This document shows positions 1 to 64,000 of a stretch of 64,000 nucleotides of DNA, one piece after another. The stretch comes from Vicinamibacterales bacterium (GTDB lineage: Bacteria; Acidobacteriota; Vicinamibacteria; Vicinamibacterales; Fen-181): NCBI GenBank assembly GCA_036504215.1, contig DASXVO010000070.1:1-64000 (forward strand). The letters run 5' to 3'. Below the pieces are notes generated by a model. It searched no databases. It was not told where the DNA came from and saw nothing but the letters and a program-made list of their open reading frames with translations. The translations under genes were made by a program, and so were the position numbers. Each line of letters begins with the position of its first letter. The stretch's first letter is position 1.

Positions 1-337
1 GCACATGCGCCGCCAGGATCACAACGAATGCGAATACCGACCACAGTTGCGCGCTGCTCCTCGCCCACATCTCGCGCTTCCCGAGTAGTGCCAGGGCGAG
101 CAGAACAGTGACGACCATCGCCGGTCGAAGTGCTCCGAGGCCAGGGATCGTGTCCTGCGGTCGCCCGTAGTCAATGAACAGATACGCCAGGACCAGAATG
201 AACAGCGTCTTGGCCGGGTGGGGTGCTTCCCCGCCTGTCAGAAACCCGTTCGGCGCCTCTTCGCAGTGTCGCGCCGGAAGATCCCCGGACTGCAAGTCGA
301 ATTGAGCCCTTCGAGCGATGTCGTCAGTAGTCAGCAT
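1..337 (-). CDS. O-antigen ligase/polymerase-family membrane protein, N-terminal part
   Basis: About 112 residues can be read from an ATG at 337 to the window edge, and the gene continues to the left. After a short polar N-terminus there is a hydrophobic segment followed by the residues DYGRPQD and IPGLGALRP, then two more hydrophobic stretches. A first membrane helix followed by a YGRPQD/IPGL loop is typical of Wzy/O-antigen-ligase-like proteins in exosortase-associated exopolysaccharide loci. These inner-membrane proteins polymerise or ligate lipid-linked glycans. An AGGCAAG stretch lies about 8 bases upstream of the ATG. Its place beside a complete EPS export operon fits this role. The family call rests on the N-terminus only, so catalytic loops cannot be checked. 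Confidence 0.6.
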   Translation of the reverse strand, partial: MLTTDDIARRAQFDLQSGDLPARHCEEAPNGFLTGGEAPHPAKTLFILVLAYLFIDYGRPQDTIPGLGALRPAMVVTVLLALALLGKREMWARSSAQLWSVFAFVVILAAHV

Positions 338-519
338 CTTCTTGCCTGCTCGGGTTGGGATTCCGGTCCGCGACCGGGGTTGGGCGACATCACGCCACTA
401 TCCTACCGAAGCGCGACCTGCTTTCCTCATGTGTGCATAGAGCATGGCTTGCCGCCGGCCAGGGGCGTTGTCCGGTCGCGGCCCGACTGATAGAATCACG
501 CACGGCAGTGGGACAGCAG
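338..519. other. Divergent intergenic region split by an IS element
   Basis: This stretch lies between the start of the O-antigen-ligase-like gene (minus) and the left end of the IS4 element. Before the insertion it would have been the shared upstream region of that gene and the GT4 glycosyltransferase at 1872. No convincing coding sequence, RNA or promoter consensus is seen. The last seven bases are the left copy of the target-site duplication. Confidence 0.5.
513..519. repeat. Target-site duplication of IS4 element, left copy
   Basis: The heptamer ACAGCAG directly abuts the left inverted repeat. The same heptamer directly abuts the right inverted repeat at 1854-1860. Exact adjacency on both sides supports a target-site duplication, although the motif also occurs inside the right IS end, so coincidence is possible. 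Confidence 0.6.
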
Positions 520-1853
520 CCACTAGTGTCCCGTCATCGTCGAGTGACAGCGCTGTAACCCCTTGACGATGAACGAGATGTTCGCCGATTACGACCGCAA
601 CGATATCTTTCGCGGATCGCAGATTTCGGCCGAGAACCGCCCGTTCGAGCCCTCGGGGCAGAATGCTCCATGCTGCCAGGCCGAACGATCTTCGCGGAGT
701 TGATGACCCATCTGTCACCACGGAAGTTTCAGACGTGCGTCGACCGGTATCACGGCGACTACAAGGCCTCGCGCTTCTCGTGTTGGAACCAGTTCTTATG
801 CATGGCCTTCGCGCAACTCACGTATCGCGAGAGTCTTCGCGACATCGAAGCGTGCCTGCGCGCCGTGCAACCCAAGCTGTATCACGTCGGCATTCGGGCG
901 CGGGTCGCGCGATCGACGCTCGCCCGCGCGAACGAGACACGCGACTGGCGCATCTATGCCGACTTCACGCAGGGACTGATCCGCACGGCGCGGGATCTCT
1001 ACGTGAACGAACCGCTCTCGATGGACTTGGCCGATACCGTCTATGCACTCGACGCCACGACAATCGACTTGTGCCTCTCCGTGTTTCCCTGGGCCCACTA
1101 TCGCCGCCGCGACGCCGCCATCAAGTTGCACACGTTGCTCGACCTGCGCGGCGCGATTCCCACGGTGGTGCAGATTACCCCGGGAAAATGCCCCGATGTG
1201 AAAGCCCTCGACACCCTCGTCCTCGAAGCCGGCGCGATCTATCTGATGGATCGTGGCTACGTCGATTTCGCGCGCCTCTCCCGCTTCGTCGAGGAAGCCG
1301 CGTTCTTCGTGACGCGCTCCAAGACGGCCATCCGGTTCATCCGGCATTCGTCGAGACCGGTCGACTTCACGACGGGGCTCCTCTCGGATCACGTGGTCGT
1401 CCTCGCGACAAAGGAGAGCCGCCGGCACTATCCGCACCCACTGCGCCGCGTGCGCTATCTGGATCCCGAGACGGAGAAGCGCCTGGTGTTTCTCACGAAC
1501 AACTTCGCGCTGCCCGCGATCACGATCGCACAACTCTACAAAGCGCGGTGGCAAGTCGAACTCTTCTTCAAGTGGATCAAGCAGCACCTGCGAATCAAGG
1601 CGTTCTACGGCACGAGTGAGAACGCGGTGAAGACCCAGATATGGATTGCCCTCTCGGTCTATGTGCTGGTCGCCATCGTCAAGAAACGTCTGGCGCTCGA
1701 CGTCAGTCTCTACAAACTTCTCCAAATCCTGAGCGTCACGCTATTCGAGAAAACGCCCATTTCAATGGCTGTATTCGACGTCGGTTCCCAGATTGATGAA
1801 GTCGCCGACTGTAACCAATTGCCACTCTTCGACTTATAACGGGACAGCAGTGG
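520..1853 (+). mobile_element. IS4-family insertion sequence, complete
   Basis: The element is 1334 bp. Its left end begins CCACTAGTGTCCCGT and its right end, read inward on the other strand, begins CCACTGCTGTCCCGT. The ends continue with a similar AT / GTCGA / GAGTG pattern. It encodes one full-length transposase whose stop codon lies at the inner edge of the right inverted repeat. A 7-bp direct repeat (ACAGCAG) flanks it. It sits in the divergent intergenic region of an EPS locus, with its right end only 18 bases from the ATG of the GT4 gene, so it has probably replaced that gene's native promoter region. The intact frame and ends suggest a recent insertion that may still be active. Confidence 0.85.
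670..1839 (+). CDS. IS4-family transposase (DUF4372 type)
   Basis: This 389-residue DDE transposase catalyses cut-and-paste transposition of the surrounding element. The N-terminal block with FSCWNQFLCMAFAQLTYRES is the DUF4372-like region of one IS4 subgroup. The catalytic core shows an aspartate in YALDATTIDL, a second in the YLMDRGYVDF motif, and a glutamate in YKARWQVELFFKWIKQHL, which is the family's YREK-like signature. The end (NQLPLFDL) also matches the family pattern, so the protein looks complete. The ATG at 670 gives the expected family start (GRTIFAELM). Earlier in-frame starts would add unrelated residues. All three catalytic residues are present, so it is predicted to be functional. 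Confidence 0.93.
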   Translation: MLPGRTIFAELMTHLSPRKFQTCVDRYHGDYKASRFSCWNQFLCMAFAQLTYRESLRDIEACLRAVQPKLYHVGIRARVARSTLARANETRDWRIYADFTQGLIRTARDLYVNEPLSMDLADTVYALDATTIDLCLSVFPWAHYRRRDAAIKLHTLLDLRGAIPTVVQITPGKCPDVKALDTLVLEAGAIYLMDRGYVDFARLSRFVEEAAFFVTRSKTAIRFIRHSSRPVDFTTGLLSDHVVVLATKESRRHYPHPLRRVRYLDPETEKRLVFLTNNFALPAITIAQLYKARWQVELFFKWIKQHLRIKAFYGTSENAVKTQIWIALSVYVLVAIVKKRLALDVSLYKLLQILSVTLFEKTPISMAVFDVGSQIDEVADCNQLPLFDL

Positions 1854-1860
1854 ACAGCAG
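1854..1860. repeat. Target-site duplication of IS4 element, right copy
   Basis: ACAGCAG lies immediately after the right inverted repeat and matches the left-flank copy at 513-519. Confidence 0.6.
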
Positions 1861-1871
1861 CACATCCCCTC

Positions 1872-2984
1872 ATGAATCAAGACAGGATCCGATTGCTTCA
1901 GGTAACCCACGATCTGGAGATCGGCGGGCTCCAGCGTGTTGTCGCGACACTGTGCCGGGCGGTCGACCAAACGAGGTTCGACGTTCGAGTCCTGTGCCTG
2001 AGGGCTCTTGGCCCGTTCACCGCGAACATCGAACAACTGGGCATCCCGGTGACCCTGATTCCTCAGACCGGGAAGACGGACTACCTGTCGTTCCTGAAGG
2101 TCGCCCGAATTCTGCGGTCGGAGCGCATCGACGTCATCCACACGCATAACACGCAGCCATTCATCGACGGAACGCTCGCCGCGCTGCTGAGCGGTGTCCG
2201 GACTATCGTCCACACGGATCATGCGCGGGACTTTCCCGACAAGCGGCGCTACATGGTGGCCGAGAGAGTGATGGCGACGTTCGCCTACCGTGTGGTCGGA
2301 GTTTCGGAACACACCTCCGCGAACCTCCAAAGATACGAGAGGATCCCTGGGCGCAAGATCGAGACGATTCCAAACGGCATCGACGGCTCGGTGTTCGACA
2401 TCCCGGTCGATCGCGAGGCCAAGCGCCGGAAGCTTGGGATTCCGGACGACGCGGTGGTCCTCGGCATTGGCGTTCGCCTCACGGATCAGAAGGGCATCAC
2501 CTACCTGCTCAAGGCCCTCCCGAAAGTCGTCGCACGCTTCCCGCGCGTCGTCCTGGTGGTCGCCGGGGAAGGCCCGCTGGAGGAGGACCTGCGGGTGGAG
2601 GCAGAACATCTGGAACTGGCCGGGCACGTGAAGTTCGTTGGTCCGCGGACAGACATGCCCGAGCTGCTGAAGGTCTTCGACCTCTATGTCCTGCCGTCAC
2701 TCTGGGAGGGGCTCCCGATGGTGCTGCTCGAAGCCATGGCAGCCGGGTGCCCGATTGTCGCGACGAATGTTGGCGGGGTTTCATCGGCGATCGAAACCGG
2801 TGTGAACGGCATGCTCGTGCCGCCGAGCGACCCGGAGGGCCTCGCGGACGCCATCACCACCTTGTTGGGCGACCAGAGCCTGCGTCGTCGATTCGCTGAA
2901 AATGCCAGGCAGGTGTTTGAGATGCGCTTCAGTGCGGAGACGATGACGCGCCGATACGAGCGCCTCTACCTGAGGCAAGGTTGA
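1872..2984 (+). CDS. GT4-family glycosyltransferase
   Basis: This 370-residue cytoplasmic enzyme probably transfers a sugar from a nucleotide donor to a lipid-linked glycan during EPS assembly. The N-terminal GT-B domain opens with LLQVTHDLEIGGLQRVV, the glycine-rich acceptor-side loop of GT4 enzymes. Residues near 110-120 give HTDHARDFPDK. The C-terminal donor domain contains the EX7E motif in SLWEGLPMVLLEAM, followed by a conserved glycine-rich turn. Length is normal for the family. No good Shine-Dalgarno sequence precedes the ATG, and the IS4 right end is 18 bases upstream, so expression may now depend on the insertion. It converges on the deacetylase gene 12 bases downstream. Donor and acceptor sugars cannot be told from sequence. 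Confidence 0.88.
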   Translation: MNQDRIRLLQVTHDLEIGGLQRVVATLCRAVDQTRFDVRVLCLRALGPFTANIEQLGIPVTLIPQTGKTDYLSFLKVARILRSERIDVIHTHNTQPFIDGTLAALLSGVRTIVHTDHARDFPDKRRYMVAERVMATFAYRVVGVSEHTSANLQRYERIPGRKIETIPNGIDGSVFDIPVDREAKRRKLGIPDDAVVLGIGVRLTDQKGITYLLKALPKVVARFPRVVLVVAGEGPLEEDLRVEAEHLELAGHVKFVGPRTDMPELLKVFDLYVLPSLWEGLPMVLLEAMAAGCPIVATNVGGVSSAIETGVNGMLVPPSDPEGLADAITTLLGDQSLRRRFAENARQVFEMRFSAETMTRRYERLYLRQG

Positions 2985-2996
2985 ACGCCGGCCCGG

Positions 2997-3842
2997 CTAT
3001 CGGGAGGCTGGCGCGAAGGAGAGGACCGCGGTACCGACCGAGTCGAACCGGAGATCGGACAGCAGGCGACGCAGACGGGACTCGGTCTGGTCCAGATGCC
3101 GGTAATGGCGGAGCCGGCTCAGCACCGAAGCGTTGAGCCGTGGCTGGCTGGGGTCGAGTTCCCACGGGTGGAGATAGAAGATCGCGGACTTCCCTTCCAC
3201 GACGTTCAGACGGCGGATTCCAAAGCGCGTCCACCGGTAGGGCAGCAGCCGGAAGTACCCGCCGCCGCCGATCGGAAGGTTCTGGCCCGCCAGGCGAATC
3301 GTCGACGCGGGCACCTCGATCAGTCCGGGGCGCACCATGTACGGATGCCTGGGCGCCTCAGGGATCCCGTAGCGGTCGTGGCGGATCGGAAAGATGCTGG
3401 CGTCCCAGGTGTAGCCCTCCTCGATGAGGATGTCCAGAGCCCAGAGGGAACGCCTCGTGATCGAAAAGCTCGGCGCACGGTAGCCGACGACCGCCGCCCC
3501 CGTCACATCCTCGAGCAGCCGCTTTCCCTTCCTCACATCATCCCGGAACTGCTCGGGCGTCTGATCGTAGACGAGACGGTGACCGTAGCCATGCGACGCG
3601 ATCTCGTGCCCCGCGCTCGCGATTCGGCGAACCAGGCCCGGACGTCGCTCCGCCTCCCACCCGAGGACGAAGAACGTGGCGTGGACGCCGAACTCGGCGA
3701 AGATCCCGAGCAGGCGGTCGGTGTTGGCCTCCACCCGGCTCTCGTAGGTGTCCCAGCGAGAGCGGTCCACGACCGACTCGAACGCGGAGACCTGGTAGTA
3801 GTCTTCGACGTCCACGGTCATGGCATTCACAATGGAAGTCAC
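2997..3842 (-). CDS. XrtA-type polysaccharide deacetylase (NodB fold)
   Basis: This 281-residue protein is the last gene of the EPS operon. The N-terminus (MTVDVEDYYQVSAFE) carries the aspartate of the NodB metal site, and SHGYGH supplies the two histidines. YRAPSFS and a DASIFP segment follow, so residues 5-180 form a polysaccharide deacetylase domain. The C-terminal part with PIGGGGYFRLLPYRW and FYLHPWELDP matches the DUF3473 extension seen in deacetylases of exosortase loci. It probably removes acetyl groups from the polymer. A GTG at 3842 was chosen because it overlaps the stop of the preceding gene in a GTGA junction, which suggests translational coupling. An ATG eight codons later is the alternative. 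Confidence 0.87.
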   Translation of the reverse strand: MTSIVNAMTVDVEDYYQVSAFESVVDRSRWDTYESRVEANTDRLLGIFAEFGVHATFFVLGWEAERRPGLVRRIASAGHEIASHGYGHRLVYDQTPEQFRDDVRKGKRLLEDVTGAAVVGYRAPSFSITRRSLWALDILIEEGYTWDASIFPIRHDRYGIPEAPRHPYMVRPGLIEVPASTIRLAGQNLPIGGGGYFRLLPYRWTRFGIRRLNVVEGKSAIFYLHPWELDPSQPRLNASVLSRLRHYRHLDQTESRLRRLLSDLRFDSVGTAVLSFAPASR

Positions 3843-5236
3843 GACCCTCGCCTCATGAGCACGGTCTTGATCGTCTCGAGGATGATGTACGCGTCGAGCG
3901 CCAGCGACAGGTTCTTGATGTAGAAAAGATCGTACTGGAGCTTCTCCATCGAGTCCTCGACGCTCGCGCCGTAGGCGTAGCGCACCTGCGCCCAGCCGGT
4001 GACACCTGGCCGCAGCACGTGGCGCTGGCCGTAGAACGGAATCTGCTTGGTCAGGTCCTGCACGAACTCGGGGCGCTCGGGGCGCGGGCCGACGAAGCTC
4101 ATGTCGCCGACGAGCACGTTCCACAACTGCGGCAGCTCGTCGATCCGGCTGCGCCGCAGGAACCGCCCAACCCTCGTCACGCGCGGGTCGTGGCCGGCCT
4201 TCGCCCACACAGCTCCGGTCGCGGCCTCGGCGTCCGCCCGCATCGACCGGAACTTGTGAACCCTGAAGTCGCGCCCCTGCAAACCCACCCGCACTTGGTG
4301 GTACAGCACGGAACCGGGCGACGTCAGCTTGATGGCCAACGCCATCAGCAGCATGACCGGCATCGCCACCAGCAGGCCGACCGTTGCCGCCACCACGTCC
4401 ACCGCCCGCTTCGCCGCCGTCAGGGACGGCGTCTTGCGGAAGCCCTCAGAGAAAATCAACCAGCTCGGGCGCAGGTTCTCGACGGCGATCTTGCCCGTGT
4501 ATTCCTCGTAGACGGTCGCCAGGTGATCGAACTGCACGCCCGACAGCTTCATGTCGAGCAGCTTGTCCATCGGCAGCTTGCCGCGCGCATCCGCAAGGCT
4601 CACGACGACCCGGTCCACGTCCGCGTCGCGGACGATCCGCGGGATGTCGTCGATCGTGCCCACGATGCCCGGGCTGACGAGCGGGGCTTCCCCGCCCAGG
4701 CCGTCAGGGTCGACGAAGCCGACGATCTCCACCCCCAGTTCCTGCCGGCGATCGTGAAGCTCCAACGCGAGGCCCACGGCCGCCACGCCGGTGCCGACGA
4801 GCAGCAGCCGCTCGGCGGGACGCGCCCGCTTGGCCAGCCACTCGAACGCCATCCGCCAGCCGATGATGATGGCGACGGCAAACGCCGCGGCGATGAAGAA
4901 CACGCCCCGGCCGAGGACGAGCTCGGGGAACACGTAGTAGAGGACGGCCAGGATCAGCGACGCGGCCCCGAGCGACTGCAGCGCCCGGACGAAGAGCTCG
5001 CGCCGATCGGCGACGATCCGCAGGTCGTAGAGGTCGGAGTAGTACAGGCACAACTGGCAGACCGCGGCCACGAGCGCGGCCTTCCACCAGCCGGCCTCGT
5101 TCTCCATCAGGGCCCACGCTGAGGGCCCCAGCCGCAGCCACGCCGCCAGGACCACCGCCCCGATGACGAGCGCGCTCTCCGCGCCGATCAGCAGGAACAG
5201 GCGCCACGAGACGCGGTGCTTGAAGATCTTCGCCAG
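3839..5236 (-). CDS. Polyprenyl-phosphate sugar transferase (EPS priming enzyme)
   Basis: This enzyme moves a sugar-1-phosphate onto undecaprenyl phosphate to start EPS repeat-unit synthesis. It has N-terminal membrane helices, a central nucleotide-binding fold (LLLVGTGVAAVGLA) and a C-terminal bacterial sugar transferase domain. Key motifs are KRAVDVVAA, VLYHQVRVGLQGRDFRVHKFRSM, DELPQLWNVL and MSFVGPRPERPEF. The frame is open back to a TAG at 5245-5243. The first conventional start in it is a GTG at 5155, which would remove most of the first membrane helix and the family's IFKH leader. A CTG at 5236, with AGGGG a few bases upstream, restores both, so it was chosen (465 residues). The gene overlaps the deacetylase by four bases and follows the kinase by six. 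Confidence 0.88.
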   Translation of the reverse strand: MAKIFKHRVSWRLFLLIGAESALVIGAVVLAAWLRLGPSAWALMENEAGWWKAALVAAVCQLCLYYSDLYDLRIVADRRELFVRALQSLGAASLILAVLYYVFPELVLGRGVFFIAAAFAVAIIIGWRMAFEWLAKRARPAERLLLVGTGVAAVGLALELHDRRQELGVEIVGFVDPDGLGGEAPLVSPGIVGTIDDIPRIVRDADVDRVVVSLADARGKLPMDKLLDMKLSGVQFDHLATVYEEYTGKIAVENLRPSWLIFSEGFRKTPSLTAAKRAVDVVAATVGLLVAMPVMLLMALAIKLTSPGSVLYHQVRVGLQGRDFRVHKFRSMRADAEAATGAVWAKAGHDPRVTRVGRFLRRSRIDELPQLWNVLVGDMSFVGPRPERPEFVQDLTKQIPFYGQRHVLRPGVTGWAQVRYAYGASVEDSMEKLQYDLFYIKNLSLALDAYIILETIKTVLMRRGS

Positions 5237-5242
5237 ACGCCC

Positions 5243-6187
5243 CTACTCTCTCTTGCCGTAGCCGCCGTAGTAGTTGTAGTACTCGTAGCCGCCGGTGCCG
5301 GCCAGGTCTTCGGCGCGGTTCAGGACGATGCCGAGGATCCTGTCGCGGCCGATCGCCTCCACGGCGCGCTGAACGAGCTGGTACGGGGTTCGGGCGGCAT
5401 GGATCACGAGCAGCGTCCCATCGGCCATCGCGGCCAGGAGCTTCGCGTCGGGCAGCAGGCCGACCGGCGGCGTGTCCACGACCACCCAGTCGAACCGCGC
5501 GATCGCCTCGTCGATCACCCGCCGCATCCGGCCCGACGTCAGGCCGCTCATCGGGTCGGGATCGGGCCGGCCGGCGGTCAGGAGCGTCAGGCGCGGCGAC
5601 ACCTGCACGAGCGCGAGTTTCTGGTCGGCCTCCGCGCGCAGGCCGTCGCTGAGGCCGGCCACGTTCGGCACCTGGAAGGTCTCGTGAAGCGTCGGCCGTC
5701 GCAGGTCCGCGTCGATCAAGAGCACGGATCGGCGATACGACTCGCTGAAGGTCAACGCCAGGTTCGTCGCCGTGAGCGTCTTCCCCTCGCCCGGCAGCGC
5801 GCTCGTGACCATCACCACCTTCACGTTGCGCTCGAGTTGCAGGTGGTGGAGCGTGCCCGCCAGCTTGCGGTATTGCTCGACGAACGCAGGGCGGATGTCG
5901 GGCGTCGCCACGACCTTCTCGACGACGGACGGATTGACGGCGTGGAACAGGGCGAGCCCTGACGTGGCCTCGTCGGTCGCGGCAGCGGCCGGCGTCGAAG
6001 CCGGAGCCGGTGACCCGGGCGGGGGCAACTCGGCGGCAACCGTCGCCTCGCCCGGAGTGCCGGGAGGGCCGGCGGGCGCAGGAGCGGCACCCTCGAACGT
6101 CCAGGGGTCCTGAAAGGCCTCACCGGGCGCCTGTTCGCCCGCCTTCGCGGCCTGGGCCCGCTTCAGCGCTTCCTCGATACGACTCAT
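5243..6187 (-). CDS. XrtA-associated tyrosine autokinase (CpsD/CapB type)
   Basis: This 314-residue BY-kinase works with the chain-length determinant to control EPS polymerisation and export. After a Pro/Ala-rich linker (residues 35-75), the P-loop domain shows Walker A (SALPGEGKT, about 129-137), Walker A' (LLIDADLRRP, about 156-165) and Walker B (VVVDTPP, about 235-241). The C-terminus ends in a tyrosine cluster (YEYYNYYGGYGKRE), the expected autophosphorylation site. The N-terminal MSRIEEALKRA matches exosortase-locus kinases. It is 50 bases downstream of the AAA ATPase gene and 6 bases upstream of the sugar transferase. As a free-standing cytoplasmic kinase it should need the membrane activator encoded two genes upstream. 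Confidence 0.92.
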   Translation of the reverse strand: MSRIEEALKRAQAAKAGEQAPGEAFQDPWTFEGAAPAPAGPPGTPGEATVAAELPPPGSPAPASTPAAAATDEATSGLALFHAVNPSVVEKVVATPDIRPAFVEQYRKLAGTLHHLQLERNVKVVMVTSALPGEGKTLTATNLALTFSESYRRSVLLIDADLRRPTLHETFQVPNVAGLSDGLRAEADQKLALVQVSPRLTLLTAGRPDPDPMSGLTSGRMRRVIDEAIARFDWVVVDTPPVGLLPDAKLLAAMADGTLLVIHAARTPYQLVQRAVEAIGRDRILGIVLNRAEDLAGTGGYEYYNYYGGYGKRE

Positions 6188-6237
6188 CGCTCAACACCAG
6201 TCGGTAATGGCCGGCCCGGCGGCCGGCGCCACGTGCA

Positions 6238-7320
6238 TCAAAAGAACCCGAACCGCTTCTTCTTCGTGTAGTGATTGAACAGCCCGCGATCCCGCATGCG
6301 GTGAGGAGACTCGGACCGCGTCTCCCGCGCGGGCTTGGCATCGGGAGTGGGAGCGGAAGACGCAGGGGTGGGCGTCAGGGGCGCGGGCGCTTCCGAACCG
6401 AGCACCTGATCGGCCGGCGGAGCGGGCAGTGTCCGCGACGCGGCAGGACGGCCCGCTGGTTTCGCCGCGTCGGCCGTCGACGGGGAGCCGAGCGCCGCCA
6501 CCTTCCGGGGCGGCAGGCGGAAATCGCGGCACACCTCGAGCACGATGTGCGATCCGACCGGCTTCACACCCTGCGCGAACCCGGAGAGCAGCGTGTTGTC
6601 GCAGATCACGCTGATGGTCCTCGGGATGCCGCGCGACCGCTCGTAGATCAAGTGCACGGCCTCGCGGCTGAAGATCCGCGGGCTGTCGCCGCCGGCAATC
6701 ACGATCCGGCCCGCGATGTAGGCGGCGGTCTCGCCGAGGTCGAGCGGCATCAGGTCGCAGCGGAGCGCCACGCGCTGCTTCAACTGCCGCAATTCCTCCT
6801 GCTCCAGCCGCACGGCCAGCTCGGGCTGGCCGGCGAGCACCACGGGCAGCAGCTTGTCGGTGGCGGTCTCGAAGTTGGCGAGCAGGCGCACTTCCTCCAG
6901 CAGCTCGTGCGGCAGGCTCTGTGCCTCGTCCAGAACCAGCGCCGTCAGGCCGCCGGCCTCGTGCCGCTCGAGCACGCTGTCCTCGAGCTCGGCCAGGAAC
7001 CGCGCCTTCGATGTCGCCGCCCGCTCGCTCAGGCCGAACTTCGGCGCCAGGAACTCGTAGAACTCGTCCCGCGTCAGCACGGGGTTGTTCATGTACACGC
7101 ACCGCACGGACGGCCCCCCCACCGCCGCGAGCGCCGCGCGGATGATCGTCGTCTTGCCCGTGCCGGCCTCACCGACGAGAACCGTCATCCCCTTCCGGCC
7201 GGTGATCCCGTAGTGCAGGTTGCTCAACGCCTCACGGTGCCCTGGAGTGAGGAAGAGAAACCGCGGGTTCGGCGTCAGGTCGAACGGGCGTTCACGGAGG
7301 CCGTAGAAGGATTCGTACAT
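6238..7320 (-). CDS. XrtA-system AAA ATPase
   Basis: This 360-residue cytoplasmic ATPase of the ExeA/GspA-like group is found in exosortase EPS clusters. It begins MYESFYGLRERPFDLTPNP, the usual N-terminal signature. Walker A is GEAGTGKT (about 50-57) and Walker B is LTALVLDEAQSLP. Arginine-rich sensor segments follow. The last 100 residues form a Pro/Ala/Thr-rich linker that ends in a basic tail, KKKRFGFF. The ATG at 7320 overlaps the stop of the chain-length determinant gene in a TGATG arrangement, so translation is probably coupled. Its exact job in EPS assembly is not established. ATP-driven assembly or regulation of the export complex is inferred from context. Confidence 0.9.
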   Translation of the reverse strand: MYESFYGLRERPFDLTPNPRFLFLTPGHREALSNLHYGITGRKGMTVLVGEAGTGKTTIIRAALAAVGGPSVRCVYMNNPVLTRDEFYEFLAPKFGLSERAATSKARFLAELEDSVLERHEAGGLTALVLDEAQSLPHELLEEVRLLANFETATDKLLPVVLAGQPELAVRLEQEELRQLKQRVALRCDLMPLDLGETAAYIAGRIVIAGGDSPRIFSREAVHLIYERSRGIPRTISVICDNTLLSGFAQGVKPVGSHIVLEVCRDFRLPPRKVAALGSPSTADAAKPAGRPAASRTLPAPPADQVLGSEAPAPLTPTPASSAPTPDAKPARETRSESPHRMRDRGLFNHYTKKKRFGFF

Positions 7321-8900
7321 CACAGTTGCGTTGTCAGCACGAACCACACGGCGCCGGCGGCCACGCCGAGCACGACAACCGCGGTGACGGACCCGACGAT
7401 CAGCGCCCGACGGCGCTGGTGGCGACGCTCCTCCCTGCTCAGCATCAGGGGAATCACGGCCATCACGGGCAGCGCCAGCAGCCGCACGACCTCGTCGTCT
7501 GTCCGGAAACTGTTGTCACGGTATTCGAGCAGCGCCACGAGACCGAGGCCGAGGCCGAGGCCGGCCACGGCGCCCATCAGGTCGATCATCGGCCGGTTCG
7601 GGCTGATCGGCTTCTCGGGCAGGCGCGCCGGGTCGATCGTGCTGAACTGCTCGCCGATGGCGCGCTCCTCGAGGGCGGCGGCCACCTTCGAATCCTCCTG
7701 CTTGGCCAGCAGGCTGTCGTAGTTCTTGCGCAGCGTGTCGTAGTCGCGCATCAGGCTCGTCAGTTCCGACTCGCGGCCGGCCGTGGACTCGACGCGCGCC
7801 TGGTAGGTGACCAACACGCCTCGCAAGCGCTTTTCCTCCCCCAGCTTGGTCGCGATCTGGCGGTCGAGCATCTCCATCTCGGTCTGCGCAGCCTTCAGGC
7901 GCCCCACGCGGTTGGCCTCCTCGGGGCTGGCTGGCCTCGCGTCGACGCCCGGCGACAGCGGCTGCTGCAGCGCCTCGGCCTGCAGCTTGGCTTGAAGATC
8001 GCGGACTGTCCGCTTCATCCCGCGCACGTCGGGGTGATCGTCCTTGAGGCGGAGCTGCAGCAACTGCAGCTGCGCCTTGGCCGCCTCGAGCTGCGCGGCG
8101 GTGTTGCCGCCAGACACCTTCGTCGGATCGTCACCCGACACCACGACGGTGGGCGCGATCTGCTGCGAGTGCGACAGCTCGGCGATGGCCTTCTCGAGCA
8201 GGAAGCGGCGGTCCTTGTCCTGGTTCATCGACTGCTGGATCGCCTGGAGCTGCATCTGCGTGTTGTTGAGGATCTGCAGGTTCCCGGCAATCTCGCTGGG
8301 CAGCTCGCCCGAGTGCTTCTGCTTGTACTCGGCCAGGCGCCGCTCGTGCTCCTCGAGACGGCGGCGGGCGTCGGCAAGCTGCGTCCCCAGGAAGTTCGTC
8401 GTGTTCTGGGCCAGCAGGTTGCGGTCGCTCGTGCTCTCCTCGACGAACCAGCCCGACAACCGGTCCACGACGCGCATCGCCATCCGCGGGTCGCGGTTGA
8501 CGTAGCTCACCCGGAACGCCTCGCCCTTGTTCGTGATGGTGATCGTGATGTCGTTGCGCATCCTCTCGACGACATCCTCCATCAGGCCCAGCCGGCGCTC
8601 GCGCGGGTAGAGGTTGAACTCCAGGATCGCGCGCTCGAGCGAGGTGCGGCTCAGCACCTTCTGGTTCATCGACGCCAGCCGGTCCTCGATCTTGGTCGTC
8701 ACGGTGGACTTCACGTAGCTGTCCGGCACCCGCTGCGGCACGACGGCGATGAGCGTCTCGGAGCGATAGACATCGGGCAGACGCCACGCGACCGCCGCGG
8801 TCCCGGCCGAGACGACGAGGAACGGAAGGACGATCAGCCACTTCCGGCGCCACGCGAGCTGGAGGATGTCCTCGGGAGTGTATTTCTTGCCAGGAAGCAC
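7320..8900 (-). CDS. XrtA-type polysaccharide chain-length determinant (Wzz/GNVR)
   Basis: This 526-residue inner-membrane polysaccharide co-polymerase sets polymer length and activates the kinase encoded two genes downstream. The N-terminus has a membrane helix at about residues 20-41, followed by the Wzz domain (YRSETLIAVVPQRVP). The periplasmic part (about 150-430) is largely charged coiled coil. A proline-rich PEKPISPNRP segment precedes a second hydrophobic helix, and the protein ends in a final membrane segment. Unlike fused BY-kinases it has no P-loop. It is the third gene of the EPS operon, 47 bases after the barrel gene, and its stop overlaps the ATPase start. Confidence 0.9.
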   Translation of the reverse strand: MLPGKKYTPEDILQLAWRRKWLIVLPFLVVSAGTAAVAWRLPDVYRSETLIAVVPQRVPDSYVKSTVTTKIEDRLASMNQKVLSRTSLERAILEFNLYPRERRLGLMEDVVERMRNDITITITNKGEAFRVSYVNRDPRMAMRVVDRLSGWFVEESTSDRNLLAQNTTNFLGTQLADARRRLEEHERRLAEYKQKHSGELPSEIAGNLQILNNTQMQLQAIQQSMNQDKDRRFLLEKAIAELSHSQQIAPTVVVSGDDPTKVSGGNTAAQLEAAKAQLQLLQLRLKDDHPDVRGMKRTVRDLQAKLQAEALQQPLSPGVDARPASPEEANRVGRLKAAQTEMEMLDRQIATKLGEEKRLRGVLVTYQARVESTAGRESELTSLMRDYDTLRKNYDSLLAKQEDSKVAAALEERAIGEQFSTIDPARLPEKPISPNRPMIDLMGAVAGLGLGLGLVALLEYRDNSFRTDDEVVRLLALPVMAVIPLMLSREERRHQRRRALIVGSVTAVVVLGVAAGAVWFVLTTQL

Positions 8901-8947
8901 AGGGACCTCACTTCACCATCTGTCAGGCGGGAAGGGGGAAAGGCCGC

Positions 8948-10369
8948 CTATCTGAGGAGCGGCGCCCAGAGGTTCAGGCCGACCTTTACGCTCTGACGAT
9001 CCATGCTCCGGCTCATCCCGAACGGCAACTGCACGCTCGGGTCGAACCGGTAGTGATAGTAATCGTACTCCGTGAACACCGCGATCGAGCGCGACAAGGC
9101 CACCTGGTAGCTGGCGACGCCGCTTGCCGTCGTGTAGGGCCTCGCGTTGATGGTGATGCCCATCTGGCCGTTCGTGTACGCGGCCGAGAAGTTGAGGCGC
9201 GAGCGCGATCCCAGGAACCCGGTGGCGATCGCGGACACCGAATCGGCGAAGAACGGATCGGGGAAGCCCTCGACGAACTGGAGGCCGCGCTGGTAATTGG
9301 CCCGCGCACTCCAACTGCGGCGGATCTGCCAGGTCAGAAATGCGCTGCCAGTCGCGGTGTAATGCGTCCGTCGGTACAGGTCGGCCGCCGACGCGGTACT
9401 GCCAGGCGTCGTGGACGCCGCGTCGAGAGGGTCGAAGCTCCGGTAGACCGACGACCCCGTCTTGAAACCGATGGTCGCCTTGCGCGAGCGCGACAGCGGG
9501 CGGCTGTAGTCGAGGCCGATGTCGAGGTCGTGCGAGTCCACCGGGCGGTTCACGGCCACGTAGCCGAGGGTGGCGCGTCGGAAATGGTAGCCCAGGCGAA
9601 TGCTCGACCGCGGGCTGGTGCGGTAGCTGAATCCCGCGCCGGCCGCGTAATTGGTGTAGGGCCGAGCCTGGGCCTGGTAGTCGGTGTAGCTGAAGTTGTA
9701 GTCGGCGGTCAGCGACGAGCGCGGCGTCAGCCGGTGGTCGAGCGCTGCGGACGAAGACGCCATGACGGCGGTCTGGCTCACCAGCGGACGCTGCGGATCG
9801 ATCGGCGCCACCTCCCCGGGCTGGCGCGTCGTCAGGCCCGGGAAGAGGCCGAACGCAAAGTACGGCGTGTAGCTGCCGCTCTCGGTCGCGCGGAGCGTGG
9901 TGCGGCGACCCAGGTTCGCGGTGAAGCCGACGCTCGCGAAGTAGGAGAAGCCGTTCAGTTCCTTGATCGTCGGGTAGTAGCGATACGTCGTGCCCGCCGA
10001 CATGTCCACGCTGCCCTTCCCCACCTTCTTCGTGTAGTCGAGCGAGAGATTGCCGCTGCCGTACGCCCCGCTCTTCAGGTAGCGGGGGTCGGTCGTGACA
10101 CTCTGGCCGCGCTCGGCGAAGACGTTGTCGTCGTAGGCGCCGGAGAGCGACACGCTCAGATCGAACTGCTGCGTGCTCGTCGGGTCGGCCGCGTTGCCCC
10201 CGAAGAGGCCCCGATACGGACGGTCGGGACGGGGACGCTGGGCGAATACCGGCAGAGACACGAATAGCGAGAGGACGAGGATGAGGGCTGGTCGGCGAAG
10301 GTGGAGAAGTGCCAGGTACAAGGTGCTATGTGCTGAGTGCTCCTTCATCCTTCCTCCTTCCTTTTTCAT
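8948..10369 (-). CDS. Outer-membrane beta-barrel protein of the EPS locus
   Basis: This protein of up to 473 residues probably forms an outer-membrane barrel used in EPS secretion, like the TIGR03016-type proteins of exosortase clusters. A signal peptide ends in LFVSLPVFAQ. The rest alternates polar and hydrophobic residues in many short strands rich in Tyr, Arg and Ser. A motif typical of the group, SLSGAYDDNVFAE, follows the signal. The assigned ATG at 10369 lies inside a heptanucleotide tandem repeat. A second ATG at 10348 gives a cleaner signal peptide and may be the real start. The gene is 34 bases downstream of the export protein gene. It is less conserved than its neighbours, so the specific role is inferred from position. 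Confidence 0.82.
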   Translation of the reverse strand: MKKEGGRMKEHSAHSTLYLALLHLRRPALILVLSLFVSLPVFAQRPRPDRPYRGLFGGNAADPTSTQQFDLSVSLSGAYDDNVFAERGQSVTTDPRYLKSGAYGSGNLSLDYTKKVGKGSVDMSAGTTYRYYPTIKELNGFSYFASVGFTANLGRRTTLRATESGSYTPYFAFGLFPGLTTRQPGEVAPIDPQRPLVSQTAVMASSSAALDHRLTPRSSLTADYNFSYTDYQAQARPYTNYAAGAGFSYRTSPRSSIRLGYHFRRATLGYVAVNRPVDSHDLDIGLDYSRPLSRSRKATIGFKTGSSVYRSFDPLDAASTTPGSTASAADLYRRTHYTATGSAFLTWQIRRSWSARANYQRGLQFVEGFPDPFFADSVSAIATGFLGSRSRLNFSAAYTNGQMGITINARPYTTASGVASYQVALSRSIAVFTEYDYYHYRFDPSVQLPFGMSRSMDRQSVKVGLNLWAPLLR

Positions 10370-10401
10370 CCTTCATCCTTCATCCTTCATCCTTCCTCCT
10401 T
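10367..10401. repeat. Heptanucleotide tandem repeat over a start region
   Basis: Four perfect copies of CATCCTT (10367-10394) plus a variant CCTCCTT lie in the gap between the export protein gene and the barrel gene. A related CATCCTTCCTCCTT block is at 10346-10359. On the coding strand the unit reads AAGGATG, so every copy carries a ribosome-binding-like AAGGA and an ATG. Because the unit is seven bases, neighbouring ATGs are in different frames. Only the ATG in the last copy (10369) is in frame with the barrel protein. Confidence 0.9.
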
Positions 10402-10403
10402 AT

Positions 10404-11147
10404 CTATGGAACTATGACCGTGTCGCCCGGCTTCAGCTCGATGTTCTGCTTCAGGTTCTTGCGCCTGGTCACGTCCTTGTAGTTGAACGCGAAGCTCAGC
10501 TGCCGGCCGTTCTCGGTCCGCATGATGGTGATGTTCTTCTGGTCGGCGAACTCGGTGAGGCCGCCGGCCATCGCGATCAACTGCAGGACGCTCGTGGCGG
10601 CGGTCAGCGGATACGGGCCCGGCTTGGCCACGCTGCCGGTAATGAACACCTTGCGGCTGTTGATCTGCTTGATGTTGATCGTGACGTTCGGGTCCTCGAA
10701 GAACTTCTTCGCCGCTTCGTTCACCTTGTCGCGAAGCTGCTCGGGCGTCAGGCCGGCGGCCTGGACGTCGTTCAGGAGCGGCAGCGAGATCATCCCGTCG
10801 GGCCGGACGATGACCTCGGCCGACACGTCCTTCTCTCGCCAATAGAGGACCTGCAGGATGTCATCGGGGCCAATCACGTAGCCGGGCGGCGGCGGCACGA
10901 CGGGGGCGCGAACGATGGGCGTCGGCGCGACGGACGGCTTGGCCGGTGTCTTGGCGTCCTTCTTGGGGTCGGGCTTCCTGGTGTCCTGCTTCTTCGGGTC
11001 CTGCTTGGCGGGCACCTGCGGCTTGACTTGCGGCGCGACAGGCGGCGCGGTTTGCGGCGGGGTGGACTGCGCCTGGGCCGCCATCGGCCCGGAACTGGCC
11101 GCAAGGACGAAGGCGGCGATGACGAGCACGCAAAACGTTCGCTTCAT
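10404..11147 (-). CDS. XrtA-system polysaccharide export protein (Wza/OPX type)
   Basis: This 247-residue protein is the first gene of the EPS operon. A signal peptide (MKRTFCVLVIAAFVLAASS, ending near AQA) is followed by a Pro/Lys/Gln-rich linker to about residue 85. The poly_export domain then begins at PPGYVIGPDDILQVLYWRE, and a SLBB-like domain starts near KVFITGSVAKPGPYPL. It ends LKPGDTVIVP, as the family usually does. OPX proteins form the outer-membrane or periplasmic export channel for EPS. No lipobox cysteine is obvious at the expected cleavage site, so it may be periplasmic and work with the barrel protein encoded next. The 193 bases upstream hold no recognisable sigma-54 site. Confidence 0.9.
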   Translation of the reverse strand: MKRTFCVLVIAAFVLAASSGPMAAQAQSTPPQTAPPVAPQVKPQVPAKQDPKKQDTRKPDPKKDAKTPAKPSVAPTPIVRAPVVPPPPGYVIGPDDILQVLYWREKDVSAEVIVRPDGMISLPLLNDVQAAGLTPEQLRDKVNEAAKKFFEDPNVTINIKQINSRKVFITGSVAKPGPYPLTAATSVLQLIAMAGGLTEFADQKNITIMRTENGRQLSFAFNYKDVTRRKNLKQNIELKPGDTVIVP

Positions 11148-11340
11148 GGCTGGTCGGTCCTCAACGCTTGTCCCCGGCCTGACACGCTTCCGCCCCGTGA
11201 CTTACAGCCCGGCAGCCGGACTGTGAGCCCAACCCTGACGATACACCACCGGCACCGGGACGCACCGTGTGCGCCTGCGCGCACGCCGCTACTTCGAGTA
11301 ATCGGCTCCAACCAGCCTAAACTGTAGCGGAAGCAGGCTC

Positions 11341-12408
11341 CTACCGGTACTCCTTGAACGGCAACTGGCAGTCGTGCTTGCGGAGGAAATTGAGGAATTT
11401 CTTGTAGTCGCGGGTGTCCATGTTGAACAGCCGCGTGACGATTTTGTAATTGCCGCGCGCCTCTTCCAGCCCCTTGCGCACCAGGTCGCGCACGTTCGAG
11501 CGGGTGATCTCGCGCTGCATGTAGAGCGGGTACACGGACATCCAGAACGACTCGCGGCCTTCCACCAGGCGCTTGTACAAGTCGTCGGCAACGGTCCGGC
11601 GCCGTTCCCGCTTCGGCCGGATCATCACGTTGTGCTGCGTGCGGATCTCGATCGGCAGATCCTCGGCGGTGATCGTCTCGTTCTGCCCCGTCACGACCAG
11701 GCGCTCGATGACGTTCTCCAGCTCGCGGACGTTGCCCGGCCACTGGTAGTCGAGCAGCGCGGCCATCGCGTCGGGAGCCAGCGTCTTGGCCGGGTACAAG
11801 CCGCTCCGCGTGAAGTGCTGGAGGAAGTGCTCGGCGAGCTGCGGGATGTCGCCCTTGCGGTCGCGCAGCGGCGGCACGTGCAGGTGGATGACGTTCAGCC
11901 GGTAATAGAGGTCCTCGCGGAACGTGCCCTGCTGGATCATCTCCGGCAGGACGCGGTTGGTCGCGGCAATCACGCGCACGTCGACGACGCCGGCGGTGCG
12001 GTCCGCGCCGACCTTCTGCAGCTCGCCGGTTTCGAGGAACCGCAGCAGGAGCCCCTGCATCCGCAGGGTCATCTCGCCAATCTCGTCGAGGAACACCGTG
12101 CCGGTGTCCGCCATCTCGAGCTTGCCCTGCTTGTCGCGGTAGGCGCCGGTGAAACTGCCCTTCACGTGGCCGAAGAGTTCGGACTCGAGCAGGGTCTCGG
12201 GCAGCCCGGCGCAGTTCACCGGGACGAAGGGCCGCGCGGCGCGAGGGCTGGCTGCGTGAATGGCCACCGCGACCAGTTCCTTGCCGGTGCCACTCTCGCC
12301 GGTGACCAGGACCTTGGCGTCCGATCGCGCGATCCGCTCGATCTCTGCCTTCAGGTCGAGGACCGGAAGACTCGTGCCAAGGAGCTGTGCGTGACCGTTG
12401 CTTCTCAT
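11341..12408 (-). CDS. Sigma-54-dependent transcriptional activator without receiver domain
   Basis: This 355-residue AAA+ enhancer-binding protein should remodel the RNA polymerase sigma-54 holoenzyme. Walker A is GESGTGKE (about 37-44), the sigma-54 contact loop reads GSFTGA (84-89, Ser for the usual Ala), and Walker B is VFLDEIG (105-111). Sensor motifs ([37 protein letters not shown]) are all present. The N-terminus starts directly at the AAA domain, with no receiver or GAF part. The C-terminus (about 270-355) is longer than a plain Fis helix-turn-helix, with a possible DNA-binding helix pair near [12 protein letters not shown]. It lies between two PilZ genes and the EPS operon, so it probably controls EPS genes. 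ATG 12408 is preferred because earlier starts add unrelated residues. Confidence 0.88.
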
Positions 12409-12522
12409 TGCGCTACCTGGCCGACGTTGATCTGACGGGTTCGTGCGACGAAACCCGCTGCCCCGACATCGGGGGCGTCGGCCCATTCATCTGGGTGTGG
12501 AGGGCGAACGCGCCGCGAGGCA

Positions 12523-12864
12523 CTACTGCACCTCGCCGCTGAACAAGTGCTCCATGCTCCGGCGGGCGGTACTGTCGAGCGCCGTGAAGGCGGCCCCCAT
12601 GCGATACCGCCCGGAACCATTGGCATCGGCACCGGCGTCTGCGACGCGGCGGACCTCTACCTCGACAGTGAACGGCTCGGCGCCGAGCGTGGTGTGCAGG
12701 CGCGCCCGCTGACCCACGGTCATGGGCTGGGTGGACGAGATGAGCACGCCACCCGCGCTGATGTCCACCAGCCGCACCGTCAACGACAGCGGCAACCCGA
12801 TCCGATGGTCGTTCGAGAACGAGATTCGGGGTGCCCGTCGCCGCTCGAGGAAGGCCTCAGCCAT
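12523..12864 (-). CDS. PilZ domain protein
   Basis: This 113-residue single-domain protein is a likely c-di-GMP receptor. The RxxxR switch is present as ERRRAPRIS near the N-terminus, and the second binding motif appears as DISAGG (D-x-S-x-x-G), so both halves of the PilZ signature look intact. The C-terminal part (YRMGAAFTALDSTARRSMEHLF) is the usual closing strand and helix. ATG 12864 was chosen because it lies four bases after the stop of the upstream PilZ gene and puts the RRR motif near the start. It precedes the sigma-54 activator by 114 bases, so it may link c-di-GMP level to EPS transcription or export. Confidence 0.85.
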   Translation of the reverse strand: MAEAFLERRRAPRISFSNDHRIGLPLSLTVRLVDISAGGVLISSTQPMTVGQRARLHTTLGAEPFTVEVEVRRVADAGADANGSGRYRMGAAFTALDSTARRSMEHLFSGEVQ

Positions 12865-12868
12865 GTGT

Positions 12869-13276
12869 TTACGCCTCCGAACGCGCCGCCGGGTCGCAGA
12901 GACCGGCAGCCACGATCCTATCAATCTGCTCGAGCGCCGATGCGCCAGGATCGATGAACTCGAACCCAACCAGATAGCGTTCGCCGTCGGTCGACTCCAT
13001 CGGAGTCACGTGACGCACCCGCACCTGGAGCTGGTTGACCTTTTCCTCGAACATCAACCGGACCGCGTGCACGGCCTCGAGCTTCAGCGGGAGCCGCGAT
13101 TCGACCAGCGCGCCGCCGGTCCCGAGATTCCTCAGAGGCAGCAACTCCACCGCGTCGAGCGAGCCCCAGAGCTGTCCGATGATCTCGAACCGCAGGTCTC
13201 CTCGCCGATCGCCCAGTCGCTCCTTGTACGGCATCCGCGTCATCTCCCTCGCGCTTCGACTCGCCATGACCGCCAC
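12869..13276 (-). CDS. PilZ-like protein with degenerate second motif
   Basis: This protein of about 135 residues has a PilZ-like fold. The arginine motif appears as DRRGDLRFEI. The second motif reads NLGTGGALVES, where the conserved serine of D/N-x-S-x-x-G is glycine, so c-di-GMP binding may be weak or lost. The closing segment RYLVGFEFIDPGASALEQIDRIV is typical. Several ATGs are possible (13276, 13264, 13234), and a GAGGGAG precedes the one at 13234. It starts 32 bases after the degenerate GGDEF-like gene and ends four bases before the next PilZ gene, so these genes probably share a transcript. Confidence 0.78.
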   Translation of the reverse strand: MAVMASRSAREMTRMPYKERLGDRRGDLRFEIIGQLWGSLDAVELLPLRNLGTGGALVESRLPLKLEAVHAVRLMFEEKVNQLQVRVRHVTPMESTDGERYLVGFEFIDPGASALEQIDRIVAAGLCDPAARSEA

Positions 13277-13308
13277 GATCTCTGCCCCAATCCCTTTTCG
13301 GCTCGGAC

Positions 13309-14607
13309 CTAGCTGAAGAGCAGGCCCGCCTCGCGGCGAGCGCGCGCTACGAGCGCCACGGGCGACCCGCCGACGCCGGCCGGATAGAGCGCGTGCCCGA
13401 CGACCACCGGTGGAACGCGCCGTTGGCGGGCGAGCGCGTCGAGCCGCTGACGGACGCGCACGGCGGCAATCGCCACGCCTTCCGCACTCGTCCGAACGAG
13501 CACCGCCGCGATCTCCCCCGTGCTCAACTGGCCCAGCAGATCCGACGACCGCAACTCACCGCGCACGGTCTGGATGATCACCGACATCACACGGGGGTCG
13601 GGGATCTTCGCCCCGGGCACGCTCGCGACCAGCACGCCCCCGCTCAGGCTCAGACGCGTGGCGCGCGACAGCTCTTCCTTCATCGCCTCCTCGAAGGGCG
13701 GCGATGCGGGCGCCTGCTGCACGCGCGGGTCGGCGCCGCGCTGCGAGGCGCCGACCGACAGGCCCGACAGCCACGTGCGCAACACCTCGGCACCCACGCG
13801 CGCCGTGCGCGCCCGGCCCAGCGAGAACGGCCGGTCGGGAGAGGCCAGCAACTCAATCACCGCGGTGGCCTCATTGCCAAGGCCGAAGCCGAACACCATC
13901 CGATCCATGTGGAACTCGGCGGCGCCCGGATCGATCGACGGAATGGGTTCGGTCGCCCAGGCTTCGCCACCGGTCGAGTACAGCGTGACGGGACGCTCCA
14001 TCTGGCGGCGCACGACCACCCGCGCGCCAGCCGCGTCCATGACCGCGACGTACTCGCCGATCACCGCCCGAACGCACGCCTGGAAGTTCCCGCGCATGGC
14101 GGTCATGCGGGCAGCCAGGCGGGCCTCGATCTCCTGAGCCCGATGCGCCTCGAGCTGGTCGAGCACGGTGCCCGCGGACCGACAGACGAGGATTAGCGTC
14201 GACTCGATCTCCCGCTCGATGACGCCGGTCACCGCAATCAACCGCCGGACCTGGTCGCCGGACACGATCGGCAGCAGCAGCAGCTCGCCCTGCTCCGATT
14301 GCCAGCCGAGCTGCTCGAGTTCCGCGATGGCCGAGATGTGGGTAGGCCCGTCCGCCGAGAGGAGGGGAAGGACGTCGAGCTCGTGCGGCGCGTTCGTCAT
14401 GTCGGCGCCAGGCAGCCACGCCTCGAGCACGAACCGTCCGTTCAACTCGCGGCGGTACGCGCGGGCGTCGAGGTCATACCACACGGCGGCGGCCTGAATG
14501 AGCGCCTCGACCAGCTCCTGCTCGCTTGCGCTCTCGCGCATGTGCGCGAGGAAGCGCATCACGGCGGACAGCCGGCCGGGACGATCGCCTTCGTCGTTCT
14601 CTCTCAC
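13309..14607 (-). CDS. GAF-like sensor with inactive GGDEF-like domain
   Basis: This protein of about 432 residues is probably cytoplasmic. The N-terminal half resembles a GAF-type sensory domain (VMRFLAHMRESASEQELVEAL, then DQVRRLIAVTG). The C-terminal 150 residues have the secondary-structure order of a diguanylate cyclase. At the signature position, SSDLLGQLSTGEIAAVLVRT replaces the canonical RxGGDEFxxLL, so GGDEF becomes STGEI and no cyclase activity is expected. The longest frame starts at 15018 but would overlap the divergent phosphatase gene. GTG 14607 removes the overlap, and an ATG at 14559 is also possible. Followed by two PilZ genes and the sigma-54 activator, it looks like the sensory end of a regulatory cassette for the EPS operon. 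Confidence 0.68.
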   Translation of the reverse strand: MRENDEGDRPGRLSAVMRFLAHMRESASEQELVEALIQAAAVWYDLDARAYRRELNGRFVLEAWLPGADMTNAPHELDVLPLLSADGPTHISAIAELEQLGWQSEQGELLLLPIVSGDQVRRLIAVTGVIEREIESTLILVCRSAGTVLDQLEAHRAQEIEARLAARMTAMRGNFQACVRAVIGEYVAVMDAAGARVVVRRQMERPVTLYSTGGEAWATEPIPSIDPGAAEFHMDRMVFGFGLGNEATAVIELLASPDRPFSLGRARTARVGAEVLRTWLSGLSVGASQRGADPRVQQAPASPPFEEAMKEELSRATRLSLSGGVLVASVPGAKIPDPRVMSVIIQTVRGELRSSDLLGQLSTGEIAAVLVRTSAEGVAIAAVRVRQRLDALARQRRVPPVVVGHALYPAGVGGSPVALVARARREAGLLFS

Positions 14608-14914
14608 CCTTCGTCTCTCTGTCTCACTGTACGAGCCGGTTCCGAGGGCAGACAGACAAAATCCTACACCACCGGCCTCAACGCTGCAAAGAGACGGCCA
14701 CGACCGGCCGCCTTTCACCGACTCGACGCGTCTGAAATAAGTCATTTGTAACCATCTACTTACGGAATCAAGGCGGGGTCTGTCACAATGATGAGCCTGA
14801 GCAAAGTCCACCATTGAGCAGACAAAAGTCGTCACTGGACCGCCGGCCACGACTCGACGGCCGCGCCTTGACACGCCCGTCAGAACCGACTGATGATGGC
14901 CGCGAGGAGACCCG
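14608..14914. other. Divergent intergenic region (about 307 bases)
   Basis: It separates the minus-strand regulatory cassette from the plus-strand phosphatase gene and must hold promoters for both. The middle (about 14735-14820) is more AT-rich than its surroundings. A TTGACA is present at 14868-14873, but no matching -10 box is seen at the right distance. No RNA gene or repeat was recognised. Confidence 0.5.
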
Positions 14915-16600
14915 ATGACGCGTCGTACCCTGGTTGTCCTGATCGCCATCCTGCTGGTGGTCATTCCTCTGTCCGCCGCTCCCCCCACCCCGCGTCCCAT
15001 TCCCAAGCTGGTCGTCATCCTCGTCGTCGATCAGATGCGCGCGGACTACATCGAGAAATTCGGCCAGCACTGGACCGGCGGCCTGCGCCGCCTGCTGGAC
15101 GAGGGCGCGTGGTTTCGCGAGGCCGCATACCCCTACATGACGACGGTCACCTGCGTCGGCCACAGCACCATCGTCACCGGCAGCTTCCCGAACACGCACG
15201 GCATCGTGTCGAACCAGTGGTGGGACCGGGCGACGGGCAAGCCGGTCAACTGCGTCGCCGATGCCGCGGAAACGCTCGTGAGCTACGGGGCACCCGCCAA
15301 AGGCGGCACGAGCACGCGGAATCTGCTGGTGCCGGCACTGCCGGACGAACTGCGCGTCCAACTGCCCGTTCCGCCGCGCATCGTCTCGATGTCGGTCAAG
15401 GACTACACGGCGACGACGATGGCGGGTCGCCGCGCGGACGTCGCGGTCTGGTTCAACGCCGCCGCCCGGTCGCTCGCCTCCTCGTCTTTCTTCGGCGCCG
15501 CGCCGGTGCCGTTTGTCGCCGAGTTCGTGAAGGCGCACCCGGTCGAAGCGGAGTTCGGCAAGGCGTGGCGCAAGCTCCTCCCCGACTCCGATTACCTCTA
15601 TGCCGACGACGCGCCGGGCGAGAACCCACCGGCCGGCAACGCCAGCACCTTTCCGCACGTGCTGCGCGGGGCGGGCGACACGATCGACGCCGACTTCTAC
15701 ACGGCGTGGGTGGAGAGCCCGTTCTCGGACGTCTTCCTGGGGCAACTGGCGGAGACGTCGATCGACAGGCTGAAACTCGGCCGGGGCCGCGGCACCGACT
15801 ACCTGGCCGTGAGCTTCTCGGCGCTCGACTTCGTGGGCCATCGGTACGGGCCGCGCAGCCACGAGGTGCAGGACGTCCTCGCACGGCTGGACCAGACGAT
15901 CTGGTCGCTCCTCGCCCACCTGGACCGCTCGGTCGGCCGCGCCAACTACGTGCTCGCGCTGACGGCCGACCACGGCGTCGCACCCATCCCCGAACAGATC
16001 GCGGCGGCGGGACTGAGCGCGGGGCGCATCCCGACAGCCGACCTCGTGGCGCGGGTCGAACGGGCGCTCGAACCGATGCTCGGCGCCGGCAAGCACGTCG
16101 CGCACATGGTCTACAACGATCTGTACTTCGAGCCGGGAGTGTTCGAGAGGCTGCAGGCGAATCCCGCGGCGATGCGCGCGGCGATGGACGCCGTGCGATC
16201 GATGCCGGGTGTGGCGCGGGTCTTCCGGTCGGACGAATTGGATCATCCCTTCGCGAGCGCCGAGGACCGGATCGAGCGTGCGGCGCTTGCGACGTTCCTC
16301 CCGGGGCGCAGCGGCGACTTCATCATCGTGCCGCAGCCGTACTGGATCGTCGGGGCCGGTTCGAAGGGAACGACGCATGGGACGCCGTACGGGTACGACC
16401 TGCGCGTTCCGCTGTTCCTGCTGGGAAAGGGGATCAGGAAGGGACAATTCCTCACGCCGGCGGCGCCCGTGGACATCGCGCCCACGCTCGCCTTCCTGTG
16501 CGGCATCACGCTGCCGGCTGCCGACGGGCGCGTGCTCGGCGAGGCCCTGCTGCCTGTGCCCGCCCCGGGCCAGGCCCCTTCGGCCCCGAGGAAGCAATGA
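14915..16600 (+). CDS. PafA-like secreted alkaline phosphatase/phosphodiesterase
   Basis: This 561-residue alkaline phosphatase superfamily enzyme is exported by a signal peptide (MTRRTLVVLIAILLVVIPLSAA). By my count the metal and catalytic residues fall at D39 (VVDQMR), T79 (TTVTCVGH, nucleophile) and N100 (VSNQWWD). Further metal ligands lie in SALDFVGHRYGP, LTADHGVAP and THGTPYGYD. The PafA-type pair K162/R164 reads VKDY here, so K162 is kept and R164 is tyrosine. In PafA this pair favours phosphate monoesters, so specificity may be shifted. It probably releases phosphate in the periplasm. The gene stands alone, divergent from the EPS regulators. Its 3' end overlaps a possible small gene on the other strand. 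Confidence 0.88.
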   Translation: MTRRTLVVLIAILLVVIPLSAAPPTPRPIPKLVVILVVDQMRADYIEKFGQHWTGGLRRLLDEGAWFREAAYPYMTTVTCVGHSTIVTGSFPNTHGIVSNQWWDRATGKPVNCVADAAETLVSYGAPAKGGTSTRNLLVPALPDELRVQLPVPPRIVSMSVKDYTATTMAGRRADVAVWFNAAARSLASSSFFGAAPVPFVAEFVKAHPVEAEFGKAWRKLLPDSDYLYADDAPGENPPAGNASTFPHVLRGAGDTIDADFYTAWVESPFSDVFLGQLAETSIDRLKLGRGRGTDYLAVSFSALDFVGHRYGPRSHEVQDVLARLDQTIWSLLAHLDRSVGRANYVLALTADHGVAPIPEQIAAAGLSAGRIPTADLVARVERALEPMLGAGKHVAHMVYNDLYFEPGVFERLQANPAAMRAAMDAVRSMPGVARVFRSDELDHPFASAEDRIERAALATFLPGRSGDFIIVPQPYWIVGAGSKGTTHGTPYGYDLRVPLFLLGKGIRKGQFLTPAAPVDIAPTLAFLCGITLPAADGRVLGEALLPVPAPGQAPSAPRKQ

Positions 16601-16928
16601 GACCCAGACGGCTCGAGCCCTGCAACCTGCTGGCCCGCTCGAACGCCGCATCAACCTCGACCCGACGCTCCTCGTGGGCAACGAGCAGCATCTCCTGCAC
16701 GCGGCGGGTGACCTCTTCAATCTGACGGCCGATCGACTGAAGGCGGCCGTACGGATCCGGATTCGGCACGTCGGCGCCGAGCAGTCCCTGCACCAGTCGG
16801 TCGTAAGTGGCGAGCAGGTGCATCATCCGGCCGCCCACGTCTCGGACTTCTGCCAGCATCTCGTGCGGCAGACAGGGTTGAGCTTCAACCTCCGTGACGT
16901 TCACCAGTGGCATGCTCGGTGTCTCCAT
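16506..16928 (-). CDS. Hypothetical small helical protein
   Basis: This frame would encode about 140 residues from ATG 16928. Residues 10-90 look like a real helical protein (EMLAEVRDVGGRMMHLLATY, then QIEEVTRRVQEMLLVAHEE), with amphipathic spacing. The last 35 residues run into the 3' end of the convergent phosphatase gene and become Gly/Pro/Arg-rich, as a shadow frame would. No clear ribosome-binding site is seen. I do not recognise the family. It could be a true small gene with an overlapping tail or a chance frame. Confidence 0.35.
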   Translation of the reverse strand: METPSMPLVNVTEVEAQPCLPHEMLAEVRDVGGRMMHLLATYDRLVQGLLGADVPNPDPYGRLQSIGRQIEEVTRRVQEMLLVAHEERRVEVDAAFERASRLQGSSRLGLIASSGPKGPGPGRAQAAGPRRARARRQPAA

Positions 16929-17167
16929 GTCCAGGGCTGTTCGTGGGAGTGCCAGAGTGTGCAAGCTCAGGCGACGGCCTGCCTTGGGGGAGGCGCCGAT
17001 GGCGGACCAGGTAGCAAATGCCACGCCGTCGTCGAGGATCGAGCTTTTCCGCGCATTGTGCGGAATTGACACACCAGCCGGCCGTTGCACCCGTCCGATC
17101 TGCGCCCTTCAGGGTGCAGAATCTACATGCGGACGATGAAATCGTTGATAATGAGGCCGATTCTTCA

Positions 17168-17560
17168 ATGTCAGGGACAGGCTCCATGTCCGGAACCAAG
17201 ACACGCGGCGCCAGCAGCAGCGCCGGCGAGCGGCCGTCGCGATTCTCGGACCGTGTGCTGGCTTCGGTCCGGAGGATTCCGCCCGGCCGGGTGGCCAGCT
17301 ACGGCGACGTGGCGGCGATGGCGGGACGACCGCGCGCCTGTCGGGCTGTCGGAAATATCATGCGCACGTGTCGGGACGCGAACGTGCCCTGCCACCGGGT
17401 CGTCTCGGCTGACGGCGGCCTCGGAGGCTATGGAGGCCAGACCGAGCTGAAGCGTTCCCTGCTTCGCGCCGAAGGGCTGGTCGTGGTCGGCCGACGGATT
17501 CGCCGATTCCGCGAGGTTCGGTGGATTCCTGGTGCCCGGCGAACCCGGCCGGCACCGTAG
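17168..17560 (+). CDS. Methylated-DNA-[protein]-cysteine S-methyltransferase
   Basis: This short protein (about 130 residues from ATG 17168) repairs O6-alkylguanine by moving the alkyl group onto its own cysteine. It contains only the C-terminal DNA-binding and active-site domain. The helix with the arginine finger reads CRAVGNIMR, and the active site is VPCHRVVSADGGLGGYGG with the acceptor Cys at about residue 75. Because Cys is present it is a transferase rather than an alkyltransferase-like (ATL) protein, although it lacks the Ada/Ogt N-terminal domain as ATLs do. A second ATG at 17186 has AGGGACAGG upstream and may be the true start. It is followed by a sigma-factor gene but seems a separate unit. 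Confidence 0.88.
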   Translation: MSGTGSMSGTKTRGASSSAGERPSRFSDRVLASVRRIPPGRVASYGDVAAMAGRPRACRAVGNIMRTCRDANVPCHRVVSADGGLGGYGGQTELKRSLLRAEGLVVVGRRIRRFREVRWIPGARRTRPAP

Positions 17561-17726
17561 TCGTATTGACGGTAGACGGACGAAACCGAATGCCGACAAC
17601 GAGTACCCTTCGATTCGGTCGTGTTACATGTCTCGCCGCCGGGTCCGATGCAGTGCTGCAACGGTCCACAGGTTGCCGGCCTGTGCAACACGCGTGAGTT
17701 CAGGGTTTACCGACGGGCAACGCGCA

Positions 17727-18296
17727 ATGGTCATGGCGCCGTCTAATGGTATGAGCGAGGCAGGGACCGGAGACCGGGAGTTGGCGGCCCGATGCCTGGC
17801 CGGTGACCGGGACGCGTTCGAGGGCCTCTACAGGCAGCACGCCTCCCGGCTCTACAATCTGTCCTATCGGATGGCGGGCAGCGCCGAGGCGGACGACCTC
17901 CTTCAGGAGATCTTCCTCCAGGCCTTCCGCAAGCTCGGGACGTACAAGGGCGAGGCTTCGATCGGCACGTGGCTGTATCGTCTCGCCGTCAATCTCTGCC
18001 TCGACCATCTGCGGAGCCGTCAGGGGCGGATGGCCGGCGCGACGGATTCGCTGGACGAAGAGGGAGCCGCGCCGGTGGTGGACCCCGGTCGTCCGGTGGA
18101 AGCGAACATCGCGAGGCTCGATCTCGAGAAAGCCATGGAGCTGCTGCCGCCGAGTTACAAGGCGGCGTTCGTGCTCCACGATGTCGAGGGGTACCAGCAC
18201 GACGAGATCGCCCGGATGCTGGGAATTGCCGAGGGCAGCTCGAAGTCGCTGCTCCACAAGGCGCGGTTGAAAATGCGCGTGGCGTTGCAGAAGTGA
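17727..18296 (+). CDS. ECF-type RNA polymerase sigma factor
   Basis: This protein of about 189 residues directs RNA polymerase to a stress or envelope regulon. Region 2 is seen in DAFEGLYRQHASRLYNLSYR, the DDLLQEIFLQAFRKL core-binding helix and the GTWLYRLAVNLCLDHLR -10 helix. Region 4 is ELLPPSYKAAFVLHDVEGY followed by the EIARMLGIAEGSSKSLLHKARLKMR helix-turn-helix. No receiver or other extra domain is present. ATG 17727 is one of three close starts (17727, 17733, 17751). It overlaps the next gene in a GTGA junction. That gene is a zinc-finger anti-sigma factor, so the pair is likely co-transcribed and mutually controlled. Confidence 0.92.
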   Translation: MVMAPSNGMSEAGTGDRELAARCLAGDRDAFEGLYRQHASRLYNLSYRMAGSAEADDLLQEIFLQAFRKLGTYKGEASIGTWLYRLAVNLCLDHLRSRQGRMAGATDSLDEEGAAPVVDPGRPVEANIARLDLEKAMELLPPSYKAAFVLHDVEGYQHDEIARMLGIAEGSSKSLLHKARLKMRVALQK

Positions 18297-19048
18297 GCCT
18301 GCTCGTGTCCTGCACTGAATATCATCAAGCGTTGTCCGATCTGATCGACGGGAGCCTCGAGGGAGACGCCCGGACGCGCGTCGAATCGCACGTTCGCGAC
18401 TGCGCCGACTGCCGCCAACTGCTGGCCGATCTCAGGCACATCCGCGAGTCGGCCCGGGCGCTGCCGCGCGTCGATCTGCCCGAGTTCCTGTGGCACCGGG
18501 TCGGTGATGCCGTGGAGCGTGAAGGGCGTGCCGCGGCGCACGGAGCGCCAGCGCCGGGCCGTTCTCGGTGGACGCTTCCTGTCTGGTGGCCGGCGTGGGG
18601 CACGCTTGCCGCCGCGGCGACACTCGTCCTCGCGGCCTCGCTCGCCGGCTACTTCGCGATGCGCCCCCAACAGAAGGCCGAGCCGGCAGCGCACGTTACG
18701 GCCACCGACACCGTCCAATCCGTTGAGTCGGAACTGGATGCCGCGGACAAGCACTACGAGAAGGCGATTGCGGCGCTCGAGCTGGTGGCAAAGGACGGAC
18801 GGTCCGCACTCGACCCGAAGACCGAAGCGGTCGTCCGGAAGAGCCTGGGTGTCATCGACCAGGCCATCCTGGAGAGCCGCGCGGCCCTGAAAGCGCAGCC
18901 CACGAGCGAGGTCGCGCAGGCCACGTTGTTCGAGGCGCTGCAGCGGAAGGTCGGCCTGCTGCGCGACACCATCGCCCTCGTGAACGAGATGCGGAAGGGC
19001 AACCAGACCGGCGCGGCAACGATCGTGGGCAGTCTCGGCAAGTCATGA
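18293..19048 (+). CDS. Membrane anti-sigma factor with ZAS zinc finger
   Basis: This 251-residue inner-membrane protein should bind and hold the adjacent sigma factor. The N-terminal anti-sigma domain contains the H-x3-C-x2-C zinc motif as HVRDCADC. One membrane helix (about residues 103-125, LAAAATLVLAASLAGYFAM) separates it from a periplasmic helical domain of about 120 residues rich in Ala, Glu and Lys. The GTG start at 18293 overlaps the sigma stop by four bases, as expected for a translationally coupled pair. Its stop overlaps an ATG of the downstream DUF4097 frame in an ATGA junction. The signal sensed by the periplasmic part is unknown. Confidence 0.87.
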   Translation: MSLLVSCTEYHQALSDLIDGSLEGDARTRVESHVRDCADCRQLLADLRHIRESARALPRVDLPEFLWHRVGDAVEREGRAAAHGAPAPGRSRWTLPVWWPAWGTLAAAATLVLAASLAGYFAMRPQQKAEPAAHVTATDTVQSVESELDAADKHYEKAIAALELVAKDGRSALDPKTEAVVRKSLGVIDQAILESRAALKAQPTSEVAQATLFEALQRKVGLLRDTIALVNEMRKGNQTGAATIVGSLGKS

Positions 19049-19107
19049 GTGGCCGGCGCCGGCGCGGTGTGCCGGGGTTCAACGGATTGGTATCGCAGGG
19101 GGTTCTT

Positions 19108-20115
19108 ATGCATCGCTCATTCATCGGTGTGGCAGCCGTCGTGTCGATGGTCGCCCTCCCGCTTCCGCTCCACGCGGGCGTCGCCGGGGCGACGGACCAT
19201 TCGAGGTGGAACGCGCGCAGCTGGCGTGCGAGCTACGAGGCGCGGATGGGCCCCCAGCAGATCGAGAAGACGAGCAAGACGTTCCGCATCGGCGCGAACG
19301 GCACGCTCGACATCGGCAACGTCTCGGGGGACATGGTCATCACCGAGGCCGCGGGCGATACGATCACGATCGACGCGACGAAGAAGACCCGGGACAGCGA
19401 CGCGAGGGACGAGTTCGCCCGCACCACCGTGACGATGGTCGAGCGGGCGGGGCGCGTCGAGGTGAGAACGACCTACACGGGCCGCAACAACCACGCGTCG
19501 GTGGACTACCGGGTGACCGCGCCTCCGGGCACGGCGGTCATCGCGCACTCGGTGTCGGGCGACATCAGGATCAGCGGTATTCGCGGCGAGCTGCGGCTGG
19601 AAAGTGTCAGCGGCGACGTGTCGGCGACCGGCGCGCTCGGCGCGTCGCTCATCAAGTCCGTGTCGGGCGAGGTGACGTTGAGCGGCGTGTCCACGCAGGC
19701 CGAGTTGACCGCCTCGAGCATCAGCGGCAACGTCACGGTCACCGGTGCGAAGGTGCGCAGCCTGGACGCGGACACGGTGAGTGGCGAGCTGAAGTTGACC
19801 GACGTCTCGTGCGATCGCGCGACCGTGAAGTCGATCAGCGGCGACGTCGATTTCTCGGGGACGTTGGCCAGGAACGGGCGCTACGAGATGCAGTCGCACT
19901 CCGGCGAGATTCGGCTGATGCTCGCCGGCGACCCGGGATTCGAACTCAACGCGCAGACCTTCAGCGGCAACGTGCGGTCGGACCTGCCCGTGACGCTGCG
20001 GGCTGGTGAGTCCATCGGCGGCCGGCACAAGGGCCTGCGCGGCATCCACGGCGACGGCAGCGCGCAGCTCATCCTGCACGCCTTCAGCGGGGACATCACG
20101 ATCAGCAGGAAGTAG
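19108..20115 (+). CDS. DUF4097-family secreted beta-repeat protein
   Basis: This 335-residue protein has a signal peptide (MHRSFIGVAAVVSMVALPLPLHAG). The mature part is a right-handed beta-helix-like repeat with recurring VSGDI, SISGNV, VSGELKL and ISGDVDFSG units at about 20-residue spacing. This is typical of DUF4097, often found next to ECF sigma/anti-sigma pairs in this bacterial group. ATG 19108 was preferred because AGGGGG lies seven bases upstream and it starts a clean signal peptide. An earlier ATG at 19045 overlaps the anti-sigma stop. Function is unknown. An adhesin-like or envelope-sensing role is only suggested by context. Confidence 0.85.
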   Translation: MHRSFIGVAAVVSMVALPLPLHAGVAGATDHSRWNARSWRASYEARMGPQQIEKTSKTFRIGANGTLDIGNVSGDMVITEAAGDTITIDATKKTRDSDARDEFARTTVTMVERAGRVEVRTTYTGRNNHASVDYRVTAPPGTAVIAHSVSGDIRISGIRGELRLESVSGDVSATGALGASLIKSVSGEVTLSGVSTQAELTASSISGNVTVTGAKVRSLDADTVSGELKLTDVSCDRATVKSISGDVDFSGTLARNGRYEMQSHSGEIRLMLAGDPGFELNAQTFSGNVRSDLPVTLRAGESIGGRHKGLRGIHGDGSAQLILHAFSGDITISRK

Positions 20116-20173
20116 GCGGGAAGGCGGGGACCGGCAGTGTGCTCCCCGGCGCCGGTCCGCCTCTGCGGCCTTC

Positions 20174-20372
20174 GCCATCGGTCAGACCGCGCCGGCCACC
20201 GCGAGCCGCTCGGCGCGCGGGGAAACCAGCGCGCCAGCGATTTGTCGGCGGAAGCGCGGGGCCCCACTTCGTCACCCCACGCGGATTTCTGGCGCTTTCG
20301 CGCTGGTTTCCAACCTATCGCCCCCGCGACGCCTCGACGGCTCGCTGCGCCCGGCGCGGTCTGACCGATGGC
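20174..20372. repeat. Dispersed palindromic element, copy A
   Basis: This 199-bp imperfect palindrome lies between two convergent genes. Its outermost 22 bases (20174-20195) are the exact reverse complement of 20351-20372. Nested inside are inverted GGAAACCAGCGCG (20220-20232) and CGCGCTGGTTTCC (20299-20311), and a smaller CGCCAG/CTGGCG pair. Its core (about 20206-20346) matches copy B (about 36072-36212) in inverted orientation at high identity. It can fold into a long hairpin as RNA or cruciform DNA. It has no coding capacity of its own. It resembles a MITE or large REP-type element, and in place it could end transcription from both sides. Confidence 0.85.
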
Positions 20373-20426
20373 GAGGTGAACGCTCACACGGCCGCCCGTC
20401 TGCGCTATCGTCCTCACGTAGCACTT

Positions 20427-21953
20427 CTACAGCGCCATCACATCGAACTGCTCGTGGTGCAGCAGCGCATCGGGGCGCAGCGTCACCTCGCGCTTCAGGG
20501 CCTGTCTCAGGTCGAGCAGGACGCCGTTCTCTTCTTCGCGCAGCGCCCGTGCAATCTCCGGGTTCACGCGCAGCACGAGGCCGGGGCCGTCGAGCTCCGG
20601 TCCGATCTTCCGCACCTGCTCGAGGATCTCGTAGCAGATCGTCGAGCTCGACTTGATGGTGCCGGTGCCGGAACAGTAAGGACACGGTTCGGTCAGCACG
20701 CGTTCGAGGCTCTGCTTCACCCGCTTCCGCGTGATGATGATCAACCCGAAATCCGACACGGCGAGCGCTTTCGACGGCGACCGATCCTTCTTCAGCTCCA
20801 GCTCGACCGCCTGCAGCACCTTCTGACGGTTCTTCTTCTCCTCCATGTCGATGAAGTCGAGGACGATGATCCCCCCGAGGTCGCGCAGGCGAACCTGCCG
20901 CACGATCTCCTTCACCGCTTCGAGGTTGGTCTTGACGATCGTGTCTTCCAGCCGGCCGTTCTTCTTGCCGACGTAGCGTCCCGTGTTCACGTCGATCGCC
21001 ACCAGCGCCTCGGTCTGGTTGACGACGATGTAGCCGCCCGACTTCAGCCAGACCTTGCTCTTCAGCGCCTTGTCCACCTCGGACTGGACGCCGTATTCCT
21101 CGAAGATGGGAAACGGCTTGTCGTAGAGCTTCACGCGCGACGAGATCGCCGGCATCACGCGGTCCACCATCTCGCGGACGCGCTGGTACTCCTGGCGGTC
21201 GTCGATGCGGATGGCCGAGAACTCCTCGGTGAGCAGGTCGCGGAGCAGCTTGGTCACGAGGCCCTGCTCGCGGTAGATGACCGCGGGCGCGCGGACCGAC
21301 TCGGACCGCTGCCGCACGTCGTTCCAGATCCGCTGGAAGTAGGTGAGGTCGTCGATGAGGTCTTCGGGCGGGCGGGCGGCGGTGGCCGTGCGGATGATGA
21401 CGCCGCCGATGAAGCCCTGCTGCTCGCGGAACTCGCGGACGATGCCCCGCAGGCGGGCCCGTTCGTCGCGCGACTCGATCTTGCGGGACACGCCGACGTG
21501 GTCGACGGTCGGCATGAACACGAGGAACCGCCCCGCCATCGTGACGTGGCACGTCAGCCGGGCTCCCTTCGTGCCGAGGGGCTCCTTGGCCACCTGGACG
21601 ATGACCTCCTGGCCTTCGCGCAGGAGATCCTCGATCTTCGCGCTGCTTCCGGCTTCGCGTTCCCGGCGGCCCTCGTCCTCGGACTCCTCGTCGTCACCAG
21701 ATTCGAGGCGGTCGAACTCCTCCATCGTGTTGACGACGTCGGTGACGTAGAGGAAGCCGTCGCGCTCGAGACCGATATCCACGAACGCGGACTGCATCCC
21801 CGGGAGGACCTTGGACACGCGCCCCTTGTAGACGTTGCCCACCACCCCGCGCTGACGTTCGCGCTCGATGAAGATCTCGGTCACCAGGTCGTCCTCGAGA
21901 ATCGCCACCATGGTCTGGTGGCCGTTCGAGGAGACGATCATCTCCTTGTTCAT
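20427..21953 (-). CDS. rng: Ribonuclease G/E family endoribonuclease
   Basis: This 508-residue protein processes rRNA and mRNA. It has an S1-like RNA-binding domain near residues 35-125 (GVVGNVYKGRVSKVLPGMQSAFVD), interrupted by an acidic insert (ESGDDEESEDEGRRE). The catalytic Mg-binding aspartates are in ALVAIDVNTGRYVG and GGIIVLDFIDM. The zinc-link cysteines that join subunits are in EPCPYCSGTG. There is no long C-terminal degradosome scaffold, so it is RNase G-like in size. It follows the rodA gene at the end of the mre cluster, as RNase G genes often sit near mre genes. The 205-base gap and a hairpin upstream suggest it may have its own promoter. Confidence 0.93.
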   Translation of the reverse strand: MNKEMIVSSNGHQTMVAILEDDLVTEIFIERERQRGVVGNVYKGRVSKVLPGMQSAFVDIGLERDGFLYVTDVVNTMEEFDRLESGDDEESEDEGRREREAGSSAKIEDLLREGQEVIVQVAKEPLGTKGARLTCHVTMAGRFLVFMPTVDHVGVSRKIESRDERARLRGIVREFREQQGFIGGVIIRTATAARPPEDLIDDLTYFQRIWNDVRQRSESVRAPAVIYREQGLVTKLLRDLLTEEFSAIRIDDRQEYQRVREMVDRVMPAISSRVKLYDKPFPIFEEYGVQSEVDKALKSKVWLKSGGYIVVNQTEALVAIDVNTGRYVGKKNGRLEDTIVKTNLEAVKEIVRQVRLRDLGGIIVLDFIDMEEKKNRQKVLQAVELELKKDRSPSKALAVSDFGLIIITRKRVKQSLERVLTEPCPYCSGTGTIKSSSTICYEILEQVRKIGPELDGPGLVLRVNPEIARALREEENGVLLDLRQALKREVTLRPDALLHHEQFDVMAL

Positions 21954-22111
21954 GCAACTCGCTCCACGAGTGGGCCGTCACGATCAGGCGCCAGAAGGCG
22001 AGAAGCACAAGCAAAGCCGAACGTGACGGCGCCGCCAGCCAGGCGGCGTCGGTCCGGGCTTCGAGCTCGCAGATTCCCGCAGCGCGTGATCCCGACATCC
22101 CCAAATCCCCC

Positions 22112-22130
22112 GGCGGACACCTTGTCCGCC
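22112..22130 (-). terminator. Perfect short hairpin downstream of rodA
   Basis: GGCGGACA and TGTCCGCC form a perfect 8-bp stem with a 3-base loop, about 30 bases past the rodA stop. In the rodA transcript it is not followed by a uridine run, so it is not a classic intrinsic terminator. It could be a weak terminator, a processing site or a 3' end stabiliser between rodA and the RNase G gene. Confidence 0.4.
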
Positions 22131-22158
22131 TGCTGTGTGTCTTATCGGCCCCAATCCG

Positions 22159-23250
22159 TCAATTGGTGAACCGGCGCATCCTCACGTTGAGGATGAGGCC
22201 AAAGCCGGCCAGTGTCGCAATCACCGACGACCCCCCTGAACTCATCAGCGGGAGTGTCAGTCCCTTCACCGGGGCGAGGCCTGCCGACATGGTGATGTTG
22301 TAGATCACCTGGAAGGCGAACGCCCCCAGTACGCCGATGACGACGAAGGCGCCAAGCCGATCCTTGGCCAGCCGCGCCGTCTCCAGCGCCCGGACAATCA
22401 CGAACAGGTACAGGCCGAGCGCGACGATGACGCCGACCAGTCCCTGCTCTTCCGCGAACACCGAGAACACGAAGTCGTTCCAGGCCACCGGCAGGAACCG
22501 CAACTGGCCCTGCGTGCCCTTCATGAACCCCTTGCCCCACACTCCGCCGGACCCCACGCTGATCCGGGCCTGGATCTGCTGGTAGCCGGCCCCGCGGGCG
22601 TCGAGCTCCGGGTCGATGAACGTCGAGATGCGGCTCTTCTGATAGTCCTTCAGCGCGTAGCGCCAGGCCACCGGCGCCGCGACGATGGCCACGAGCAGGA
22701 GGATGCCCAACAGGCGCATGCGCATCCCGGCGAGGTAGGCAATCGCCAGGAAGATGGCGAGAAGCGTGACCGCCGTGCCCAGGTCGGGCTCTCTTGCGAT
22801 CAGCAGGAAGGGGATGAGGGTCAGCACCGCGCCGACCGCCAGATCGGGCACCGACGGGTTGCCGCGCCGGCTGTCGTCGAAGAACTTGGCCAGCGTCAGC
22901 GCCACGCAGATCTTGGCGAATTCGGACGGTTGGAGATTGAAGAGCGGGAGCGGGAGCCAGCGGCGTGCGCCGCCCCCGGTCGTCCCGACGAACAGGACGG
23001 CCAAGAGCAGCACGACCACCAGCAGGTAGAACACGAGGGAGTTCTCGGCCAGCGACCGGTAGTCCACGGCAAGGCACACGACGAAGGCGAGCAGGCCGAG
23101 GGCGATCGCGTAGAGCTGCCTGATGTACAGGTTCGCGTTCGGCCCGCCGTGGGTCGTGCTGTAGATCATGACGACGCCCATGCCGCAGAGGGCCACGAGC
23201 GCCGCGATCGTCAGCCAGTCGATGTGGTGGAACAACCGGCGTTCGAACAT
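22159..23250 (-). CDS. rodA: Rod-shape SEDS peptidoglycan polymerase RodA
   Basis: This 363-residue multi-pass inner-membrane protein polymerises lipid II glycan strands for cell elongation with PBP2. About ten hydrophobic helices are visible. Conserved SEDS motifs include GARRWLPLPLFNLQPSEFAKI, LLIAREPDLGTAV (the essential Asp region), FVFSVFAEEQGLVG and the closing GLTLPLMSSGGSS. Length is normal for RodA. The upstream neighbour is the PBP2 gene 32 bases away on the same strand, the usual functional pair, so RodA rather than FtsW is the better call. Confidence 0.95.
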   Translation of the reverse strand: MFERRLFHHIDWLTIAALVALCGMGVVMIYSTTHGGPNANLYIRQLYAIALGLLAFVVCLAVDYRSLAENSLVFYLLVVVLLLAVLFVGTTGGGARRWLPLPLFNLQPSEFAKICVALTLAKFFDDSRRGNPSVPDLAVGAVLTLIPFLLIAREPDLGTAVTLLAIFLAIAYLAGMRMRLLGILLLVAIVAAPVAWRYALKDYQKSRISTFIDPELDARGAGYQQIQARISVGSGGVWGKGFMKGTQGQLRFLPVAWNDFVFSVFAEEQGLVGVIVALGLYLFVIVRALETARLAKDRLGAFVVIGVLGAFAFQVIYNITMSAGLAPVKGLTLPLMSSGGSSVIATLAGFGLILNVRMRRFTN

Positions 23251-23282
23251 CGGACGTTATCTTCTGCCTGCGCCGCGAGGAA

Positions 23283-25232
23283 TCACTCGTGTCGTACGCC
23301 GCCCGTGACGGCCGCCACCACCGGCACCGCGGGCGTCGCCGCGGGCTGAGGTGGAGGCACGAACTGCGGCAGCGGACGGCCTTCCTTCTTGGCGAAATAG
23401 GTCTCCATGGCGAAGCGGGCGACGCGCGCGGCCTCGGCCCCGTGGAGGGCGTGCTCGGCGAACACGGCACCGGCAATTTCCGGGTTGTCGCGCGGCGCGA
23501 AGAACACGAACCATCCGTTGTCGCGCAGGTCCATCTCGGTCTTCCCCGCCGCCGCCTTGCCCCCCTGGAGCGAAATCACCTGCGCGGTGCCGGTCTTCCC
23601 CGCCACGTCTCTCCCGGCCATCCGCGCGTTGCCACCCGTCCCCGCGCCGTTGACGACCATCCAGAGCCCCTGGTGGATCGTCGCGAGCGTTTCCGGCTTG
23701 AACTCGACCTTCGACTTCGGGGGCGGCGGCGGCACCACCTGCCACCCGCGCCCCTGGTCGACCGCGCGAACCAGGTGCGGCACGTGGCGCGTGCCGCCGT
23801 TGGCGATCGTCGAGATGTAGACCGCCATCGACACGGGTGTGACCGACACCTGGCCCTGGCCGATCGACACGGAGATCGTCTCGCCCGCGTACCACTTCTC
23901 ACCGGTGGTCGCCTTCTTCCACTCTGGCGACGGCATGATGCCCTGCAGTTCGTTCGGCAGGTCGATGCCGGTCTTCTCGCCCAGGCCGAGCAGCTTGGCC
24001 CACTTGGCGATCTTGTCGATTCCGACCATGTTGCCGAGCGTGTAGAAGTAGACGTTGCACGACTGCTCGATGGCGTGCTCGAGGTCCAGCGCGCCGTGGC
24101 CGTGGCCGAGCGACTTCAGGCTCCAGCACTGGAACGGGCGGCCGAAGAAGGTCGCGCTGCCGACGCAGTTGACGCGGAAATCCGGCGTGATGACGCCCTC
24201 TTCCAGCGCGGCCGTTGCCACCACCATCTTGAAGGTGGACCCGGGCGAGTACCGCCCTTGAATGCCCCGGTTCTGCAGGGGCTTCAGCTTGTCGCTGTTC
24301 AAGTCGCTCCAGGTCGCGCGCTTGATGCCGGCGGCGAAGGAATTCGGGTCGTAGGCGGGCAGGCTGGTGTACGCCAGGATCTCCCCGTTCCGCGGATCGA
24401 GGATGATCGCCGATCCCGAGTAGCCGAGCCCCTTGAACGCGTCCTCGGTCGCCCGCTGCACGTCGTAGTCGATCGTCAACTGCACGCGGCGGCCTTCCGA
24501 CGGCGGCACCTCGTCGAGCGTGCGGATCTCCCGCCCCACGCTGTTGACGACCACGCGGCGGGCGCCGTCGGTGCCCATCAGCACCTTGTTGTAGACCTTC
24601 TCGACGCCCGCCTGGCCGACGATGTCTCCCGAGTGGAACCCCTCGTCGACGAGCTGCCCTTCGGTGACCTCGCCGACGTAGCCGAACAGGTGCGCCGCGA
24701 GGGCGTCGGTTGGATAGTGTCGCGTCGGCACGCGCTCGACGAGCACATCGGGCAGTTCCGAATCGAGCCGCCGGGCGGTCACCGCGGCCACCTGGGCGAG
24801 CGTGGCGTCCTCGACAATCGGGATCGGGCGGTAGCTCGGCTGGCTGCGATGGCGGCGCACGACCTCGCGGACCGTCGCCTCGTCCACACCGAGGACCTGC
24901 GCGAGGAGCTGGATGGTGTGGTCGAGGTTGTGGCTGTGCTCCCTGACGACCGAGATCACGAACGAGTCGCGGTTCTCCACGAGCGCCCGTCCGCCGCGAT
25001 CGAACAGCACGCCGCGCGGCGCGCGCAGCCCGAGTGTCCGCTGATGGTTGTTCTCCGCCATCTCGCGGAACTTCGGGTGCTCGACCACCTGGAAGTACCA
25101 GAAGGCCAGCGCCAGCGCCACGAACAGGCCGACCACCGAGTACTGCACGATGATCAGCCGCGTGATCAGCTTGCGCCGATCCTCCGGCAGCCCGACTGGC
25201 CCCGGCCCATCACCGGTGACGAACCTGAACAT
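23283..25232 (-). CDS. mrdA: Penicillin-binding protein 2 (elongation transpeptidase)
   Basis: This 649-residue class B PBP is anchored by one N-terminal membrane helix (about 27-48) and acts in the periplasm as the crosslinking partner of RodA. The pedestal domain begins near LGLRAPRGVLFDRGGRALVEN. The transpeptidase motifs are S332-T-F-K335 (PGSTFKMV), S391-C-N393 and K546-T-G (VAGKTGTAQV), all intact. Length and motif spacing fit MrdA/PBP2. It lies 14 bases after mreD and 32 before rodA, within the cell-shape cluster. The C-terminal tail is Pro/Ala-rich. Confidence 0.95.
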   Translation of the reverse strand: MFRFVTGDGPGPVGLPEDRRKLITRLIIVQYSVVGLFVALALAFWYFQVVEHPKFREMAENNHQRTLGLRAPRGVLFDRGGRALVENRDSFVISVVREHSHNLDHTIQLLAQVLGVDEATVREVVRRHRSQPSYRPIPIVEDATLAQVAAVTARRLDSELPDVLVERVPTRHYPTDALAAHLFGYVGEVTEGQLVDEGFHSGDIVGQAGVEKVYNKVLMGTDGARRVVVNSVGREIRTLDEVPPSEGRRVQLTIDYDVQRATEDAFKGLGYSGSAIILDPRNGEILAYTSLPAYDPNSFAAGIKRATWSDLNSDKLKPLQNRGIQGRYSPGSTFKMVVATAALEEGVITPDFRVNCVGSATFFGRPFQCWSLKSLGHGHGALDLEHAIEQSCNVYFYTLGNMVGIDKIAKWAKLLGLGEKTGIDLPNELQGIMPSPEWKKATTGEKWYAGETISVSIGQGQVSVTPVSMAVYISTIANGGTRHVPHLVRAVDQGRGWQVVPPPPPKSKVEFKPETLATIHQGLWMVVNGAGTGGNARMAGRDVAGKTGTAQVISLQGGKAAAGKTEMDLRDNGWFVFFAPRDNPEIAGAVFAEHALHGAEAARVARFAMETYFAKKEGRPLPQFVPPPQPAATPAVPVVAAVTGGVRHE

Positions 25233-25246
25233 GAAGTCCTACCCGA

Positions 25247-25759
25247 TTATCGCCTGGCCCGCCCGCGGCCCATGGCACGTCGGTGCTCGAGCAAGCGAGG
25301 CACGCCCTCGGTCACCTGGAACACCATGAGACCGATGAGCGCATTTCCCAAAGCCTGTGCGACGACGCCCCCGAGGGGCCACGAGATCGGCCCCGGGTCG
25401 AGCAGCGCATGGAACCCGATGATCACCGCCATCTGCAGCACGGTCGCGCCGAAGAATACCAGGAACCTCGGCACCGACTGCGTGAGGATGAACGTCGTCC
25501 CGACCGTCCCGACGAGAAACCCCACCAGCGTTTTCGCCAGGCCACCGATGCCGACGATCCCGCTGGTCAACGCGTCCTGCGCGAGCCCGGCCATCGTGCC
25601 GGACACGATGCCGACGGTCGGGCCCGACCGCAGGGCGAGGAACACGACCGCCACCAGCACGAGGTCCACCCCAATTTCACCTCGAACCAGGAAGCGCGCC
25701 AGCGTGGTCTGCAGCGCCAGGGCGGCCGCGATTGTCAGGATGACGCGCAGGGCCGTCAC
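25247..25759 (-). CDS. mreD: Rod-shape-determining protein MreD
   Basis: This 170-residue inner-membrane protein has about five hydrophobic segments, starting with LRVILTIAAALALQTTLARF and continuing with VDLVLVAVVFLALRSG, the usual MreD pattern. It is part of the MreBCD-PBP2-RodA elongation complex. The start is a GTG that overlaps the mreC stop in a GTGA junction, so translation is probably coupled. MreD sequences are poorly conserved, and the call rests on both size/topology and its exact place between mreC and PBP2. Confidence 0.88.
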   Translation of the reverse strand: MTALRVILTIAAALALQTTLARFLVRGEIGVDLVLVAVVFLALRSGPTVGIVSGTMAGLAQDALTSGIVGIGGLAKTLVGFLVGTVGTTFILTQSVPRFLVFFGATVLQMAVIIGFHALLDPGPISWPLGGVVAQALGNALIGLMVFQVTEGVPRLLEHRRAMGRGRARR

Positions 25760-26628
25760 TCGCGCTTCTCCGCGCTCGCGTCCGGCGTGGCCGCCCCGGG
25801 CGCGGCAGGCGCCGCCGGACCGGCGAGCACGACGAGCACCCGCTCGAGTGCGGAAAAATCGACCGCCGGCCGAACGCGAATCGCCCGGAACGATCCGCCC
25901 GCCTTCTCGATGGTCTCCACCAGGCCGACCACGAACCCCGCCGGGTAGATCCCGTCGATGCCCGACGTCACCACCTGGTCACCAACCGCGAGGTCGGCCG
26001 ACGTGCTCACGTACTCGAGGCGCAGCAACGCCTCGCCGCTGCCGAGCACGATCCCTTGCGCGCGCGACCGTGCGACCATGACGGCCGCGGCGGCGCTGCG
26101 GTCCACGAGCAGCTGCACTTTCGACGCCCGCCGTGAGGGCATGACCACGCGGCCCACCACCCCGTCCGGAACGATGACCGCCATGTCCGCGCGGACGCCG
26201 TCGGCGGTTCCCCGATCGATCGTGAGCGTGCGAAAATCGGCGGTCGCGCTCGTCCCGATGATCTCGGCCGGCCGCGTCGACCACTGGGTCTTGTCACGCA
26301 GGCCGAGCAGTCGCCGGAGGCTCTCGCTCTCGCCGGCCAGCTCCCGGGACCTCTGCAGCGCGACTTGCAGATCGCTCACCCGCTGTCGAAGCGCGTCGTT
26401 CTGCCGGTGCACGTCCTGGAGGCCAACATAGGCGTCCCATACGGTCCGGCCCGCCCGGACCGCGCCCGACGTCGCTCGCTGCACCTCGGCAAATGCGCCG
26501 AAGACCACGGCCTGGAGCAGCGGAACTCCCGACCGCGAGTTCACCTGCACGGAGATCAAGATGATGTGCCCGACGGCGACGGCCAGGAACAGGTAGCCGC
26601 TTCGCTGCCGGATGTCGGGAAGTGCCAT
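25756..26628 (-). CDS. mreC: Rod-shape-determining protein MreC
   Basis: This protein of about 290 residues has one N-terminal membrane helix (RSGYLFLAVAVGHIILISV), a coiled coil at about 65-105 (QNDALRQRVSDLQVALQRSR) and a periplasmic double beta-barrel domain (ADMAVIVPDGVVGRV, QLLVDRSAAAAVM, DLAVGDQVVTSGIDGIYPAGF). These are the standard MreC features. It links cytoplasmic MreB filaments to PBP2 and RodA. The C-terminus is Ala/Pro-rich. ATG 26628 was chosen because it starts the MALPDIRQRSG leader before the helix. An earlier ATG at 26661 lacks support. It lies 134 bases after mreB. Confidence 0.92.
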   Translation of the reverse strand: MALPDIRQRSGYLFLAVAVGHIILISVQVNSRSGVPLLQAVVFGAFAEVQRATSGAVRAGRTVWDAYVGLQDVHRQNDALRQRVSDLQVALQRSRELAGESESLRRLLGLRDKTQWSTRPAEIIGTSATADFRTLTIDRGTADGVRADMAVIVPDGVVGRVVMPSRRASKVQLLVDRSAAAAVMVARSRAQGIVLGSGEALLRLEYVSTSADLAVGDQVVTSGIDGIYPAGFVVGLVETIEKAGGSFRAIRVRPAVDFSALERVLVVLAGPAAPAAPGAATPDASAEKRE

Positions 26629-26762
26629 GGACGCACTAGGACTTAGTACTTCGACTCGCAACTACGGCCACAATCCGCACTCGGCGCACGCGGCCGGTGC
26701 CGCTCGCTCAGCACTGAGTCCTGAAGCCACGAATACGTTGCCGAACTTGTGCATCGGAGGAC

Positions 26763-27788
26763 TCAGTCGATCGAGATTTTTCTCAACAGGTTGAAATCCG
26801 ACAGCATCTTGCCCGCGCCGAGGACGACCGACGACAGCGGGTCTTCGGCCATCGCCACCGGCAGGCCCGTCTCCTCGCGCAGCCGCTTGTCCAGGTTCTT
26901 CAGCAGCGAGCCACCACCGGTCATCACGATCCCGCGGTCCACGATGTCGGCGGACAACTCCGGCGGCGTGCGTTCGAGCGCGACGCGCACCGCGTCCACG
27001 ATGACGTTCACCGTCTCGGCCAGGGCCTCGCGAATCTCCTCGTCGGTGACGGTGATCGTCTTCGGCACCCCCTCGATCAGGTGGCGGCCCTTGATCTCCA
27101 TCGTCAACCGCTCTTCGAGCGGGAACGCCGAGCCGATCTCCATCTTGATGGCCTCGGCCGTGCGCTCGCCGATGAGCAGGTTGTACGTCTTCTTGATGTA
27201 CTGGATGATCGCCTCGTCCATCTCGTTGCCCGCCACGCGGACCGCCTTGCTGTAGACGATGCCCGCGAGCGAGATGACGGCGATGTCCGTGGTGCCTCCG
27301 CCGACGTCGACGATCATGTTGCCGGAAGGCTCGGTGATGGGCATCCCGGCGCCAATGGCCGCGGCCATCGCCTCTTCGACCAGGTGCACCTCGCTGGCCT
27401 TGGCACGGTAGGCGCTGTCCTTGACCGCGCGCTTCTCGACCTGGGTGATCTCCGACGGGACGCCGATCACGATGCGCGGGCGAACCCACATGTTGCGGTT
27501 GTGGGCCTTCTTGATGAAGTAGGTGAGCATCTTCTCGGTGACTTCGAAGTCAGCGATGACGCCGTCCTTCATCGGCTTGATGGCGACAATGTTGCCCGGC
27601 GTGCGGCCGAGCATCTCCTTGGCTTCCTTGCCGACGGCCTCGACCCGACCGTTGATCTTGTTGATGGCCACGATCGACGGCTCGTTGACCACGATGCCCT
27701 TGCCGCGCGCATACACACAGGTGTTGGCGGTGCCGAGATCGATGGCCAGATCGCTGGAGAAGAGCGAGAACACAGAACGAAGACTCAA
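26763..27788 (-). CDS. mreB: Rod-shape-determining actin homologue MreB
   Basis: This 341-residue bacterial actin assembles membrane-associated filaments that guide side-wall synthesis. The phosphate loops and nucleotide motifs are easily seen: DLAIDLGTANTCVYARG, NMIVDVGGGTTDIAVISL and GIVMTGGGSLLKNLD. The N-terminal MSLRSVFSLFSSD may act as an amphipathic membrane-binding helix. It is highly conserved along its whole length. The gene follows the diguanylate cyclase by only 31 bases on the same strand and is followed by mreC, mreD, PBP2 and rodA. Confidence 0.97.
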   Translation of the reverse strand: MSLRSVFSLFSSDLAIDLGTANTCVYARGKGIVVNEPSIVAINKINGRVEAVGKEAKEMLGRTPGNIVAIKPMKDGVIADFEVTEKMLTYFIKKAHNRNMWVRPRIVIGVPSEITQVEKRAVKDSAYRAKASEVHLVEEAMAAAIGAGMPITEPSGNMIVDVGGGTTDIAVISLAGIVYSKAVRVAGNEMDEAIIQYIKKTYNLLIGERTAEAIKMEIGSAFPLEERLTMEIKGRHLIEGVPKTITVTDEEIREALAETVNVIVDAVRVALERTPPELSADIVDRGIVMTGGGSLLKNLDKRLREETGLPVAMAEDPLSSVVLGAGKMLSDFNLLRKISID

Positions 27789-27819
27789 TGAAGGCTCCTA
27801 CGTCGTCAAGTAATGCGGG

Positions 27820-28986
27820 CTAGCGTGTACTGCCGGGCGCGACGGGCGCGAGCCCCTCGGCCGACTCGATTCCATCCTTGCCGCGACCTTTGACGCGATA
27901 CATCGCGGTGTCGGCCGCCGCGAGCAGCGCTTCGGGCGTCTCCGCCACGTCGGGCAGCGTCGCCGCGCCGACCGACGCGGTCAGGCGATAGCCAATGCCC
28001 TCACCCTCGAGGAAGGGCTGGCTCGCCACGCGCTCACGCACGCGCTGGGCCACGAGCAGGGCGCCCTCGCGTGCGGTATCGGGCAGAATCAGCGCGAACT
28101 CGTCGCCGCCAAACCGCGCGACGACATCCGTCTCGCGCGCACCCGACTGGATCCGTCCGGCCGCCTCGACGAGCGCCCGGCTGCCACACAGGTGGCCGTA
28201 GCGATCGTTGATCCCCTTGAACCCATCCAGGTCGACGAACAGCAGCGACAGCGGCCGCCCGGTCCGTACGGCGCGCTTCACCTCGCGGCGCAGCGCCCCC
28301 GACAGGTACCGGGAGTTGAACAGGCCCGTCAGGTCGTCCACCGAGGACAAGGCATTGGCGCGCTTCAGGCGCAGGGCGACATCGAGCGAACCGGCCACGG
28401 CATCGGTCAGGGCGAAGATCGGGGCCAGGCGATCGTGGCCCAGGTCCACGGCTGGCGCATCGGCGGCTGGCTTCTCTTCGACGGCCACGAGCACCCCGAC
28501 CACGCGGCCGTGTGACCGCAGCGGCAGCCCGAAAAGCGCCGGCGTGGACATGGCAGCCCGTCGGCCCGCCTCACGTGCCGTCGGAGCCCGCCAGAGCGGC
28601 TGCCCACCCGCCACCACGCGATCGGCCATATCCGCGACCAGCCCGCGATGACGCCCGGCGACGTTCTTCTCGGCGAGCCAGCGCAATCCCCGCCCTTCGT
28701 CCATGGCCAGAACGGCCCAGGCATCACCGCCGAACCAGTCGGCCGCCAGATCGACGAACTGCGCCGCCATGCGCTCGGGCACGCGCGTGCTGCCCGTGGC
28801 GTGCAGGATCGAGTCCTGCACAACGGCACGACGTCCACTCGACTTGAGTCCCTGCAGGAATTCGCGAAGCCGCACCGCGAGAACCTCACTGGGTACGAGA
28901 ACGCGGCGGCCGGAATATCCGACGGACCGAGGTACCGGGAAGCACAGAGATTCGCCACTCACCGCGTCCGCCGTCGTCTGGCGCAC
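27820..28986 (-). CDS. GAF-GGDEF diguanylate cyclase
   Basis: This protein of about 388 residues should make c-di-GMP from two GTP. Residues about 70-210 look like a GAF-type sensor domain (DLAADWFGGDAWAVLAMDEG, then MSTPALFGLPLRSHGRVVGVLVA). The C-terminal GGDEF domain has DDLTGLFNSRYL at its start, LFVDLDGFKGINDRYGH, and an intact active site RFGGDEFALIL. An RxxD inhibitory site (RETD) lies five residues before the GGDEF, so product inhibition is likely. The gene is the first of the minus-strand cell-shape cluster, 31 bases before mreB. The exact start is uncertain because several in-frame starts exist before residue 60. Confidence 0.9.
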   Translation of the reverse strand: MRQTTADAVSGESLCFPVPRSVGYSGRRVLVPSEVLAVRLREFLQGLKSSGRRAVVQDSILHATGSTRVPERMAAQFVDLAADWFGGDAWAVLAMDEGRGLRWLAEKNVAGRHRGLVADMADRVVAGGQPLWRAPTAREAGRRAAMSTPALFGLPLRSHGRVVGVLVAVEEKPAADAPAVDLGHDRLAPIFALTDAVAGSLDVALRLKRANALSSVDDLTGLFNSRYLSGALRREVKRAVRTGRPLSLLFVDLDGFKGINDRYGHLCGSRALVEAAGRIQSGARETDVVARFGGDEFALILPDTAREGALLVAQRVRERVASQPFLEGEGIGYRLTASVGAATLPDVAETPEALLAAADTAMYRVKGRGKDGIESAEGLAPVAPGSTR

Positions 28987-29152
28987 GCGCCTGGCGCCCT
29001 GGGTTCCCGCAAGGTCAGCTGGCGAACAGAGAACTGCCGCTAAGTTCTTCTATACCACGCAAATATACCACACAGCCCGGCCCGCTTTGCAGCCCTGATT
29101 CGCCGGTTGGCGCATTTTTTGACGGCGCCCGGGGCCGGTGGCCGTCCGCTCA

Positions 29153-29173
29153 CTCGAGTTGACCTCCGGGCGG
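29153..29173. repeat. Direct repeat, copy 1
   Basis: CTCGAGTTGACCTCCGGGCG and one more base recur with one change at 29211-29231. The pair is 58 bp apart, in the noncoding gap between the diguanylate cyclase start and the mobile segment. Its role is unknown. Confidence 0.7.
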
Positions 29174-29210
29174 GTCCTGTCCGGACGGTCGCCACACTGA
29201 CGCCCGCCCG

Positions 29211-29231
29211 CTCGAGTCGACCTCCGGGCGG
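29211..29231. repeat. Direct repeat, copy 2
   Basis: This second copy of the 21-base repeat (one T-to-C difference) ends beside the left inverted repeat of the mobile segment. It may be an operator-like duplication or an old insertion scar. Confidence 0.7.
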
Positions 29232-29243
29232 CGCGGTGGTGGG

Positions 29244-30080
29244 TCAGTTTGCCTTTCGGTCGAGCAAGGCCACGATTTCCGAAACTGACCAGACGTGATC
29301 AGCGAGCCCAGCTTCCATCGCGGGCGTCACGCGCAGCGTCTGATGCACGCGGCAGAAGTTGTAGTAGGCGAAGTAGAGGGCAACCGCCGCGCAATGGTTC
29401 TCGACCTTCTTTGAAAACGCATTTGTGAGACGTGTGAACCGGCGCATCGACATTCGCATCGTCAGATTCTGGCGCTCGACGTAGGACGTCGAGATGTGTT
29501 TCGGGTCTGGGTCGCCCGTGACCGTCTCAACCTTGCAGCCAAGGCACTGCGCCGGGCTGTACCGCTTCTCGCCTTCCGGCGCAGAGCCATAGATCTTCTG
29601 CAGCACGGCGTAGTCGATGTCTGCGCCGAAAGCATCTTCGACCGCCGCCAGATAGGGCTTGTGGCCGTCCGTCGTCAGCTGCACCCGGTTCCGGAGCCGG
29701 CTCGCGACGTCCTGCACGAACGCGTACGCCGCGCCTGCGTCGCGCGTCCCAACCAGCCAGGACACGATCAACTTGCTGTCGGCATCGATGGCCGTCCAGG
29801 TCCACACGTCGCCGATGCCGAACTGGCCCGCCTTCTCGGCCGGCACATTCTTCTGTTTCGCACCGACGAACGACCAGATCTCATCGCACTGCACTCGGCG
29901 CGAGCGGACGTTTCTGACCGCCCCATCGTGGAACTTCTCGCAGGCCGGGCCGAGTTCCGTGAGCAGCTTGACGATCGTGTTCTTCGCCACGCCCGTCAGG
30001 CGGACCGTCGCCCGGATGCTGCAGCCTTCCACCAGGGCCGCCACAACCGCCGCGCGCTTCTCGACGCTCAGCTTGTTCAT
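29244..30080 (-). CDS. IS1-type transposase
   Basis: This 278-residue single-frame transposase is of the type commonly annotated as IS1 family. An N-terminal helix-turn-helix (EGCSIRATVRLTGVAKNTIVKLL) binds DNA. The catalytic triad is visible as VQCDEIWSFVGAKQKN (first Asp), VQLTTDGHKPYL (second Asp) and STSYVERQNLTMRMSMRRFTR (Glu). The protein looks complete and the motifs are intact. It needs no frameshift, unlike classical InsAB. Its stop codon lies in the left terminal repeat. An intact transposase suggests the segment is not an old relic. Confidence 0.88.
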   Translation of the reverse strand: MNKLSVEKRAAVVAALVEGCSIRATVRLTGVAKNTIVKLLTELGPACEKFHDGAVRNVRSRRVQCDEIWSFVGAKQKNVPAEKAGQFGIGDVWTWTAIDADSKLIVSWLVGTRDAGAAYAFVQDVASRLRNRVQLTTDGHKPYLAAVEDAFGADIDYAVLQKIYGSAPEGEKRYSPAQCLGCKVETVTGDPDPKHISTSYVERQNLTMRMSMRRFTRLTNAFSKKVENHCAAVALYFAYYNFCRVHQTLRVTPAMEAGLADHVWSVSEIVALLDRKAN

Positions 30081-30355
30081 ACTGACTCATATACGTGCTC
30101 GACAAGGCATTGTCAAGTGGGAAAAATGACTCCGAGTTAGTGCAGAAGGCGCATAATTGCAGATAGACCTCCGGCGATCAAAGCGCGAAAGTCAGCGCAA
30201 AGATCGTAACGTGTTGGCGGTATTGTTCCGATAGAGGGAGTGACCGAGGAGAGAGCTACACGCTCCTGAGAAACTGCGTAGTCGGCTGACTCCTTGGGTG
30301 GTGGCCCAATTGCAGCGCGACGACTCACCTTCAGTGTATCACGAGGGGGTGAGTC

Positions 30356-31045
30356 ATGGTTTGCATACTGCGTTGGCGGAGACCTAAGCGGATGACAGGA
30401 ACGCTCTTAGAATTTGCGGCCGACCCTCGCGACACGCCGATTTACAGCGTGGCCGAGGTTGCCGCAATGGTCGACGTTCCGCGGAGCACCCTGCGTCATT
30501 GGCTGCGAAAGCCTAAGAGCGGACGCGCGCTTATTGAATGTGAACCGCGCCTGGGTTTGTCATTCTACAACCTGCTAGAGGTCCACATCCTCAAGGTAGC
30601 TTTACAGCGCGAGGCATGGCTACAGCGCATTCGCGCGGCAGTCGAGAAGTTGAGATTAAGCGCCCCTGGTTCGGCTCATCCCCTACTGGAGCGGGATCTG
30701 TTCACCGCCAGCGGGTACCGAAGCCTATTTGCCACAACGGTAACGGGAGACATTGAGAATCTGTCGAGCGGTGGGCAACTGGAGTTTCGCCAATTCCTTA
30801 AGAGATACCTGGATCGTATCGACTATGACACCTACGGGCCTTACCAGTTGCGGCCCTTTGGATGTCAGCACATTGCAATCAACCATCGCGTTTCGGGCGG
30901 GCGGCCAGTCGTAAAGGGCACCGGTATTCTCGTGGAACTTCTTGCGCGTCGGCGACGAGCAGGAGAAACCCCAGATCAACTCGCCAAGGACTACAACCTA
31001 ACTCCTGCTGATGTCCGAGAAGCCATCAGGTACGCCGCAGCGTAG
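30356..31045 (+). CDS. DUF433 antitoxin with N-terminal MerR-like helix-turn-helix
   Basis: This 229-residue protein has a DNA-binding region near residues 30-55 (SVAEVAAMVDVPRSTLRHWLR) and a C-terminal DUF433 domain (SGGRPVVKGTGILVELLA, then YNLTPADVREAIRYAA). Proteins with this layout are usually the antitoxin of a pair whose toxin has a PIN-like DUF5615 fold, which is what the next, overlapping gene encodes. ATG 30356 has a strong GGGGGTGA five bases upstream. An ATG at 30392 is an alternative. It likely represses its own promoter. GC content is lower than in the chromosomal genes around, consistent with transfer. Confidence 0.8.
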   Translation: MVCILRWRRPKRMTGTLLEFAADPRDTPIYSVAEVAAMVDVPRSTLRHWLRKPKSGRALIECEPRLGLSFYNLLEVHILKVALQREAWLQRIRAAVEKLRLSAPGSAHPLLERDLFTASGYRSLFATTVTGDIENLSSGGQLEFRQFLKRYLDRIDYDTYGPYQLRPFGCQHIAINHRVSGGRPVVKGTGILVELLARRRRAGETPDQLAKDYNLTPADVREAIRYAAA

Positions 31046-31502
31046 GCGCGAGTGCGTACTCCAGCTCGACGAGAACATGAGCTCTCCGATTATCGTCGAG
31101 CCATGTCAGATGCTGGACGGCTGGACCATCATCGCTCATAGAGACAGCTTCTCTCCAGGGACCAGCGATAAGGATGTTGTTGAGCGTTGCGGCGAGGAGG
31201 GCTGGGCGCTGGTCACCTGCGATGAGATGCGGTACACGCCCGAGACAATGGTCATGATGGCTGAACTGAGCGTCCCGCTGTTCCGGGTGGTGACCAAGCG
31301 GGAAACGCACTTCGTCGAAGTCTTGGCTACGCTGGTTAAGGCGCGAACGAACATCATCTCGACACTGCGAAAGAACTGCACCGCATTTGTTGCGCACATT
31401 CACACGGGTGGCAACGTGAAGGTCATGACTAGATACGAAGAACCGGCCGAGAGCTTAACCGACGCTCAGCTCAAGACCAAAAGGAAATTTGGCCGGCTTT
31501 AG
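31011..31502 (+). CDS. PIN-like (DUF5615-type) toxin
   Basis: This 163-residue protein overlaps the antitoxin gene by 35 bases. Near the N-terminus LQLDENMS matches the LLDEN motif of DUF5615, and SDKDVVERCGEEGWALVTCDE matches the later SDEEIL/VLVTRD block. The acidic residues in these motifs are the presumed metal-binding RNase site. The C-terminal 60 residues are less conserved. In such pairs the toxin is thought to cleave RNA until bound by the DUF433 partner. No toxicity or target can be read from sequence. It converges with the small basic gene and overlaps it by four bases. Confidence 0.68.
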   Translation: MSEKPSGTPQRRRECVLQLDENMSSPIIVEPCQMLDGWTIIAHRDSFSPGTSDKDVVERCGEEGWALVTCDEMRYTPETMVMMAELSVPLFRVVTKRETHFVEVLATLVKARTNIISTLRKNCTAFVAHIHTGGNVKVMTRYEEPAESLTDAQLKTKRKFGRL

Positions 31503-31768
31503 TTGCGTTTCTTGGCTGACCACCTGGTGTTCGCCGCTTTCCTAGCGATTTCCTTGCGCTTGCGCGCTGACAGCTTCTCGGCCCTCGCCTTCCCGCCCTT
31601 GGATGCCCCCAACTTGCTCAGTGCCACAGCCGCCGGGTTTCTGGTATCCGGCGGTTCTGGTGGTAGCGGAGTGCCGTCTAGGTGTTCGCCAATGGCCTGC
31701 TCGACGACGCCCCTGGCCACCTCGACGAAGTCACGCTTGACCCCTGTCCTGCTTGCTCGGGTAGGCAT
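31499..31768 (-). CDS. Small basic Lys/Ala-rich protein with GGKARAEKLS motif
   Basis: This 89-residue protein has a helical N-terminus (VKRDFVEVARGVVEQAIGEH), a proline linker and a basic C-terminus (LSKLGASKGGKARAEKLSAR, then KEIARKAANTRW). Small proteins with the LGxxKGGKARAEKLSxxxRxEIA pattern are widespread in bacteria, often near mobile DNA, and sometimes labelled histone-like. DNA or RNA binding is plausible but unproven. ATG 31768 is preferred over upstream starts that would enter the terminal repeat. Confidence 0.6.
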   Translation of the reverse strand: MPTRASRTGVKRDFVEVARGVVEQAIGEHLDGTPLPPEPPDTRNPAAVALSKLGASKGGKARAEKLSARKRKEIARKAANTRWSAKKRN

Positions 31769-31923
31769 GCCCACAATATGACAGCCGACCGGCCGAAGCG
31801 CAAGGGGCGCCGATTTCAAACTGACCCACTACCGGCGGCGCGCCCGGCTTGCCGGGTCCCTGCGTCCGTCATATGATAGGTGATTCTGTCGGCTGGAACC
31901 TTTCCCTAGAGGCGAGTTGAATC

Positions 31924-33849
31924 ATGACCATGCTGGACCGGATGCGTCGGCACAAGGGCTGGCTCAAGTGGAGCTTGGCTCTCGTGGTCCTCGCATTCAT
32001 CATCTTCTACATCCCCGCGTTCCTCGGCCGGGGCGACGGCGGTGAAGCCGCGTTGTCGAGCGATACGGTCGCGACCGTCGATGGCCACCAGATCAGCGTG
32101 GCCGAGTTCCGCCGCGCGTATCAGGCGCAGATGCAGATGTACCGCGGCGCGTACGGCGGCAACGTCAGCGAGCAGATGCTGAAGCAACTCGGCCTCGATC
32201 AGCAGATTCTCCAGCAGATGGTCGACGAGCAGGCATCGCTCTTGGAGGCCCGCAAGCAGGGCATCGACGTGACCGACGCCGAGGTGGCGCAGCGGATCTT
32301 CGCGATCCCCGCGTTCCAGGAGAACGGCAAGTTCATCGGCCAGGCGCGCTACGCGGCGCTGCTGCGGATGCAGCGGCCGCCGATGTCGGTCGAGGAGTTC
32401 GAGGAGAACCTCCGGCGGAGCCTCGTCGTGGACAAGCTGCGGGCCGCGCTCACCCAATGGGTCAGCGTCACCGACAAGGACGTCGAGCGCGAGTACCGGC
32501 GGCGGAACGAGAAAGTGAAGCTCGAGATGGTCAGCTTCGCCGCGGACAAGTTCCGCCCGGAGGTCACGGTCAGCGACGCCGAGCTCGTGCCGTACTTCGA
32601 GGGCCGCAAGGAGCAGTACCGCATCGGCGAGAAGCGGCGGATCAAGTTCCTGCTGCTGGACCTCGACGCGATCCGCGCCAAGACCCAGCCGACGTCGCGC
32701 GAGATCGAGCGGTCGTACAACGAGAACCTCGAGCTCTACTCGACGCCCGCGCAGGTGCGTGCCAGCCAGATCCTCCTGAAGACCGCGGGCAAGAACGAAG
32801 CCGAGGTCAGGACGAAGGCGGAAGGCATCCTCAAGGAAGCCAAGGCCACCACCGACTTCGCCGCGCTGGCGAAGAAGTACTCGGAGGACGAAGCGTCGGC
32901 CAAGAACGGCGGCGACCTCGACTACTTCCAGAAGGGCAAGATGGTCCCCGAGTTCGACGAGGTGGCGTTCGCGCTCGAACCGGGCCAGGTGAGCGATCTG
33001 GTGAAGACGCAATACGGGTTCTACATCATCAAGGTCACCGACAAGAAGCCGGGCACGACGCGCACGCTCGACGAGGTGCGCCCGCAGATCGCCGACCAGC
33101 TCGCGTGGGAGCGCGCGCAGGCGAAGGCGGCCGACGACTCGGCGGCGCTCGAGAAGGAGATCCGATCGCCCGCCGATCTCGACAAGGTTGCGGCTGGGCG
33201 CGGCCTGAAGGTGCAGGAGTCGGGCTTCTTCACGCGCGACGAACCGATCATGGGCCTCGGGCCCTCACCGCAGGCGGCCGCCGAGGCCTTCGGCTTGGCA
33301 TCGGGCCAGGTGAGCGGCGCGGTCCGCGTGTCGCGCGGCTACGCCTTCCTCACGGTCACCGGCACGCAGGCTCCGCACGTGCCCAAGCTCGACGAGGTCA
33401 AGGATCGGGTCCGCGAGGATCTGACGAAGGAGAAGGCCAAGGAACTCGCGCGCCAGAAGGCGCTCGCGGTGAGCGGCTCGCTCAAGAGCGCCGCGGACTT
33501 CACCAAGGCCGCCAAGGCGGCGGGGCTCGAGGTGAAGACGACGGAGCTCGTGGCGCGCGACGCGCCACTGCCCGACCTCGGCGTCAGCCAGCAGGTCGAT
33601 GACGTCGCGTTCTCGCTGCCCGCCGGCGCGGTCAGCGATCCGATCGCCACCGACAACGCGGTGGCCATCGTCCGGGTCGTGGAGCACCGCGAGCCGACGC
33701 CGAGCGAGTTCGCTGCCGAGCGGGACCGCATGAAGGGCGAGATGCTGAACGAGCGGCGCGGCCGTTTCTTCAGCGCCTACATGCTGAAGGCGAAGCAGCG
33801 CATGAAGATCGACGTGAACCGCGAGAACCTGCAGAGGGTGATCGGGTAG
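31924..33849 (+). CDS. PpiD-like periplasmic peptidyl-prolyl isomerase/foldase
   Basis: This 641-residue protein is anchored by an N-terminal membrane helix (WSLALVVLAFIIFYIPAFL) with the rest in the periplasm. A SurA-type chaperone domain (residues about 45-250, TVATVDGHQISVAEFRRAY) precedes a parvulin PPIase domain at about 278-376 (VRASQILLKTAG, FAALAKKYSEDEASAKNGGDL, KTQYGFYIIKV). A further C-terminal region repeats parvulin-like features (ISG/SLPAGAVSDPI). This is the layout of PpiD, which assists outer-membrane and secreted protein folding. ATG 31924 is supported by the membrane-anchor leader. A strong terminator hairpin follows the stop. Confidence 0.88.
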   Translation: MTMLDRMRRHKGWLKWSLALVVLAFIIFYIPAFLGRGDGGEAALSSDTVATVDGHQISVAEFRRAYQAQMQMYRGAYGGNVSEQMLKQLGLDQQILQQMVDEQASLLEARKQGIDVTDAEVAQRIFAIPAFQENGKFIGQARYAALLRMQRPPMSVEEFEENLRRSLVVDKLRAALTQWVSVTDKDVEREYRRRNEKVKLEMVSFAADKFRPEVTVSDAELVPYFEGRKEQYRIGEKRRIKFLLLDLDAIRAKTQPTSREIERSYNENLELYSTPAQVRASQILLKTAGKNEAEVRTKAEGILKEAKATTDFAALAKKYSEDEASAKNGGDLDYFQKGKMVPEFDEVAFALEPGQVSDLVKTQYGFYIIKVTDKKPGTTRTLDEVRPQIADQLAWERAQAKAADDSAALEKEIRSPADLDKVAAGRGLKVQESGFFTRDEPIMGLGPSPQAAAEAFGLASGQVSGAVRVSRGYAFLTVTGTQAPHVPKLDEVKDRVREDLTKEKAKELARQKALAVSGSLKSAADFTKAAKAAGLEVKTTELVARDAPLPDLGVSQQVDDVAFSLPAGAVSDPIATDNAVAIVRVVEHREPTPSEFAAERDRMKGEMLNERRGRFFSAYMLKAKQRMKIDVNRENLQRVIG

Positions 33850-33903
33850 GAGCCTGGATTCAGGATTCGGAAGCGAGAACTGAGACCTGAGAAGGCAGAA
33901 TTC

Positions 33904-33947
33904 GGACACGGGGAAGGGCGCAGCAACCTGCGCCCTTTTCCGTGTCC
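33904..33947. terminator. Strong bidirectional terminator hairpin
   Basis: GGACACGGGGAAGGGCGCAG pairs with CTGCGCCC-TTTTCCGTGTCC across a CAAC loop, giving a stem of about 19 bp. Both flanks lack long T runs, but the 3' arm holds TTTT. It sits exactly between two convergent genes (PpiD-like and SppA), which is the expected place for a shared terminator. Confidence 0.8.
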
Positions 33948-33952
33948 GCCTC

Positions 33953-35710
33953 TCATCGTAAGTACCCGTAAGGCAGCATCGCCAGCGGCTCGCCCTTGTG
34001 GAACAGCGTGAACGGCGCGGCCACGATGCCAACCGCGCGCCGCTCGGTAATCCCCAGCCAGGACGCCAACCGCGTCATCTCGTCGGCCCCACCGAACTGC
34101 GCGGTCAGCAAATCGTAGAAGGTCCGTCGCGGCGGATAGACGACGATCTCGACATCGGTGGTGATCTTCGCCTTCTGCTTGGCCAGGGCGATCGCGCGAT
34201 CGAGGCCGCCAAGCGCATCCACCAGCCCAATCTGCTTGGCCTGCCGGCCGCTCCACACCCGGCCCTGCGCGATGGCGTCCACGCGCTCCGGCGTCGAGTG
34301 GCGCGACGCGGCGACCCGTTCGACGAACTGATCGTAGAAGGCCTGCAACTGCTCGCCCACCTTCGCACGCTCGCCCTCGTTGTAGGGCCGCGTGGGCGAG
34401 TTCATGTCCGCGTGCCGTCCAATGCTGACGCCCTCGATGTTCGCACCGAGCTTCGCGAACGTGCCGCCGGTGACGATCTTGCCGCCGAAGATGCCGATCG
34501 AACCGGTGAGCGTACCTGGCTCCGCGACGATTTGCGGCGCGGCCATCGCGATGTAGTAGCCGCCCGACGCCGCGAGGTCGGACATCGACGCGACCAGCGG
34601 CTTCTCCGGCTTGGCGTCGCGCAGCAACGTCAGCTCGCGCCAGATCACGTCGGACGCGACGGCCGACCCGCCCGGGCTGTCGATCCGCAACACCACCGCC
34701 TTGATGTCCGGGGATTCGCGGACCTTCCGGATGTACTCGATCAGCGTGTCGGATCCGAGAACCGATCCATTTGTCGGGTCGTATCCGCTGCGCCCCGACA
34801 CAATCGTACCGGTCGCGTACAACACCGCCACGCGCGGCCCGCGTTCGAGGCCGAGCGACCGTGCGCTGACCCTGGTGTAGTCGTCGATGTCGATCCGCTG
34901 GTCCTTGCCGAATGGGATCTTCCCCTTGTCGGCCAGCTGATCCTGATACGCGATGTCGTCGATGAGCCCGGCGCGGAGCGCGTCCTCGGGCAGGAACGGC
35001 CCTTCGTCGAGCAGCGCCCGTACGTCGCCCTCGCTCTTCTTCCGGCCGTCGGCGATGGCCGTCACGATCTGCTCGTAGCTGTCGCGGTTCAGCGATTCGG
35101 CCATCTCGCGGTGGGCCGGCGTGTACGTCTTCTCGGTCAGCTGATTCGGCGCCGTCTTGTACGCGCCGATGTGGAGCATGTCGGGATACGCGCCGATCTT
35201 GTCGAGCGTGCCGCGCAGGAACAGTTCGTAGCTCGCGAGGCCCGTCAGCTGCAGCGGACTGGATGGCACGAGGAAGATGCGGTCGCAGGCGGTGGCGAGG
35301 TAGTACTCGGTCTGGCCGCCGTCCTCGAGGTACGCGATCGCCGGCTTGCCGGACCGCCGGAAGTCCAGGATCGCGTCACGCAGTTCCTGCGCCTTGGCGA
35401 GGAAAGGCGACGCCAGCGCGCTCGGGCGGACGACGAGCGCGACGATACGCGAGTCGGCCTTGGCCTTTCGAACGTTCTGGACGAGCGTCCGCACGCTCGG
35501 GGTCCGCTGGACCGGCAGGAACTGGCTGAAGCTCTCGTCCGGTCCACCCTCGCTCGGGTCGCCGTCGATGCGGAGCACCAGGGTGGAGCGCGTCGGAACC
35601 GATGGCTCGCGGCCCAGCATCAGCCAGATCGCGAGAAGCCCGCCGAACGAGATCAGGCAGGCGATCATCACGAGAACGAGGACCAGTGCCACTCCGCGTC
35701 GGACCGCCAC
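33953..35710 (-). CDS. sppA: Signal peptide peptidase SppA (long form)
   Basis: This 585-residue serine protease degrades signal peptides in the inner membrane. One N-terminal membrane helix (VALVLVLVMIACLISFGGLLAIW) is followed by two tandem S49 domains, as in the 67-kDa form. By count, the general-base Lys is K185 in HIGAYKTAPN (first domain) and the nucleophile is S382 in SDLAASGGYYIA (second domain). The RIDSPGGSAVASDV motif is also present. GTG 35710 was chosen because GAGGAGG lies just upstream and it starts directly before the membrane helix. An ATG at 35782 has no such support. Confidence 0.92.
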   Translation of the reverse strand: MAVRRGVALVLVLVMIACLISFGGLLAIWLMLGREPSVPTRSTLVLRIDGDPSEGGPDESFSQFLPVQRTPSVRTLVQNVRKAKADSRIVALVVRPSALASPFLAKAQELRDAILDFRRSGKPAIAYLEDGGQTEYYLATACDRIFLVPSSPLQLTGLASYELFLRGTLDKIGAYPDMLHIGAYKTAPNQLTEKTYTPAHREMAESLNRDSYEQIVTAIADGRKKSEGDVRALLDEGPFLPEDALRAGLIDDIAYQDQLADKGKIPFGKDQRIDIDDYTRVSARSLGLERGPRVAVLYATGTIVSGRSGYDPTNGSVLGSDTLIEYIRKVRESPDIKAVVLRIDSPGGSAVASDVIWRELTLLRDAKPEKPLVASMSDLAASGGYYIAMAAPQIVAEPGTLTGSIGIFGGKIVTGGTFAKLGANIEGVSIGRHADMNSPTRPYNEGERAKVGEQLQAFYDQFVERVAASRHSTPERVDAIAQGRVWSGRQAKQIGLVDALGGLDRAIALAKQKAKITTDVEIVVYPPRRTFYDLLTAQFGGADEMTRLASWLGITERRAVGIVAAPFTLFHKGEPLAMLPYGYLR

Positions 35711-35778
35711 GGACGCCTCCTCTGAGGTGCAAATCCAAGGAGATGCGTGTCTCAGCATCCCCGACCCACCCGGATCAT

Positions 35779-35907
35779 TCACGAAGGAGTATATCGCCCT
35801 TGGTAGTTCAGGCGGGCGCCAACCTGGACCCGGCGCGGGGCTTCAGAGACTCGCCCCAGGAATCCGATTCCGAATTCTGGTTGACCGATTGCCCGAGACG
35901 CGGTGAT
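35779..35907 (-). pseudogene. Possible C-terminal remnant of an outer-membrane receptor
   Basis: On the minus strand a short frame ends PEFGIGFLGRV-SEAPRRVQVGARLNY before a stop. That resembles the final strands of TonB-dependent receptors in this group (FGxITSxxDPRxMQxxLRxxF). Nothing upstream continues the similarity, because the frame then enters palindromic element B. It may be the last ~40 residues of a receptor gene destroyed by rearrangement. A chance frame cannot be excluded. Confidence 0.3.
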
Positions 35908-35952
35908 GTCCGTGTCGTATCGGCCACCCCCCGGCCGGCGCTCACGCCGGCG

Positions 35953-36296
35953 GAGCGGGCCGGGCCTCGCGCCGCGCGGCGCTGTCCGGGCGAAGCCTCC
36001 CGGCGGCGGCTCTCGGTCCCCGCCCCACCACGTCGCCGGCGCGGACGGCGACCGGAGGACGCCGGGCGGAGCCGAGCCTTCGAGGCGTCGCGGGGGCGAC
36101 AGCACGGAAACCAACGCGCAAGCGCCAGAGATCCGGGTGGGGTGACGAAGTGGGGCCCCGCCCTGCCGCCGACAAACCGCTGGAGCGCTGGTTTCCCCGC
36201 GCGCCGAGCGGCTCGGCGCCGGCCGGCGTCTGCCGGGCGCCCTCGCCGGTGGGCGGCCCGGGCCCCGCGCCGCGCGGCGCGAGGCCAGATCCGCTC
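35953..36296. repeat. Dispersed palindromic element, copy B
   Basis: This 344-bp imperfect palindrome has outer arms (35953-35982 and 36267-36296) that are reverse complements at 27 of 30 bases. The core at about 36072-36212 is the reverse complement of the core of copy A (about 20206-20346), with long exact blocks such as CGGGGCCCCACTTCGTCACC (on the opposite strand). The inner GGAAACCA/TGGTTTCC inverted pair is kept with compensating-looking changes. The outer arms differ from those of copy A. It ends 18 bases from the MFS gene stop. There is no convincing coding frame. Confidence 0.82.
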
Positions 36297-36314
36297 CGAC
36301 GGGGACCGATCGCC

Positions 36315-37517
36315 TCAGACGCGCAGCCGGAGGGGACCGGCAGGGCGCGCCGGACGATTGTGCGGATGCCAGAAGCGCAGGGCGATGGCACCCACGATCA
36401 GTTGGACGACGACGACGAGGATCACGCAGGCGGGCCAGCCCCAGCGGTCCCAGAACAGCGCTGGCAACGAACCGCCGGCGCTGCCGCCCAGGTAGTAGCA
36501 AGTCGCGTACAGGCCGACCGCGAGGCCACGATTGCGCGTCGCAGCCGAACCGACGTAGCTGCTGGCCGCCGCCTGCGCGATGAACACACCGGTCGAGGCG
36601 ATCGCCAACCCGGCCAGGATCGTCGCGAGCGTGCCGACGAGTGTCAGCAACGCGCCGACGACGCCGAACGTGATCGCGACGGCCATACCGCGGTCGTGGC
36701 CATACCGATCGATGACCGGGCCGACGAACGGCGTGATCACCGCTCCGACGAGATAGACGGAGAACACGGAACCAAGCGCCACGGTACTGAGGTGAAACGG
36801 CGGCGCGGCCAGCAGGAACGTCACGTAGGTGAACAGCGCGACGAGCGAGAACAGGACGCCGGAGCCGACCACGAAGGCGCTGACCAGTTGCGGATTCCGC
36901 AGGTGGCCGACGAGCGCGTCGACCCGCGACTCTTCGCGGGCGTGAACCGGGTGCAGATCGACGGGCAGCCAGCGCCACAACGCCACAGCCGCCCCCAGGT
37001 TGAGTGCCGCGAGCACGACGAACGACGAGCGCCACGTAATGTCGGCGGCGACGACGCCGGCGATCACGCGGCCGGAAAAGCCCCCGACGACCGTGCCGCT
37101 CACGTACGCGGCCGTGGCCGCCCCGGCGCGCCATGGTGGCCACTGCTCGTGGATGTAGGCGATCGTCACCGCGAACACGCCGGGCGTGAACACCCCCTGG
37201 AGGAAGCGCCACGCGATCAACTGCCCGAGCGTGGTCGACGTGGACGCCATCAACGTGGCCAGTGCCAGCGCCAGTGCCGCGCCGACGATGACCCGCTTGC
37301 GTCCCACGCGGTCCGCCAGGCGCCCGACGAGGGGGGCCGCGATCGCGACGCCGACGGTCGAGGCCGTGACCGTGAGGCTCACGCCAAGCGTGGTGGCTTT
37401 GAACGCGCGGGCGAGGAACGGCAGCAGGGGCTGGGTCGAGTACAGATCCAGGAAGGCCGTGGCGCCCGCCAGGACGACCGGAAAGAGCCGCGGCGATTCA
37501 GAGGTCGAGGACCGCAT
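36315..37517 (-). CDS. MFS transporter (YnfM-like)
   Basis: This 400-residue inner-membrane transporter has 12 predicted helices in two halves. The loop 2-3 signature of the major facilitator superfamily is seen as GRLADRVGRKRVIVG, and a matching GPVIDRYGHDRGMAV occurs in the second half. The start FPVVLAGATAFLDLYSTQPLLPFLA matches YnfM-type or arabinose-efflux-like proteins that export small molecules by proton antiport. The substrate is unknown. It is transcribed away from the giant repeat-protein gene and followed closely by palindromic element B. Confidence 0.87.
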   Translation of the reverse strand: MRSSTSESPRLFPVVLAGATAFLDLYSTQPLLPFLARAFKATTLGVSLTVTASTVGVAIAAPLVGRLADRVGRKRVIVGAALALALATLMASTSTTLGQLIAWRFLQGVFTPGVFAVTIAYIHEQWPPWRAGAATAAYVSGTVVGGFSGRVIAGVVAADITWRSSFVVLAALNLGAAVALWRWLPVDLHPVHAREESRVDALVGHLRNPQLVSAFVVGSGVLFSLVALFTYVTFLLAAPPFHLSTVALGSVFSVYLVGAVITPFVGPVIDRYGHDRGMAVAITFGVVGALLTLVGTLATILAGLAIASTGVFIAQAAASSYVGSAATRNRGLAVGLYATCYYLGGSAGGSLPALFWDRWGWPACVILVVVVQLIVGAIALRFWHPHNRPARPAGPLRLRV

Positions 37518-37865
37518 CCAGGGTCAGTGTAGCGTCATTCGCACGCGCCATGAGTGCCACCCGAGACCGTCGCCGAGCCCGATGGCTGGACCGGACGCTG
37601 TATCAGTCGTGCACCTCACAGACCTGCCTTGACTTCGAGCGCGCTCAGCCCTACTCTCACGGCTGCAACACGGCCCGTTGTTCTCTCAGTCTCAGTCTCA
37701 GTCTCAGTTCAGCCACAGCGTCTCTCGCGCCGGCACGCGATCTCGCGTGTCGGCGTTTATCGGTGACCGACGTCCGCAGTCGCTCGGACGCACTGTCCTG
37801 CCCGGTGGCACCGTGTCGCTCGCGTTGCCGGCCAGCGAACTCAGCGCGTCCAGCCCGGAGGCTCT
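37518..37865. promoter_or_regulatory. Divergent upstream region of MFS and giant protein genes
   Basis: This 348-base gap lies between divergent genes and should contain promoters for both. It holds a hexanucleotide tandem repeat at 37685-37708. A GGAGG at 37857-37861 is the ribosome-binding site for the giant gene (GTG at 37866). No clear -35/-10 pair was identified. Confidence 0.5.
37685..37708. repeat. Hexanucleotide tandem repeat (CTCAGT)4
   Basis: There are four perfect copies of CTCAGT, followed by a partial TCAG, about 160 bases upstream of the giant gene start. Such simple repeats can change length by slippage. Here that could alter spacing in the upstream region. Confidence 0.85.
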
Positions 37866-40800
37866 GTGCACGAGAGAACGGCTCCCACCTCGATCCGCAC
37901 CCTGGCCGTCATCATCGCCCTTCTGCTGTCGGTGGGGTGGGCGAATGCGCAGACCGGAGCGATCTCTGGAACCGTGACGTCGGCTGCAACCGGGTTGCCG
38001 ATCAACGGCTTCACGATCGGCATCACGGTTTACACGAGCAGTGGAGGCCTCGTTGGAGGCGTGTGGTCCGACACCTCGGGTGTCTACACGATGAGCGGCC
38101 TCACGCCGGGCACCTACTACGTCCGGATCAGTCCGACGGGATTACCGGGGGGGTATCTCTCGCAGATCTACAACGGCATCAACTGCGGCAACACCTGCCC
38201 GGCCGTGACGACCGGCGCACCGGTCACGGTAACCGCGAGTGTGACGACGCCGAACATCAACTTCTCGCTCCTCACGGCTGGCTTCATCTCGGGGACGGTC
38301 CGCGACGCCCAGACGTCGGCGCCGCTGTCGAACGTCAGGGTCTACGTCTACCTGGCCGACGGTTCGCAATACGACTACGTGACGACCCTTCCGGACGGCA
38401 CGTATCGAACCTACAACGGCCTCGCCACCGGCACCTATTACCTGCGCACATGGAACTGGTCGAACTACATTGACCAGTTGTACGCTGGCACGCCATGCCC
38501 GAACTGGGTCTGCAGTCTCAGCACGGGCACGCCGGTGTCGGTCACGGCGGGGTCCACGACGGCGGGCCGCGATTTCGCCCTTGCGCCTGGCGGCAGCATC
38601 TCCGGAACGGTGACGGCCGCCGGCACCGGGACGCCACTCGCCAGCCTCACGGTCTCGTTCTATAACTCCGGCGGATCGTTGCTCGGGTCGGTCACTACCA
38701 ACGCCAGCGGCGCCTACGCGACCTACCTCGGCCTGCCGAGTGGCAGCTACTACCTGAAGACGAGCGGCGGCAACGGCTACGCCGGACAGGTGTACAGCGG
38801 ACAGAACTGCGGGACCACGTGCCCGCCGGCGACGATGGGCACCGCGGTGCAGGTCACGGCGCCGCAGGCGGCGACGGGCGTTGACTTCGCGCTCGTGCAG
38901 AACGGCCAGATCACGGGGACGGTGACGGCCGCGGGAACCGGCACGCCCATCCAGAATGCGAGCGTCGTCGCGTACTCGCTCGGCCGAAACCCGGTCAGCA
39001 CCGTCACCACGAACGCCAGCGGGATCTACACCCACTCGCTGCCACCCGGTCAGTACTACGTCCGCACGTCGAACGTCACCGGCTACATCGACCAGCTGTA
39101 CCCGAGCCTGGCGTGCCCGGCCAGCAACTGCTACCTCCAGACCGGCACACCGATCACCGTAGCGGCCGGCGCACCTGCGTCGAACATCGACTTCTCGCTG
39201 GCGGCGGGCGGCGCCATCTCGGGCACGGTGACGGGGGCGGTGCCGGGCACGCCGCTGCTGTCCGGGGTGACGGTCACAATCTACGACGTCTCGGGATACA
39301 GCAAAGGGACCGCAACGACGGGCGCCGATGGGACCTACACCGCCGCGATCAACCTGCCGACCGGCAGCTACTACGCGAAGGTGACGAACAGCCCAGGATG
39401 GGCGCCGCAGGTCTACTCCGCCTTCCCGTGCCCAGGCGGCTCGTGCCCGGTGACCAATGGCACCCCCATCCCGGTCACGGCGGGCGCGACGCGATCCGGC
39501 GTCAGCTTCGCGCTGGCGCCGACGGGGCAGATCAGCGGCACGGTCCGGGCGGCAGGAACCCTCGCGCCATTGACGCTTGTGAGCGTCAGCGCGTGTCCGC
39601 TGGGCGGCGGCAACTGCATGTCGTCATCGACAGATGCGGGCGGCGCGTACGCGATCTCCGGCCTCTCTGCGGCCACGTACTACCTGCGGACATCGAACTA
39701 CGTCGGATACGTGGACCAGCTCTATCCGGCGGTCACCTGTCCGAACTGGACGTGCTCGACGAGTCTCGGCGCGCCGGTCGTGCTGACATCCGGCGGCGCG
39801 CTGACGGGCAAGGACTTCACGCTGTCGCAGGGGGCTACGGTGTTAGGGTCGGTCACTGCGGCGGGAAGCGGGCTGCCAATCGCCAACGTCACGGTCGACA
39901 TCTACAACGACCTCGGCTGGTACGTTGACAGCACCACCCCCGGGAGCCTCGGCGGCTACACGACGACGGTCGGCCTGCCTCCCGGCACCTACTACGCGCG
40001 GGCCAACGCGAATTCCAGCGCCTACCAGAGCCAGAACTACCAGGCGTTCGACTGCGGCGCGTCGTGTCCGTCGGCCACGATGGGAACGCCGCTGACCATC
40101 ACGGGGACCACGTCCCTCACCAACATCAACTTCGCGCTGACGCCCACGGCCGGCGTAACGGGCACGGTGAGGTCGGCGGCGACGGGCGCGCCGATCGCTG
40201 GTGTGTTGGTTCACGCTCGAAGCGCCTCCGGCATCATCCTGGTCCAGGGCTCCACGAACAGTCTTGGCGCCTACACGCTGAACGTGCCGCTGACCACCGG
40301 CACGGTGTACGTCACCACGGCGAACCCCTTCGGCTACATCGATCAGATTTACGGCGGCGGGACGTGCGTCGCGGCGGCCTGCTCGATGCGGACGGGAACC
40401 GGGGTGCCGGTTGCCGCCGGTGCGACGGTCTCGGGTATCGACTTCTCGCTGGCAACAGGCGGCGGGATTGCCGGCCTCATCACGACCGCCGGCACGGGCG
40501 TCGGCCTCGCCAATGTCTCGGTCACCGTCTTCTCGGCGGCGGGCACGGGCCTGACCACGATCTCCACCGATTCTTCGGGCGCCTACACCACGGTGATCGG
40601 CCTGCCCACTGGCAGCTACTACGTTCGCACGTCGAACTCGAACGGCTACGTCGACCAACTCCACAGCGGCATCACGTGCCGTCTCGGCAGTTGCACGGTG
40701 CTCACCGGCACGCCGGTCGCGGTTGTCGCCGGCGCCACGTCCAGCGTCAACTTCTCGCTGGCGCGTGGCGGGGCAATCCAGGGCACCGTCAGGGCGGCGG

Positions 40801-43800
40801 GAACCGGAGCGCCGCTGCCAGGCATCTCCGTCTCGATCTACAGCGACACGGGGGCGATGGTCGGAAGCTTCGTCACGACGGACGTCAACGGCGTGTTCGC
40901 GACGAATGCCGGCCTGACCCCCGGGAACTACTTCCTCAGAACGGAGGCCACGTCCGGGTACATCAACCAGGTGTACAGCGGGCTGACGTGCGCGTCCTCG
41001 TGTCCGCTGGCGACCGACGGCACGCCGGTCGCGGTGACCGCCGGCGCCACGACGTCCGGCATCGCCTTCACGTTGCCGGCTACCGCCACGATTAGCGGAA
41101 CGATCACGGCCGCGGGAAGCGGCTCGCCGATCGCGGGCGTGACGGTGAACGTGCTCAACAGCTCTGGTTACTCGGCCGGCTCGGCGGTGACGAACGGGAC
41201 CGGAGCCTACGTGACGACCGTACCACTCGTCACCGGCACCTACTACCTGCGGACGGTGAACGCGCTCGGCTACGTCGACCAGGTCTCCGGCGGGCGGGAA
41301 TGCCCGTTCTCGAGCTGCAGCGCGCTGACGGGGCAGCCGATCGGCGTGACGGCCGGCGTCGCGACGACGGGCGTGGACTTTGCGCTCGGCGTCGGCGGAA
41401 TCGTCACCGGCACGGTGACGGCGGCCGGCAGCGGCGCCCGCCTCGCCGGCGTGTCGGTGACCATCGCCTCGAGCGCGGGCAGCCTGAGCACGACGACGAA
41501 TGCGGCGGGCGTCTACGCGACGCAGACGGGCCTGCCGACCGGTACCTACTTCGCCATGATCTACGGGACATCGGGCTACCTCGGGCAACTCTACGGCGGC
41601 CAGATCTGCGGCACATCGTGCCCGTCGACCATGTCCGGGCAGCCGTTCGCCGTGACGGCGCCGCAGACGACGTCTGGAATCGACTTCAGCCTGGCGGCCG
41701 GCGGAATCATCACGGGCACGGTGAGGGCGAGCGGCACGAACGATCCGCTGGCCGGGGTCTCGGTCTCGATCCTGAATTCGAGCGGCGGTGTCGTGAACAC
41801 CGTGGGCACCAACGGCGCCGGCGTCTACAGGACCACGACGGGTCTGCCCACCGGGACATACTACGTGCGGACGGCGAGCCAGCCTGCGTACATCGGCCAG
41901 ATCTACACCGGGGCGGATTGCCCGGCGGCAACGTGCCCGATCACGCTGGGCACGCCGGTGCCGGTGACGGCTGGCGGAACGACTGCCAGCGTCGACTTCC
42001 TTCTGAAACCGGGTGGCAGGATCACGGGCACCGTCGTCGATGCGGCCACCCTCGTGCCGCTGACGACGACGGTCATGCTCTACGACAGCGTGGGAGTGTT
42101 CGTCTCGTCCACGTCCACCTCCGGCGGCGTCTACACCACTCCGGCGTTGCCGAACGGCTCGTACTTCCTGAAGACGTCGAGCGGAGCGTCGTCGCAGTAC
42201 GTCGATCAGCTCTACAACGGCTTGCCGTGTCGCACCGCCACGTGCCTGGTGACGAACGGCACGCCGGTGAGCATCACGACGGTTGCCACCGTGTCCGGGA
42301 TCAACTTCGCCCTGCCGATGGGCGGCGCGATCCGGGGCACGGTCACGGCAGCCGGGAGCGGCGCACCGCTCGTGAACGTGCCTGTGGTCGCGACCACGGA
42401 CGGAGGTGCCGGCACCGGCAGCACGGTCTACACCGACAGCAACGGCGTCTACATGATCCCCGGCCTCCCAACCGGCGGGTACTTCGTGAAGACGAATCTG
42501 ACGGCCTACGGCTACTTCAACCAGATCTACAGCGGCCTGAACTGCTCGACCTCGTGCCAGGCGGCGACGGACGGCACGCTCGTTGGCGTCACGGCCGGAT
42601 CGACAACCTCGGGCATCAACTTCGCCCTGACGGGCGGCGGGTCGATCGCGGGCACGGTGAGAGCCGCGGGAAGCGGCACGCCGATTCCCGGTGTGACGGT
42701 CCAGTTCTACAACTCCAGCGGAGCCTCTCTCGCGGCGGTCCTGACGAACAGCAGCGGGGTCTACGCGACTGACGTGCCGCTGCCGACCGGCCTCTACTAC
42801 CTCCGAGCATACGGTGCACCGGGGTACGTCGACCAGCTGTACGCGGCGACCAACTGTGTCGGCACGTGCACGGTCACGTCGGGCGCCGCGGTGCCGGTGA
42901 ACGCCGGCGTGCAGACGACGGGCGTCGATTTCGCGCTCTCCCCCGCCGGCACCATTTCCGGAATCGTGACGGCCGCGTCCGGCGGCGCGCCGCTGTCGGG
43001 CGTTCAGGTCGGCGTGTACACGACGGCGGGCGCGCTCGTCGGCTCGACGACGACAAATACCAGCGGCGTGTACGCCACGTCGCTCGGCCTGGCCACGGGG
43101 CTCTACTACGTGCGAGCCGGGGGCGTGGGAACCTTCGTGGGGCAGCTCTACGGCGGCGCCGCGTGCCCGGCCACGCCCTGCACGTGGACATCCGGGACAC
43201 CGGTGGCGGTGACGTCAGCGGTGACGACACCGGGCATCGACATCGCGCTCGTCTCGGGCGGCCAGGTCACCGGCACGGTGACGGCGGCCGGGTCGAGCAC
43301 GCCGCTGCCCGGGGTGGTGATCAGCGTGTATTCGCCCACCGGAAGCTTCGTCTCGTCGGCCACGACGGTCGGCAACGGCAGCTACGCCGTGCAGGGAGTC
43401 CTCGCCGGGTCGTACTACGTTCGCACGACCACCGCGACGGGCTACATCCACCAGATCTACTCGGGTGTGAACTGCGGCCCATCGTCGTGCCCGTTCGCCG
43501 GCGCCACCACGGTAGCTGTCACGGCCGGCGGCACGACCCCGGCCATTGACTTCGCATTGGCTCAGGGAGGCGTCCTCACCGGCGCGGTGACCGCAGCCGA
43601 CACCGGCCTGCCGATCGCGGGCTCGGTCAGGCTCTACGACAGCACGGGAACCTCGGTCACATCATCCGGCCTGAACAGCGCCGGCGTCTTCAGCATTCCC
43701 GGGCTGCCGACCGGCACGTATTACCTGTTCACGTCGAACGCGTCGGGCTACGTGGACAGGCTGTACGCCGACCTGCCGTGCGTGAGCGCCAACTGCGTCG

Positions 43801-46800
43801 CGCGCGAGGGGACGCCGATTGCCGTGACGGCCGGCGCCACGACGGGCGGCATCAACTTCGTGCTGTCACGCGGCGGGTTCATCGGCGGCACGGTGACGGC
43901 TGCGGCGACCGGCGCGTCAATCTACGGCGTGGCCGTGGGGGTCTACAACGCAAGCGGCACGGCGGTCGCCACGGTGGCCACCGACACCAACGGCCTCTTC
44001 ACCACTGCGCCGACCGGGCTCTTGCCGGGCGCCTACTACGTCAAGACGCAGGCCACGGTGCTGTATCTCAACCAGGTGTACTCGGGCGTGATCTGCGGCA
44101 CGTCGTGTCCGTCTTCCTGGCTGGACGCCACACCGGTGACGGTCACCGCCGGAACGACGACGTCGGGCATCGATTTCGCGCTCGGCCGGGGCGGGTCGAT
44201 CTCGGGCACGGTCCGCACATCGGGCGGAACGCCGCTGCCCGGCGTCGGCGTGGTCTTCTTCAACAGCAGCGGCTCGAACCTCGGGCGCGCGACGACGAAC
44301 GCCAGCGGCGCGTACACGACCAACGTACCGCTGCCGGCCGGGATCTACTACCTGCGAACCGTGAACGCCTTCGGCTCGGTCGACCAGTTGTATTCGGGCG
44401 TTCCATGCGCCGACTCCTCCTGCTCGGCGACAGGGGGTACGCCGGTCACGGTGGCGGCCGGCCAGCCCACCACAGGCGTCGACTTCAGCCTGTCGGCCGG
44501 CGGCGGCATCAGCGGAACGGTGACGCGCGGCGGCCTGCCCGTCGCAGGCGCGTCGGTCGCTGCCTACTGGGGCAACGGCAGCACCGCGTACACCGCCACC
44601 ACCGACGCCAGCGGCGCGTATGTGATTCCGTGGTCGCTCGCGGCCGGCTCGTATTACGTGCGAGCGTCGGTGGCGGGATCGCTGCCGCAGGTCTACCCCA
44701 GCCTCAACTGTCCGACGACCACGTGCTATGTCACGATGGGCACGCTGGTGCCCGTGGCCGTCGGCGCGACGACGACAGGCATCGACTTCGCGCTGGCACC
44801 GGGCGGCCGGATCAGCGGCAAGGTGACGGCGGCCGGAACCGGCACGCCGTTGTCGGGCGTGTCGGTTTCCATTTACACGGTCAGCGGGTCATCGACATCA
44901 ACCGTCGAGACCGTCACCACGGGCGGTGACGGCATCTACACCTCCACCGGCACCCTCGGGACCGGCTCCTACGCGGTCAGGGCTGCCAACAGCGGCACGT
45001 ACCTTGGGCAGGTCTACGGCGGCGCGAGTTGTGCGGCAAACGACTGCCGCGTGGCGGCCGGCGCGCTGGTGCCCGTCACGGCCGGCGCGACGACGTCCAA
45101 CATCGACTTCGCGCTCGTCCAGGGAGGCCAGATCTCCGGGACGATCGCCCTGCCCGGAAGCCCGGGCCCGGTGTCGGTCTGCGTGTACGTCTACAACAAC
45201 GCGAGCCAGTACATTTCCAGCAACTGCACGACCACCGGGGTCTACACGACCGGCGTGCTGGCTCCCGGGCAGTACTACCTGCAGACCTACAACTCCGCCG
45301 GCGCGCTCGACCAGGCGTACAACGGCGTCGCGTGCCCACGTGCCACGTGCAGCGCCACGATTGGAACGCCGGTCACCGTCACCGCCGGTGCGACGACGTC
45401 CGGCATCAACTTCTCGCTGCCACCGGGCGGCCTGATCAGCGGGACGGTGACGGCCGCGGGCACCGGCGCGCCCGTATCCGGCGTATCGGTGCAGGTCGTG
45501 TCCGAGACGGGGTCCGGCGTTGGCTCGTACACAACCGATGCCAACGGTTTCTACATGACGTCGGGCGGCCTGCCGACGGGCACGTACTTCCTGACGGCGA
45601 ACTCACGGGCCGGGTACTTCGGTCAGGTCTATCACAGCCTCGATTGCGGCACGTCGTGCACGTCGACGGTAGCCGGCACGCCGGTGAGCGTGACGCTTGG
45701 TGCGATCACGTCGGGCATCGACTTCGCGTTGCCGAAGGGCGGCTCGATCAGCGGCACGGTGACGGCGGCGATTGGCGGGGCACCGCTGGCCGGCGTCAGG
45801 GTATACGTCTACACCAGCACGGGCAGCAACCCCGGGTCGTGGACGACCAACGACAGCGGCCGGTTCAGTGTCGACACCCCGCTCGAGGCCGGCACCTATT
45901 ACCTGCGCGCGTCGAGCCCGCAGGGCTTCGTCGATCAACTCTACGGCGGGACGGCCTGCCCCGGCGGCACGTGCACGGTCACCACCGGAACGCCGGTCAC
46001 GGTGGCGGCATCGACGCCGACGACCGGCATCAACTTCGCGCTCTCGCAGGGCGCCGGCATCAAGGGGACGGTGACCGCGGCCGGCACCGGTGCGCCGCTG
46101 GCGGGCATCAGCGTCACGGCCTACGGCCCGACCGGCACGATGTTCGGTTCGGCCGTCACCAACGGCAACGGCGCCTACTCGATTCCGAACGTGCTGGCAG
46201 CGGGCGACTACTACCTCCAGGCGTCCAACGCGCTCGGCTATCTCAACCAGATCTACAACCAGGTCAACTGCGGCTCGACGTGCCCGCCGACGCCCACGGG
46301 CGCGGTCGTCGCGGTGACGGCCGGAGCCGTGCGAACCGGCATCGACTTCTCGCTGACGCCTGGCGGGAGCATCGCCGGCACCGTGACCGAGGCGGCGACC
46401 GGCCGTCCGGTCAGCAATGCATCCGTCTACGTCTACGACAGCGCCGGAAACCAGGTGCAGTCGCCGAGGACGAATGTCGGCGGCGTCTACACCACGACCA
46501 CCGGCCTCGCCGCCGGCACCTACTACCTGCGCACGTCGGCGGGAAGCGGATACATCGACAAGGTGTACGCCAACGCCACGTGCCCCGCGGGCACGACGTG
46601 CCACGCGATGGCCGGCACGGCGGTCGTTGTCACGCTCGGCGCGGCGACCTCGAACATCAACTTCTCGCTCGACAAGGGCGGCGGGATCAGCGGCACGGTC
46701 ACCGATGCCGCGACGGGTGTTCGGCTGACGAACGTCGAAGTTGATATCTACGATTCGGCGGGCAGCTACATCTCGTACCTCTACACCGACAGCTTCGGCA

Positions 46801-49493
46801 CCCTCTACACCGCTTCCGGCCTGGCCACCGGAACCTACTACCTGAGGACCTATGTCTACGGAAGCGATGGGTACCTCGACCAGGTGTATTCAGGCCTGGC
46901 ATGCGGATCGTCGTGCTCTGCGTCTGGTGGCACGCCGGTCAGCGTGACGGCCGGCGCCACGACCAGCGGTGTTGATTTCGCCCTCGTCAAGGGCGGCACC
47001 GTTTCCGGAACGGTGCGCGAGGCTGGGACGAATCTGCCGCTGGCCGGCGTCAACGTGTCGATCTACGCCGAGACCGGTGTGTTGTTGACAACGGGGACGA
47101 CCAACGGCGCGGGCTTCTATCGCGCCACGGGGATTCCCGCCGGCACCTACTTCGCCAGGACGACGAACTCCAAGGGGTACGTGGACGTGCTGTACCCGGG
47201 AACGGCGTGCGGCACGTGCATCGTCACCAAGGGAACGCCGTTGGCCGTCACGGCGGGCAACGACACCGGCGGCATCGACTTCACACTGCCCGTCGGCGGC
47301 TCGATTGCGGGCACGATCACCGACGAGGCCTCGCACCTGCCGCTGAAGGGCGTCTCGGTCGTGGTCTACGACGGACTCGGTCGCGGCACCACATCGGTCG
47401 TCACCGACGCCGCGGGTGCCTACTCGAAGACCGGCCTGGCGACTGGGAACTACTTCATTCGCACGTCGAACTCCCTGGGCTACGTCGACGAACGGTTCGA
47501 CAACGCCCCATGTCCCGGCGCCTCTTGCATCGTCGTCGAGGGGACGCCGATTGCCGTCACGGCGGGCAGCGCCACGACGGGGAAGGACATCGCGCTGGCG
47601 ATGGGAGGATCGATTGTCGGGAAGGTGACGAGCGCTGCGACCGGGTTCCCGCTGCCGAGCATCTACGTTTATGCCTACGACAGCAGCGGCAGGTCGCTCA
47701 GCAGCGTCAGGACGAACGCCGTCGGCGTCTATACGAGGTCCGGCCTCCCGGCCGGCAACTACTACCTCTACGCGTACGGGTCGGTCGGCTCGACGGGATA
47801 CGTCACGCAGGTCTACTCGGGCGTTGCGTGTCCGCAGTCGACCTGCTCGGTGACGAAGGGGACGGGCGTCACCGTGGCTGCCGGCGTGCCGACTACCGGG
47901 ATCGACTTCGCGATGGATCCGGCAGGAGTCATCACCGGCACCGTGACTCGGGCGGGAAATGGAACGCCGCTGATGAAGGAGTCGGTCTACGTCTACAACG
48001 CAACCGGGCAACTCCTCACGTCGACCACCACCGACGGGTCGGGCACGTATCGTCTGACCGGACTGGCCACAGGGAGCTACTACGTGTGGGCCGGCAGCCG
48101 GTCCTCCGAACCCGTTGGCTACATCGGGCTCCTCTATCCGGCGATTCCGTGCCCGAACGCAACCTGCGTCGTACTCGCCGGAACGCCCGTTGCGGTGTCC
48201 GGCGGGGCGACCACCGCGAACATCAACTTCGCGCTCGCGCCATCGGGCACGATTAGCGGCGCGATTACCGACGGCTCGTCCGGCGCGCCAGTCGTCGGCG
48301 CCAGCGTCTCCGCGTGGGATCAGGCCGGGAAGGTGATCGCCACGATCAGCGCGTCGATAACCGGCACATACACGTTGTCGGGGCTGCCGACGGGGACGTA
48401 CTTCGTGAAGGCGTCGAACACCGCACTTGGCTACGTAGGGAAGGTGTACGCCGCGCTGGTGTGCCCGGGAAGCGCCTGCTCGCCGGCCGCCGGAACACCC
48501 GTGGCGGTAACGGCAGGGGCCGCGACGCCTGGCATCAACATCGCGCTCAGCAAGTCGGCCGGCTCGATCTCCGGCCTCGTCACCGATGCCGCGACGGGCG
48601 GCGGCATCGCAGGCAGCGTCACGGTCAACGCCTACGACGTGCTCGGGCGGGTGGCGGGCTCCACGCCCGTCTCGTCCGGCAGTTACACCATCACCGGGCT
48701 TCCGGTCGGGACGTACCGCGTGGCGACCGCGAACTCGGTCGGTTGGCTCAATCGCATGTACTCGGGCGTGGCCTGCGCCGGGGATTGCGATCCGCGGGTG
48801 GGAACCCCGGTGGCGGTGGCGGCGTCTGCAACGACATGGGGCATCGATTTCGCGCTGACGTTGGGCGGATCCATCAAGGGCACGGTCACAGACAAGACCA
48901 ACGGCGCCCTGGTGCTGCAGGCCTCGGTGCAGGTGTACAACGGCACGGGCGCACTCGTCGCCACGACGCAGACGACAACTGGCAGCTACGCGCTCACCCT
49001 CCCGGCCGGCACGTACTTCCTCCGGACGACGAGCGTGTCAGGCTACAGCAACCAGGTCTTCTCGGGCGTCGCGTGCCCGGGTGGGACGTGCCCGGTCACC
49101 AGCGGCACGCCGGTGAGCGTCGTCGTCGAGACGATGGTGCCGGACGTCAATTTCGTGCTCGACCGCAACCCGCTGGCGTTCACGGACGACCCGCTGCAGG
49201 CGCGCATGACGACGATCAAGGCCGCGCACGTCACGGAGTTGCGCCAGCGGATCGACGACCTCCGCGTGCGCTACTCGCTGCCGGCGTTCTCATGGAGCGA
49301 TGCGCCGCTGGCCGCCGGGGCGACGCGTGTGAAGGCGGCGCACATCGCGGAGCTCCGAACCGCGTTGGACGAGGTGTACGACGCGGCCGTACGCCTGCGG
49401 CCGACCTACACCGGGCCGGCGCCGACGGCCGGGACGGCGGTGTCGGCCGTGCACATCACCGAGGTGCGTGCGGCGATCGCGGACATCTGGTAG
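37866..49493 (+). CDS. Giant secreted protein with ~36 tandem beta-sandwich-like repeats
   Basis: This is a single 3875-residue frame. A signal peptide (LAVIIALLLSVGWANAQTG) is followed by about 36 repeats of roughly 103 residues, counted by hand from the recurring GGxISGTVTAAGTGxPLxGVxV opening. Each unit continues with TNxxGxY, GLPTGTYYxRTSN, GYxxQxYxG, a cysteine pair (CxxxC or CxxxxC), then GTPVxVTAGxTTxGIDFAL. The ISGTV...TNASGxY...TGxYY pattern is that of carboxypeptidase-regulatory/Cna_B-like domains. The last 101 residues form a different domain with three helical repeats (KAAHVTELRQ, KAAHIAELRT, SAVHITEVRA), a C-terminal module I associate with secreted Acidobacteriota proteins. There is no PEP-CTERM, LPXTG or membrane anchor. 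The start is GTG with GGAGG five bases upstream. A structural or adhesive surface role is inferred. Confidence 0.92.
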   Translation: MHERTAPTSIRTLAVIIALLLSVGWANAQTGAISGTVTSAATGLPINGFTIGITVYTSSGGLVGGVWSDTSGVYTMSGLTPGTYYVRISPTGLPGGYLSQIYNGINCGNTCPAVTTGAPVTVTASVTTPNINFSLLTAGFISGTVRDAQTSAPLSNVRVYVYLADGSQYDYVTTLPDGTYRTYNGLATGTYYLRTWNWSNYIDQLYAGTPCPNWVCSLSTGTPVSVTAGSTTAGRDFALAPGGSISGTVTAAGTGTPLASLTVSFYNSGGSLLGSVTTNASGAYATYLGLPSGSYYLKTSGGNGYAGQVYSGQNCGTTCPPATMGTAVQVTAPQAATGVDFALVQNGQITGTVTAAGTGTPIQNASVVAYSLGRNPVSTVTTNASGIYTHSLPPGQYYVRTSNVTGYIDQLYPSLACPASNCYLQTGTPITVAAGAPASNIDFSLAAGGAISGTVTGAVPGTPLLSGVTVTIYDVSGYSKGTATTGADGTYTAAINLPTGSYYAKVTNSPGWAPQVYSAFPCPGGSCPVTNGTPIPVTAGATRSGVSFALAPTGQISGTVRAAGTLAPLTLVSVSACPLGGGNCMSSSTDAGGAYAISGLSAATYYLRTSNYVGYVDQLYPAVTCPNWTCSTSLGAPVVLTSGGALTGKDFTLSQGATVLGSVTAAGSGLPIANVTVDIYNDLGWYVDSTTPGSLGGYTTTVGLPPGTYYARANANSSAYQSQNYQAFDCGASCPSATMGTPLTITGTTSLTNINFALTPTAGVTGTVRSAATGAPIAGVLVHARSASGIILVQGSTNSLGAYTLNVPLTTGTVYVTTANPFGYIDQIYGGGTCVAAACSMRTGTGVPVAAGATVSGIDFSLATGGGIAGLITTAGTGVGLANVSVTVFSAAGTGLTTISTDSSGAYTTVIGLPTGSYYVRTSNSNGYVDQLHSGITCRLGSCTVLTGTPVAVVAGATSSVNFSLARGGAIQGTVRAAGTGAPLPGISVSIYSDTGAMVGSFVTTDVNGVFATNAGLTPGNYFLRTEATSGYINQVYSGLTCASSCPLATDGTPVAVTAGATTSGIAFTLPATATISGTITAAGSGSPIAGVTVNVLNSSGYSAGSAVTNGTGAYVTTVPLVTGTYYLRTVNALGYVDQVSGGRECPFSSCSALTGQPIGVTAGVATTGVDFALGVGGIVTGTVTAAGSGARLAGVSVTIASSAGSLSTTTNAAGVYATQTGLPTGTYFAMIYGTSGYLGQLYGGQICGTSCPSTMSGQPFAVTAPQTTSGIDFSLAAGGIITGTVRASGTNDPLAGVSVSILNSSGGVVNTVGTNGAGVYRTTTGLPTGTYYVRTASQPAYIGQIYTGADCPAATCPITLGTPVPVTAGGTTASVDFLLKPGGRITGTVVDAATLVPLTTTVMLYDSVGVFVSSTSTSGGVYTTPALPNGSYFLKTSSGASSQYVDQLYNGLPCRTATCLVTNGTPVSITTVATVSGINFALPMGGAIRGTVTAAGSGAPLVNVPVVATTDGGAGTGSTVYTDSNGVYMIPGLPTGGYFVKTNLTAYGYFNQIYSGLNCSTSCQAATDGTLVGVTAGSTTSGINFALTGGGSIAGTVRAAGSGTPIPGVTVQFYNSSGASLAAVLTNSSGVYATDVPLPTGLYYLRAYGAPGYVDQLYAATNCVGTCTVTSGAAVPVNAGVQTTGVDFALSPAGTISGIVTAASGGAPLSGVQVGVYTTAGALVGSTTTNTSGVYATSLGLATGLYYVRAGGVGTFVGQLYGGAACPATPCTWTSGTPVAVTSAVTTPGIDIALVSGGQVTGTVTAAGSSTPLPGVVISVYSPTGSFVSSATTVGNGSYAVQGVLAGSYYVRTTTATGYIHQIYSGVNCGPSSCPFAGATTVAVTAGGTTPAIDFALAQGGVLTGAVTAADTGLPIAGSVRLYDSTGTSVTSSGLNSAGVFSIPGLPTGTYYLFTSNASGYVDRLYADLPCVSANCVAREGTPIAVTAGATTGGINFVLSRGGFIGGTVTAAATGASIYGVAVGVYNASGTAVATVATDTNGLFTTAPTGLLPGAYYVKTQATVLYLNQVYSGVICGTSCPSSWLDATPVTVTAGTTTSGIDFALGRGGSISGTVRTSGGTPLPGVGVVFFNSSGSNLGRATTNASGAYTTNVPLPAGIYYLRTVNAFGSVDQLYSGVPCADSSCSATGGTPVTVAAGQPTTGVDFSLSAGGGISGTVTRGGLPVAGASVAAYWGNGSTAYTATTDASGAYVIPWSLAAGSYYVRASVAGSLPQVYPSLNCPTTTCYVTMGTLVPVAVGATTTGIDFALAPGGRISGKVTAAGTGTPLSGVSVSIYTVSGSSTSTVETVTTGGDGIYTSTGTLGTGSYAVRAANSGTYLGQVYGGASCAANDCRVAAGALVPVTAGATTSNIDFALVQGGQISGTIALPGSPGPVSVCVYVYNNASQYISSNCTTTGVYTTGVLAPGQYYLQTYNSAGALDQAYNGVACPRATCSATIGTPVTVTAGATTSGINFSLPPGGLISGTVTAAGTGAPVSGVSVQVVSETGSGVGSYTTDANGFYMTSGGLPTGTYFLTANSRAGYFGQVYHSLDCGTSCTSTVAGTPVSVTLGAITSGIDFALPKGGSISGTVTAAIGGAPLAGVRVYVYTSTGSNPGSWTTNDSGRFSVDTPLEAGTYYLRASSPQGFVDQLYGGTACPGGTCTVTTGTPVTVAASTPTTGINFALSQGAGIKGTVTAAGTGAPLAGISVTAYGPTGTMFGSAVTNGNGAYSIPNVLAAGDYYLQASNALGYLNQIYNQVNCGSTCPPTPTGAVVAVTAGAVRTGIDFSLTPGGSIAGTVTEAATGRPVSNASVYVYDSAGNQVQSPRTNVGGVYTTTTGLAAGTYYLRTSAGSGYIDKVYANATCPAGTTCHAMAGTAVVVTLGAATSNINFSLDKGGGISGTVTDAATGVRLTNVEVDIYDSAGSYISYLYTDSFGTLYTASGLATGTYYLRTYVYGSDGYLDQVYSGLACGSSCSASGGTPVSVTAGATTSGVDFALVKGGTVSGTVREAGTNLPLAGVNVSIYAETGVLLTTGTTNGAGFYRATGIPAGTYFARTTNSKGYVDVLYPGTACGTCIVTKGTPLAVTAGNDTGGIDFTLPVGGSIAGTITDEASHLPLKGVSVVVYDGLGRGTTSVVTDAAGAYSKTGLATGNYFIRTSNSLGYVDERFDNAPCPGASCIVVEGTPIAVTAGSATTGKDIALAMGGSIVGKVTSAATGFPLPSIYVYAYDSSGRSLSSVRTNAVGVYTRSGLPAGNYYLYAYGSVGSTGYVTQVYSGVACPQSTCSVTKGTGVTVAAGVPTTGIDFAMDPAGVITGTVTRAGNGTPLMKESVYVYNATGQLLTSTTTDGSGTYRLTGLATGSYYVWAGSRSSEPVGYIGLLYPAIPCPNATCVVLAGTPVAVSGGATTANINFALAPSGTISGAITDGSSGAPVVGASVSAWDQAGKVIATISASITGTYTLSGLPTGTYFVKASNTALGYVGKVYAALVCPGSACSPAAGTPVAVTAGAATPGINIALSKSAGSISGLVTDAATGGGIAGSVTVNAYDVLGRVAGSTPVSSGSYTITGLPVGTYRVATANSVGWLNRMYSGVACAGDCDPRVGTPVAVAASATTWGIDFALTLGGSIKGTVTDKTNGALVLQASVQVYNGTGALVATTQTTTGSYALTLPAGTYFLRTTSVSGYSNQVFSGVACPGGTCPVTSGTPVSVVVETMVPDVNFVLDRNPLAFTDDPLQARMTTIKAAHVTELRQRIDDLRVRYSLPAFSWSDAPLAAGATRVKAAHIAELRTALDEVYDAAVRLRPTYTGPAPTAGTAVSAVHITEVRAAIADIW

Positions 49494-49498
49494 GGAAA

Positions 49499-49549
49499 TG
49501 CGAGCCAGCCCATTCCGACCCACCTACGGGTTGCGCGAGTTGGCTCGCA
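49499..49549. terminator. Inverted repeat after the giant gene
   Basis: TGCGAGCCA (49499-49507) pairs with TGGCTCGCA (49541-49549), with a small inner ACCC/GGGT hairpin in the loop. It lies between two convergent genes and overlaps the 3' end of the BACON gene. It may act as a shared terminator, although there is no T-run. Confidence 0.45.
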
Positions 49550-50750
49550 CACCTCTCGGCTGAGCTGGCTTGGTCGGCGGGTTCTGCGTGACGGCCAACG
49601 TCTGGCCGCCCACCACGATCGACCCGCTGCGAGCCGACGTCGTGGAGTTGTGCAGGAGGGCGTAGTTCAATGTGGCCGTGCCCGTCCCGCTCGTGCTCGC
49701 CAATGTGAGCCACGTTGCGCCCGTGGTCGCGGTCCACCCGCAACTCGTCGCGCTGGCCGTCACCGTCACGCTGCCGCTACTCGCCGCCGACGTGAACGTT
49801 TGAGTTGTCGGCGACAGCGTGAACGTGCAAGGTGGCGGTGCCGCGGCCTGCGTCACGACGAACGCCTGGCCACCGATTGTGACCGTGGCGCTTCGCGCCG
49901 CCCCGGTATTGCCCGCCACAACGATGTTCACCGAGCTCGTACCGGTACCACTGGCCGGGCTCACCGATACCCAGGCCGATCCGCTCGATGCCGTCCATCC
50001 GCACCCCGTTGCGCTGGCCGTGACCGTCACGCTGCCGCTGCCGGCCGCCGACGTGAACGCCTGGCTCGTCGCCGAGAGGGCGATTGTGCAGGGCGGCGGC
50101 GCGGCTGCCTGCGTCACGACGAACGCCTGGCCACCGATCGTGAGCGTGGCGCTTCGCGCCGCGCCGGTATTCTCTGCCACGACGATACTCACCGCGCCGG
50201 TGCCGGTACCGCCGGCCGGACTCACCGAGACCCAGGCGGAGCCGCTCGATGCGGTCCATGCGCAACTCGTCGCGCTGGCCGTCACCGTCAGGCTGCCGCT
50301 GCCGGCCGCCGACGTGAACGTCTGAGTTGTCGCCGACAGCGTGAACGTGCAGGGTGGCGGCGCGGCTATGGCTTGAAAGCTGAATTGATTCGATGGAGCG
50401 CTCTGCCCGCTCCCGCTCGCCCCGATCGCCGCGACACGCGCCTCGTAGTCACCGGTGGCCAGCGGCCACGCAGTGAGCAGCGTGGAGAAATCGACGCGGA
50501 TCTTGCCGTCGGCAGCTGGCACCGGCTTCCCGAGGTTCGTCGTGATCACCGGCTGGGTCGCGCCAAGAAGGAAGAACTGCAGATCGTATCGCTGAACGAC
50601 CGGCGTTCCGTCCGGCGCCAACACCGCGTGGTCGGCCGATGGATCGAACTCGAGGTTTCTGGGGTTGATCACCGTGGACTGAGCGGCTGCGGGCAGCGCC
50701 ACCAACGCACACAGGATGATCGCGAACGCAACGTGAACAACTGCTCTCAC
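49524..50750 (-). CDS. Secreted protein with three BACON domains
   Basis: This 408-residue protein begins with a signal peptide (VVHVAFAIILCALVALPAAAQS; GTG start). Residues about 25-125 form an Ig-like region (PAADGKIRVDFSTLLTAWPL, then YEARVAAIGASGSG). Three consecutive BACON repeats follow, each with TxTFTSAAGSGSVTVTASAT, a CxWTASSGSAWVSVSP segment and GGQAFVVTQAA. BACON domains are thought to bind glycans or mucin-like ligands and occur in secreted enzymes and surface proteins. No enzyme domain is present here. The repeat units are also similar at DNA level. It converges on the giant gene, and both may be extracellular matrix or adhesion components. Confidence 0.88.
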   Translation of the reverse strand: MRAVVHVAFAIILCALVALPAAAQSTVINPRNLEFDPSADHAVLAPDGTPVVQRYDLQFFLLGATQPVITTNLGKPVPAADGKIRVDFSTLLTAWPLATGDYEARVAAIGASGSGQSAPSNQFSFQAIAAPPPCTFTLSATTQTFTSAAGSGSLTVTASATSCAWTASSGSAWVSVSPAGGTGTGAVSIVVAENTGAARSATLTIGGQAFVVTQAAAPPPCTIALSATSQAFTSAAGSGSVTVTASATGCGWTASSGSAWVSVSPASGTGTSSVNIVVAGNTGAARSATVTIGGQAFVVTQAAAPPPCTFTLSPTTQTFTSAASSGSVTVTASATSCGWTATTGATWLTLASTSGTGTATLNYALLHNSTTSARSGSIVVGGQTLAVTQNPPTKPAQPRGVRANSRNP

Positions 50751-51112
50751 CGGTCAGCCTCCGACAGATGACGGCGATCAAGAACGTCGTCGATTGCCAC
50801 TAGAGCAATGACCGTGCCGACGCCTCGTACCTGTCAGACAATGGGACAACGAGAGGATCCCTCGCGCGGCCACGGCCGACAATCTACGCTCTTGTTCTCG
50901 AGACCGCAGAAGTGTGATCATCGCGCCAGCGCCCACCGACCTCAGCCGTACATCGCGACCACGCCCATCAATCTCAGCCATGCGTCGCGCGGTCTTGGAG
51001 TCGCCGCCGACGCTGTGTCCGCTCCGCGCGGTCGCCACGGCTGACATGGCGCGAGGCGCCGGGGTTTCAGAGATGTTCGAGAGTGTGGAACAATACGGTG
51101 GGAGGCCGATAC
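50751..51112. other. Intergenic region, nothing recognised
   Basis: These 362 bases lie between the divergent BACON gene and the response-regulator gene. GGGAGG at 51100-51105 is the ribosome-binding site of the latter. I see no RNA gene, repeat or convincing small coding frame. Confidence 0.5.
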
Positions 51113-51475
51113 ATGCCGCACGTGGTTCTGGTCGCAGAGGATGATCCAGCGACGCTTGCCGGGTTGGCCGCGTACCTCCATGCGGCCGGCTATAGCGCGG
51201 TTCCGGCGGCGAGCTTCGCCGAAGCACATCGCCTGCTCCCATTCGTGCGCCCATCCGTCCTGGTGGTCGACGTGCGGCTCGGTGAGTACAACGGCCTGCA
51301 GTTGGTGCTGCAGGCCCAGTCCCTCGTTCCACAGCCCGCCCTGATCGTCACGAGCGGCTTCGACGATCCGGTGATCGCGGCCGAGGCGGCGCGCATGGGT
51401 GCCACGTTCCTGCGAAAGCCGCTGGAGCCGGCGCGCCTGCTCGCGTTGATCTCGGAGATGCTGAAATCGGGGTAG
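51113..51475 (+). CDS. Single-domain response regulator
   Basis: This 120-residue CheY-like receiver has no output domain. The acidic pocket is AEDDP near the N-terminus, the phosphoacceptor Asp is in LVVDVRLGEYNG (about residue 53), and the switch Thr/Ser is in LIVTSGF. The conserved Lys is in LRKPLEP. All key residues are present, so phosphorylation is expected. It likely passes the signal to a partner by protein contact. ATG 51113 has GGGAGG seven bases upstream. No histidine kinase is nearby. The VanZ-like gene starts four bases after its stop. Confidence 0.9.
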   Translation: MPHVVLVAEDDPATLAGLAAYLHAAGYSAVPAASFAEAHRLLPFVRPSVLVVDVRLGEYNGLQLVLQAQSLVPQPALIVTSGFDDPVIAAEAARMGATFLRKPLEPARLLALISEMLKSG

Positions 51476-51479
51476 AACC

Positions 51480-52481
51480 TTGGTTGTTGAGGAACTCGAC
51501 GCGCCAGCCGGCGCCGGGAGCCGCGCCGGATCGGCCGCGCGTCTGCTGCTGCTCGCGGCGCTGCTTCTCTTCCTGGCGCTGGGCGATGCGCCGGATCGGA
51601 CCCGGTTCTGGAGCGCGTTCTTCGAAGCGGGCCACACTCCCCTATTCGGTCTGATCGCGCTGCTCGTCCGCAGCCTCCTCGCCCGACACACCCGCATCGC
51701 GACCTTCACCCGGTTGTCGCTCGTCGCATTCGGTGTCACGCTGCTCGTCGGCGCGACAACCGAGGTCCTGCAGTTGCTGCAGTCGAACCACGACGCGTCG
51801 GTGCACGACTTTCTTCGGGATGCAGCCGGCGCCGGCGCGTTTCTCCTGGTCGAAGTCGCGCTCGTCTCGGCCACGCGACCGGGGATCGCCGGCTGGGGAC
51901 GCCGGGCCCGACTCGCCGCGCTCGCTGCGGCAGCGGTCCTGCTGCTCGCGGCCGGCTGGGAATTGATCGGAACGGCGCGTCTCTACTTCGCCCGGGATCG
52001 GGCGGTCCCCACGCTGTTCGCCCTCGATGGATCGTGGTGGGAGCGCGAACTGATCGCGCTTGGCAACAATCGGCTGATCCCGGATCAGGTTCCCGTCGGG
52101 CCGCAACTCTCGCGAACCGCGCGTTTCGCACGCCTCGACCTGATGCCAGGGATTTACTCAGGGTTGACCTTCGACGAGCCCTACCCCGACTGGCACGGCT
52201 ATCGTCAGCTCACCCTCACGATCGTCTCGGACCTTGCGGTGCCGCTTCCAATGACGATCCGAATCCACGACGCCGCGCACGATCAGCGCTACGCGGACCG
52301 ATTCAACCGGCGCCTCCTCGTCAATCCCGGCACCAACCGCTTCGTCATCGCGATCGACGACATTCGCACGGCCCCCGATCGGCGGGTCATGGATTTGCGC
52401 CATGTGCGGGGCATCGTCCTCTTCGCCTACAAGCTCGAGCAGCCGACGCACGTGTACCTCGGCCCGCTTCGGCTGGAGTGA
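51480..52481 (+). CDS. VanZ-like membrane protein with C-terminal beta domain
   Basis: This 333-residue protein starts at a TTG. Residues 1-160 hold four to five hydrophobic helices with VanZ-type features (GHTPLFGLIALLVRSLL, TTEVLQLLQSNHDASVHDFLRDAAGAGA). The essential-looking E and D residues of the VanZ motif are present. Residues about 185-333 form a soluble beta-rich region (GIYSGLTFDEPYPDWHGYRQ, then VMDLRHVRGIVLFA) that resembles a galactose-binding-like domain, probably periplasmic. VanZ proteins are linked to glycopeptide tolerance, but most family members have no tested role. It is close behind the response regulator, so co-transcription is likely. Confidence 0.8.
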   Translation: MVVEELDAPAGAGSRAGSAARLLLLAALLLFLALGDAPDRTRFWSAFFEAGHTPLFGLIALLVRSLLARHTRIATFTRLSLVAFGVTLLVGATTEVLQLLQSNHDASVHDFLRDAAGAGAFLLVEVALVSATRPGIAGWGRRARLAALAAAAVLLLAAGWELIGTARLYFARDRAVPTLFALDGSWWERELIALGNNRLIPDQVPVGPQLSRTARFARLDLMPGIYSGLTFDEPYPDWHGYRQLTLTIVSDLAVPLPMTIRIHDAAHDQRYADRFNRRLLVNPGTNRFVIAIDDIRTAPDRRVMDLRHVRGIVLFAYKLEQPTHVYLGPLRLE

Positions 52482-52661
52482 GCGGCATCCCGGTGGCCGT
52501 GGAGACCGACGCGATCAACGCGGGCAGACCGGTCGGTCGATGGTGACGACGATCAGTGTCGGCGAGCGGTTCACGCGGGCGACACGCGGGCAAGAGACTC
52601 GACGGGTAGAGGCGTTTTCGCTATACTGACTGTTCCTGCCGACGGAATACCGTCCCACTGT

Positions 52662-52748
52662 GCGGAAGTGGCGGAACTGGCAGACGCGCTAGCCTCAGGA
52701 GCTAGTGGGCGCAAGCTCATCGGGGTTCAAATCCCCGCTTCCGCACCA
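52662..52748 (+). tRNA. tRNA-Leu (anticodon CAG)
   Basis: The acceptor stem GCGGAAG pairs with CTTCCGC, and the CCA end is encoded. The anticodon stem CTAGC/GCTAG encloses the loop CTCAGGA, giving anticodon CAG. A long variable arm (TGGGCGCAAGCTCA) is typical of class II tRNA-Leu, and the T-arm CGGGGTTCAAATCCCCG is perfect. It looks functional. The accessory DNA starts directly after it. Confidence 0.97.
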
Positions 52749-52751
52749 TTC

Positions 52752-52841
52752 GACTCGGTCGCTCCCTTCGCCAACTCCCTCGCTCATGGCAGGCCAGACT
52801 CGGTCGCTCCCTTCGCCAACTCCCTCGCTCATGGCAGGCCA
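52752..52841. repeat. Perfect 45-bp tandem duplication after the tRNA
   Basis: The 45 bases at 52752-52796 are repeated exactly at 52797-52841, starting three bases after the tRNA CCA end. The unit includes CAACTCCCTCGCTCATGGCA. An exact duplication suggests a recent event. It may mark an unstable integration junction. Confidence 0.92.
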
Positions 52842-52990
52842 CGTCCATGCGAGGCGAATGGTGCGTCCCGAGCGAGCGGAGCGAGTCGAGGGGCCTCGCC
52901 ACAGGCTTCGTTCGGGCAAGCCATAACACGCGAAGTCTGTCTCGCCGGGCCTGCGTGCCGTCTCGAGCATCGCAGGGCCTATATTGAAGG

Positions 52991-53499
52991 CATGGAACGC
53001 GAGACTCCAAACCCACAGACCCTCCGCGAAGCGGTTGTCTACCTCGCTGACTACGAACATTGCCGGGCGGCTGTCGAGGCGATCCGGTGGCCGGGCGGCG
53101 CGGTGCACTGCCCGACTTGCGGATCGACCCACGTCTCGTATCTGGCAAACCAGCGGCGGTACAAGTGCTACGAGAAGCATCCCCGCGCACAGTTCTCCGT
53201 GAAGGTCGGGACCACCATGGAAGACTCGCCGATCGGTCTCGACAAGTGGATGGTCGCCATCTGGTTGCTCGCCAATGCGAAGAACGGGATTTCGTCGTAC
53301 GAATTGGCTCGCTCGATCGGGGTGACCCAAAAGACCGGCTGGTTCCTCCTCCATCGGATTCGCCCTGCGATGCAGAGCGGGACATTCGGCAAACTGTCCG
53401 GCGAAGTCGAAGCCGACGAAACCTACATTGGCGGCAAGGCCAGGAACATGCACCCCGCCAAACGCGCCAGGGTCATCGCTGGCACCGGCGGCATGGGCA
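52991..53499 (+). pseudogene. Truncated IS1595-family transposase
   Basis: The first 169 residues match the N-terminal two-thirds of an IS1595 transposase. A zinc-ribbon region reads HCPTCGSTHVSYLANQRRYKC, a helical part contains SSYELARSIGVTQKTGWFLLHR, and the first catalytic Asp is in GEVEADETYIGGKARN. Similarity stops abruptly after IAGTGGMG, before the second and third catalytic residues. The sequence then switches to an unrelated DUF433-like tail. The original start (ATG 52991, AAGG upstream) is intact. The protein cannot be an active transposase, so this is the 5' part of an element cut by recombination. Confidence 0.85.
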
Positions 53500-53619
53500 A
53501 CCCTGGCGCGCTACCCGCAGCTATCCGCCGAGGGCCTGTCCGCCGTGTTTCTGTTCGCGGCGGCCAATCTCGAACTCGATCGTCGAGGGCATCCGGGGCC
53601 CCAGTCTCGAGACGCGTGA
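53500..53619 (+). pseudogene. Possible DUF433 antitoxin 3' remnant
   Basis: A frame directly after the transposase break reads ARYPQLSAEGLSAVFLFAA and ends at a TGA. It resembles the last helix pair of DUF433 antitoxins (YPxLTxEDIRAALAYAA). No start or N-terminal part is present. It is probably the tail of an antitoxin gene fused to the broken transposase by deletion. The match is short. Confidence 0.4.
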
Positions 53620-53646
53620 GCTATGATAGGGCCCAGAGGCTGAACG

Positions 53647-53949
53647 ATGAGTCACAACCTGCCGATCGATTCGGAGGCGGTGTCGGCGTTCTGCAGACGG
53701 CATCACATCGCCCGCCTTGCACTTTTCGGGTCGGTGCTGAGGGACGACTTCCGACCCGATAGCGACGTGGATGTCCTCGTGGAGTTCCTGCCCGGCCATG
53801 TCCCCGGACTGCGGTTCGTCACGATCGAACGCGAGTTCTCGGAGCTTCTACATGGCCGACGGGTCGACCTTGTCACACCGAAGTTCTTGAACGCGCGCAT
53901 TCGGGAGCGCGTCCTGAGCACCGCCGAGCCGCTCTATGTCGCCGCGTGA
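53647..53949 (+). CDS. mntA: MntA-type nucleotidyltransferase antitoxin
   Basis: This 100-residue minimal nucleotidyltransferase has the motif GSVLRDDFRPDSDVDVLVEF, which supplies the GS and the D-x-D catalytic pair of polymerase-beta-like enzymes. In MntA/HepT systems this antitoxin adds AMP to a tyrosine of the HepT toxin and silences it. The gene overlaps hepT by 14 bases, the usual arrangement. Length and the C-terminal ARIRERVLSTAEPLY are typical. Confidence 0.9.
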   Translation: MSHNLPIDSEAVSAFCRRHHIARLALFGSVLRDDFRPDSDVDVLVEFLPGHVPGLRFVTIEREFSELLHGRRVDLVTPKFLNARIRERVLSTAEPLYVAA

Positions 53950-54289
53950 CCTCGTCTACGTCGGCCACATGCTCGACATGGCGAGGAAGGCCGTTGGCAA
54001 GTCGGCCGGCCTTTCGCACGACGCATTCGACGCCGACGAGAATCTGCGCCTCGCGCTGATCCACCCAGTTCAGGTCATTGGCGAGGCCGGATGTCGCGTC
54101 TCGCCAGAATTCAGCGCGCAACATCCAGAGATCCCGTGGCAGGAGATCGTCGGCATGCGCCACAAGGTGGTGCACGACTACCTGGGTGTCGACGAAGACA
54201 TCGTCTGGCAGGTGGTCACCGAGGATCTGCCGCCTCTCGTCGTCCTGCTCGAGGAGATCCTCGCCACTGCTCCCGGCAACAACGCGTAG
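53936..54289 (+). CDS. hepT: HepT-type HEPN RNase toxin
   Basis: This 117-residue all-helical HEPN (DUF86) protein is the toxin partner of MntA. The RNase site R-x4-H-x-Y is intact as RHKVVHDY, with the Tyr being the residue usually AMPylated. The N-terminus (RDLVYVGHMLDMARKAV) and FDADENLRLALIHPVQVIGEA are typical. HepT toxins are RNases, several of which cut tRNAs. The last 100 residues occur again at 56888-57190 as a truncated paralogue. Confidence 0.92.
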   Translation: MSPRDLVYVGHMLDMARKAVGKSAGLSHDAFDADENLRLALIHPVQVIGEAGCRVSPEFSAQHPEIPWQEIVGMRHKVVHDYLGVDEDIVWQVVTEDLPPLVVLLEEILATAPGNNA

Positions 54290-54404
54290 ACCTCGCTTCG
54301 CGACGGCACATTCGCGAGGTGGAATCTCCTGAAGCCATCGGCCTGGCCCTCGAGAGCGCCAGCCGGGCGCTTCGACAACCCGGCAAGCCACCCCCGCGGG
54401 TCGT

Positions 54405-54569
54405 TCAGCTCCGGCGCTCCACCCGATTCTGGACGAAGTAGCTCAGTTGCACCCGGTTCTGCACGCCGAGCTTCCGGTGCGCGTTGTAGGTGTGCTTCTT
54501 GACGGTGTCGGGCGAGATGAACAGCCGGTCGGCGATTTCCTTGTGGCTGAGGCCCAGCAACAGGAGACC
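54405..54569 (-). pseudogene. LuxR-type helix-turn-helix C-terminal fragment
   Basis: About 54 residues on the minus strand encode a LuxR/FixJ DNA-binding domain (LLGLSHKEIADRLFISPDTVKKH, then RKLGVQNRVQLSYF) with a normal stop. The reading frame has no receiver, sensor or start. Similarity ends where the ribosome-binding site of the ABC permease begins. It is the 3' end of a regulator gene cut by the rearrangement that brought in the permease. Confidence 0.82.
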
Positions 54570-54572
54570 GAC

Positions 54573-56837
54573 ATGCGACATCGCTGGCCCGACATCCGCT
54601 TCGGCATCCGGATGCTCGTCCGGCATCCCACGTTGTCGATCGCGTCGATCATGACCTTCGGCCTTGGGATCGGCCTGACGACGGCCGTCTTCAGCGTCGC
54701 GAACGGAGTGCTCTACAAGGGCCTGCCGTTCGAGGGCGGCGATCGGATCGTGAGCGTGGCCGGCACCGACACCACCCGGGGCGCGCGCCTGGGCGGCCTC
54801 GACGTCCACGACTACGCCGTGTTCGAAGAGGGCCAGCGCGTCTTCGAGTCGTTCGGCGCGTTCAGTTGGGTGTCCGTCAACCTGGCGTGGGACCAGCGCC
54901 AGCCCGAACGCTTTTCTGGCGGGGCGTTGACGGCCGGCCTGCTCCGGGTTACGCGCATCGCGCCGATCCTGGGCCGCGCCTTCCGGGACGGTGAGGATCG
55001 GCCAGGCGCGGCACCGGTGCTCTTGTTGGGCCACCGAGTCTGGCGCGACTACTTCGGTGGTGCGCGGAACGTGGTGGGACGAACGGTCCGCGCCAACGGC
55101 GTGGCGCGGACGATCGTGGGCGTGATGCCCGAGGGTTTCGCGTTCCCGGATCGCGAGGACCTGTGGATCCCGCTCGAGATCAATCCGATGGCGACCGAGC
55201 GCGGGCAGGGCCCCAGGTACGAGGTCATCGCCCGCCTGCAACCGGACGCGTCGATTGCGACGGCGCAGGTCCAACTGGCGGCCTTGGCCTCGCGCCTGGC
55301 GCGGGGCTTCCCCGCGACCAACCGCGGCGTTGGCGTCCGGGTGACGCCGTTCCTGGAACGCGTGTTCGGGGCCCGACTCCGAATGCTGTGCAGCACGATG
55401 CTCGGCGCGGGCATCGCGGTGCTGCTCGTCGCGTGCGTCAACGTGTCGAACCTGCTCCTGGCACGGGCCTCGCTCCGGCAGCGCGAGGTCGCCCTCCGTC
55501 AGGCCCTCGGCGCCGGGCGCGGGCGCGTGCTGGCCCAGATGCTGACCGAGGTGTCGATCCTGGCGGTCGCCGGTGCCGTCGTAGGACTGGCGATCAACAC
55601 GGGCGCGATGCGATGGTTCGTCGCGGCGATCCAGTCCACTCCCCCGCCGTTCTTCGTCACGTTCGATCCGGACGCTCGCGTGCTGCTGTTCGTCGGCGCC
55701 ATCACCATTGCCGCGGGCCTGATGGTGAAGAGCGTCGCCCAGGTGAAGACGGCGCGACTGCCGTTTGCCGTGGGCGGAGTCTTCACCGCGTCGTTCGATC
55801 TGCCTCGAACGAAGTACCCGAATGCCGTCGCCCGCGCCCGCTTCGTCGATCAACTCCTGCCGCTCCTGCAGGCGCACCCCGGCGTCGAAGCGGCCACGAT
55901 CGCCGACGGGCTGCCGGCCGCCGGCAACGGCGAAGTCCCAATCCAGATCCGGGGGCGAGAGCAGACCCACGGCGATGACGTCCCGTTCGTCCGGGAGGGC
56001 TGCGTCACGCCCGGGTATTTCGAGACGTTCCGGTCGCGGATTGTGCGCGGCCGCGCGTTCACCGCGCTCGACCGGCCCGGCCGGGACAGGGTCACGGTGG
56101 TGAACGAGAGCTTTCACCGGCGGTTCTTTCCCGGCGTGGATCCGATCGGACGGCAGTTCAGACGGGGCGGACGGAACTCGACTGCACCGTGGCTGACCGT
56201 CGTGGGGGTCGTGCCAGACCTGCTGATGCAGGGGTTTTGCAGTGAGCTGGGGAGCGGAGCAGGGTTCTACGTTCCCATGGCGCAGGCCGCCATCGGCAAC
56301 GGCGCGACCATCGCCGTGCGCGTGCGGCGCGGCATGGCGGTGACGGCCGCGACCCTGCAGGCGCTCGTGGCGTCGCTCGACAAGGATCTCGCGATCTACA
56401 ACGCGCGGTCGATGCAGGCGGTCGTGGACCAGCAGACGATGTTCCACACGGTGTTCGGCACGTTCTTCCTCGCCCTCGGCGTGGCGGGGCTCTTTCTCGC
56501 CGCGGTGGGGCTGTACGGGGTGATGGCGTTCTCGGTGACCCGGCGCACGCGCGAGTTGGCCATTCGTTGCGCCCTCGGCGCGCGTCGCGGCCAACTCGTG
56601 CGCCTCGTCATGCGGAAGGCCGCGGCACAATCAGGCATCGGTCTCGCGATCGGGCTTCTGCTCGGACTGCTGGCGACCGGGCCGCTGCAACCGGTCCTCT
56701 ACGACGTGCATCCGCGCGACCCGGTGGTGCTGGCCACGGTCGTCGCCACGCTGGCGGCCTCCGGCCTGCTCGCGGGACTTCTCGCGACTCGGCGCGTCAT
56801 CCGCATCGACCCGGCGACGGCCCTCGGCGCGGAGTAG
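54573..56837 (+). CDS. ABC transporter permease (MacB/ADOP type), apparently shortened
   Basis: This protein of about 754 residues has an N-terminal helix (MRHRWPDIRFGIRMLVRHP), a MacB-type periplasmic domain, three central helices (MLGAGIAVLLVACVNVSNLLLARA), a second periplasmic domain and a final FtsX set (GVAGLFLAAVGLYGVMAFS). The layout is that of Acidobacteriota permeases of about 800 residues. In relatives, a segment of about 50-80 residues separates the fourth helix from LLVKSFARL. Here VGAITIAAGLMVKSVAQVK joins the two directly, suggesting an in-frame deletion of a helix and linker. Function may be impaired. AGGAG lies eight bases before ATG 54573. No ATPase gene is adjacent. Confidence 0.85.
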   Translation: MRHRWPDIRFGIRMLVRHPTLSIASIMTFGLGIGLTTAVFSVANGVLYKGLPFEGGDRIVSVAGTDTTRGARLGGLDVHDYAVFEEGQRVFESFGAFSWVSVNLAWDQRQPERFSGGALTAGLLRVTRIAPILGRAFRDGEDRPGAAPVLLLGHRVWRDYFGGARNVVGRTVRANGVARTIVGVMPEGFAFPDREDLWIPLEINPMATERGQGPRYEVIARLQPDASIATAQVQLAALASRLARGFPATNRGVGVRVTPFLERVFGARLRMLCSTMLGAGIAVLLVACVNVSNLLLARASLRQREVALRQALGAGRGRVLAQMLTEVSILAVAGAVVGLAINTGAMRWFVAAIQSTPPPFFVTFDPDARVLLFVGAITIAAGLMVKSVAQVKTARLPFAVGGVFTASFDLPRTKYPNAVARARFVDQLLPLLQAHPGVEAATIADGLPAAGNGEVPIQIRGREQTHGDDVPFVREGCVTPGYFETFRSRIVRGRAFTALDRPGRDRVTVVNESFHRRFFPGVDPIGRQFRRGGRNSTAPWLTVVGVVPDLLMQGFCSELGSGAGFYVPMAQAAIGNGATIAVRVRRGMAVTAATLQALVASLDKDLAIYNARSMQAVVDQQTMFHTVFGTFFLALGVAGLFLAAVGLYGVMAFSVTRRTRELAIRCALGARRGQLVRLVMRKAAAQSGIGLAIGLLLGLLATGPLQPVLYDVHPRDPVVLATVVATLAASGLLAGLLATRRVIRIDPATALGAE

Positions 56838-56887
56838 GGGGCCGGGACAGTGTCAGATCTCGGACGTCATGGCCGCACGTGCGACAG

Positions 56888-57190
56888 GCCGTTGGCAAGG
56901 CGGCCAGCCTTTCGCACGACGCCTTCGACGCTGACGAGAATCTGCGCCTCGCGCTGATCCGCCCAGTTCAGGTCATTGGCGAGGCCGGACGTCGCGTCTC
57001 AGCTGATTTCAGCGCGCAACATCCCGAGATCCCCTGGCAGGAAATCGTCGGCAGGCGCCACAAGGTGGTGCACGACTATCTGGGTGTCGATGAAGACATC
57101 GTCTGGCAGGTGGTGACCGAGGACCTGCCGCCGCCGGTCGTCCTGCTCGAGAAGATCCTCTCGACTGCTTCCGGCAGCATCGCCTGGTGA
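56888..57190 (+). pseudogene. Truncated hepT duplicate
   Basis: These 100 codons match residues 18-117 of HepT (53936-54289) at about 85-90% by eye, including RHKVVHDY. The first 17 codons and start are missing, and no mntA partner precedes it. The frame is intact but lacks a proper start, so it is probably not expressed as a toxin. It is in direct orientation to the first copy, with the permease and LuxR fragment between them. Confidence 0.85.
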
Positions 57191-57212
57191 GCGCAAGCCA
57201 ATCGGGGTTCAA
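57187..57212 (+). repeat. tRNA-Leu-like 3' fragment
   Basis: The 26 bases match tRNA-Leu positions 52705-52730 at 23 sites, covering the end of the anticodon arm, the variable arm and the 5' half of the T-arm (GCGCAAGC and ATCGGGGTTCAA). The 3' half of the T-stem and the acceptor strand are not kept. It may be a decayed attachment-site copy from integration into the tRNA gene. Confidence 0.55.
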
Positions 57213-57347
57213 CCTCACGACGAGGGACGAACCCGATCGTGTCACGGGAGCGTCCACTTTCCGGTTGTGGGACGTCGGTCTCTTGCGTTAGATTCCCACT
57301 GGTCCATTCTCTCAACACAACCCCGGCGGATTTGCCAGGAGGTCACC

Positions 57348-60173
57348 ATGGTGCGCTCTCTGCGTCCGGTCATCCTGCTCGTCGCCGCCCTTCTGTCCGC
57401 CGGTCTGGCCCGTGCCCAGGTGCAGACCGGCAGCATCCTGGTCAGGGTCGTAGACCAACAGGGTTCCGTCATTCCAGGGGTCACGGTCACCATCAGCAGC
57501 CCGGCGCTGGTCCGAGGCCAGATGGTGGGCACGACGGACGCGGGTGGAGTCTATCGGTTCCCCTCACTCGAGCCTGGGACGTACAGCGCGAAACTGGAGT
57601 TGCAGGGCTTCCAGTCGGTCGTCCGCGCGGACATCACCGTCAGCGTCGGCCAGACGGCGCCAATCGACCTCGCGCTGAGCGTCGCCAAGATGGCGGAGAC
57701 GGTCAACGTCACGGGCGACGCGCCGGTGGTCGACACCACGAGCGCGAACGTCAGCGTCACGCTGAGCCAGCAACTCCTCGCGAGCACGCCCGGCGGGCGC
57801 GATATCTGGTCGCTGGTGGAGTACAAGGTGCCGGGCCTCGTCTCGAGCCGGCCCGACGTGGGCGGGACGCAGGGCGGGCTCCAGGGCGCGATGGTGGCGC
57901 GGGGCACGTCGAACGCGCAGAACTCGCAGTTCCTGAACGGCATCAACGTCGGCGACCCCGCGGCGATCGGGTTCTCCGGCTACTACTACGACTACGACGC
58001 GTTCCAGGAGGTGCAGGTGTCGACCGGCGCTCACGACATCTCGGTGCCGGGATCGGGCGTGTTCGTGAACATGACGACGAAGACCGGGAGCGATCGCTGG
58101 AGCGGCAAGACGTCGTACTACTGGGAGGGCAGCACGACGCAGGGCCGGAACGTGGACAGCGGATTGCTGTCCCAGGGGTTCAAGCCGGACACCAACAAGG
58201 TGGATCTCGTCTCGGACCTCAGCCTGCAGGTGGGCGGCCCGCTCGCGAAGAACGTGCGCCTCTTCACGAGCTTCCGCGACTGGCGGGTCCACGTCAACGT
58301 GCCGGCCGCCTACTCGGGGTCGGTACTCGACTCGACCAACATGGATTCCGCGCTCGTCAACGCCACCTGGCAGGTCAGCAACGCGAACCGGCTGACCGGG
58401 TTCTACAGCCGCCAGTACTACAAGAAGCCGAACCGGTTCCTGGCCTCCTCGGCGCTCTACACGGGCGAGTCGAACTCGAACGAGGACGACGTGTTCGACA
58501 TCGTGCAGGTGCTCTGGAACTCGGTGATCACCAACACGTTCTTCATGGACACCCGGGTCAGCTACAACAAGATCTTCTTCCCGCTGTACTACAACGGCAA
58601 GGACCAGGCGCTGACCGACTTGTCCACGGGGATCCTGCTCCGCAACGAGGCCTCGGAGCAGATCTACAACCGGAAGCGCCTGCAGGCCAGCGCGACGTTC
58701 AACAAGTACCTCGATCACGCGATCGGCGGGCGCCACGAGATCCGCTTCGGGGTGGACTACGCGCACATGCCGACCGGCACCGACGTGCACCGCTGGGACG
58801 ACGTCGCGTTGACCTACCGCAGCGCGTCGAACCAGTCGGTGGCCGTGACGTTCTACAACACGCCGGTGCAGTCGCTGGCGACGGTCGACGTCCTGTCGTT
58901 GTTCCTGCAAGACAGCTATTCGCTCAAGCGCCTCACCCTGACGGGCGGTCTGCGCTACGAGCGGGTCGAGTCGTACCTGCCGGCGCAGGGCAGTCCGCCG
59001 AGCAAGTGGTTCCCGGATATCCAGCGCACGTTCGGCGAGGTGCGAAACGCCCCGTTGTGGAACACGGCCGGCCCACGCCTGGCGGCGATCTACGATGTCG
59101 ACGGGGGCAAGACGGCCCTCAAGTTCTCCGCGGGCCGCTACTACTACATCATCGCCTCGGGCTTCGCCAACTCCATCAATCCGAACTTCAGCGTGAGCAA
59201 GCAGTATGCGTGGACCGACAAGAACGGCGATCTGCGCTACCAGCCGGGGGAGGAGACCGGGGTGCCGGTGTCCGCCGGCGGGCTGACGACGAAGTTCGAC
59301 CCGAACCTGAAGCGGCCGTACACGAACGAGGTGACGGCTGGCGTTGACCGGGAGTTGATACCGAACCTGAGGCTGAGCGCGGTCTTCACCTGGCGGTCCG
59401 AGCGCTATCAAACGGCGAACCTGAACACGGCGGCGCCGCTCAACACCTGGGTGCTGGTGACGCGGGCCGACCCGGGGCCGGACGGCCTCACGGGCACCGC
59501 AGACGACGGCACGTACCGCTACTTCGATCGCACGCTGGCGGGGAGCCTCACGACGATCACCAACGACCCCACCGCCAGTCAGACCTACAAGGGGCTGGAG
59601 ATCACCGCGACCAAGCGCCTCTCGAACCGCTGGCAGATGCTCGCCGGGTACACCTACTCGCGCGCAGAGTTCACGGGTCTGTCGGTCGGCACAAGCCCAA
59701 ACGCCTTCCTCAACACCGAAGGCCCGATCTTCAACGACCGGCCACACCAGTTCAAGCTGACCGGCAGCTACATCCTGCCGTGGTACGACATCTACCTCGG
59801 TGCAAACTACCGCTTCCAGAACGGGCCGCCCATCAATCGCCAGATCAGCGCGCCGCTGTCGTTCGGCGGCGGCAGCGCCACGATCAACGTCGAGCCTCAG
59901 GGGGCCAGGCGGGTGCCCTCCCTGCAGACGCTGGATCTTCGCGTGGCGAAGACGATCAAGCTTGGCGGGGGACGGAGCCTGGAACTGGATCTCGACGTGT
60001 CGAACCTGACCAACGCGAACACCGCGTGGGAGATGCGATCCCTCACCGGGCGGCTGAGCGTGCGCCAGGCCGGGGACCCCAGCGGCGCGGTCAACAACAT
60101 CCAGCAGTTCCTGTCGCCGTCCCAGATACTCGGCCCGCGGATCGCCCGGTTCGGAGGGGCGTTCCGCTTCTAG
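57348..60173 (+). CDS. TonB-dependent receptor with N-terminal carboxypeptidase-regulatory domain
   Basis: This 941-residue outer-membrane protein has a signal peptide (RPVILLVAALLSAGLARAQV). A carboxypeptidase-regulatory-like domain follows at about 27-110 (GSILVRVVDQQGSVIPGVTV, GVYRFPSLEPGTYSAKLELQGF). A plug domain comes next (TPGGRDIWSLVEYKVPGLV, FLNGINVGD), then a 22-strand-type barrel that ends GPRIARFGGAFRF with a terminal Phe as barrel proteins do. It probably imports oligopeptides, glycans or other large nutrients with TonB energy, but no substrate can be read. AGGAGG lies six bases before ATG 57348. It is followed by a secreted amidase and an S9 peptidase, which may act on imported or surface substrates. 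Confidence 0.92.
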   Translation: MVRSLRPVILLVAALLSAGLARAQVQTGSILVRVVDQQGSVIPGVTVTISSPALVRGQMVGTTDAGGVYRFPSLEPGTYSAKLELQGFQSVVRADITVSVGQTAPIDLALSVAKMAETVNVTGDAPVVDTTSANVSVTLSQQLLASTPGGRDIWSLVEYKVPGLVSSRPDVGGTQGGLQGAMVARGTSNAQNSQFLNGINVGDPAAIGFSGYYYDYDAFQEVQVSTGAHDISVPGSGVFVNMTTKTGSDRWSGKTSYYWEGSTTQGRNVDSGLLSQGFKPDTNKVDLVSDLSLQVGGPLAKNVRLFTSFRDWRVHVNVPAAYSGSVLDSTNMDSALVNATWQVSNANRLTGFYSRQYYKKPNRFLASSALYTGESNSNEDDVFDIVQVLWNSVITNTFFMDTRVSYNKIFFPLYYNGKDQALTDLSTGILLRNEASEQIYNRKRLQASATFNKYLDHAIGGRHEIRFGVDYAHMPTGTDVHRWDDVALTYRSASNQSVAVTFYNTPVQSLATVDVLSLFLQDSYSLKRLTLTGGLRYERVESYLPAQGSPPSKWFPDIQRTFGEVRNAPLWNTAGPRLAAIYDVDGGKTALKFSAGRYYYIIASGFANSINPNFSVSKQYAWTDKNGDLRYQPGEETGVPVSAGGLTTKFDPNLKRPYTNEVTAGVDRELIPNLRLSAVFTWRSERYQTANLNTAAPLNTWVLVTRADPGPDGLTGTADDGTYRYFDRTLAGSLTTITNDPTASQTYKGLEITATKRLSNRWQMLAGYTYSRAEFTGLSVGTSPNAFLNTEGPIFNDRPHQFKLTGSYILPWYDIYLGANYRFQNGPPINRQISAPLSFGGGSATINVEPQGARRVPSLQTLDLRVAKTIKLGGGRSLELDLDVSNLTNANTAWEMRSLTGRLSVRQAGDPSGAVNNIQQFLSPSQILGPRIARFGGAFRF

Positions 60174-60261
60174 ACGTCGTGAACGGCCGAAGCCGCCTGG
60201 GGAACGAGGTGTCCAACACCACTGCGTCCAAATGTCAGTCGGAACACTACAATAGCTGGCG

Positions 60262-62007
60262 ATGAACCGACTCTTTGTCTCCTCGATCTGTCTGGCCACC
60301 GGCTGCGCGGTGGCCGTGTTGTCGGCGCAAGTGAAGAGATCGGCTGTACCGCCGGTGCCGCCATTCACGATCGTCGAAGCCACGATTCCGGAGATGCGTG
60401 CCGCGATGGAGCAGGGACGCGTCACCTCGAAGGAACTCGTGCGTCAGTGTCTCCTCCGGATCGCCACCTACGACAAGCGTCTCAACGCCGTCATGACGGT
60501 CAACCCCAAAGCGCTGGACGAGGCCGAGGCGCGCGACATCGAGCGCGCCCAGAAGCGGATCCGCGGACCGCTTCACGGGATTCCCGTGGCGCTCAAGGAC
60601 AACATCCACACCATCGACATGCCGACCACCGGAGGGGCGCTGGCCTTCGCGGGCCTGGTTCCGCCGTACGAGGCTACGATCACCACGAACCTTCGCGATG
60701 CTGGCGCCATCATCATCGCGAAGACGGTCATGACCGAGCTGGCGAACTGGGTGGCGACCGGCATGCCCGGCAACTACAGCGCGCTCGGCGGCTACGGCAT
60801 GAATCCCTACGACCCGCGGCGCGACCCGCGCGAGGCCACGGGCGACGGCCGGCCGGTCCTGCAGACAGGCGGGTCGAGCTCGGGTATCGGAACCGCGGCA
60901 AGCTTCTGGGCGGCCAACGTCGGGACGGAAACCTCCGGATCGATCCTCAGCCCGTCGAATGCCAGCATGCTCGTCGGGATCAAGCCCACGGTCGGTCGCA
61001 TCAGCCGCTACGGCGTGATCCCGATCACGGCGGACCAGGACACGGCAGGGCCGATGGCGCGCACGGTGACCGACGCGGCCATCATGCTCGGCGTGCTGGA
61101 GAGGGCAACCCCGGACCCGAACGACGCCGCCACGAGGAAGTGCGCCCCGCCCCCGGGCCGTGACTACACGCGCTTCCTCAACGCCGAGGGGCTGAAGGGC
61201 GCCCGAATCGGTATCCCGCGGGCCTCGTTCTACCAACCGACGACGCCGCCCGGGGCGACGCAGCCGCGCGGCGGGCTGAATGCCGACCAGGCAAAGGTCA
61301 TGGCAGAGGCCATCGGCGTCCTGAAGCAGCAGGGTGCGGTGATTGTCGATCCCGCGGACATCCCGAGCGTGATGGCCGCCGACGTGAAGAACAACTTCCT
61401 TCTGTGGTCCACCTGCAGCGGACTCGACAACGCGAAGGGCAAGGACGCGGACTGCTCGGTGGTGTTCAAGTACGGCATGAAGCGCGACTTCAACGCGTGG
61501 CTGGCGTCGCTCGGGCCGGCGGCGCCGGTGAAGACGCTCACCGACCTCCGCCTGTGGAACGTGGCGCACCAGCGCGCCGGCGCGATCAAATACGGCCAGG
61601 CGCTTCTCGACGTCTCGGACGAGATGGACGTGCGCGCGGACAGGACGCGATACGAGGCCGATCGCGAGAAGGACATCCGCCTGAGCGCCACGGAAGGCAT
61701 CGACGCGGTGATGAAGCAGCACACCCTCGACGCCCTGCTGTTCCCCTCGTCGAGCGGGGCGGCGATCGCGGCGAAGCCGGGCTACCCGACGATCATCGTG
61801 CCGTTCTCCACGGTGCCAAACGTGCCGTTCGGTGGCGGCCCCGGCGGCGGAGGAGCGGCGTCCGCGTTTCCCGCGGGGTTCGACCCGAAGCCGGCGCCTT
61901 ACGGGGTGAGCTTCACGGGCACGGCGTGCAGCGAGCCGAAGCTGATCGAGATCGCCTACGCGTTCGAGCAGGCGACGAAGCGGCGCGTGCCGCCGAAGCT
62001 GCAGTAG
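60262..62007 (+). CDS. Exported amidase-signature enzyme
   Basis: This 581-residue amidase hydrolyses an amide bond of unknown substrate. The N-terminus (MNRLFVSSICLATGCAVAVLSAQ) looks like a signal peptide, so it is probably periplasmic. The Ser-cisSer-Lys triad is intact: K112 in HGIPVALKDN, the cis-Ser in GGSSSGIG (about 206) and the nucleophile S227 in GTETSGSILSP. A Gly-rich insert near FGGGPGGGG is unusual. GatA-type tRNA amidotransferases are cytoplasmic and work with GatB and GatC, which are absent here, so this is a stand-alone amidase. It lies 88 bases after the receptor gene. Confidence 0.9.
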   Translation: MNRLFVSSICLATGCAVAVLSAQVKRSAVPPVPPFTIVEATIPEMRAAMEQGRVTSKELVRQCLLRIATYDKRLNAVMTVNPKALDEAEARDIERAQKRIRGPLHGIPVALKDNIHTIDMPTTGGALAFAGLVPPYEATITTNLRDAGAIIIAKTVMTELANWVATGMPGNYSALGGYGMNPYDPRRDPREATGDGRPVLQTGGSSSGIGTAASFWAANVGTETSGSILSPSNASMLVGIKPTVGRISRYGVIPITADQDTAGPMARTVTDAAIMLGVLERATPDPNDAATRKCAPPPGRDYTRFLNAEGLKGARIGIPRASFYQPTTPPGATQPRGGLNADQAKVMAEAIGVLKQQGAVIVDPADIPSVMAADVKNNFLLWSTCSGLDNAKGKDADCSVVFKYGMKRDFNAWLASLGPAAPVKTLTDLRLWNVAHQRAGAIKYGQALLDVSDEMDVRADRTRYEADREKDIRLSATEGIDAVMKQHTLDALLFPSSSGAAIAAKPGYPTIIVPFSTVPNVPFGGGPGGGGAASAFPAGFDPKPAPYGVSFTGTACSEPKLIEIAYAFEQATKRRVPPKLQ

Positions 62008-62034
62008 AGGGGATCCCCTGATTGAGGTGTCACG

Positions 62035-64000
62035 ATGATGCGCCGTTGCCTCGCTGGAACCCTGCTGGGGTTCGTGGCCATCCTAGCCTCGTCGCTCGCG
62101 ATTCGCGCCCAGGGCGGCGCGCCGCGGCCCGGACACCGGGTCGCGGCACCGGCCCGTCTCACCATTGAGGCCCTTCTCGACATCAGGCACCCGTCCAACC
62201 CGATCTGGTCGCGCGACAGCCGGTGGATCGCGTTCATGTGGGAACGGGCCGGCGTCAGCAACCTGTATGTCGTGGCTGCCGACGGCTCGGCGAAGCCGGT
62301 CGCGCTGACGACTGACGGCGGGCCCGTCGTCGGCCCGTTCTGGACCGCCGACAGCAAGGCGATCGGCTTCATGCGCGGCGGGTCGCTGATGCGGGTGTCG
62401 ACTGACGGCCGCCAGCCGCCCACGCCGTTCTGGGCGGAGGCGCCCGGTCGTGGACTCGCCGTCTCGAGAGACGCCACGCAGGTCGCCTATCTCGTCGACT
62501 GGAGCGGCGGAGGCGCGGGGCGAGGCGGTCGCGCGAGCGGCGGCCAGGGCGTGCCGGGGGCGGGCGGCCCCACGGTCATCCATATCCGTTCACTCGTGGA
62601 CGGGAGCGACCGGGTCGTCGCGAGCGTCGAGGGAACCGTCGGCGGCGTCACGTGGACCGGCGACGGCGAGCACCTGACCTTCACGGTGGGCGGCGGCGGA
62701 CAGACAATCCGCCACGAGCAGACGCCTGCCTACTCCGGATCGAAGATCATCTACTCCGCGACGGAGAACGCACCCGGTCCGCCCGGCCGGACCTTCATCG
62801 TCTCCGCATCCGGCGGCGAGCCTCTGGCCTACAGTGCCGGAGTCGGCGGGCCTGGGGGTCGGGGCGGCGCGAATCGCTGGATCGACGCGACTCACTTCGT
62901 CATCGATCGCACGGTGGAGTTCAAGAGGCGGGAGATTTCCATCGGCGACACCGCGGGCGGCGAGCCAAGGCTCGTCCATCAGCAGGTGAAGGAGACGTTC
63001 TGGAGCATGACCGGCGGCGCGCAAGGCGGCGCGCAGGCGTCGCCAGACGGCAGGTGGCTCTCGTTCCTGAGCGACCGCGACGGGTGGGACCACCTCTTCG
63101 TGATGCCCGCCACAGGCGGTGAAGCGGTCCAGGTCACCAAGGGCCGGTACGAGGCCTGGAGGCCCTCGTGGTCGCCCGATGGGACGCGCATCGCGTTCGA
63201 CTCGAACGAGGGAGCGAATCCCGGGTCGCGCCATCTGTCGGTCGCGGCCATCGGCGGCGATCCCGCTCGATTCAAGGTGACCGTCGTGACGAGCGGTCGC
63301 GGAACCGACACCGCGGCGCAGTGGTCCCCGAACGGCCGGATGCTCGTCTATCAGCACACGGATCCGCAGAACTCGGCGGACCTGTGGGTCGTCGACGTCG
63401 CGACTCCCGGATCGAGGCCGCGGCGGCTCACCGATTCGATGCCCCCGGCGATCGATCGTGCCGCGCTCGTCGAACCGCAGCTCGTGCACTACACAGGCGC
63501 CGACGGGCAATCGGTACCGGCCTACCTGTTCGTACCCAGAGGCCTCGACCGCTCCCGCAAGCATCCGGCCATCGTCTGGCTCCACGGCGACGGCGTGAAC
63601 CAGAACTACGACGGCTGGCACATCGAGCGCAATTACGCCGTCTACTACAGCTTCCACCAGTTCCTGCTGCAACGGGGTTTCGTGGTTCTCGCGCCGGACT
63701 ATCGCGGCAGCATCGGCTATGGGTCGGCGTGGCGCGAAGGCGTCTACATGGATGTTGGGGGCAAGGACTTCAGGGACGCCGCGATGAGCGCGGACTTCCT
63801 GAAGACGCTGCCGTACGTCGATACCTCCCGCGTTGGCGTGTGGGGCCTCAGCTACGGCGGGTTCTTCACGTTGCTCGCTGTGACGGAGAGGCCGACGACG
63901 TTCCGCGCGGCGGTGGACGTGGCCGGCGTCGCCGACTATGCGATGTACTACGAAGATCCGTATCACGGAGGCTGGACGGTCAGCCGGATCGGCACACCGG
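62035..64000 (+). CDS. S9-family prolyl oligopeptidase-like peptidase, N-terminal part
   Basis: The frame is open from ATG 62035 to the window edge (655 codons). The signal peptide reads LLGFVAILASSLAIRAQ. An N-terminal beta-propeller (HPSNPIWSRDSRWIAFMWER, then WTADSKAIGFMRGG) leads into an alpha/beta-hydrolase domain from about residue 490. The nucleophile is S606 in WGLSYGGFF, the G-x-S-x-G-G elbow of S9 peptidases. The Asp and His of the triad lie beyond the window. GAGGTGT lies just upstream of the start. It starts 27 bases after the amidase gene, so both may be co-transcribed. Periplasmic peptide degradation is the likely role. Confidence 0.92.
   Translation, partial: MMRRCLAGTLLGFVAILASSLAIRAQGGAPRPGHRVAAPARLTIEALLDIRHPSNPIWSRDSRWIAFMWERAGVSNLYVVAADGSAKPVALTTDGGPVVGPFWTADSKAIGFMRGGSLMRVSTDGRQPPTPFWAEAPGRGLAVSRDATQVAYLVDWSGGGAGRGGRASGGQGVPGAGGPTVIHIRSLVDGSDRVVASVEGTVGGVTWTGDGEHLTFTVGGGGQTIRHEQTPAYSGSKIIYSATENAPGPPGRTFIVSASGGEPLAYSAGVGGPGGRGGANRWIDATHFVIDRTVEFKRREISIGDTAGGEPRLVHQQVKETFWSMTGGAQGGAQASPDGRWLSFLSDRDGWDHLFVMPATGGEAVQVTKGRYEAWRPSWSPDGTRIAFDSNEGANPGSRHLSVAAIGGDPARFKVTVVTSGRGTDTAAQWSPNGRMLVYQHTDPQNSADLWVVDVATPGSRPRRLTDSMPPAIDRAALVEPQLVHYTGADGQSVPAYLFVPRGLDRSRKHPAIVWLHGDGVNQNYDGWHIERNYAVYYSFHQFLLQRGFVVLAPDYRGSIGYGSAWREGVYMDVGGKDFRDAAMSADFLKTLPYVDTSRVGVWGLSYGGFFTLLAVTERPTTFRAAVDVAGVADYAMYYEDPYHGGWTVSRIGTP

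Follow-up and report, generated by a model that had tools for sequence, protein, structure and literature searches.

Mobile insertion cassettes (MICs) carry cargo genes between inverted ends and have no transposase, and integron attC sites are strand-specific hairpins in which structure is conserved above sequence. REPINs and REP-BIMEs, which are linked to RAYT proteins, are dispersed, non-autonomous extragenic palindromes whose hairpins show compensatory changes (PMC3116915). ERIC (RU-1), Correia, and NEMIS MITEs are intergenic imperfect palindromes of 100-250 nt with patchy copy number, and some bacterial MITEs have terminal inverted repeats or have been reported in pairs around cargo such as integrons (PMC10969869). 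The family of elements described here resembles MICs, attC sites, REPINs, and ERIC-like MITEs in these respects. Compared with REPINs, however, its members are longer (~200-350 nt), occur in few copies per genome, conserve the tip and internal loops rather than the ends, and have no detected RAYT link. Compared with ERIC elements and MITEs, they occupy another taxon, have another sequence, are palindromic over their full length with a conserved multi-loop fold, and combine related cores with two or more classes of terminal repeat, with no target duplication seen. Unlike MICs, the family has ends that are ~200-nt hairpins and most members are solo; unlike attC sites, its pairs are inverted rather than arrayed, and attC boxes were not seen.

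We conclude that these elements are probably non-autonomous mobile palindromic hairpins, MITE-, REPIN-, and ERIC-like in behavior, in which the single-strand fold is under selection. They are not classed as REPINs because no cognate RAYT was found among the matches. They are short, non-coding, dispersed, and non-autonomous, as bacterial MITEs are, and are likened to MITEs in behavior alone, since no transposase, no parent IS, and no target duplication was found.

Two inverted copies in the window

The window is the entire 64,000-nt stretch analyzed, from a genome (G000) of the Vicinamibacterales, an order of soil and water Acidobacteria that are poorly cultivated but abundant. It contains two copies of the hairpin. 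Copy B is flanked by two minus-strand genes, one for an S49 peptidase (33953 to ~35782) and one for an MFS transporter (36315-37517), and copy A sits between convergent genes for a DUF4097-like protein (19045-20115, plus strand) and a ribonuclease E/G-like protein (20427-21953, minus strand). R1 denotes the first covariance model described below.

20167-20371, minus strand: copy A, hairpin
20219-20312, minus strand: structured core of copy A (R1 match, 103.5 bits)
36073-36215 (plus strand) versus 20202-20344: core common to copies A and B, 143 nt, inverted, 91% identical
35769-35785, plus strand: CCCGGATCATTCACGAA, differing at two positions from CCCGGATTATTCATGAA, the class I terminal repeat
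35947-36302, plus strand: copy B, whole imperfect palindrome, 356 nt
35947-36016 versus 36233-36302: outer arms of copy B, 70 nt, 74% complementary
35953-36041, plus strand: 5' outer arm of copy B, 88-94% identical to part of a "type 2" palindromic repeat
36105-36198, plus strand: structured core of copy B (R1 match, 100.3 bits, E 5e-22 in its genome)
36233-36302, plus strand: 3' outer arm of copy B, which matches copy C37b on its 3' side up to ~36280

A preliminary description of this DNA had proposed that a ~140-bp core is present in opposite orientation in A and B, that the outermost 30 nt of copy B pair at 27 positions, and that the arms of the two copies differ and are nonetheless self-complementary. 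All three points agree with the features above and with the sequence read directly; the outer arms of copy A are near-perfect complements of each other and are not common to B. The palindrome at B is likewise present, but the earlier limits of 35953-36296 fall ~6 nt short on each side. The fold of 35953-36296 has a predicted energy of -242.3 kcal/mol (z -4.5), with no dinucleotide shuffle as stable, and that of copy A has -142.7 kcal/mol (z -8.4 against dinucleotide shuffles). The same genome has a further two cores, arranged in tandem, at G000:C37:71075-71722.

The window also holds other repeats: a 3875-aa ORF (37866-49493, plus strand) for a giant repeat protein with dozens of ~104-aa repeats spaced ~312 nt apart; three tandem 261-bp repeats, 74-85% alike (49707-50366); two perfect tandem 45-bp repeats (52752-52841) just after a tRNA gene (52662-52745); and a 298-nt direct repeat, 91% identical, at 53988-54285 and 56886-57183, 2.9 kb apart.

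A dispersed family with a covarying fold

Copy B belongs to a family of short dispersed DNA elements that had not been named before. Searched against 162 genomes of the window's order, a 22-mer pattern from the hairpin tip matched 15 copies in 9 of them and the reversed 22-mer matched nothing; a separate scan of named genomes returned nine named contigs, all from Acidobacteria MAGs. R1, built on the 15 copies, gave 41 positive genomes among the 162, and a second model (R2), built on 67 matches, gave ~168 matches (summed from the table) in 44 of the 162 genomes and 32 genera, with up to 13 per genome. In a 396-genome sample of the phylum, matches were confined to the window's order, with none outside it. 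Copies are mostly intergenic, are spread over the 44 genomes, and contain no conserved ORF; covariance-model searches and site comparison showed presence to be patchy even inside one genus. Rfam 15 yielded nothing convincing and no curated family at gathering or permissive thresholds, and we found no published description of the family in the open-access literature.

The preliminary description had suggested that structure is selected and had proposed a covariation test on an alignment of all copies; the covariation and the empty sites described below support that suggestion. Alignments made with a covariance model are biased toward the model's own structure, and the first covariation test used a plain MAFFT alignment, in which 15 of 26 predicted pairs showed compensatory changes. 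With named structures, 14 of 24 pairs were altered on both sides among the 15 copies, and all 24 had two-sided compensatory changes among 62 distinct rows, in which 95.8% of cells were paired. Compensated cells numbered 275, compared with 65 in shuffles, and none of 500 shuffles reached the observed value; moving the structure by 1-3 columns collapsed the signal to 52 cells or fewer. While the stems change, internal loops (GGAG, GAAATCC, GCCGAC) stay conserved and unpaired across genera.

Copies at least 88% identical differed by 0.17-0.47 double versus 1.2-1.7 single-sided changes per copy pair, whereas with divergence doubles climbed to 9.6 per copy pair and singles leveled off at ~2. Single-sided differences between close copies and two-sided differences between distant ones fit stepwise compensation under selection better than a transfer of sequence from one arm to its partner. 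In the outer arms, G.T mismatches outnumbered A.C mismatches by 125 to 64 (local alignment with symmetric scoring, copies not all independent), an excess indicating that one strand is the folding strand. This strand would be the plus strand of B and the minus strand of A, modeled as a long hairpin whose internal loops are fixed. An intrastrand triplex for GGGG...GGGGCCCC was dropped because tip sequences vary.

Sites, arms, and paired copies

Comparison with empty sites, as also proposed in advance, found the element absent at the site of copy A in four relatives (G003, G004, G005, G006) and at the syntenic site of copy B in two congeneric genomes (G001, G002); the MAGs compared are different species, and no recent transposition was observed. 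One site in genus g37 is empty in G105, has a solo hairpin in G106, and has a hairpin-cargo-hairpin unit in G108. The empty g37 allele (L110) contains an arm-like stretch and may be a deletion scar left by loss of the element. No target-site duplication was seen at the junctions inspected, where element ends are inexact. In a crude ORF-based count, 32 copies lay between convergent genes, 5 between divergent genes, and 14 each in same-strand and opposite-strand orientation, and another 14 overlapped ORF predictions, many of them doubtful; by these counts, copies prefer gene 3' ends. A same-genus relative has another GC-rich palindrome at the site of copy A (L155, G001:C379:2500-4300), and this intergenic spot may attract such palindromes.

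The preliminary description had further proposed that arms are rebuilt or exchanged. Most arm divergence instead reflects stepwise compensation, but exchange holds in part: the 5' outer arm of B corresponds to a separate repeat module, and at least two unrelated terminal-repeat classes occur elsewhere in the family. The module, the type 2 repeat, lacks the core and is found in the same genome on contigs C37, C85, C81, C10, C42, and C19. Its loci (L015:1-280, L014, L012, L013, L011, L010) lie at or near several contig ends, a position which suggests that the repeat breaks assembly. The 3' side of B tracks C37b up to a 13-nt palindrome (CGCCGCGCGGCGC, ~36280), past which it diverges and turns complementary to the 5' arm of B itself. 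At L109, both hairpins of the unit have cores 93% alike, but their outer arms are unrelated, each being self-complementary.

In several genera, CCCGGATTATTCATGAA or TAACACTACTTTGTCACTTT is inverted at member ends, giving at least two unrelated TIR-like classes on related cores in part of the family. Class I (CCCGGATTATTCATGAA) occurs in G007, G008, G018, G023, and G076, in some cases degenerate, and class II (TAACACTACTTTGTCACTTT) in G023, G079, and others. Copies A and B and the g37 units carry neither class, and the ends given for them are approximate; CCCGGATCATTCACGAA at 35769-35785 is possibly a relic end, with no partner seen to the right. In viral contigs, the class I pattern had no match and the class II pattern had one, probably by chance. 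In G007, hairpins at L179 and L181 (contigs C46 and C45) lie within a larger palindrome of ~400 bp that has terminal repeats of the same type. The differing terminal-repeat classes, together with the presence of B's 5' arm as a module elsewhere in the genome, argue that arms are exchanged as well as compensated, and compensated drift and outer-arm replacement both occur. We conjecture that new arms would arise by joining another palindromic module or by duplicating flanking sequence.

Some copies form inverted pairs 0.5-3 kb apart, of which 11 were in minus/plus order and none in plus/minus order (two-sided sign test, 0.001, or 0.002 with the site shared by L111 and L112 counted once); a few hairpin pairs are direct. 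The two ends of a unit are mostly 92-96% alike (~80% in two units), and identity between g37 units is as high as 94%, which suggests, without proving, that the two ends move together. Cargo is unrelated between units and, in 9 of 10, poorer in GC than the flanking DNA. It consists of small genes that look imported, some of them defense-like; among the products are an N6/N4 DNA methylase carrying a restriction-like domain, a TIR protein, and a protein weakly resembling AAA proteins. L111 and L112 share one site, the same flanks, and the same hairpins, yet their cargo is unrelated. Partner hairpins were not found around G023, G131, and most G007 copies, and most members elsewhere are solo, so pairing is not general in the family.

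Alternative explanations and implications

The main rival to a mobile hairpin is a host RNA function, in which a structured RNA or 3'-UTR element (a transcript stabilizer, RNase E/III site, or sRNA) would be selected in the host and dispersed by chance. RNA-like covariation, the conserved unpaired loops, the one-strand preference for G.U-type mismatches, and the position at gene 3' ends are what such an element would show. We nevertheless consider it unlikely, as orientation relative to tandem genes is unbiased (14 same, 14 opposite), no neighbor gene is conserved among the loci read, presence is patchy within a genus with duplicates at unrelated sites, and Rfam gave no match. Also unlikely is a new gene-cassette system with the hairpin as its structure-recognized recombination site, in which inverted hairpin pairs would bound exchangeable, lower-GC, partly defense-related cargo swapped at a fixed site, as at L111/L112. 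Palindromes are known to be corrected by template switching or mismatch repair, and the covariation could be mutational if one arm were copied onto the other. The 3' arm of B parts from its relative precisely where a small inner palindrome lies, and the two copies in G017, read by eye, differ by compensated outer-arm changes, both in keeping with arm copying; this origin is still quite improbable, given that differences between close copies are mainly one-sided, that copying would erase internal loops that stay unpaired and conserved across genera, and that G.T and A.C mismatches are asymmetric.

We regard mobilization as a REP/REPIN family by a RAYT (a Y1 HUH transposase) as highly improbable. 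G000 does encode a Y1_Tnp protein whose 150 aa include an HVH motif, and REPIN hairpins change in the same compensatory way (PMC3116915), but the repeats on either side of this single Y1_Tnp (GTGGCACGGGCGTCCCGCCCGTG units) are its own and unrelated to the family, R1 finds nothing at its locus, and REPINs conserve two ends and vary inside, the reverse of the pattern here. Identity with the REP of the one RAYT detected in G000 is therefore disfavored; that locus (L034, G000:C54, ORF 1351-1803), with its RAYT-like Y1 transposase and tandem 35-36 bp units, is a separate REP system. Equally remote is identity with integron attC sites or CALIN-type cassettes. These too are hairpin sites with conserved structure, variable sequence, and lower-GC cargo, and integrases occur very widely across the order (E<=1e-30 in 80 of the 162 genomes, with 50 above the curated cut-off), including 28 of 44 element-bearing genomes and 52 of 118 others (counted from tables). 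This association with intI is weak, however, G000 has no integron integrase match, pairs are inverted and never in head-to-tail arrays, most copies are solo, and RYYYAAC/GTTRRRY boxes were not seen in the stems by reading; after the intI distribution test, the integron explanation was not favored. At one G007 locus (C42, L178:3645-4130), a family hairpin directly adjoins a truncated integron integrase fragment.

The mobile hairpin under single-strand selection is thus the reading we prefer. At the level of sequence, the family combines dispersal, same-site presence and absence in relatives, and compensatory stem evolution with a gene 3'-end preference, terminal-repeat subfamilies, and inverted pairs framing varied cargo. 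Selection would see the folded single strand, as an ssDNA transposition intermediate or as RNA, and a putative transposase acting in trans would recognize the ends, the fold, or both. Copies between genes would be tolerated because coding sequence and promoters are spared, and two neighboring copies could mobilize the DNA between them as a composite unit.

The family provides strong covariation statistics for a mobile palindrome in which the fold is kept while arms drift and are exchanged, and it offers a way to test whether folded single strands are the form in which bacterial interspersed palindromes are recognized. If the inverted pairs with exchanged cargo are mobile, they would constitute a route of gene acquisition in these soil and water bacteria.

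Follow-up and report, generated by a model that had tools for sequence, protein, structure and literature searches.

What does the 11.6-kb open frame in this Vicinamibacterales genome encode, and how might its product be held at the cell? The frame lies on a 179-kb contig, within the window (the whole stretch of 64,000 nucleotides that was analysed). A preliminary description made of it a secreted, rigid rod of about 36 tandem repeats with a cysteine pair in nearly every one, closed by a distinct three-helix domain, without an anchor, and perhaps a new kind of adhesin, sheath fibre or matrix protein. Its reading of an uninterrupted frame is borne out: no stop codon interrupts the 3875 codons, a ribosome-binding site precedes the start (Table 1), and the frame is considered coding because its GC content at the three codon positions is 0.56, 0.61 and 0.89. 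The secretion signal is likewise supported: by its sequence, the N-terminus is a signal peptide of the Sec pathway. No transmembrane-like stretch follows the signal peptide anywhere in the giant protein, the repeats begin just behind it, and a Pfam scan of the protein found no adhesive family. The giant gene converges with that of a secreted BACON-domain protein without the tail module (49524-50750, minus strand); an IS1595-type transposase is encoded about 3 kb downstream (52668-53762, plus strand), and a putative exopolysaccharide cluster, of the XrtA/exosortase-associated type by reading of N-termini, occupies positions 3839-11147 (minus strand) of the window.

Table 1. Features of the giant gene and of its product, in window positions
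Feature	Position	Strand	Remarks
Ribosome-binding site, GGAGG	37857..37861	+	read from the sequence; GTG starts 4 nt further on
CDS, 3875-aa protein (about 382 kDa)	37866..49493	+	single open frame, GTG start
Signal peptide of Sec/SPI type, residues 1-28	37866..37949	+	ends in ..LAVIIALLLSVGWANA, before Q; sequence reading, no dedicated predictor
36 tandem CnaB/CarboxypepD_reg-like repeats, residues 33-3771	37962..49178	+	each with one C-x2..5-C pair
Repeats 8-29	40155..47000	+	super-period at its strongest (lag-5 identity)
Repeats 25-26, structure-predicted pair	45435..46058	+	pLDDT 94.8, pTM 0.83
C-terminal three-helix module, 104 aa	49179..49490	+	adjoins the stop codon

The repeats are matched above the curated cut-off by the Pfam family CarboxypepD_reg (PF13620; E 9.4e-241, 35 stretches), and SdrD_B (PF17210) and SpaA (PF17802), ranking behind it, also exceed the Pfam cut-off. 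Structure prediction for two adjoining repeats, run with AlphaFold (AF2) on an alignment of the giant protein's own repeats, returned a nearly all-beta model, a sandwich known from stalks, in which strand 103-111 is continuous over the domain boundary. Searched with Foldseek, this model retrieved the B. anthracis TIE protein, the B domains of SdrD, SpaA and other pilins, CnaB2 (8bdw, TMt 0.75) and the transthyretin-like domain of carboxypeptidase D (5aq0, TMt 0.79); the repeat profile finds SdrD by sequence too (7.8e-11). Model and fold search agree on a transthyretin/prealbumin-like sandwich. On the predicted structure, the repeats are CnaB/SdrD-B/transthyretin-like sandwiches joined without a linker, and Pfam, model and Foldseek together dispose of the notion of a new kind of domain, as this is a common stalk fold. 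Tandem sandwiches of this kind should form a stiff to semi-rigid rod, in support of the earlier proposal, and at about 4 nm per domain its length would be roughly 150 nm.

The array comprises exactly 36 repeats of 101-108 aa, with a mean identity among them of 42% (42.1%). Identity between repeats five apart is higher (45.0%), a difference reached in 0 of 5000 shuffles, and this super-period indicates that the array probably grew in part through copying of five-repeat blocks. The NCBIfam model NF058648 (NikL) scores 166 bits on the repeats, over a cut-off of 100; a NikL identity was rejected in favour of an apparent cross-hit on the sandwich repeats, and giants of this kind could come to be misannotated as subunits of a nickel transporter.

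A cysteine pair is present in the same loop (GYxxQxYxGxxC-x2..5-C) of all 36 repeats, as CxxxxC in 22, CxxxC in 12, and CxxC and CxxxxxC in one each, more uniformly than first described. These pairs account for 72 of the 76 cysteines of the protein, and of the remaining four, repeats 6 and 24 contain two apiece. A larger set of 81 repeats (five proteins, three genomes) consisted of these 36 and 45 others, taken from the second rod of the same genome and from those of two further genomes in the order, the G032 gene being counted once. The loop has both cysteines in 72 of the 81, neither in 9, and a single one in none (the lone cysteine of repeat 8 of G045b lies outside the loop and was not scored). 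At the observed frequencies, independent positions would yield about 16 singles, although shared ancestry weakens this number, not its direction. The all-or-none pattern is good evidence, at the level of sequence, for one local disulphide per repeat, as the preliminary description had predicted. The repeat cysteines would be oxidised; a homologue of VKOR, a disulphide-forming enzyme family, is encoded in the genome.

The same counts bear on the possibility that the gene is an ordinary expansion of CarboxypepD_reg repeats without specific function, and its tail a shuffled neutral domain. CarboxypepD_reg-like matches are indeed common in this genome (many of them weak), and the long proteins are patchily distributed; however, the presence of the pair in every repeat at such a mean identity, together with the all-or-none pattern, indicates selection, and the motif of the tail has been kept across phyla, so that neutral expansion appears very improbable.

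The intramolecular isopeptide bond of CnaB domains requires a lysine, an asparagine or aspartate, and a catalytic glutamate (PMC12617251). No column in the alignment of the repeats exceeds 6/36 Lys or 2/36 Glu; with neither residue conserved, the repeats therefore lack this bond, which is typical of CnaB stalks (PMC12617251), and assignment to the isopeptide type of CnaB was ruled out. To judge from these alignments, a disulphide probably takes the place of the isopeptide bond. The rod would then represent a second chemical route, disulphide instead of isopeptide, by which a Gram-negative lineage hardens its CnaB-like stalks, and since disulphides have been found to be common in the isopeptide domains of Acidobacteriota (PMC12617251), disulphide hardening of stalks may be general.

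Stalks of CarboxypepD_reg, SdrD_B or SpaA domains have the same sandwich fold as the repeats (by HMM and predicted structure) and also form tandem arrays in surface proteins, whereas the giant protein has a Cys-pair loop and no Lys/Glu triad, and strings 36 copies together in a single chain. Fibrillar adhesins (PMC8286594) are likewise long, secreted proteins in which a special terminal domain accompanies the tandem stalk domains. The giant protein is a disulphide-stapled relative of such known fibrillar stalks, ordinary in fold and unusual in size and chemistry, but with no recognised adhesive domain and no match to a known anchor family. Its 3703-aa paralogue in the same genome (L009; G000:C54:19702-30810, minus strand) has a single array of 22 repeats of the same kind, two further CarboxypepD-like repeats and the same tail module, but lacks the Cys pair in 8 of the 24 repeats detected and adds He_PIG, TIG and Cohesin-like domains. 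A GD..TDWVQAGRFVAG stretch of this paralogue is dockerin-like in appearance and has no Pfam match.

The tail of the giant protein was predicted to fold as three loop-helix units with one helix per unit (pLDDT 85.9, pTM 0.80), which supports the distinct three-helix C-terminal domain of the preliminary description, and each unit holds the motif [VI][KR]AxHxxELR. R22, R60 and R97 are 95-98% conserved, the H, E and L of each unit 73-93%, and polar residues in general as well as or better than hydrophobic ones; the motif is recognisable across phyla. An HMM search of the C-terminal residues for a sorting or anchoring family gave no match in Pfam or NCBIfam, none was obtained in the PDB by sequence or by fold, and no description of the tail was found in the literature searched. 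As far as its sequence can tell, the tail is a widespread module, so far undescribed, for which a family entry is warranted. It could also be a structural cap or oligomerisation domain without a role in location, as its small three-helix fold and the lack of a PDB fold match pointing to binding would allow; but a cap would need to fit propellers, a beta-helix, peptidases and CnaB rods alike, and the strong conservation of polar residues speaks against it, which makes this reading unlikely. Compared with BFVD, the module model has weak fold matches (best 2.1e-3, TMq about 0.5-0.7); the proteins matched are small phage proteins and uncharacterised ones from rod-shaped viruses of archaea. A viral or plasmid origin was rejected, the single weak match in viral_contigs, within a 130-residue frame, being taken as spurious and no plasmid match being obtained.

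This genome carries the module at 8 places, the proteins concerned being secreted and unrelated; the 7 intact copies all end in W directly before the stop codon. Apart from the giant protein and the second CnaB rod, the carriers are a subtilase, a C10 peptidase, a BNR/sortilin propeller, an LCAT-like esterase with kelch and FG-GAP repeats, a 3943-aa protein that reads as RCC1-type, and a beta-helix-like protein. In the last of these (L014; G000:C20:36844-37080, plus strand), which is secreted, a frameshift cuts the last tail unit, through either decay or an assembly error. Elsewhere the module was found in Acidobacteriota (Vicinamibacteria, Pyrinomonadaceae and Blastocatellia), in many Rokubacteria and in single genomes of other phyla. 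Carrier genomes are few and patchily distributed (6 of 60 relatives, 12 of 297 in the phylum) and usually hold several copies, up to 21. Matches to 49 Pfam families, largely extracytoplasmic and led by fn3, reprolysins, sortilin, GH44, S8, FG-GAP and kelch, were obtained for 42 carriers. Secretion of the carriers was judged from these domains and from reading of the N-termini, a simple signal-peptide heuristic being non-discriminating (positive for 52 of 58 module proteins and for 21 of 29 control genes).

In 81 of 92 proteins the module ends at most 8 residues from the C-terminus; in the other 11 it is non-terminal, several of these being long frames such as those of Pyrinomonadaceae RHS-like proteins. 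Because it is found on unrelated secreted proteins, many per genome and nearly always C-terminally, it is most simply seen as a putative, undescribed attachment or sorting module. The earlier statement that the rod has no anchor thus needs qualifying: no known anchor family is present, but the tail recurs at the C-termini of many unrelated secreted proteins, as anchoring and sorting modules do. The non-terminal cases rule out an obligate, cleaved C-terminal signal and favour a folded binding module, for example for an envelope polymer, and the repeated H/E/R pattern would fit three equivalent binding sites. In one secreted protein (L191; G052:C100:7538-10401) the module lies at the N-terminus, right behind the signal peptide.

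The binding sites might instead attach to a polysaccharide, another cell or some other external target, the module then being a lectin-like or polymer-binding domain that acts as an adhesive tip or directs enzymes to their substrate and not as a self-anchor. The threefold set of conserved polar H, E and R, one per unit, would suit repeated binding sites, the presence of the module on peptidases, GH44 glycosidases and an esterase is what is seen with binding modules, and internal positions are tolerated. However, so extreme a C-terminal bias is unusual in a plain binding module, and further domains of the binding type (FnIII, PKD, kelch) are already present in many carriers; ligand binding of this kind seems to us possible but doubtful.

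Among known systems, the T9SS Por_Secre_tail and PEP-CTERM are also C-terminal modules that recur, several to many times in a genome, on secreted proteins of diverse kinds, whereas the present module is helical, sometimes internal, and without a C-terminal transmembrane segment plus basic tail. PEP-CTERM/exosortase sorting was rejected on this last ground and on the occurrence of exosortase in carriers and non-carriers alike. The carriers (C10 and S8 peptidases, propeller proteins) do resemble the cargo of type IX secretion, and the module could be a T9SS-type C-terminal domain of a type IX-like system. Such domains are beta-sandwiches, however, while the module is predicted to be helical and is matched by no sorting-domain model; a T9SS identity is extremely unlikely. 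SprA_N was detected in 0 of 12 genomes, with control genomes equally silent. Matches of Por_Secre_tail on the giant protein have their best stretches in the repeats, not in the tail. In the SLH triple module, three similar helical units make up one module borne by many different secreted proteins, which offers no more than an analogy to the tail, with its one helix per unit; SLH (PF00395) was absent from the 21 families matched by 32 module members at E up to 1, and no SLH structure was among the PDB fold matches of the tail.

Returning to the attachment or sorting module, we tentatively suggest that many secreted proteins of Acidobacteriota and Rokubacteria use it as a tag by which an undescribed system for surface attachment or outer-membrane sorting recognises them, in a role like that of T9SS tails, PEP-CTERM or SLH. 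The giant protein would be exported by Sec, and in the periplasm each of the 36 CnaB-like domains would be stapled by a local disulphide, with the stabilising role that isopeptide bonds play in the CnaB stalks of Gram-positive bacteria; the domains, joined end to end without linkers, would make up the semi-rigid rod. The module, as a portable attachment or sorting module common to many secreted proteins of these bacteria, may fix the C-terminus to the cell envelope or pass the protein to an outer-membrane exporter, and the N-terminal repeats would thereby project outward from the surface. The chances of this explanation as a whole, a disulphide-stapled fibrillar stalk with a C-terminal attachment or sorting module, appear to us about even. 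In a survey of fibrillar adhesins nearly half were without a known anchor, and novel anchor domains were predicted to await discovery (PMC8286594); with its clear sequence signature, the module offers a concrete candidate for such an anchor in uncultured soil phyla. The 3943-aa carrier of this genome (L012; G000:C21:20590-32594, plus strand) has putative RCC1-type (KCWG) repeats and 116 cysteines in its frame, and its repeats also appear to be disulphide-stapled.
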